The notes beneath the pieces are model-generated. The model was not told the DNA's origin, did no database searches, and worked only from the letters and a program-made list of their open reading frames with translations. A stretch of DNA of 17,291 bases from Cyanobacteria bacterium HKST-UBA02 (GTDB lineage: Bacteria > Cyanobacteriota > Vampirovibrionia > Obscuribacterales > Obscuribacteraceae), in the NCBI GenBank assembly GCA_020431945.1, contig JAGQHH010000182.1:1-17291 (forward strand), given 5' to 3'. The translations under genes and the position numbers were made by a program. Below are positions 1 to 17,291 of the stretch, one piece after another; position 1 is the stretch's first letter; each line of letters begins with the position of its first letter.

Positions 1-231
1 CTCGATCGCGAAGGTGCCCTGGAAGAAGCGATCCAGGCTTACAAACAAGCCCTGGCTATCGATTCGGGTCTGGTGCAGGCCCACTACAATCTCGGACTGC
101 TCTATGCCAAATCACGAAACAACGAGATGGCGGTCAGCGAGCTCAGGAATTATCTGAAAGAGGCACCGGAAGGGGACAGCGATAAAGAGCAGGCCCGGGA
201 GCTTATCGGTAAGCTCACCGGCAAGAACTAA
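1..231 (+). CDS. TPR-repeat protein, C-terminal fragment
   Basis: The frame is open from the first base of the window to TAA at 229-231, so only the last 76 residues are seen. Residues about 6-60 fit the tetratricopeptide pattern: ALEEAIQAYKQALAID, then AHYNLGLLYAKSRNNEMAVSELRNYLKEAPE, with the usual small and aromatic positions of paired helices. TPRs are protein-binding scaffolds, so the partner and function cannot be told from this fragment. The C-terminal end is basic and short (KLTGKN). The gene converges on the next one, and its stop codon overlaps that gene's stop. The start and any other domains lie outside the window. Confidence 0.8.
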   Translation, partial: LDREGALEEAIQAYKQALAIDSGLVQAHYNLGLLYAKSRNNEMAVSELRNYLKEAPEGDSDKEQARELIGKLTGKN

Positions 232-1433
232 GAAATCAGCCAGCCTATTCTTCTCAGGACGTCATCGAGTTCTCCACCGCTCCACAGCCAGATGTGCACA
301 GCAAAAATACCCTGCTCCAGGGTGAGGTGCCCCCGGTCGACGAGCTCGCGGCACCGCCGGGCAGCATTGATTTTATGAGGCTCCACAAGACCCCGCTCGG
401 TGAGATATTTTTCCGCAGGCATGCCCGACTCTTTCAACTCTCTGATAATCCGCTCCAGATCGGCATCGGAAAGGAAGGATAGACCGTGCACGAATTCCAG
501 GAGCTTGCCGTCCTCCCCGGGCAAATCGTGCGGGTCGAGTCGTCTGGGCAGCCTGGGAAGCGCGATCTGCTCAACCGGCATTCCGGATGCTGCCACTTGC
601 TTGAGGATCTCCACCGCCTGGATGGGAGCTACTTTGTTTTCACGGATCATGTCCTGGAGCTTCAGTCCGGCATCGACGATGATAGGAGATATGTCATTGG
701 TATTCATGAGAATATGCCCGATAGGCTGAGCCTCCATCAAACCAGTCTCAACCGCGGACAGCAGATCGAGCTCGGTGACCAGCTCGCTCAAGACGAGCAT
801 CTCGCCCAGACGAAGAACATGATCCGGTCTGATCTTGCGAAGCCCGCCGAACTCGAGATAGTCCTCGATCGAATCACCGTGCATGGAAGTGAGACGCAGA
901 GCGCCAACCGCCTGATCCCGGGCAATCTTGTTGTCTCGCAAAAGCGTCTGAGCCGTGAGAGCGGCATAAGCGACGAATTCGGAGAGAGACCCCTGGAGCA
1001 CCAGGACCCTGGTCAGGGGAAGTCCGGAGCTATGACAGGCGCCCATGGCCACCTCGAGCTGCTTCTCTTTGACCACCCCGGCGTCCACCATAAGCTTGCC
1101 AAGATTTTGGGTAAAAGTGTGATACTCGGATTTCCAGCCCCCGGTCTCCAGGGCCTGCTCGAGGGTGACACCATCTCTTCGGACCGTTCTGAGAGCCTCC
1201 AGGGCCTCGTCCTCGGCGATGAGACGCTCGCGCATCAGGGCCTGGATGCGCAGGCCCGCCATCAGCTCTTCCTGACTGACATAGCCGTTGACGGTGAGGA
1301 CCTGACCGATGGGCAGCCTCGACTGCCTGGCGATGGCAAGACAATGGGTGAGCTCGCTCCGCTCGATCAGTCCGGAGCGGACCAGGAGGTCGCCTATCAG
1401 AGTCCGCTCTTCTTTGCTCGTTTGTCTCACCAT
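228..1433 (-). CDS. protein of four tandem ~100-residue MshEN/GspE-N-like repeats, unknown function
   Basis: A 401-residue protein with no signal peptide or membrane segment. It reads as four repeats, about residues 12-97, 110-197, 208-291 and 309-398. Each follows the pattern lG.lLv..glv...dL..al......lpig..L...g.vs, followed by a second helical part ending in a short acidic loop: IGDLLVRSGLIERSEL, LGKLMVDAGVVKEKQL, LGEMLVLSELVTELDL, and a diverged LLEFVHGLSFLSDADL. The first half of each resembles the N-terminal domain of type II secretion/pilus ATPases (MshEN, which binds c-di-GMP in some proteins). No ATPase domain follows. The ATG is preceded by a weak purine-rich RBS (GAGAAGAG). It may be a signalling or regulatory adaptor, but that is a guess. 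Confidence 0.75.
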   Translation of the reverse strand: MVRQTSKEERTLIGDLLVRSGLIERSELTHCLAIARQSRLPIGQVLTVNGYVSQEELMAGLRIQALMRERLIAEDEALEALRTVRRDGVTLEQALETGGWKSEYHTFTQNLGKLMVDAGVVKEKQLEVAMGACHSSGLPLTRVLVLQGSLSEFVAYAALTAQTLLRDNKIARDQAVGALRLTSMHGDSIEDYLEFGGLRKIRPDHVLRLGEMLVLSELVTELDLLSAVETGLMEAQPIGHILMNTNDISPIIVDAGLKLQDMIRENKVAPIQAVEILKQVAASGMPVEQIALPRLPRRLDPHDLPGEDGKLLEFVHGLSFLSDADLERIIRELKESGMPAEKYLTERGLVEPHKINAARRCRELVDRGHLTLEQGIFAVHIWLWSGGELDDVLRRIGWLIS

Positions 1434-1838
1434 GATGCTCTTCTCGTATATATGTAAATCAGGAACAACAATAGAAAATGGATATTACTTCATAGCCGGC
1501 GAAATTTCCATAACTGCCGAAACTCCCAACCAGCCGATGATTTCAGCGCCAGTCCTTCTATAGATTTAAGCTTGGCGATCTCTTGCGCCACCTCCCTGCC
1601 ACCACCGAAGGAGCCTCTCGATCCTTCAAATCGAACCACTGATGGTGACAAAGCCCTGGATTATCAGTACAATTGAACGGTTTCGAGACTTCTGTCGGGC
1701 GGGGCACAATCGACATTTGATGCATATCCAAGCGATAGAACAGGTTCCTTTTCGCGCACCGTAGTTGGAGACACGCAGCTTGACACTAAATCAAGTGTGT
1801 AGTGTAATGCGGCAGTAACGCCGGGGTGAAAACCACTT
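1434..1838. other. intergenic region between divergent genes
   Basis: A 405-bp region separating the minus-strand repeat protein from smc. I see no convincing ORF, tRNA or hairpin terminator in it. The only clear signal is the smc promoter at its right end. The minus-strand gene has an AT-rich stretch just upstream (1445-1480), but I could not assign -35/-10 boxes with confidence. Confidence 0.6.
1780..1808 (+). promoter_or_regulatory. sigma70-type promoter of the smc cluster
   Basis: A perfect -35 box TTGACA (1780-1785), a 17-bp spacer and a near-perfect -10 box TGTAAT (1803-1808). Transcription would start near 1815 and give a ~24-nt leader ending in the GGGGTGA ribosome-binding site (1823-1829) before the TTG start. 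An inverted repeat CTTGA-N7-TCAAG (1779-1795) overlaps the -35 box and could be an operator. Confidence 0.75.
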
Positions 1839-4800
1839 TTGCGAATCAAAGAAATCGAGCTGGACAACTTCAAATCATTCGGCAAACCGACGGTAATCCC
1901 TCTCCTCGATGGCTTTACCACAATCTCCGGTCCCAACGGCTCAGGCAAGTCCAACATTATAGACAGTCTTCTGTTCGCTCTCGGTCTTTCCTCGACCAGA
2001 TCGATGAGAGCCGAGAGACTGCCGGATCTGCTCAATAACCTGAGCGGCAGGAACGAGGCCAAAGTGCGCGTTCGCTTCCTCAGCAACTCCAACGAAGAGC
2101 TCGAAGTCACCCGCCGTATCAAAGTCAAAGAGAACGGTTATACCAGCACATATCTCCTGGACGGGAAGGTATCCACCCTCACCGAGATACATGATCGCCT
2201 GATGGCATACAATGTCAGCCCTACAGGCTTCAATGTGATCATGCAGGGAGACGTCACCGGTATCGTTTCGATGAGCGCTTCCGAACGCCGCAAGATCATC
2301 GACGAGCTTGCCGGTGTCGCCGATTTCGACCGCCGCATAGACCAGGCCAAAAACGAGCTCGGCGCCGTGGACGAGAAAATCGATCACCAGCGAATTGTTC
2401 TCAGCGAGATAATCTCGCGCCTGGAAATTCTCCGCAACGATCGCGATCAGGCTCTCAAATATCTCGATCTGAAAACCAAGAAAGAAGAGATCGAGCGAGA
2501 TCTCGTTTTCGTCCGCTCCCAGGAGCTCGAGACAAAGGCAGCCCGGGAGCTCGAGAAGATCAAGTCTCTCGACGAGAAAGAAGCGGCTCTCACCGATGCT
2601 CTGCACCAGGCCGAAGTGGATCTTCTCACCCTGCGCTCCGAGATGGGCCGCCTGGACGAAGAGATCCGGGAGAAGGGCGGCAACGAGCAACTTCTCCTCC
2701 GGCAGGAGCTGGAGAACAAACGCGGTGAGCTCACCCGGGAAGAGAACAAGCTCAGCAACCTGGAAGGGGCCATCGGCGAGAAAGCCAAGTCCCAGAGCAG
2801 TATCGAAGCCCAGATTGCCGCCATCGAAAAGCATCTGCGCAAACTGGCCAAGCAGAAAAAACAACACCAGGAAGATCTGGCTACCGTCAATCAGGTCCTC
2901 CAGGAGAAGCAACGCGCCTATCAGGCGGTGATGTCCCAGATCGAGTCGATGAGACAGGAAAAGGACAAGTCCTCCGAAAAGGTCGCCAGCCTCCATGAAG
3001 AGCTCCAGAAGCTCAGAGAGGAGCGTCATGCCCTGGAGGTCAAGAAAACCGAGCGGGAGACCAGACGTCAATCCCTGGAGAAAGAGCTCGAAAGCCTCCG
3101 CAATCAAGCCACCGAAAAAATCAGCAAGAGCGCCGAGGTGAAGACCCAGGTCCAGAGACTGGAGCGCAAATACGAAGATCAGAAAGCGCTCGTTCTCGGT
3201 ATCGAAAGAACCGTTCAACAACTCGAAGCGGAGCTCGAATCCACCAGAGAAGAGATCGAATCCAAGAGCGAAGCCCTGGAATCGGTGAAGCGCCGGATCA
3301 TCGAGCTGGAGACCGCCCAGGAAGTCTCTGGGGAAAGCGGCTACGGCAGAGCCGTGGAAGCGATTCTGAAAGCCGGCATCGAAGGGGTGCACGGCACCAT
3401 CGGCCAGCTCGGCTCGGTAGACGAAGAATATGTCACCGCCCTCGAGACCTGTATCGGTCCCCGGCTGAGCCATATAGTCGTGGACGACGACAGGATCGCC
3501 CAGTCCTGTATCGAATTTCTCAAAGCCAATCAAGCAGGGCGAGCCACTTTCGTCCCTCTCAATAAGATCGCATCCCAGCCTCCGGGGCTCCTGCCTCAAA
3601 GACCCGGGGTCATGGAATTCGCCTATAACCTGGTGGATTTCGACCCGCGCTTCGCCAAGGCTTTCCAGTATGCCTGCGGTCAGACAGTGGTGGTGGACAC
3701 CATGGACAATGCCCGGCGCCTGATCAACCAGGCCCGCATGGTCACCCTCGAGGGCGAGCTCTTCGACAAGTCCGGGAGCATCACCGGCGGCAAGGACAAC
3801 AAATCCAGGTTCCATTTCACCAACCGTAGCGAGACCGATCTGGCGGTGCTCAAGCAGACCGCCAAGAGCCTTGGCGAGCAGATCAAATTCCTGAAAGCCT
3901 CCACCAAAGAGCTGGAAGGCAGCCTCCAGGAAGAACGGGAAAAGCTCAGCAAAGCCAAATCAGAGCTTGCCCAGCGCGAGACTGAGATAGCCGCTCATCG
4001 CAAGCAGACCGAAGAGCTCGACCAGTCCATCGAGGACATCAAGCCGCAGCTTCGTAATAAAGGCGATGAGATCGACGCCATCGATCAGGAGATGGTGGAC
4101 ATCGATGCTTCGGTGAAAGAGCTGGGCAAGCGGATCGACAGCCTGGCCGCCTCTCTCGAGAACGTCCGGGACAAAGGCAAGCAGTCCGAGCTCGAAAAGC
4201 ATATCCACGAATCGGAAGAAGTCCGTCTCGATCTCGAGGCAGTCACGCAAGAGTGCAAAGAGATCCAGCGTCTCATCGATCGTATCGAGACCGAGGAGAA
4301 GGTCGAGGACAACAACCGCAATATCCTCCTGGAGCAACAGGCCGCGCTTGTCGCCGAGCTCACCGAGGCCCAGGAGAAGAAACCGCCCCTGATCGAGGCG
4401 ATCAAAGCCCTCAAAGAATCCATCGTCGAGATGGAAAGAAAGGTCAGCGAGATCTCCGTCGAGCTCGAGTCTCTTCGCAAGAAGAAAGACGAGATGCACG
4501 ACAGCATCACCGCCAAAGAGATCGAGAAGACCAAGCTGGGCGAAGACGTCAAACGCATAAATGAGCAGCGCCGCGAGCACAAGATGCTCCACTTCGAGAT
4601 TGCCCGGGAGCTCGAAGAAGTAAAAGAGCTGATCAAAGAAGTCCTGGAGCAGAATCCGAATTACGAGCCCCCGGGCGAAAGCACCGTGGAGCAGCTCAAG
4701 AAAGAAGTGGAGCGTCTCGAGCGCCGTATGCGCAACCTCGAGCCTGTGAACATGAAGGCTCTCGACGAGTACAACCATACCGAGCAGCGCCGCACCGAGC

Positions 4801-5369
4801 TCGAGGAAAACCTCGATGTGCTCGATTCGGAGAAGCAGGAGATCATCCAGCGTATCGATGGCTATGACGAGCTCAAGCGCGAGACCTTCCTGGAGGCTTT
4901 CCACGCCGTCAACCAGAATTTCCAGGAGATCTTCGCCGAGCTCAGCCACGGTCACGGGCGTCTCGAGCTGGAGAATCCCGACAGCCCCTTCGAAGGCGGT
5001 CTGATCATCCGTGCCCAGCCACGCGATAAGAAGATGCAGCGTATCGAAGCCCTCTCCGGCGGCGAGAAGTCCCTGACGGCGCTATCCTTCGTATTCGCCT
5101 TCCAGCGCTACGCCCCGGCTCCCTTCTATGCTTTCGACGAAGTCGATATGATGCTGGACGGCGCCAACGCCGAGCGTCTCGCACGTATGGTCAAGCGTCA
5201 ATCCGATTCGGCCCAGTTCGTGGTAGTGAGCCTCAGACGGCCCATGATCGAGAATGCCGATCATGCCGTGGGCGTCTCCCTGCGTGCCGACGGATATTCG
5301 CGGGTGGTCGGCATCAGAGAAGTACATATACCAGAGATGCCTGCCCACGCCAGCGTCGCAGGAGCGTAA
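1839..5369 (+). CDS. smc: chromosome segregation protein SMC
   Basis: SMC is the ATPase subunit of the bacterial condensin complex, which folds and segregates chromosomes with the ScpA and ScpB partners encoded directly downstream. The 1176 residues have full SMC architecture. Walker A GPNGSGKSN is at 31-39 and the Q-loop region (NVIMQGDV) near residue 136. A long charged coiled coil leads to the hinge at about 500-650 (GYGRAVEAIL to GSITGG), then a returning coiled coil. The ABC signature LSGGEKS is at 1072-1078 and Walker B PFYAFDEVD at 1095-1103 with D1100/E1101. FDEVDMMLDGANAERL and VVVSLRRPMIE are the variant I associate with cyanobacterial SMC. The start codon is TTG, supported by GGGGTGA 9 bp upstream and by the canonical N-terminus (MRIKEIELDNFKSF). 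Confidence 0.97.
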   Translation: MRIKEIELDNFKSFGKPTVIPLLDGFTTISGPNGSGKSNIIDSLLFALGLSSTRSMRAERLPDLLNNLSGRNEAKVRVRFLSNSNEELEVTRRIKVKENGYTSTYLLDGKVSTLTEIHDRLMAYNVSPTGFNVIMQGDVTGIVSMSASERRKIIDELAGVADFDRRIDQAKNELGAVDEKIDHQRIVLSEIISRLEILRNDRDQALKYLDLKTKKEEIERDLVFVRSQELETKAARELEKIKSLDEKEAALTDALHQAEVDLLTLRSEMGRLDEEIREKGGNEQLLLRQELENKRGELTREENKLSNLEGAIGEKAKSQSSIEAQIAAIEKHLRKLAKQKKQHQEDLATVNQVLQEKQRAYQAVMSQIESMRQEKDKSSEKVASLHEELQKLREERHALEVKKTERETRRQSLEKELESLRNQATEKISKSAEVKTQVQRLERKYEDQKALVLGIERTVQQLEAELESTREEIESKSEALESVKRRIIELETAQEVSGESGYGRAVEAILKAGIEGVHGTIGQLGSVDEEYVTALETCIGPRLSHIVVDDDRIAQSCIEFLKANQAGRATFVPLNKIASQPPGLLPQRPGVMEFAYNLVDFDPRFAKAFQYACGQTVVVDTMDNARRLINQARMVTLEGELFDKSGSITGGKDNKSRFHFTNRSETDLAVLKQTAKSLGEQIKFLKASTKELEGSLQEEREKLSKAKSELAQRETEIAAHRKQTEELDQSIEDIKPQLRNKGDEIDAIDQEMVDIDASVKELGKRIDSLAASLENVRDKGKQSELEKHIHESEEVRLDLEAVTQECKEIQRLIDRIETEEKVEDNNRNILLEQQAALVAELTEAQEKKPPLIEAIKALKESIVEMERKVSEISVELESLRKKKDEMHDSITAKEIEKTKLGEDVKRINEQRREHKMLHFEIARELEEVKELIKEVLEQNPNYEPPGESTVEQLKKEVERLERRMRNLEPVNMKALDEYNHTEQRRTELEENLDVLDSEKQEIIQRIDGYDELKRETFLEAFHAVNQNFQEIFAELSHGHGRLELENPDSPFEGGLIIRAQPRDKKMQRIEALSGGEKSLTALSFVFAFQRYAPAPFYAFDEVDMMLDGANAERLARMVKRQSDSAQFVVVSLRRPMIENADHAVGVSLRADGYSRVVGIREVHIPEMPAHASVAGA

Positions 5370-5375
5370 CCGGGA

Positions 5376-6305
5376 ATGGGCGAAAGCGACATAACAGACA
5401 TGCAAGAGGGTGTTGACATCCAGGTAGAGACCCGGACCGGTGCGCCGGTTCATGAGAGCGAGGGCGAGGTCTTCGACGCCAGCCCCGGTCCGGCCCCGGG
5501 CTCCATCCTTTCGGGCATGGCACCGGTGGGAGTGGCACCCTCCGACGGTATCGAAATCCTTGTGCAGATGGCTCAAAAAGGCGAAATCGACGCCAAGGCC
5601 GTGGACATCATCGATGTCACCGACAGGTTCTTGAAAGCGATCGCCGCTGCGCCCCGGGAGAGCTTGAGGCAGGGAGGCAAAATCCTCTTCCATGCCTGTG
5701 TCCTCCTGCGCATGAAAGCCGAGTCGCTGCTCGCCGACGAGATCGAAGAAGACCCCATGGGTGATGACTTCATGGACTTCGACGAGAACGGCATGCCCAT
5801 CGAATTCGATTCGGCCAGGGAGCCCAGACAGATCACCATCGCCGATCTCGAAAGAGCGATCGTCCGCAAATCCCAGCGCAAGAAAGTCCGCAAACGTCAG
5901 GTCACCCTGGACGAGCTCATCAAAGCCCTGCAAGAAGCCGAGCGCATCGAGAAAGTCAGAGCCGAGCGCAAACCGAAAGAACGTATATCCATGGCCGGAT
6001 ATATGCAGGTCAATGATGTCGAAGACATACTCGATCTGGCCCACGATGAAGATATAGAGACTACAATCGATCGCGTCGAAGAGCTTCTGGCCCGCATTCT
6101 CAAGATCGGCGAAAATATCGAGCTCTTCGCCCTGGTGACCCTGCTGGAAGATCGCAGCGACTGGGTCGATACATTTCTGGCTTCTCTATTTTTGTCCAAT
6201 GCAGGTAAAATAGACCTCGAGCAGAGCGAGTTCTATGGACCTCTCTATCTGGCTCTCTGCGAAAAACTGGCGGTTGCGGATACGGTGGTATCTACCAATG
6301 GATAA
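5376..6305 (+). CDS. scpA: segregation and condensation protein A (kleisin ScpA)
   Basis: The kleisin subunit bridges the SMC heads and recruits ScpB. It is 309 residues, longer than the usual ~250, because of a disordered acidic N-terminal tail of about 55 residues. The core begins at DGIEILVQMAQKGEIDAKAV (57-76), then DVTDRFLKAI, the helical LRQGGKILFHACVLLRMKAESLL segment and a linker. The C-terminal winged helix ends LASLFLSNAGKIDLEQSEFY. The classic FEGPLDLLL start of Firmicute ScpA is absent, as I recall for cyanobacterial ScpA. The tail carries GEVFDASPGP at 30-39, a motif that recurs in ScpB. The ATG lies 6 bp after the smc stop, with AGGAG at 5360-5364 inside the smc end. The last 8 bases overlap scpB. 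Confidence 0.93.
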   Translation: MGESDITDMQEGVDIQVETRTGAPVHESEGEVFDASPGPAPGSILSGMAPVGVAPSDGIEILVQMAQKGEIDAKAVDIIDVTDRFLKAIAAAPRESLRQGGKILFHACVLLRMKAESLLADEIEEDPMGDDFMDFDENGMPIEFDSAREPRQITIADLERAIVRKSQRKKVRKRQVTLDELIKALQEAERIEKVRAERKPKERISMAGYMQVNDVEDILDLAHDEDIETTIDRVEELLARILKIGENIELFALVTLLEDRSDWVDTFLASLFLSNAGKIDLEQSEFYGPLYLALCEKLAVADTVVSTNG

Positions 6306-7167
6306 ACCAATCAAAGCAAAAGTCGAGGCAGCCCTGTTCCTTACCGAGAATCCCCTGAAGGCGCAAGCCGTGGCGACGATGATCGGCGAAGACGTCAATG
6401 TTGTGCGCCAGACCATTCTTGAATTGATCAGAGAATACGAAGAGCGTCAGGGAGGTCTGGAGATCTCGGACGACAACGGCTATATCATCCAGGTCAAAGA
6501 CGAATACTCCACCCTGGTGGACGAGTTCGTGCCCCTGGATATGCCCACGGCTCTCATCCGTACTCTCTCGGCCATCGCCATCAAGCAACCGGTAGCCCAG
6601 TCCGAGATCATCAAGATCCGCGGTCAGGGGGCATACGAGCATATCAAAGAGCTCACCGAAAGAGATCTGGTGAACAAGCGAGAAGACGGCGGGCGATCGC
6701 CTATCCTCACCACCACCAAGAAATTCCAGGAATATTTCCGGCTATCGAAAGACGGAAAGTCCTTGCGGCAGCTCCTGGGCGATTCTGAGAAAGAAAGCGG
6801 CGAGGTCTTCGATGCCTCACCGGATCCCAACGGCGAGCCAATCGGGTCGCCGGCCGAAGTTACCGATGCGGAGTACCAGCCCACTCATGACGAATCTTCG
6901 ACACTATCAGAGCCTGAGAGCGATGCTAGAGACCATCAGCCTCAGGAGGAAGATGGAGCGCCAGAGGACCTGGGAACAGAGAGCACAGGAAGCGAGCTCC
7001 AGTCTGAGTCGAAATCCGGGCCTGAATCCGAGTCCAAAACTGAAAGCGAAGAAGTCAGCGAAGGAATAGAATTCTTCGACGCCAGACCCACAGGTGAGAT
7101 ACCGGTCCTGAAAAATCCTGGTTCTAGCTCTAGTTCTGGTTCTAGTTCTAATTCTGATCTCGCGTGA
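6298..7167 (+). CDS. scpB: segregation and condensation protein B (ScpB) with long acidic/serine-rich tail
   Basis: ScpB is the dimeric winged-helix partner of ScpA in SMC condensin. The start is taken at ATG 6298, which overlaps the scpA stop (ATGGATAA). An upstream in-frame ATG (6235) would add an atypical extension inside scpA. From 6298 the protein is 289 residues and begins in family style: IKAKVEAALFLTENPLKAQAVATMIG. Two winged helices cover roughly 1-155, including SAIAIKQPVAQSEIIKIRG and LVNKREDGGRSPILTTTKKF. The ~130-residue C-terminal tail is unusual: acidic, Ser/Glu-rich and probably disordered. It contains GEVFDASPDP (168-177), the related EFFDARPTGE (258-267) and a final Ser/Gly/Asn run. 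ScpB proteins are normally about 180-200 residues. Confidence 0.92.
   Translation: MDKPIKAKVEAALFLTENPLKAQAVATMIGEDVNVVRQTILELIREYEERQGGLEISDDNGYIIQVKDEYSTLVDEFVPLDMPTALIRTLSAIAIKQPVAQSEIIKIRGQGAYEHIKELTERDLVNKREDGGRSPILTTTKKFQEYFRLSKDGKSLRQLLGDSEKESGEVFDASPDPNGEPIGSPAEVTDAEYQPTHDESSTLSEPESDARDHQPQEEDGAPEDLGTESTGSELQSESKSGPESESKTESEEVSEGIEFFDARPTGEIPVLKNPGSSSSSGSSSNSDLA
7120..7155 (+). repeat. two 18-bp repeats encoding the ScpB serine tail
   Basis: GGTTCTAGCTCTAGTTCT (7120-7137) is followed directly by GGTTCTAGTTCTAATTCT (7138-7155), encoding GSSSSS and GSSSNS. This in-frame low-complexity repeat is of the kind that expands by slippage. Its codon pattern (TCT/AGT/AAT alternating) resembles the rnj tail repeat at 9127-9162. 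Confidence 0.8.
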
Positions 7168-7925
7168 GCTCCGGAAGCGTCGCCGCCATAATCGCGGCAG
7201 CCGGAACAGGCAGCCGATTTTCTTCTGACGGCAAACCCAAGCAATTTTTCGAGCTCAATGGATATCCGATCTACATATGGTCGCTCCTCAGTCTGAGCAC
7301 TATGGACGATATCGGCCGGGTCGTTCTGGTGAGCCGGGAGTCCCTGCTGGAAGAGATGAAAGAGACCGTGGACTCGGTTTTTGCCGGACGCGGTCTGGGC
7401 GTCTCCCGGAAAAAAATCCAGCTCGTCCCCGGCGGCGATACCAGGCAGGAGTCGGTACGCCTGGGTCTGGCCAGCCTGGCGGCGGCGCCGCCCGAATTCG
7501 TCCTCGTCCATGACGCTGCCAGACCGTTCCTGACCCATGCCCTGGTGCAAGCGGTTATAGAGGAGGTCACCGCCACAGGTGCCTGCACCCTGGCTCTCAA
7601 GGTCTCCGATACGATAAAAAAAGTAGAGTCGGGCGCCATCGTCGAGACTCTGGACAGGAGCAACCTCTGGGCTGCTCACACGCCCCAGGCGGGCCGCTAC
7701 CTGTGGTTGCGGGAGGCCCACGAGCAAGCAGCCTCCAGCGGGCTCACAGCCACCGATGACGCGATGCTCCTGGAGGGCACAGGAAAACGTGTAACAATCG
7801 TCGAGAGCCGGGCCCACAATCTCAAGATAACGGTGCCCGAGGACATCGACAGGGCCGCCTCATTCAGCGATATTCTCGGTCAGATAAATGATTACGCTGA
7901 ATCTAACGCTAATATAAAATCCTGA
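7164..7925 (+). CDS. ispD: 2-C-methyl-D-erythritol 4-phosphate cytidylyltransferase (IspD)
   Basis: IspD transfers CMP from CTP to methylerythritol phosphate, the third step of the MEP isoprenoid pathway, in the cytoplasm. The 253-residue protein shows the family motifs: AAIIAAAGTGSRF (7-19) with KPKQF (24-28) for CTP binding, GGDTRQESV (90-98), LVHDAARPF (114-122), the ATDDAMLLE segment (196-204) and NLKITVPEDI (219-228). It starts with GTG at 7164, overlapping the scpB stop by four bases (GTGA), so its translation is probably coupled to scpB. Its presence in a condensin cluster is not functionally obvious. No terminator is visible right after the stop. Confidence 0.95.
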   Translation: MSSGSVAAIIAAAGTGSRFSSDGKPKQFFELNGYPIYIWSLLSLSTMDDIGRVVLVSRESLLEEMKETVDSVFAGRGLGVSRKKIQLVPGGDTRQESVRLGLASLAAAPPEFVLVHDAARPFLTHALVQAVIEEVTATGACTLALKVSDTIKKVESGAIVETLDRSNLWAAHTPQAGRYLWLREAHEQAASSGLTATDDAMLLEGTGKRVTIVESRAHNLKITVPEDIDRAASFSDILGQINDYAESNANIKS

Positions 7926-8012
7926 CCATATAGCAAGTTGACAAGTCCTCGAAAGATAACACCGGAGCATAGCTGACACCGAACTCAATATCATGGACAT
8001 AGGATCGACTAC

Positions 8013-8040
8013 TTGCAGTTTGTCCCGAATTGAATAGAAT
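8013..8040 (+). promoter_or_regulatory. candidate sepF promoter
   Basis: TTGCAG (8013-8018) and TAGAAT (8035-8040) are separated by 16 bp, giving a predicted start near 8047 and a ~105-nt leader to sepF. The -10 box matches five of six consensus bases and the -35 four of six. Other AT-rich boxes closer to the gene (around 8084) are possible. Confidence 0.35.
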
Positions 8041-8151
8041 GGGAACATCGCCTGGCACCGCCTGAGATGGCAAAGCTTATTCGTATATAAAGACACACAT
8101 TAATAGGTATCAGAACGGCATCCTATTAAAGTCCAGAAGGTAAGGAAAACT

Positions 8152-8664
8152 ATGAGTGACGACGTAAAAACCAATACCGCCGACACAAATAAGGTGTCCA
8201 ACAACCACCAGATCAAAAAGCCTGTGGTTGACCTTTTTCCGGCCCTGACGGACAAGCGGATGCTCGCTATGCAACCGGTGAGACAACAACCACAGGTACG
8301 AATGAACACCCAGATTTCTATCTTCTCGCCCGTTAGCTTCGAAGAAGCCCTCGAGATCGTTGAATGTCTTCGCGGCCGCGCCGCCACCACTATCTCGCTG
8401 GAGAACATGAAGAAGATGGACGCCAGCCGTCTCGTCGACTTCGTAGCCGGTGCCTCGGCAGCCCTGGATGGCGATTTCCACAAGCTCAGCGATCAGGTCT
8501 ATATCTTCTGCCCGAGCAATATCAAGATCACGGCAGACGCCAAGGAAGAAAAAGAAGCATCCCAGACCACCATTCCCGATGATATCGGAGCTCTGGACTT
8601 CCTCTATCCTGCTGCCACCGCCGGTGAAGCGCAGACCGCCGCCAGCCCCTGGCTCAGACATTAA
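8152..8664 (+). CDS. sepF: cell division protein SepF (DUF552)
   Basis: SepF binds FtsZ and, in many bacteria, ties the division ring to the membrane. Cyanobacteria and Firmicutes commonly have it. In this 170-residue protein the SepF fold covers about 53-127: TQISIFSPVSFEEALEIVECL, then the TTISLENMKKMDASRLVDFV strand-helix, GASAALDGDFHKLSDQVYIF and CPSNIKI. The ~50 residues before it are polar and basic. They lack the amphipathic membrane-anchor helix often found at the SepF N-terminus. The C-terminal tail (130-170) is low-complexity. The ATG has a good RBS, AAGGA, 5 bp upstream. Upstream in frame a TAG occurs before any alternative start, so the N-terminus is not mis-called. It appears to be transcribed alone. 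Confidence 0.88.
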   Translation: MSDDVKTNTADTNKVSNNHQIKKPVVDLFPALTDKRMLAMQPVRQQPQVRMNTQISIFSPVSFEEALEIVECLRGRAATTISLENMKKMDASRLVDFVAGASAALDGDFHKLSDQVYIFCPSNIKITADAKEEKEASQTTIPDDIGALDFLYPAATAGEAQTAASPWLRH

Positions 8665-8844
8665 TCAGCCGGGCATTAACGGCACTGATTTCGGCACCGG
8701 ACTTGGACCGGTATCGATACCCTTCGAAGTCCCCAAGCACCCGTCATTAATCAAATTTAGGCAACCGCCATTCGGGCTCATACCCTGTTAGCTCTTCAAG
8801 TTTTTTAACAGCTACCGGATGTCAGCACTGCTATTATGTAATTG

Positions 8845-8950
8845 CGATACGGTGCGGGTGGAAATCCCGCCAGTGCCGTGTTTCCTCCTTACCTAATCCA
8901 CCACAGGTAACTCTTCCCTCCCTCTTTGTTCGGGGAGGGAAGTTTTTTTG
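8845..8950 (+). ncRNA. candidate structured RNA or sepF 3' UTR element
   Basis: Three hairpins follow one another. In the first, ACGG 8849-8852 pairs with CCGT 8876-8879 and encloses GCGGG 8854-8858 / CCCGC 8866-8870 with a TGGAAAT loop. The second is TTACCT 8889-8894 / AGGTAA 8905-8910. The third is the terminator at 8913. No plus-strand gene follows, so a riboswitch controlling a downstream gene is unlikely here. It could be an independent small RNA or the structured end of the sepF mRNA. I could not match it to 6S, SRP, tmRNA or RNase P RNA signatures, and I see no clear dedicated promoter. Confidence 0.35.
8913..8949 (+). terminator. strong intrinsic terminator
   Basis: A perfect 10-bp stem, CTTCCCTCCC (8913-8922) with GGGAGGGAAG (8933-8942), a 10-nt loop, and seven T residues at 8943-8949. 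It ends plus-strand transcription from sepF or from the candidate structured RNA. There is no T-tract on the minus-strand side, so it is not a terminator for rnj. Confidence 0.9.
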
Positions 8951-9101
8951 TGGGTCCATAAATGAGACAGTCCACACCATTTATATGAGCCGTGGCTAAT
9001 CTTCTTTTTGGGCTTTCGACCGATAAATAGTCATTAGACATACTCAAGATATCCATCGCTGGGCATCCTGAATAAATCCTAAGAAACTGCCATCTTCGGA
9101 G

Positions 9102-10904
9102 CTAAGACTTGCTGCTCCGCCTGGTGCTCGAATTAGAACTCGAATTAGAACTCGAACTAGAATTTGCATTCGAGCCGGCACCACTGTCGAGGGTCTCAGC
9201 GCCCACTGTATTGACCCGCACCTGCACCAGGGGCTGAGAGCGCATCTCGCTCTCGAAAAAGCTCTCCAGACCCCCCTGGAGGTACTGGCTCAGATCCCCG
9301 GCCGGCAGGCTCTGGGACTTGAAGGCGGCGGCAAGGGTGCTTTTCACCTTCTCTTCCACCTTGATAACGAACTCTTCCGCCGGCATTCCCCTCGGGAGGA
9401 TCACACCACGGATGGAGACATCGGGCCCGGCGACGATCTTGCCCCGGTCCCCCACGCTCACCACCACGGTGACCAGACCGTCACTGGCCAGGCGCCGGCG
9501 CTCCTCGACGATACTCTGATCGATCCGCCAGTCCCTGTTGCTATCTATGAGAATAATCCCGGCCTTGACCCGGTCGGTGACCTTGCCACGCTCCCGGCTT
9601 ATCTCGAGAACATCGCCGTTGTCCATGACGAAAGTATTTCCTTCTTCGACTCCGCATTCTACGGCGAGCTCGGCATGACGAACCAGCATCCTGTACTCGC
9701 CATGGATGGGCATGAAAAAGCGGGGCTTGCAGATATTGAGCATGAGCTTCTGCTCTTCCCGGCAGGCATGACCGGAGACATGGACGCCGGCATCACGCCC
9801 GTAGACGACATCGGCGCCGCGCAGGAAGAGATTGTTGATGGTATTGGCCACGGAGCGCTCGTTACCAGGGATCGGAGTTGCCGAGATAATCACCGTGTCT
9901 CCCGGCATCACCTTGATCTGGCGGTGCTCGTCGTTGGCAATGCGAGTGAGGGCCGAAAGCGGCTCCCCCTGGCTCCCGGTGGTGAGAATCACGACCCTAT
10001 CCAGGGGCAGGTCTTTGACAAGCTCCACCGGCACCAGCAGATCGTCCGGGAAATTCATATAGCCCAGCTCCCGGGCTATGTCGGCGAACTTGAGCATGGA
10101 CCGGCCCAGGATCGCTACTTTCCTTCCATAACGCATGGAGACATTGAGCACCTGTCTGACCCGGTGCACATTGCTGGCGAAAGTGGTGACGATGATTCGC
10201 TGCCGGGCGCTGGCGAAGACCTCATTGAGCTTGCTCCAGACCGTCTTTTCCGAAGGTGTATAACCATCGCGCTCGGTATTGGTGCTGTCGCTCATGAGAA
10301 GCAGGATGCCTTCCTCGGCAGCTCTTGCCAGGCTGGCGAAATCATAGAGCTCGCCGTCCACTGGAGTGAAGTCGAACTTGAAATCGCCGGTATGGACGAG
10401 AACACCCACCGGAGTGCGAATCACCAGGCTGAAACTGTCGGCTATCGAATGAGTGCAGCGGATGAACTCCACCTCGAAACAACCGATCTTCACCCTCTGT
10501 CTCGGCTTGACCGTCTGAAGCCTGGTCTGCTCCTCGAGTCCGGCTTCCTTGAGCTTGGACTCGAGAAGACCCTGGGCCAGGGCAGGTCCGTATATGACCG
10601 GGATGGGAACCTCTTTGAGAATAAAAGGAATCCCGCCGATATGGTCTTCATGACCGTGGGTGATAGCCAGACCACGGATCTTGTCGGCGTTCTCTTTCAA
10701 GAAAGTGATGTCGGGAAGGACCAGGTCGACACCGAGCATGTCCTCGTTGGGAAAAGCCAGACCGGCGTCCACCAGCATCATGTCATCGCCGCAGGCGATC
10801 ACCATGGTGTTTTTGCCGATCTCGCCCAGACCACCAAGCGCTATTATCCTGAGACTGCTCTGGCTACCGCCTGTTCTGTCGATTTTTCTGCTTACCGGCG
10901 GCAA
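9102..10904 (-). CDS. rnj: ribonuclease J
   Basis: RNase J is a metallo-beta-lactamase/beta-CASP nuclease (endo- and 5'-3' exo-) that matures and degrades RNA. The 600 residues include the metal motif HGHEDH (83-88), then H171 in VHTGDF. They also include SDSTN (205-209), the beta-CASP domain, VSGHA (376-380) and MPIHGE (398-403). A C-terminal domain runs to about 570. The last ~25 residues are a Ser/Asn-rich basic tail (NSSSSSNSSSNSSTRRSSKS) absent from the core family. The start is TTG at 10904, preceded by an excellent AAGGAAGGAG RBS (10911-10920). It is the last gene of the minus-strand cluster, 45 bp after dapA. Confidence 0.96.
   Translation of the reverse strand: MPPVSRKIDRTGGSQSSLRIIALGGLGEIGKNTMVIACGDDMMLVDAGLAFPNEDMLGVDLVLPDITFLKENADKIRGLAITHGHEDHIGGIPFILKEVPIPVIYGPALAQGLLESKLKEAGLEEQTRLQTVKPRQRVKIGCFEVEFIRCTHSIADSFSLVIRTPVGVLVHTGDFKFDFTPVDGELYDFASLARAAEEGILLLMSDSTNTERDGYTPSEKTVWSKLNEVFASARQRIIVTTFASNVHRVRQVLNVSMRYGRKVAILGRSMLKFADIARELGYMNFPDDLLVPVELVKDLPLDRVVILTTGSQGEPLSALTRIANDEHRQIKVMPGDTVIISATPIPGNERSVANTINNLFLRGADVVYGRDAGVHVSGHACREEQKLMLNICKPRFFMPIHGEYRMLVRHAELAVECGVEEGNTFVMDNGDVLEISRERGKVTDRVKAGIILIDSNRDWRIDQSIVEERRRLASDGLVTVVVSVGDRGKIVAGPDVSIRGVILPRGMPAEEFVIKVEEKVKSTLAAAFKSQSLPAGDLSQYLQGGLESFFESEMRSQPLVQVRVNTVGAETLDSGAGSNANSSSSSNSSSNSSTRRSSKS
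9127..9162 (-). repeat. three 12-bp tandem repeats in the rnj tail
   Basis: On the plus strand CTCGAATTAGAA occurs at 9127-9138 and 9139-9150, and CTCGAACTAGAA at 9151-9162. In frame on the minus strand they encode the Ser/Asn run near the C-terminus of RNase J. Confidence 0.85.
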
Positions 10905-10949
10905 AAGAGGCTCCTTCCTTACTGTCTCTAACTACATAAATACCGGAGT

Positions 10950-11873
10950 CTAAGAGGAAACACAAGACAGCCGGGATGACAGACCCGCCTCGTCCACCAG
11001 GCGATCCATGGCTCTTTTCTGCTCATCGCTGAGCGGCACTAAGGGCAAGCGCAAATGCTCCTGACAGAATCCCAGCTTCTTGAGGATATATTTGAGACAG
11101 GTGGGATTGGGAGCCTGGAAGAGACCCTTGAACAGGGGCAAATGCTCGTAATGAGCCTGACGTGCCTGGTCGACCTTGCCGGCCACGGCATCTTCGATCA
11201 TGGCGACGATCTCGGCGCCGATCAGGTGGCTGGCCACGCTCACCACCCCGCAAGCCCCTACACTGACCATGGGAAGAGTGAGATAGTCGTCCCCGGAATA
11301 GATGCGAAAAGCTCCACCGGTGATGGCAGCGAGCTCGGCGGTCTGATCGACATTGCCTGCCGAATCCTTGACGGCATGGACAGTCGGGCTGTCCTCGGCA
11401 ATCTGTCGCATGGTAGCAGGCTCGATATTGATCCCGGTCCGACCCGGAATGTTATAGATCACCAGAGGCAATTCCGTGGCATCGGCGATCGCTCTCACAT
11501 GAGCCCTGATACCGGCCTGGCTGGGTTTGTTGTAATAGGGCGCCACTATGAGAAGCCCGTCGGCTCCGGCTTTTTCGGCCGCTAGAGAGGATTCGATGGA
11601 GGAAGCGGTATTGTTCGAGCCTGCTCCGAAGAGGACTTTGGCTTTTCCTCTGGCAAGCTCGATCACTTTCTTGAGCAGCTCCAGTTTCTCGCTCCCGGTC
11701 AGTGTCGGGCTCTCTCCGGTGGTGCCCGCCACCAGGATGGTGGTGGTTCCGGTCTTGATCAAATGCGCGGCGATCTTCTCGACAGCGGGATAATCGATGT
11801 CGCCCTTCTCGTCGAACGGCGTCACCATTGCCGTCATCAGTCGTCCGAATAGAGGCGCATCATTTTCGACCAC
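10950..11873 (-). CDS. dapA: 4-hydroxy-tetrahydrodipicolinate synthase (DapA)
   Basis: DapA condenses pyruvate with aspartate semialdehyde, the first committed step to diaminopimelate and lysine. The 307-residue TIM-barrel protein has GTTGE (50-54), APYYNKP (111-117), YNIPGRTG (140-147) with the catalytic Tyr140, Arg145 at the active-site mouth, and the Schiff-base Lys169 in VKDSAG. The start is GTG at 11873 with a strong GAGGAG RBS 7 bp away (11881-11886). It lies 22 bp downstream of asd, which makes its substrate, and 45 bp upstream of rnj. All catalytic residues expected from the E. coli enzyme are present. Confidence 0.96.
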   Translation of the reverse strand: MVENDAPLFGRLMTAMVTPFDEKGDIDYPAVEKIAAHLIKTGTTTILVAGTTGESPTLTGSEKLELLKKVIELARGKAKVLFGAGSNNTASSIESSLAAEKAGADGLLIVAPYYNKPSQAGIRAHVRAIADATELPLVIYNIPGRTGINIEPATMRQIAEDSPTVHAVKDSAGNVDQTAELAAITGGAFRIYSGDDYLTLPMVSVGACGVVSVASHLIGAEIVAMIEDAVAGKVDQARQAHYEHLPLFKGLFQAPNPTCLKYILKKLGFCQEHLRLPLVPLSDEQKRAMDRLVDEAGLSSRLSCVSS

Positions 11874-11895
11874 TTCCCATCTCCTCTTGTCTGAA

Positions 11896-12933
11896 TCAGT
11901 TCTTTACCGCTTGTTTGAGCAGGTCGTGCTCGAGAATATACTCGGCAATCCGCACCGCATTCAGTGCGGCACCTATACGCAGATTGTCGGCTACGACCCA
12001 GAGATTGATGCCGTTTTCAGAAGATGTATCGCGCCTGATCCGCCCCACATAGACCGGATCCTGTCCGGCGCAATCGATGGGGGTAGGATAGCGAAGACTC
12101 TCAGGCTCGTCCCAGATCTCGATGATCGGGCTGTCCGCGAGACTCTCTCTCACCTGGGCAGGACTGACGGCTTTCTCGAGATCCACGGTAACCGCCTCGC
12201 TATGGCCGACGGAGACAGGCACCCGCACTGCCGTGCAGGTCACAGGCAGATTCGGGAGGTCGAGGATTTTTCTGGTCTCCTCAATCACCTTGGCCTCTTC
12301 CTTCGTATAGCCGTCCTCGAGAAATACGTCGATCTGCGGGATCAGATTGAAAGCAATCTGTCTCGGCATGACCCGGACATTGGCATCGGCGCCTTCGAGA
12401 AGAGCCCGGGACTGATGCTCGAGCTCGTCCATGGCTTCTTTGCCGGCGCCGCTCACCGATTGATATGTCGACACGATCACGCGCTTTAGTCCGGCCAGCT
12501 CATGGAGGATCTTGAGCACGACGACGAGTTGCGAAGTCGAGCAATTGGGATTGGCGATCACGCCCTTGTGATTGCGCAGGGTCTCGCCGTTCACTTCCGG
12601 CACCACCAGCGGTACCTCGGGCTTCATCCGGAAAGCGCTGGAATTGTCGATGATGACAGCGCCGCTGTCGGTGATTGTCTTCACCCACTTCTCGCTCACC
12701 GAAGCACCGGCGGACGCCAGAACGATGTCGATACCCTTGAAGGCCTCTTCGCTCACCTCGACAACATCGTACTCCTCACCCTTGAAGCGCACCTTGCTAT
12801 TGGCAGACCTGGCGCTGGCCAGGGGAACGAAGCGATCGACAGGAAAGTCGCGCTCCTCGAGTACCGAGATGAGCTCCTGACCGACACGGCCAGTGGCCCC
12901 TAGAATTGCTACATTGACAGGTTTGTTTGACAT
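11896..12933 (-). CDS. asd: aspartate-semialdehyde dehydrogenase
   Basis: Asd reduces aspartyl phosphate to aspartate semialdehyde, the branch-point precursor of lysine/diaminopimelate, threonine and methionine. I choose ATG at 12933. It gives the family start SNKPVNVAILGATGRVGQEL, a normal 345-residue length and an excellent GGAGGGAG RBS 5-6 bp upstream. A longer frame to 12972 adds 13 residues unlike the family. Visible motifs are the nucleotide-binding GATGRVG (12-18), NPNCSTSQ with catalytic Cys131, and RVPVSVGHSE with the active-site His244. The gene starts 82 bp after dapB. Confidence 0.96.
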   Translation of the reverse strand: MSNKPVNVAILGATGRVGQELISVLEERDFPVDRFVPLASARSANSKVRFKGEEYDVVEVSEEAFKGIDIVLASAGASVSEKWVKTITDSGAVIIDNSSAFRMKPEVPLVVPEVNGETLRNHKGVIANPNCSTSQLVVVLKILHELAGLKRVIVSTYQSVSGAGKEAMDELEHQSRALLEGADANVRVMPRQIAFNLIPQIDVFLEDGYTKEEAKVIEETRKILDLPNLPVTCTAVRVPVSVGHSEAVTVDLEKAVSPAQVRESLADSPIIEIWDEPESLRYPTPIDCAGQDPVYVGRIRRDTSSENGINLWVVADNLRIGAALNAVRIAEYILEHDLLKQAVKN

Positions 12934-13015
12934 CTGGGCTCCCTCCGGCTGCCAATTTAGCATGAATGTCATGATGTGACGAGATCCGGGTTCTAATCGG
13001 CTTTACAGAAGATTT

Positions 13016-13828
13016 TCAAAGCAGGCTCTCGAGACCCACTGTAAGACCCTTCATCTCTCGAGTCGCCTTGATGCTCATCAGAATGCCCTTTAGAAAGCAA
13101 TTGGTGTTGAAACTGTCATGCCGGATCGAGAGCAGCTCGCCATCGGCACCGAAAACCACGTCCTGATGGGAGATCAACCCCGGAAGACGGAGGGAGTGCA
13201 CCCTCACCCCGGCTTCGGTCACGCCACCCCGGCAGCCAGTCAGGAGCTCGTGGTCCTGTACTTCCCGGGGATTATAAGTGCGTCCCTCAGCGGCCTCCGC
13301 CAGCTTGCGGGTCGTGTACATGGCAGTGCCCGACGGGGCGTCCACCTTTTTGGTTCCGTGCATCTCGATCACCTCGACATGACCGAAATGCTTGCCGGCC
13401 TGCCTGGCGAATTCCATCATCAGGACGGCTCCCACCGAAAAATTGGGAACCACCATGGCCCCCAGACCGGCTTCGTCCACCCAGGAGGAAAGCCGCTCGA
13501 AATCGGCAGCCACCAGGCCGGATGTGCCGATCAGGGGTCGGACCCCCTTTGAAAGACAAATTCTTGCGTGCTCCAGGGCAGACGGAGCGACAGTGAACTC
13601 GAGAAGGACATCGGGATGGCTTGCCGCCAGGCAGTCGTCGAGATCCGGGCTCACCTTTACTCCCAGACTCTTGCCCAGAACCAGGTCGCCGATGTCAGTG
13701 CCCACATAGGCTGCGTCGCTCTTGCCGAAGGCTCCCACCAGGGACAGCTCGGGATCGGCGACGATAGCAGGGGCCGAGGCTCTTCCCATCTTGCCGTTGA
13801 TCCCGGCAATGGCTACCTTGATAGTCAT
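13016..13828 (-). CDS. dapB: 4-hydroxy-tetrahydrodipicolinate reductase (DapB) with altered substrate motif
   Basis: DapB reduces the DapA product to tetrahydrodipicolinate using NAD(P)H. The 270 residues have the Rossmann GINGKMG (9-15), FTVAPS and GTSGL segments (78-105), and VPNFSVGA (127-134). The substrate signature reads EMHGTKKVDAPSGTA (155-169). In the E. coli enzyme this is EAHHRHKVDAPSGTA, so the catalytic His (here H157) and Lys (K161) are kept but the second His is Gly158. The start ATG has GGAGGG just upstream (13832-13838). It sits 39 bp after dut in the same cluster. Confidence 0.95.
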   Translation of the reverse strand: MTIKVAIAGINGKMGRASAPAIVADPELSLVGAFGKSDAAYVGTDIGDLVLGKSLGVKVSPDLDDCLAASHPDVLLEFTVAPSALEHARICLSKGVRPLIGTSGLVAADFERLSSWVDEAGLGAMVVPNFSVGAVLMMEFARQAGKHFGHVEVIEMHGTKKVDAPSGTAMYTTRKLAEAAEGRTYNPREVQDHELLTGCRGGVTEAGVRVHSLRLPGLISHQDVVFGADGELLSIRHDSFNTNCFLKGILMSIKATREMKGLTVGLESLL

Positions 13829-13867
13829 TTTCCCTCCAGTAGAATTCTCGGACCTATATATAGATAT

Positions 13868-14323
13868 CTATTTGAGAGCCGTCCTGCCTGTGGAGCCGAA
13901 GCCCCCCTCACCCCTGGCGGAGCTAGAGACGGCTTCCACCACCTCGATCTCTACCTGAGGAACAGGCATGACCACGAGCTGGGCGATGCGCTCGCCGGGC
14001 TTGAATATATACGGCTCCTTGCCATGGTTGATGATCAAGACCATGACTTCTCCGCGGTAATCGCTGTCGATAGTGCCGATGCAATTGGTGAGACTGATGC
14101 CGGCCCGGTCCGCCAGACCCGAGCGAGCCCGGACCTGCCCTTCATAGCCTGTGGGGATCTCGACCTTGATACCGGTGGGAAGCTTGGCGCGGTCCCCGGC
14201 GCCTATCTCGATCGCCTCTTCGCTGGCAAGGGTGAGATCAAGACCTGCCGATCCGGAGGTGGCATAGTCGGGCAGGGCGACACAATGGGACAGCTTCTCG
14301 ATTTTCAGGTGGACTTTGCTCAT
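13868..14323 (-). CDS. dut: deoxyuridine 5'-triphosphate nucleotidohydrolase (dUTPase)
   Basis: It hydrolyses dUTP to dUMP and pyrophosphate, preventing uracil incorporation and feeding dTMP synthesis. I choose ATG at 14323 (RBS CGGAG 6-7 bp upstream). This gives 151 residues, the usual size of the trimeric enzyme. The frame is open further upstream to 14446, but that extension runs into the small-RNA terminator. All five motifs are present: AGLDL (26-30), RSGL (67-70), GTIDSDYRGE with catalytic Asp86 (83-92), RIAQLV (112-117) and the C-terminal arm RGEGGFGSTG (137-146). It is the first gene of the dut-dapB-asd-dapA-rnj cluster. Confidence 0.96.
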   Translation of the reverse strand: MSKVHLKIEKLSHCVALPDYATSGSAGLDLTLASEEAIEIGAGDRAKLPTGIKVEIPTGYEGQVRARSGLADRAGISLTNCIGTIDSDYRGEVMVLIINHGKEPYIFKPGERIAQLVVMPVPQVEIEVVEAVSSSARGEGGFGSTGRTALK

Positions 14324-14376
14324 TTCAATCTCCGGTCGCATGTACTGGGGCCGATCACTCAAAAGAATCGGACCTA

Positions 14377-14382
14377 AGTATA
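14377..14382 (-). promoter_or_regulatory. candidate -10 box for dut
   Basis: TATACT on the minus strand would start transcription near 14370, ~47 nt before dut. There is no good -35 box at 16-18 bp. The cluster might instead depend on read-through from small-RNA copy 1, whose terminator lies just upstream. Confidence 0.3.
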
Positions 14383-14418
14383 AGGAAGAAGGCAGAGGGT
14401 CTGCCTGAAAAAAAGCGC

Positions 14419-14455
14419 AAAAACAAATATGCCACCCGATTTGCATCGCGGTGGC
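14419..14455 (-). terminator. intrinsic terminator of small RNA copy 1
   Basis: Minus strand: GCCACC, a bulged G, CGAT, GCAA loop, ATCG, GGTGGC, then ATATTTGTTTTTG. The GNRA loop and CGAT/ATCG pairing are intact. It lies ~95 bp before the dut start. Confidence 0.75.
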
Positions 14456-14631
14456 TTATTCGCTACTTCCTGGCTGCCTGCTGCGAACAGGCTAAGTATT
14501 TCCTTGTGCTTCAGCCAGTCCTTCACACATGGCGGGCTTCATGCTGCGGTCTCTGGTTGGGCGCCAACCTGGTGTTTCCGCATTGCCCCTCGGCTCAAAG
14601 CGCTCACTCAATGAACGCTCACCGTCTACAT
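14420..14631 (-). ncRNA. small structured RNA, copy 1 (dut-proximal)
   Basis: The predicted transcript runs from about 14631 to the T-tract near 14420. Minus-strand stems: P1 AGCGTTCA/TGAGCGCT with a TTGAG loop; P2 GGTTGG-CGC-CCAACC; P3 CTGGCT/AGCCAG enclosing GCCTG/CAGGC; then a terminator capped by GCAA. A 16-codon ATG frame (14492-14542, MKPAMCEGLAEAQGNT) lies inside. This copy has GGAAACACC where the others have GGAAACGCC. It is the last RNA before dut. The family is not one I recognise. Confidence 0.75.
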
Positions 14632-14636
14632 TCATT

Positions 14637-14665
14637 ACTATATCAATCTACCCCGGGCTTGAGAA
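14637..14665 (-). promoter_or_regulatory. promoter of small RNA copy 1
   Basis: On the minus strand TTCTCA (14660-14665), a 17-bp spacer and TATAGT (14637-14642). The A-rich TTCGAAAAAAGAAAATCGGG lies just upstream, like an UP element. Confidence 0.75.
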
Positions 14666-14755
14666 GTACCCCGATTTTCTTTTTTCGAAAATGTTTTTGC
14701 TCGCTTGCCACCCGCATGTTCAGCCGCTCTTCAATTGCGAGGCACCACCGACAAT

Positions 14756-14765
14756 GCCGGGCCCA
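14756..14765 (-). promoter_or_regulatory. conserved upstream element, copy 1
   Basis: The minus strand reads TGGGCCCGGC, a two-base variant of TGGGCCGAGC. It begins exactly 90 bp beyond the -35 box. Confidence 0.5.
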
Positions 14766-14846
14766 GCCGCATACTAAGGCTCACGAGGATCGCACTGGGC
14801 ATCGCACGCCTGGACTGCATATTGAGCCAGAAAGCCCATGAACAGG

Positions 14847-14886
14847 CGCTTTCCGAGTTATACACAGCTTGACAAAGCCACCACCG
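14847..14886 (-). repeat. distal conserved block A (unit 1)
   Basis: Minus strand: GGTGGTGGCTTTGTCAAGCTGTGTATAACT..., the diverged member of four. It lies ~200 bp upstream of the copy 1 -35 box and shortly after the copy 2 terminator. Confidence 0.65.
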
Positions 14887-14911
14887 GAGCTACCAGCAAA
14901 AATGCCAAATG

Positions 14912-14945
14912 ACAAAAACACCACCCGACTTTCATCGCGGTGGTG
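14912..14945 (-). terminator. intrinsic terminator of small RNA copy 2
   Basis: Minus strand: CACCACC, a bulged G, CGAT, GAAA loop, GTCG, GGTGGTG, then TTTTTGTC. Confidence 0.8.
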
Positions 14946-15120
14946 CTTCTGCTACTTCCTGGCTGCCTGCTGCGAACAGGCTAAGTATTTCCTTGTGCTT
15001 CAGTCAGTCCTTCACACATGGCGGGCTTCATGCTGCGGTCTCTGGTTGGGCGCCAACCTGGCGTTTCCGCATTGCCCCTCGGCTCAAAGCGCTCACTTAC
15101 TGAACGCTCACCGTCTACAT
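14913..15120 (-). ncRNA. small structured RNA, copy 2
   Basis: The predicted transcript runs from about 15120 to 14913. It has the same four-hairpin plan as copy 1: P1 loop GTAAG, P2 with CCAACC. P3 reads CTGACT against AGCCAG, so one pair is broken in this copy. The terminator loop is GAAA. The internal 16-codon frame (14981-15031) has Ala to Thr at residue 10. Confidence 0.75.
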
Positions 15121-15125
15121 TTATT

Positions 15126-15154
15126 ACTATACCAAGCTACCCCCGCTCTGAGAA
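15126..15154 (-). promoter_or_regulatory. promoter of small RNA copy 2
   Basis: TTCTCA (15149-15154), a 17-bp spacer, TATAGT (15126-15131). The spacer sequence differs from copy 1 at many positions, but its length and the two boxes are identical. Confidence 0.75.
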
Positions 15155-15244
15155 GTACCCCGATTTTCTTTTTTCGAAAAAGTTTTCGCATCACTCTACT
15201 CCGCACAGAAAGCCGCTTTCCGACTATCGAGCACCATCAGCAAT

Positions 15245-15254
15245 GCTCGGCCCA
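15245..15254 (-). promoter_or_regulatory. conserved upstream element, copy 2
   Basis: TGGGCCGAGC on the minus strand, exactly 90 bp beyond the -35 box. Confidence 0.55.
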
Positions 15255-15336
15255 GTTGCTGGGTAACGCATACGACGATCGCTTAACGGCAAACGCTCGA
15301 ACTCGCTGAATGCCTCGCGAAATACAGATAAACAGG

Positions 15337-15387
15337 TGCTTTCAGAGTTTTTTACAGCTTGACAAAAGCCACCACTGGAAACACCAT
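15337..15387 (-). repeat. distal conserved block B (unit 2)
   Basis: Minus strand: GATGGTGTTTCC, GTGGTGGC, then TTTTGTCAAGCTGTAAAAAA. It is ~200 bp upstream of the copy 2 -35 box and directly follows the copy 3 terminator. Confidence 0.65.
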
Positions 15388-15403
15388 CGAAAATACCCAA
15401 ATG

Positions 15404-15437
15404 ACAAAAACACCACCCGACTTTCATCGCGGTGGTG
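15404..15437 (-). terminator. intrinsic terminator of small RNA copy 3
   Basis: The same hairpin as copy 2 (CACCACC/GGTGGTG, GAAA loop) followed by TTTTTGTC on the minus strand. Confidence 0.8.
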
Positions 15438-15612
15438 CTTCTGCTACTTCCTGGCTGCCTGCTGCGAACAGGCTAAGTATTTCCTTGTGCTTCAGCCAGT
15501 CCTTCACACATGGCGGGCTTCATGCTGCCGTCTCCGGTTAGGCGCCAACCTGGCGTTTCCGCATTGCCCCTCGGCTCAAAGCGCTCACTTAATGAACGCT
15601 CACCGTCTACAT
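15405..15612 (-). ncRNA. small structured RNA, copy 3
   Basis: The predicted transcript runs from about 15612 to 15405. P1 has a TTAAG loop and keeps the U.G pair. P2 closes with CTAACC (G.U instead of G-C). P3 is fully paired. The terminator equals that of copy 2 (GAAA loop, A-U and C-G outer pairs). The internal ATG frame is at 15473-15523, here preceded by a GGAG sequence. Confidence 0.75.
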
Positions 15613-15617
15613 TTACT

Positions 15618-15646
15618 ACTATAGCAAGCTGCCCACGCCCTGAGAA
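15618..15646 (-). promoter_or_regulatory. promoter of small RNA copy 3
   Basis: TTCTCA (15641-15646), a 17-bp spacer, TATAGT (15618-15623), with the same A-rich upstream stretch. Confidence 0.75.
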
Positions 15647-15736
15647 GTACCCCGATTTTCTTTTTTCGAAAAAGTTTTCGACTGCACAAAACCCGCATAA
15701 CAACTCACTCTTAAATGTTTCGATCGAAGCACGATC

Positions 15737-15746
15737 GCTCGGCCCA
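15737..15746 (-). promoter_or_regulatory. conserved upstream element, copy 3
   Basis: TGGGCCGAGC on the minus strand, exactly 90 bp beyond the -35 box. Most of the intervening sequence is unlike copies 1 and 4. Confidence 0.55.
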
Positions 15747-15814
15747 TTTGCTCTTTCTGCATTTACAGCGTTCGCTTTTCGCCCACCTTTGTCTCCGGAG
15801 ACCAGCTTGTCATG

Positions 15815-15868
15815 CCGCTTTCAGGAGTTTTTGACAGCTTGACATACGCCACCACCCGAAACACCATC
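15815..15868 (-). repeat. distal conserved block C (unit 3)
   Basis: Minus strand contains GATGGTGTTTCGGGTGGTGG and TGTCAAGCTGTCAAAAACTC. The plus strand shows the direct repeat TTGACAGC-TTGACA. It is ~189 bp upstream of the copy 3 -35 box. Confidence 0.65.
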
Positions 15869-16267
15869 TTTCAGGCGAATCGGGTCGATAATCTATGGAT
15901 CGCGAACTGCTTTACAGCAAAGCTCGCCTGGCAAGCCGGATCTCACGGCATGCCAATTCCTGTCGCCTGCCGCTTCTTTCAACACCATGCTCTTCTTAGA
16001 GCTTTTGTTTCCATCTTCCTGGTATGAAAGATCCTCGGGGTCCAGGAGCTGCCGGATCAGCCCTTTGCCACCAACCGGTGAGGGATAATCTCGCTGCTTC
16101 GGACTTTGGTCCCTGAGGCAGGCTTATTTTGTTGTTTAGAAGGCTTCGGCAATCCGGCTATGACTTACGGATTAACCAACGTCTCTATTACTGTTATACA
16201 CCAGAGCCAGGCAAAAAGCGACGAAGAATTTTTCTCAGACAGCCTGGCGCCGATCCCGGAAAGCCCT
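15869..16267. other. spacer between units 3 and 4
   Basis: About 400 bp without a convincing gene, and no small-RNA body in it. Its first ~90 bp look weakly related to the sequence beyond block D (16739-16830). For example, GCCTGGCAAGC at 15926-15936 matches GCCAGGCAAGC at 16795-16805 at nearly the same distance from the block. This suggests that the ancestral unit was longer than 470 bp. Confidence 0.45.
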
Positions 16268-16480
16268 ATAAACAAATACACCACCCGACTTGCATCGCGG
16301 TGGCGTATTCGCTACTTCCTGGCTGCCTGCTGCGAACAGGCTAAGTATTTCCTTGTGCTTCAGCCAGTCCTTCACACATGGCGGGCTTCATGCTGCGGTC
16401 TCCGGTTAGGCGCCAACCTGGCGTTTCCGCATTGCCCCTCGGCTCAAAGCGTTCACTTAATGAACGCTCACCGTCTACAT
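16268..16480 (-). ncRNA. small structured RNA, copy 4 (promoter-distal from dut)
   Basis: The predicted transcript runs from about 16480 to 16268. P1 is perfectly Watson-Crick here (TGAACGCT pairs with AGCGTTCA). P2 has the G.U form. The terminator stem is extended by ATAC/GTAT and contains a G.U pair where copy 1 has G-C and copies 2 and 3 have A-U. The internal frame is at 16341-16391. Confidence 0.75.
16270..16308 (-). terminator. intrinsic terminator of small RNA copy 4
   Basis: Minus strand: ATACGCCACC, a bulged G, CGAT, GCAA loop, GTCG, GGTGGTGTAT, then TTGTTTATAG. The stem is the longest of the four and the T-tract the weakest. Confidence 0.65.
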
Positions 16481-16485
16481 TCATT

Positions 16486-16514
16486 ACTATAGCAATCTAC
16501 CCACGCCCTGAGAA
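16486..16514 (-). promoter_or_regulatory. promoter of small RNA copy 4
   Basis: TTCTCA (16509-16514), a 17-bp spacer, TATAGT (16486-16491). The A-rich stretch has one change (TTTTCGGAAAAAG) relative to the other copies. Confidence 0.75.
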
Positions 16515-16604
16515 GTACCCCGATTTTCTTTTTCCGAAAAAGTTTTTGCTCGCTTACAACCCGCATGATTAGCCACTCTGTCCAACTGCTTGAAATGCAA
16601 AAGT

Positions 16605-16614
16605 GCTCGGCCCA
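16605..16614 (-). promoter_or_regulatory. conserved upstream element, copy 4
   Basis: TGGGCCGAGC on the minus strand, exactly 90 bp beyond the -35 box. Confidence 0.55.
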
Positions 16615-16683
16615 CCCATGGCACAAACACCTTGCGGATTCACGAACGATTCACGGTTACAGCATCGAAACCAGCATGACAAG

Positions 16684-16738
16684 CCGATTTCGGAAGTTTT
16701 TGACAGCTTGACAAACGCCACCACCCGGAACACCATTT
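16684..16738 (-). repeat. distal conserved block D (unit 4)
   Basis: Minus strand contains ATGGTGTTCCGGGTGGTGGC and TGTCAAGCTGTCAAAAACTT. The plus strand shows TTGACAGC-TTGACA. It is ~190 bp upstream of the copy 4 -35 box. Confidence 0.65.
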
Positions 16739-16740
16739 TT

Positions 16741-17266
16741 CTGGCTTTCCGGGTATTCTTTATCCGACTTTCGGCTCTACCTTGTAGTTCGAGCCGCCAG
16801 GCAAGCACGTTTCGAGCTTGCCAAACTCATTGACCCTGATATCGCCCCCGGTGCCTGTCAGGGCACGCGGAAATAGAGCCTGGTGTCTGGCAAGTACTCC
16901 GCATACGGTCGATGCGTCGCTTATTTAAGGCGACCTGTCGACTCGAATCTGCTGCTTGCTCGGACTAAGACTGTCAGGCGCAGATGGTCTTTGACTTTTA
17001 AAGGACTTCCGGAACCACCGTCTTTTGACATCCGGTCGGTTCTTTGGTCTCTATATCAGTTATACAATACCTACCCATAAAAAGGAATGCCACAAAAGCC
17101 CAAAACCAAAATATTTCTGTGATTTGCCTGTTTCTTACAGAGGATCTAGGACCCTATTTTCCAGGCTCCGAAATCTCCCGCCCCTGGCCAGACGGGTTTA
17201 AACTTCATGACAGAACTTGCCAAGTGCAAGCCCTGCCCGGGTTCTCCCCATATAATAGGTACACTC
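16741..17266. other. region between the array and the tRNA gene
   Basis: About 525 bp with no recognisable protein gene. An open frame at 16883-17080 has no RBS or family signature. A hairpin GTCGC (16916-16920) / GCGAC (16930-16934) has no T-tract. The right end carries the tRNA promoter. Confidence 0.5.
17251..17256 (+). promoter_or_regulatory. -10 box of the tRNA gene
   Basis: A perfect TATAAT about 11 bp before the tRNA 5' end, so transcription would begin close to the mature end. No clear -35 box is seen at 16-18 bp. Confidence 0.55.
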
Positions 17267-17291
17267 GCCGACGTAGCTCAGTGGTAGAGCA
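17267..17291 (+). tRNA. tRNA gene, 5' part only
   Basis: GCCGACG (acceptor 5' strand), TA, GCTC, AGTGGTA, GAGC, A: a canonical acceptor strand plus D-arm cut by the window edge. The anticodon is outside. The acceptor sequence resembles some tRNA-Thr genes, but the identity cannot be fixed. Confidence 0.85.

What the first reader, a model, noticed from the sequence alone, without database searches (positions are those of the whole stretch)
14419..16740. Four tandem genes for an unrecognised ~210-nt structured RNA
In a ~2.9-kb stretch without protein genes, a ~165-nt core is repeated four times. Each copy has its own promoter boxes on one side and an intrinsic terminator on the other, all on the minus strand. 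The core is almost invariant while promoter spacers and flanks have diverged, as expected for separately selected RNA genes and not a recent passive duplication. Tandem small-RNA arrays are known in cyanobacteria (for example the NsiR1 array of Anabaena), but I do not recognise this sequence or its hairpin plan.
Basis: partly seen in the sequence, partly recalled or inferred. Interest (0 to 1): 0.9.

Follow-up and report, generated by a model that had tools for sequence, protein, structure and literature searches.

The report
Four tandem poplar-1 RNA genes
The four repeats are genes for a catalogued but functionally unexplained bacterial RNA (Rfam 'poplar-1'); comparing relatives shows a tightly folded RNA with a probable kink-turn and a pseudoknot, and found it only in one order of non-photosynthetic cyanobacterial relatives.

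Summary
Four copies, each with a -10 box and a terminator hairpin, lie on the minus strand between dut and a tRNA. 'Unrecognised' is wrong: all four match Rfam RF03041 (poplar-1) over its whole length at 131.6-133.7 bits (gathering score 110.5). No function for it turned up in my searches of the held papers.

The comparison adds: (1) Poplar-1 is in 47 of 53 genomes of the order of an Obscuribacterales record, 1-14 copies each, and was confirmed in none of at least 187 other class genomes. (2) Across 60 copies, 44 of 57 base pairs show changes on both sides (0 of 500 shuffles). (3) Rfam's printed structure lacks a 5' hairpin fitting the kink-turn consensus, and a pseudoknot (77 of 84 copies keep 7 pairs). 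(4) The commonest form of its promoter gave 54 matches in 20 genomes, all just upstream of poplar-1; the window's own variant was not tested. (5) An old copy sits upstream of dut. (6) It replaces neither 6S nor SRP RNA.

Most likely it is a trans-acting folded RNA that works as a ribonucleoprotein or decoy, not a cis element. Function is inferred.

The parts
14414..14630 (-). poplar-1 RNA gene, copy 1 (predicted transcript, ends approximate; conserved fold 14463-14624; Rfam core 14459-14599)
   Evidence: RF03041 132.0 bits; extended model R1 166.1 bits, this copy being one of the 49 rows R1 was built from; terminator z -4.2
14905..15119 (-). poplar-1 RNA gene, copy 2 (ends approximate; conserved fold 14952-15113; Rfam core 14948-15088); the only window copy with an A.C mismatch in the pseudoknot
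   Evidence: RF03041 133.7 bits; R1 167.2 bits (same caveat); fold z -4.3; terminator z -5.2
15397..15611 (-). poplar-1 RNA gene, copy 3 (ends approximate; conserved fold 15444-15605; Rfam core 15440-15580)
   Evidence: RF03041 132.4 bits; R1 166.6 bits (same caveat); terminator z -6.2
16265..16479 (-). poplar-1 RNA gene, copy 4 (ends approximate; conserved fold 16312-16473; Rfam core 16308-16448)
   Evidence: RF03041 131.6 bits; R1 167.5 bits (same caveat); terminator z -4.3
14637..14690 (-). promoter of copy 1: A/T-rich stretch + CGGGGTACTTCTC box, 17-nt spacer, TATAGT (14642-14637)
   Evidence: The genome-wide pattern (TANACTAA form) does not match this TATAGT variant, so its exclusiveness was not tested
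15126..15182 (-). promoter of copy 2 (TATAGT 15131-15126)
   Evidence: same caveat
15618..15674 (-). promoter of copy 3 (TATAGT 15623-15618)
   Evidence: same caveat
16486..16542 (-). promoter of copy 4 (TATAGT 16491-16486)
   Evidence: same caveat
13868..14323 (-). dut (dUTPase), the recurrent downstream neighbour of this poplar-1 site in the order
   Evidence: Pfam dUTPase PF00692, 107.9 bits; a dut match in 52 of 53 genomes, one of them weak; poplar-1 within 1.5 kb upstream on the same strand in 19 of 30 fetched dut loci
15885..16215 (-). X1: structured spacer segment, possible second RNA gene (not poplar-1)
   Evidence: fold z -3.3 over 303 nt; its two halves z -3.3 and -1.4; related to X2; no credible Rfam match; no DNA match in 53 genomes
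16750..17085 (-). X2: second copy of the structured spacer segment
   Evidence: fold z -3.1 over 306 nt; its two halves z -2.2 and -1.4; alignment with X1

Best explanation
The feature is a lineage-specific tandem array of four genes for poplar-1 RNA (RF03041) at an old site of that family, upstream of dut, in an Obscuribacterales-type bacterium. SHOWN by comparison: each gene has its own conserved promoter region and ends in a terminator hairpin; in relatives the commonest form of this promoter was found only at poplar-1 genes. The transcript is one compact domain: a 5' hairpin whose base has the sequence of a kink-turn (CGGU-GA-stem ... stem-NNN-GA-GCCG); a long arm with a symmetric 10 x 10 internal loop carrying GGAAAC on both strands; a hairpin whose loop pairs with the 3' strand of the last arm (pseudoknot); and the terminator hairpin. 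INFERRED: the RNA acts in trans as a folded object, most likely the scaffold or decoy of an order-specific ribonucleoprotein (or a small-ligand binder), with its dose set partly by 1-14 gene copies. Reasons: conservation lies in internal loops and tertiary-contact elements, I see no long exposed seed, and no constant neighbouring gene. Base-pairing with mRNAs is the less likely mode, and cis control of dut is unlikely. Confidence: that these are poplar-1 genes, about 0.98; that the kink-turn and the pseudoknot form, about 0.8 and 0.97; that it works as a folded RNP or decoy rather than by antisense pairing, about 0.55.
For: Identity: four full-length RF03041 matches above the gathering score. 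Fold (60 of the 72 distinct copies, those with enough flank): 96.8% of 3386 cells paired, 44 of 57 pairs changed on both sides, 0 of 500 shuffles as high on four measures and 1 of 500 on the fifth, slid controls 33-37% paired. In structure-blind APC-corrected mutual information 13 of the top 16 column pairs are pairs of this structure, the pseudoknot pair 150-196 being the sixteenth; background pairs become common further down. Pseudoknot: CUGACUG/CAGUCAG, CUAGCUG/CAGCUAG, CUGGCUG/CAGCCAG and UCUGAUG/CAUCAGA all occur; 77 of 84 copies have 7 contiguous pairs, G-U allowed, no shuffle control for this count; the six pairs of the helix are 97.5% paired, 4 of 6 with double changes. Kink-turn: each of the four G/A positions kept in 59-60 of 60; GA/GA in 81 of 84 parsed copies; bulge letters in ten forms; the closing C-G became A-U in 2 copies of one genome. 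Promoter: 54 of 54 matches at poplar-1. Copy number: 216 matches in 47 genomes, at least 2 in 40 of them. Not cis to dut: the distance runs from about 0.1 to 1.8 kb, with an M16 peptidase gene between in G013 and G020, and 62 of the 86 copies on the tree lie elsewhere. The other neighbours scanned (PALP enzymes, protein kinase, TPR protein, lyase) share no theme. Not 6S or SRP: 6S-like matches in 31 of 53 and SRP RNA in 47 of 53 genomes exist alongside it.
Against: No expression data and no partner protein. The promoter search used one strict pattern that matches 32 of 65 copies with enough upstream sequence and none of the four window copies, so exclusiveness is shown for the commonest form only. 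L7Ae-type proteins (PF01248) match in only 4 of 53 genomes; the four pass Pfam's cut-off but at 23-31 bits inside 427-697-residue frames, so the kink-turn mostly lacks its classic partner. Six of 53 genomes lack the RNA even with a tuned model and laxer filters, so it is not needed in all of the order, or those assemblies miss it. The base helix of the kink-turn almost never varies: covariation backs it with only 2 double changes, in one genome and perhaps one event, and one copy (G020) breaks the outer pair. No target search for antisense pairing was run, so that mode is not excluded.
Confidence: 0.6

Rival explanations
1. Antisense (base-pairing) multicopy sRNA, working like NsiR1 of Nostoc: sibling copies act on one or several mRNAs.
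For: Tandem copies with own promoters, as in NsiR1 (PMC9045159, passages seen). Conserved GGAAAC strands in the internal loop and the GA(A/C)GGA of the third loop could be offered to targets. Paralogue groups differ in the loop that makes the pseudoknot.
Against: The most conserved unpaired bases sit in internal loops and at joints, not in one exposed stretch. The variable loop is held to its 3' partner by compensatory change, which is what a pseudoknot does, not a target seed. GAAGGA is GACGGA in many copies and missing in the five divergent (TCTGA-type) copies of alignment A2. No target search was run.
Confidence: 0.25
2. A housekeeping RNA in disguise (6S, SRP or tmRNA-like) that replaces the normal one in this order.
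For: About 205 nt, near-universal in the order, multicopy and compact. The CAGGUC...GGAA letters recall SRP RNA (my recollection).
Against: 6S-like matches in 31 of 53 (1 over the gathering score) and SRP RNA in 47 of 53 genomes are found separately. Rfam scores the repeats as poplar-1 only. The fold is not a 6S-like rod. tmRNA and RNase P were not searched in the genomes.
Confidence: 0.04
3. A small mobile or selfish element that happens to carry a promoter and terminator and spreads as dispersed copies.
For: Copies are dispersed, up to 14 per genome, and several sit at contig ends.
Against: In the window, homology drops sharply outside promoter and terminator. The dut-site copies form one nearly continuous group on the tree (3 changes against 21 in shuffles, 0 of 500 as low), i.e. 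vertical inheritance. No transposase among the ten neighbouring proteins scanned. Heavy compensatory change shows the RNA is selected.
Confidence: 0.08
4. A cis-acting leader or attenuator of the dut-dapB operon.
For: Upstream of dut on the same strand in 19 of 30 fetched dut loci.
Against: The copies have their own terminator hairpins, the distance to dut varies more than tenfold, and 62 of the 86 copies on the tree lie elsewhere.
Confidence: 0.03

Closest known systems
Rfam RF03041, poplar-1 RNA (type Gene; sRNA)
   Same: All four copies match the whole 141-position model above the gathering score, with the helices of the Rfam structure line.
   Different: The genes are longer: the Rfam model begins inside the 5' hairpin, so it lacks the kink-turn, and its printed structure has no pseudoknot and no terminator. 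Tandem arrangement, promoter and dut-site ancestry come from this work. Whether the original publication mentions any of them could not be checked (the paper I recall is not held).
NsiR1 array of Nostoc/Anabaena
   Same: Several tandem copies, each with its own promoter, in a cyanobacterial lineage (PMC9045159, passages seen).
   Different: NsiR1 is about 60 nt and works antisense (same passages); poplar-1 is about 205 nt with a covarying fold. Relatedness by sequence was not tested.
OLE RNA with OapC (YbxF)
   Same: A structured stand-alone bacterial RNA with a kink-turn (PMC9723947, passages seen).
   Different: OLE is ~600 nt, of Bacillota (abstracts), and its kink-turn binds an L7Ae-like protein; that family matches in only 4 of 53 genomes here.
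6S RNA
   Same: Stand-alone, around 200 nt.
   Different: Different fold; a separate 6S-like match exists in 31 of 53 genomes.

Membership tests
poplar-1 (RF03041) | covariance-model score at or above the gathering score 110.5 | tested here: met
   132.0, 133.7, 132.4 and 131.6 bits for copies 1-4
poplar-1 (RF03041) | full-length match to the 141-position model with its base pairs | tested here: met
   1-141 in all four; no non-standard pair marked in the alignments printed for all four
poplar-1 (RF03041) | independent (stand-alone) gene | tested here: inconclusive
   conserved promoter region and terminator hairpin fit; transcription was not measured
kink-turn | 3-nt bulge followed by tandem G.A and A.G between two helices | tested here: met
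   GA/GA in 81 of 84 parsed copies (one of the three exceptions is a misparse), bulge letters variable; 59-60 of 60 at each position
kink-turn | acute kink in three dimensions | not testable with these tools
   needs FRET, crystallography or probing
OLE-type RNP with L7Ae-family partner | an L7Ae-family (PF01248) protein in the same genomes | tested here: not met
   4 of 53 genomes, over the cut-off but at 23-31 bits inside 427-697-residue frames; 7 of 14 control genomes ring
6S RNA | match to RF00013 | tested here: not met
   window scan lists no 6S match up to E = 1; 6S-like matches lie elsewhere in 31 of 53 genomes
Bacterial SRP RNA | match to RF00169 | tested here: not met
   none in the window; separate SRP RNA in 47 of 53 genomes
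NsiR1-like tandem antisense sRNA | action by base-pairing with mRNA | not tested
   no target prediction or interactome was run; tandem copies with own promoters are shared (passages)
CsrB-like protein sponge (definition recalled) | several conserved GGA motifs in hairpin loops | tested here: not met
   read by eye on alignment A2: one hairpin loop (the third) carries GGA, and four of the five divergent copies (L026, L027, L031, L032) lack it; CsrA itself not searched

The most novel reading that the evidence does not exclude
Poplar-1 is the core of an order-specific ribonucleoprotein of the non-photosynthetic cyanobacterial sister lineage Obscuribacterales.
Probability: 0.22. Interest if true: 0.75.

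Novelty: new member of a known kind. Interest (0 to 1): 0.45.

Why it matters
Poplar-1 is one of many catalogued bacterial RNAs for which I found no known job. Showing that it is near-universal and mostly multicopy in one order, was confirmed nowhere else in the class and phylum samples, and carries a testable kink-turn and pseudoknot turns an anonymous Rfam entry into a concrete target. A ~205-nt RNA with predicted ends can be made in vitro, probed and used to fish for its partner. If it is an RNP, it would be a lineage-specific RNA machine in a group known, in the records seen here, from metagenome-assembled genomes.

Tried and rejected
Rejected: coding (mechanical ORFs overlap the repeats, but the covariation explains the conservation); 6S or SRP replacement; a general L7Ae-type partner; distant poplar-1 outside the order: the single class hit of the tuned model outside it, G379 at 25.5 bits, lies inside a 615-codon open frame, lacks most of the central domain and has no Rfam poplar-1 match, so I take it as a false positive; homologues in viral contigs (0 with one exact 22-letter pattern); X1 in the 53 order genomes (0 by DNA, which warns that an empty answer without a positive control shows little) and in loci near other poplar-1 genes (0 by blastn). 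The four window spacers without X are not structured (z -0.2 to +1.4); of four L003 spacer stretches one reached z -2.5 and the others -1.0 to +0.8, not followed further. A structural consensus of X1/X2 from only two sequences gave 18 of 55 pairs with double changes, too few sequences to conclude. The phylum and class searches scored only the best 10-12 candidates per genome with strict filters, so very diverged relatives could be missed. The paper that I recall as the source of the family was not held; searches for 'poplar-1 RNA', for 'poplar-1'+'Rfam'+'sRNA' and for 'RF03041' found no paper; a broader search held 123 papers, of which I saw the 20 listed and recognised none as describing it. 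'Obscuribacter'+'small RNA' found none.
Full report
WHAT IS THERE. One search finds a 300-nt direct-repeat family with four copies on the minus strand between dut (13868-14323; Pfam dUTPase) and the beginning of a tRNA at 17267 (19.6 bits, cut off by the window end). The copies start 489, 492 and 868 nt apart. breaks the conservation down: the RNA body is 96-98% identical between copies, the -10 box 100%, an upstream box 93%, the promoter spacer 73%, the terminator 83% and the flanks 34-44%. The four terminator hairpins fold with z between -4.2 and -6.2, although the generic terminator scan reported only one of them.

WHAT IT IS. Rfam names it: RF03041, poplar-1 RNA, 131.6-133.7 bits over model positions 1-141 in each copy, against a gathering score of 110.5. 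So it is not unrecognised, although no function turned up: the held library has no paper with 'poplar-1 RNA', with 'poplar-1', 'Rfam' and 'sRNA' together, or with 'RF03041', and the paper that I recall as the source is not held.

WHERE IT OCCURS. One exact pattern scan of the species-genome collection hit eight stretches, in records titled Obscuribacter, Obscuribacterales, Melainabacteria (two), 'Cyanobacteria SZAS-4' (three) and one labelled Proteobacteria. The 53 held genomes of the order of the Obscuribacterales record were searched: 47 have poplar-1, 44 over the gathering score, and 0 of 14 controls. Copies per genome run from 1 to 14; the table sums to 216, with two or more in 40 of the 47. 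Several copies sit at contig ends, so counts are probably lower bounds. In a class sample of 240 genomes the same 47 match, so at least 187 sampled genomes outside the order have none. In a phylum sample only the centre itself matches, 1 of 292. Both samples were scored with strict filters on 10-12 candidates per genome. A tuned model (R1) added one class genome, G379, but that match lies in a 615-codon open frame, lacks most of the central domain and has no Rfam poplar-1 match. The six order genomes without it stay empty with R1 and laxer filters.

HOW IT FOLDS. Sixty of 72 distinct copies, those with enough flank, were aligned with leader and terminator. In structure-blind covariation 13 of the top 16 column pairs are pairs of one structure; background pairs become common further down the list. 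For that structure of 57 pairs, 96.8% of cells pair, 44 pairs show changes on both sides, and 0 of 500 shuffles reach the observed values on four measures (1 of 500 on the fifth, further pair types); slid controls pair at 33-37%. Two elements are absent from the Rfam structure line printed. First, the Rfam model starts inside a 5' hairpin whose base reads CGGU-GA-[stem]-NNN-GA-GCCG. This fits the kink-turn plan (strand details recalled; a bulge followed by G.A and A.G pairs is stated in an abstract listed). GA/GA is kept in 81 of 84 parsed copies, the bulge letters take ten forms, and the outer C-G pair became A-U in two copies of one genome, perhaps one event; one copy breaks it. The hairpin above it is well supported: 7 of 7 pairs with double changes. 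Second, the loop of the third hairpin pairs with the 3' strand of the last arm: 77 of 84 copies have seven contiguous pairs, G-U allowed, with CUGACUG/CAGUCAG, CUAGCUG/CAGCUAG, CUGGCUG/CAGCCAG and, in divergent paralogues, UCUGAUG/CAUCAGA (no shuffle control for this count). The seventh pair shares a base with the neighbouring arm, so six pairs were counted: 97.5% paired, 4 of 6 with double changes. In the window, copies 1, 3 and 4 pair fully and copy 2 has one A.C mismatch.

HOW IT IS EXPRESSED. Upstream of most of 64 copies a common design is visible: an A/T-rich stretch, GGGGTA(C/G)T, about 20 nt, TANACTAA or (as in the window) TATAGT, then about 12 nt to CGGTGAG; 63 of 65 copies have GGGG within 100 nt upstream. 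A search for GGGGTASTN{18,25}TANACTAA in 20 genomes, which hold 106 Rfam matches, gave 54 matches (2 for the reversed control). All 54 lie just upstream of a poplar-1 copy, whole or cut by a contig end: 30 in the fetched loci, 4 more checked, and 20 by coordinates. So this form of the promoter is private to the RNA. The strict pattern matches 32 of 65 copies and none of the four window copies; the window's own variant was not searched in genomes. Five of the 20 genomes lack poplar-1, and they have no match.

HISTORY. Poplar-1 lies within 1.5 kb upstream of dut on the same strand in 19 of 30 fetched dut loci, one of the 30 having almost no upstream sequence. On a quick tree of 86 copies with many weak forks the dut-site copies need 3 label changes against about 21 in shuffles (0 of 500 as low), and the four window copies group together (support 90). 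The dut site is therefore old and vertically inherited, other copies form separate groups, and this window's array grew by duplication in its own lineage.

WHAT IT DOES. It is not a stand-in for 6S (31 of 53 genomes have a separate 6S-like match, 1 over the gathering score) or SRP RNA (47 of 53). L7Ae-family proteins, the kind that binds the kink-turn of OLE RNA (PMC9723947, passages), match in only 4 of 53 genomes, over Pfam's cut-off but at 23-31 bits inside long frames. The kink-turn therefore probably serves the RNA's own fold or binds something else. Among the ten neighbouring proteins scanned no theme stands out. I infer a trans-acting folded RNA, most likely an RNP scaffold or decoy, its dose raised by copy number. 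Antisense action of the NsiR1 kind (PMC9045159, passages) remains a rival and was not tested by target search.

A SECOND REPEAT. Two further segments, X1 (15885-16215) and X2 (16750-17085), are related to each other and fold better than shuffles (z -3.3 and -3.1 whole; halves -3.3, -1.4, -2.2, -1.4), unlike the four plain spacers of the window. Rfam has no credible match and X1 has no DNA match in the 53 genomes. They may be a second RNA gene pair, but two sequences cannot prove it.

VERDICT. What is new here is anatomy, promoter, distribution and ancestry, not a new kind of RNA.

Noticed in passing
window 15885-16215 and 16750-17085, minus strand: Two related ~330-nt structured segments (X1, X2) interleaved with poplar-1 copies 3 and 4, sharing a TGTATAAC...ATAGAGAC start and a GGCANGC...GCTTGCC hairpin; possible second, undescribed RNA gene pair.
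   Followed up: partly
window 14838-14909, 15328-15400, 15798-15885, 16667-16754: A short repeated element lies 5' of every poplar-1 copy (families D2-D5), with a GTGGTGGC..TTTGTC stretch like the 3' half of the poplar-1 terminator; perhaps a relic of the duplicated unit's end.
   Followed up: no
window 17267-17291, plus strand: Start of a tRNA gene cut off by the window end, with a TATAAT box upstream; the tRNA finder reports none.
   Followed up: no
window 1839-13828: smc, scpA-like (below the curated cut-offs), scpB and ispD on the plus strand; rnj, dapA, asd and dapB on the minus strand. The dapB, asd and dapA proteins recur next to poplar-1 in relatives L001, L003 and L006.
   Followed up: partly
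window 8152-8664, plus strand: A 170-aa frame downstream of ispD without an NCBIfam match but with a Pfam SepF (cell division) domain, 69.9 bits.
   Followed up: partly
53 genomes of the order: 6S RNA matches score mostly below Rfam's gathering score (only 1 of 31 above), suggesting a diverged 6S in this order.
   Followed up: no
L026, L027, L031, L032, L035: Divergent poplar-1 paralogues with a rewritten third loop and, in most, a matching partner strand (TCTGATG/CATCAGA type), from genomes (G003, G004) that also carry the dut-site type.
   Followed up: partly
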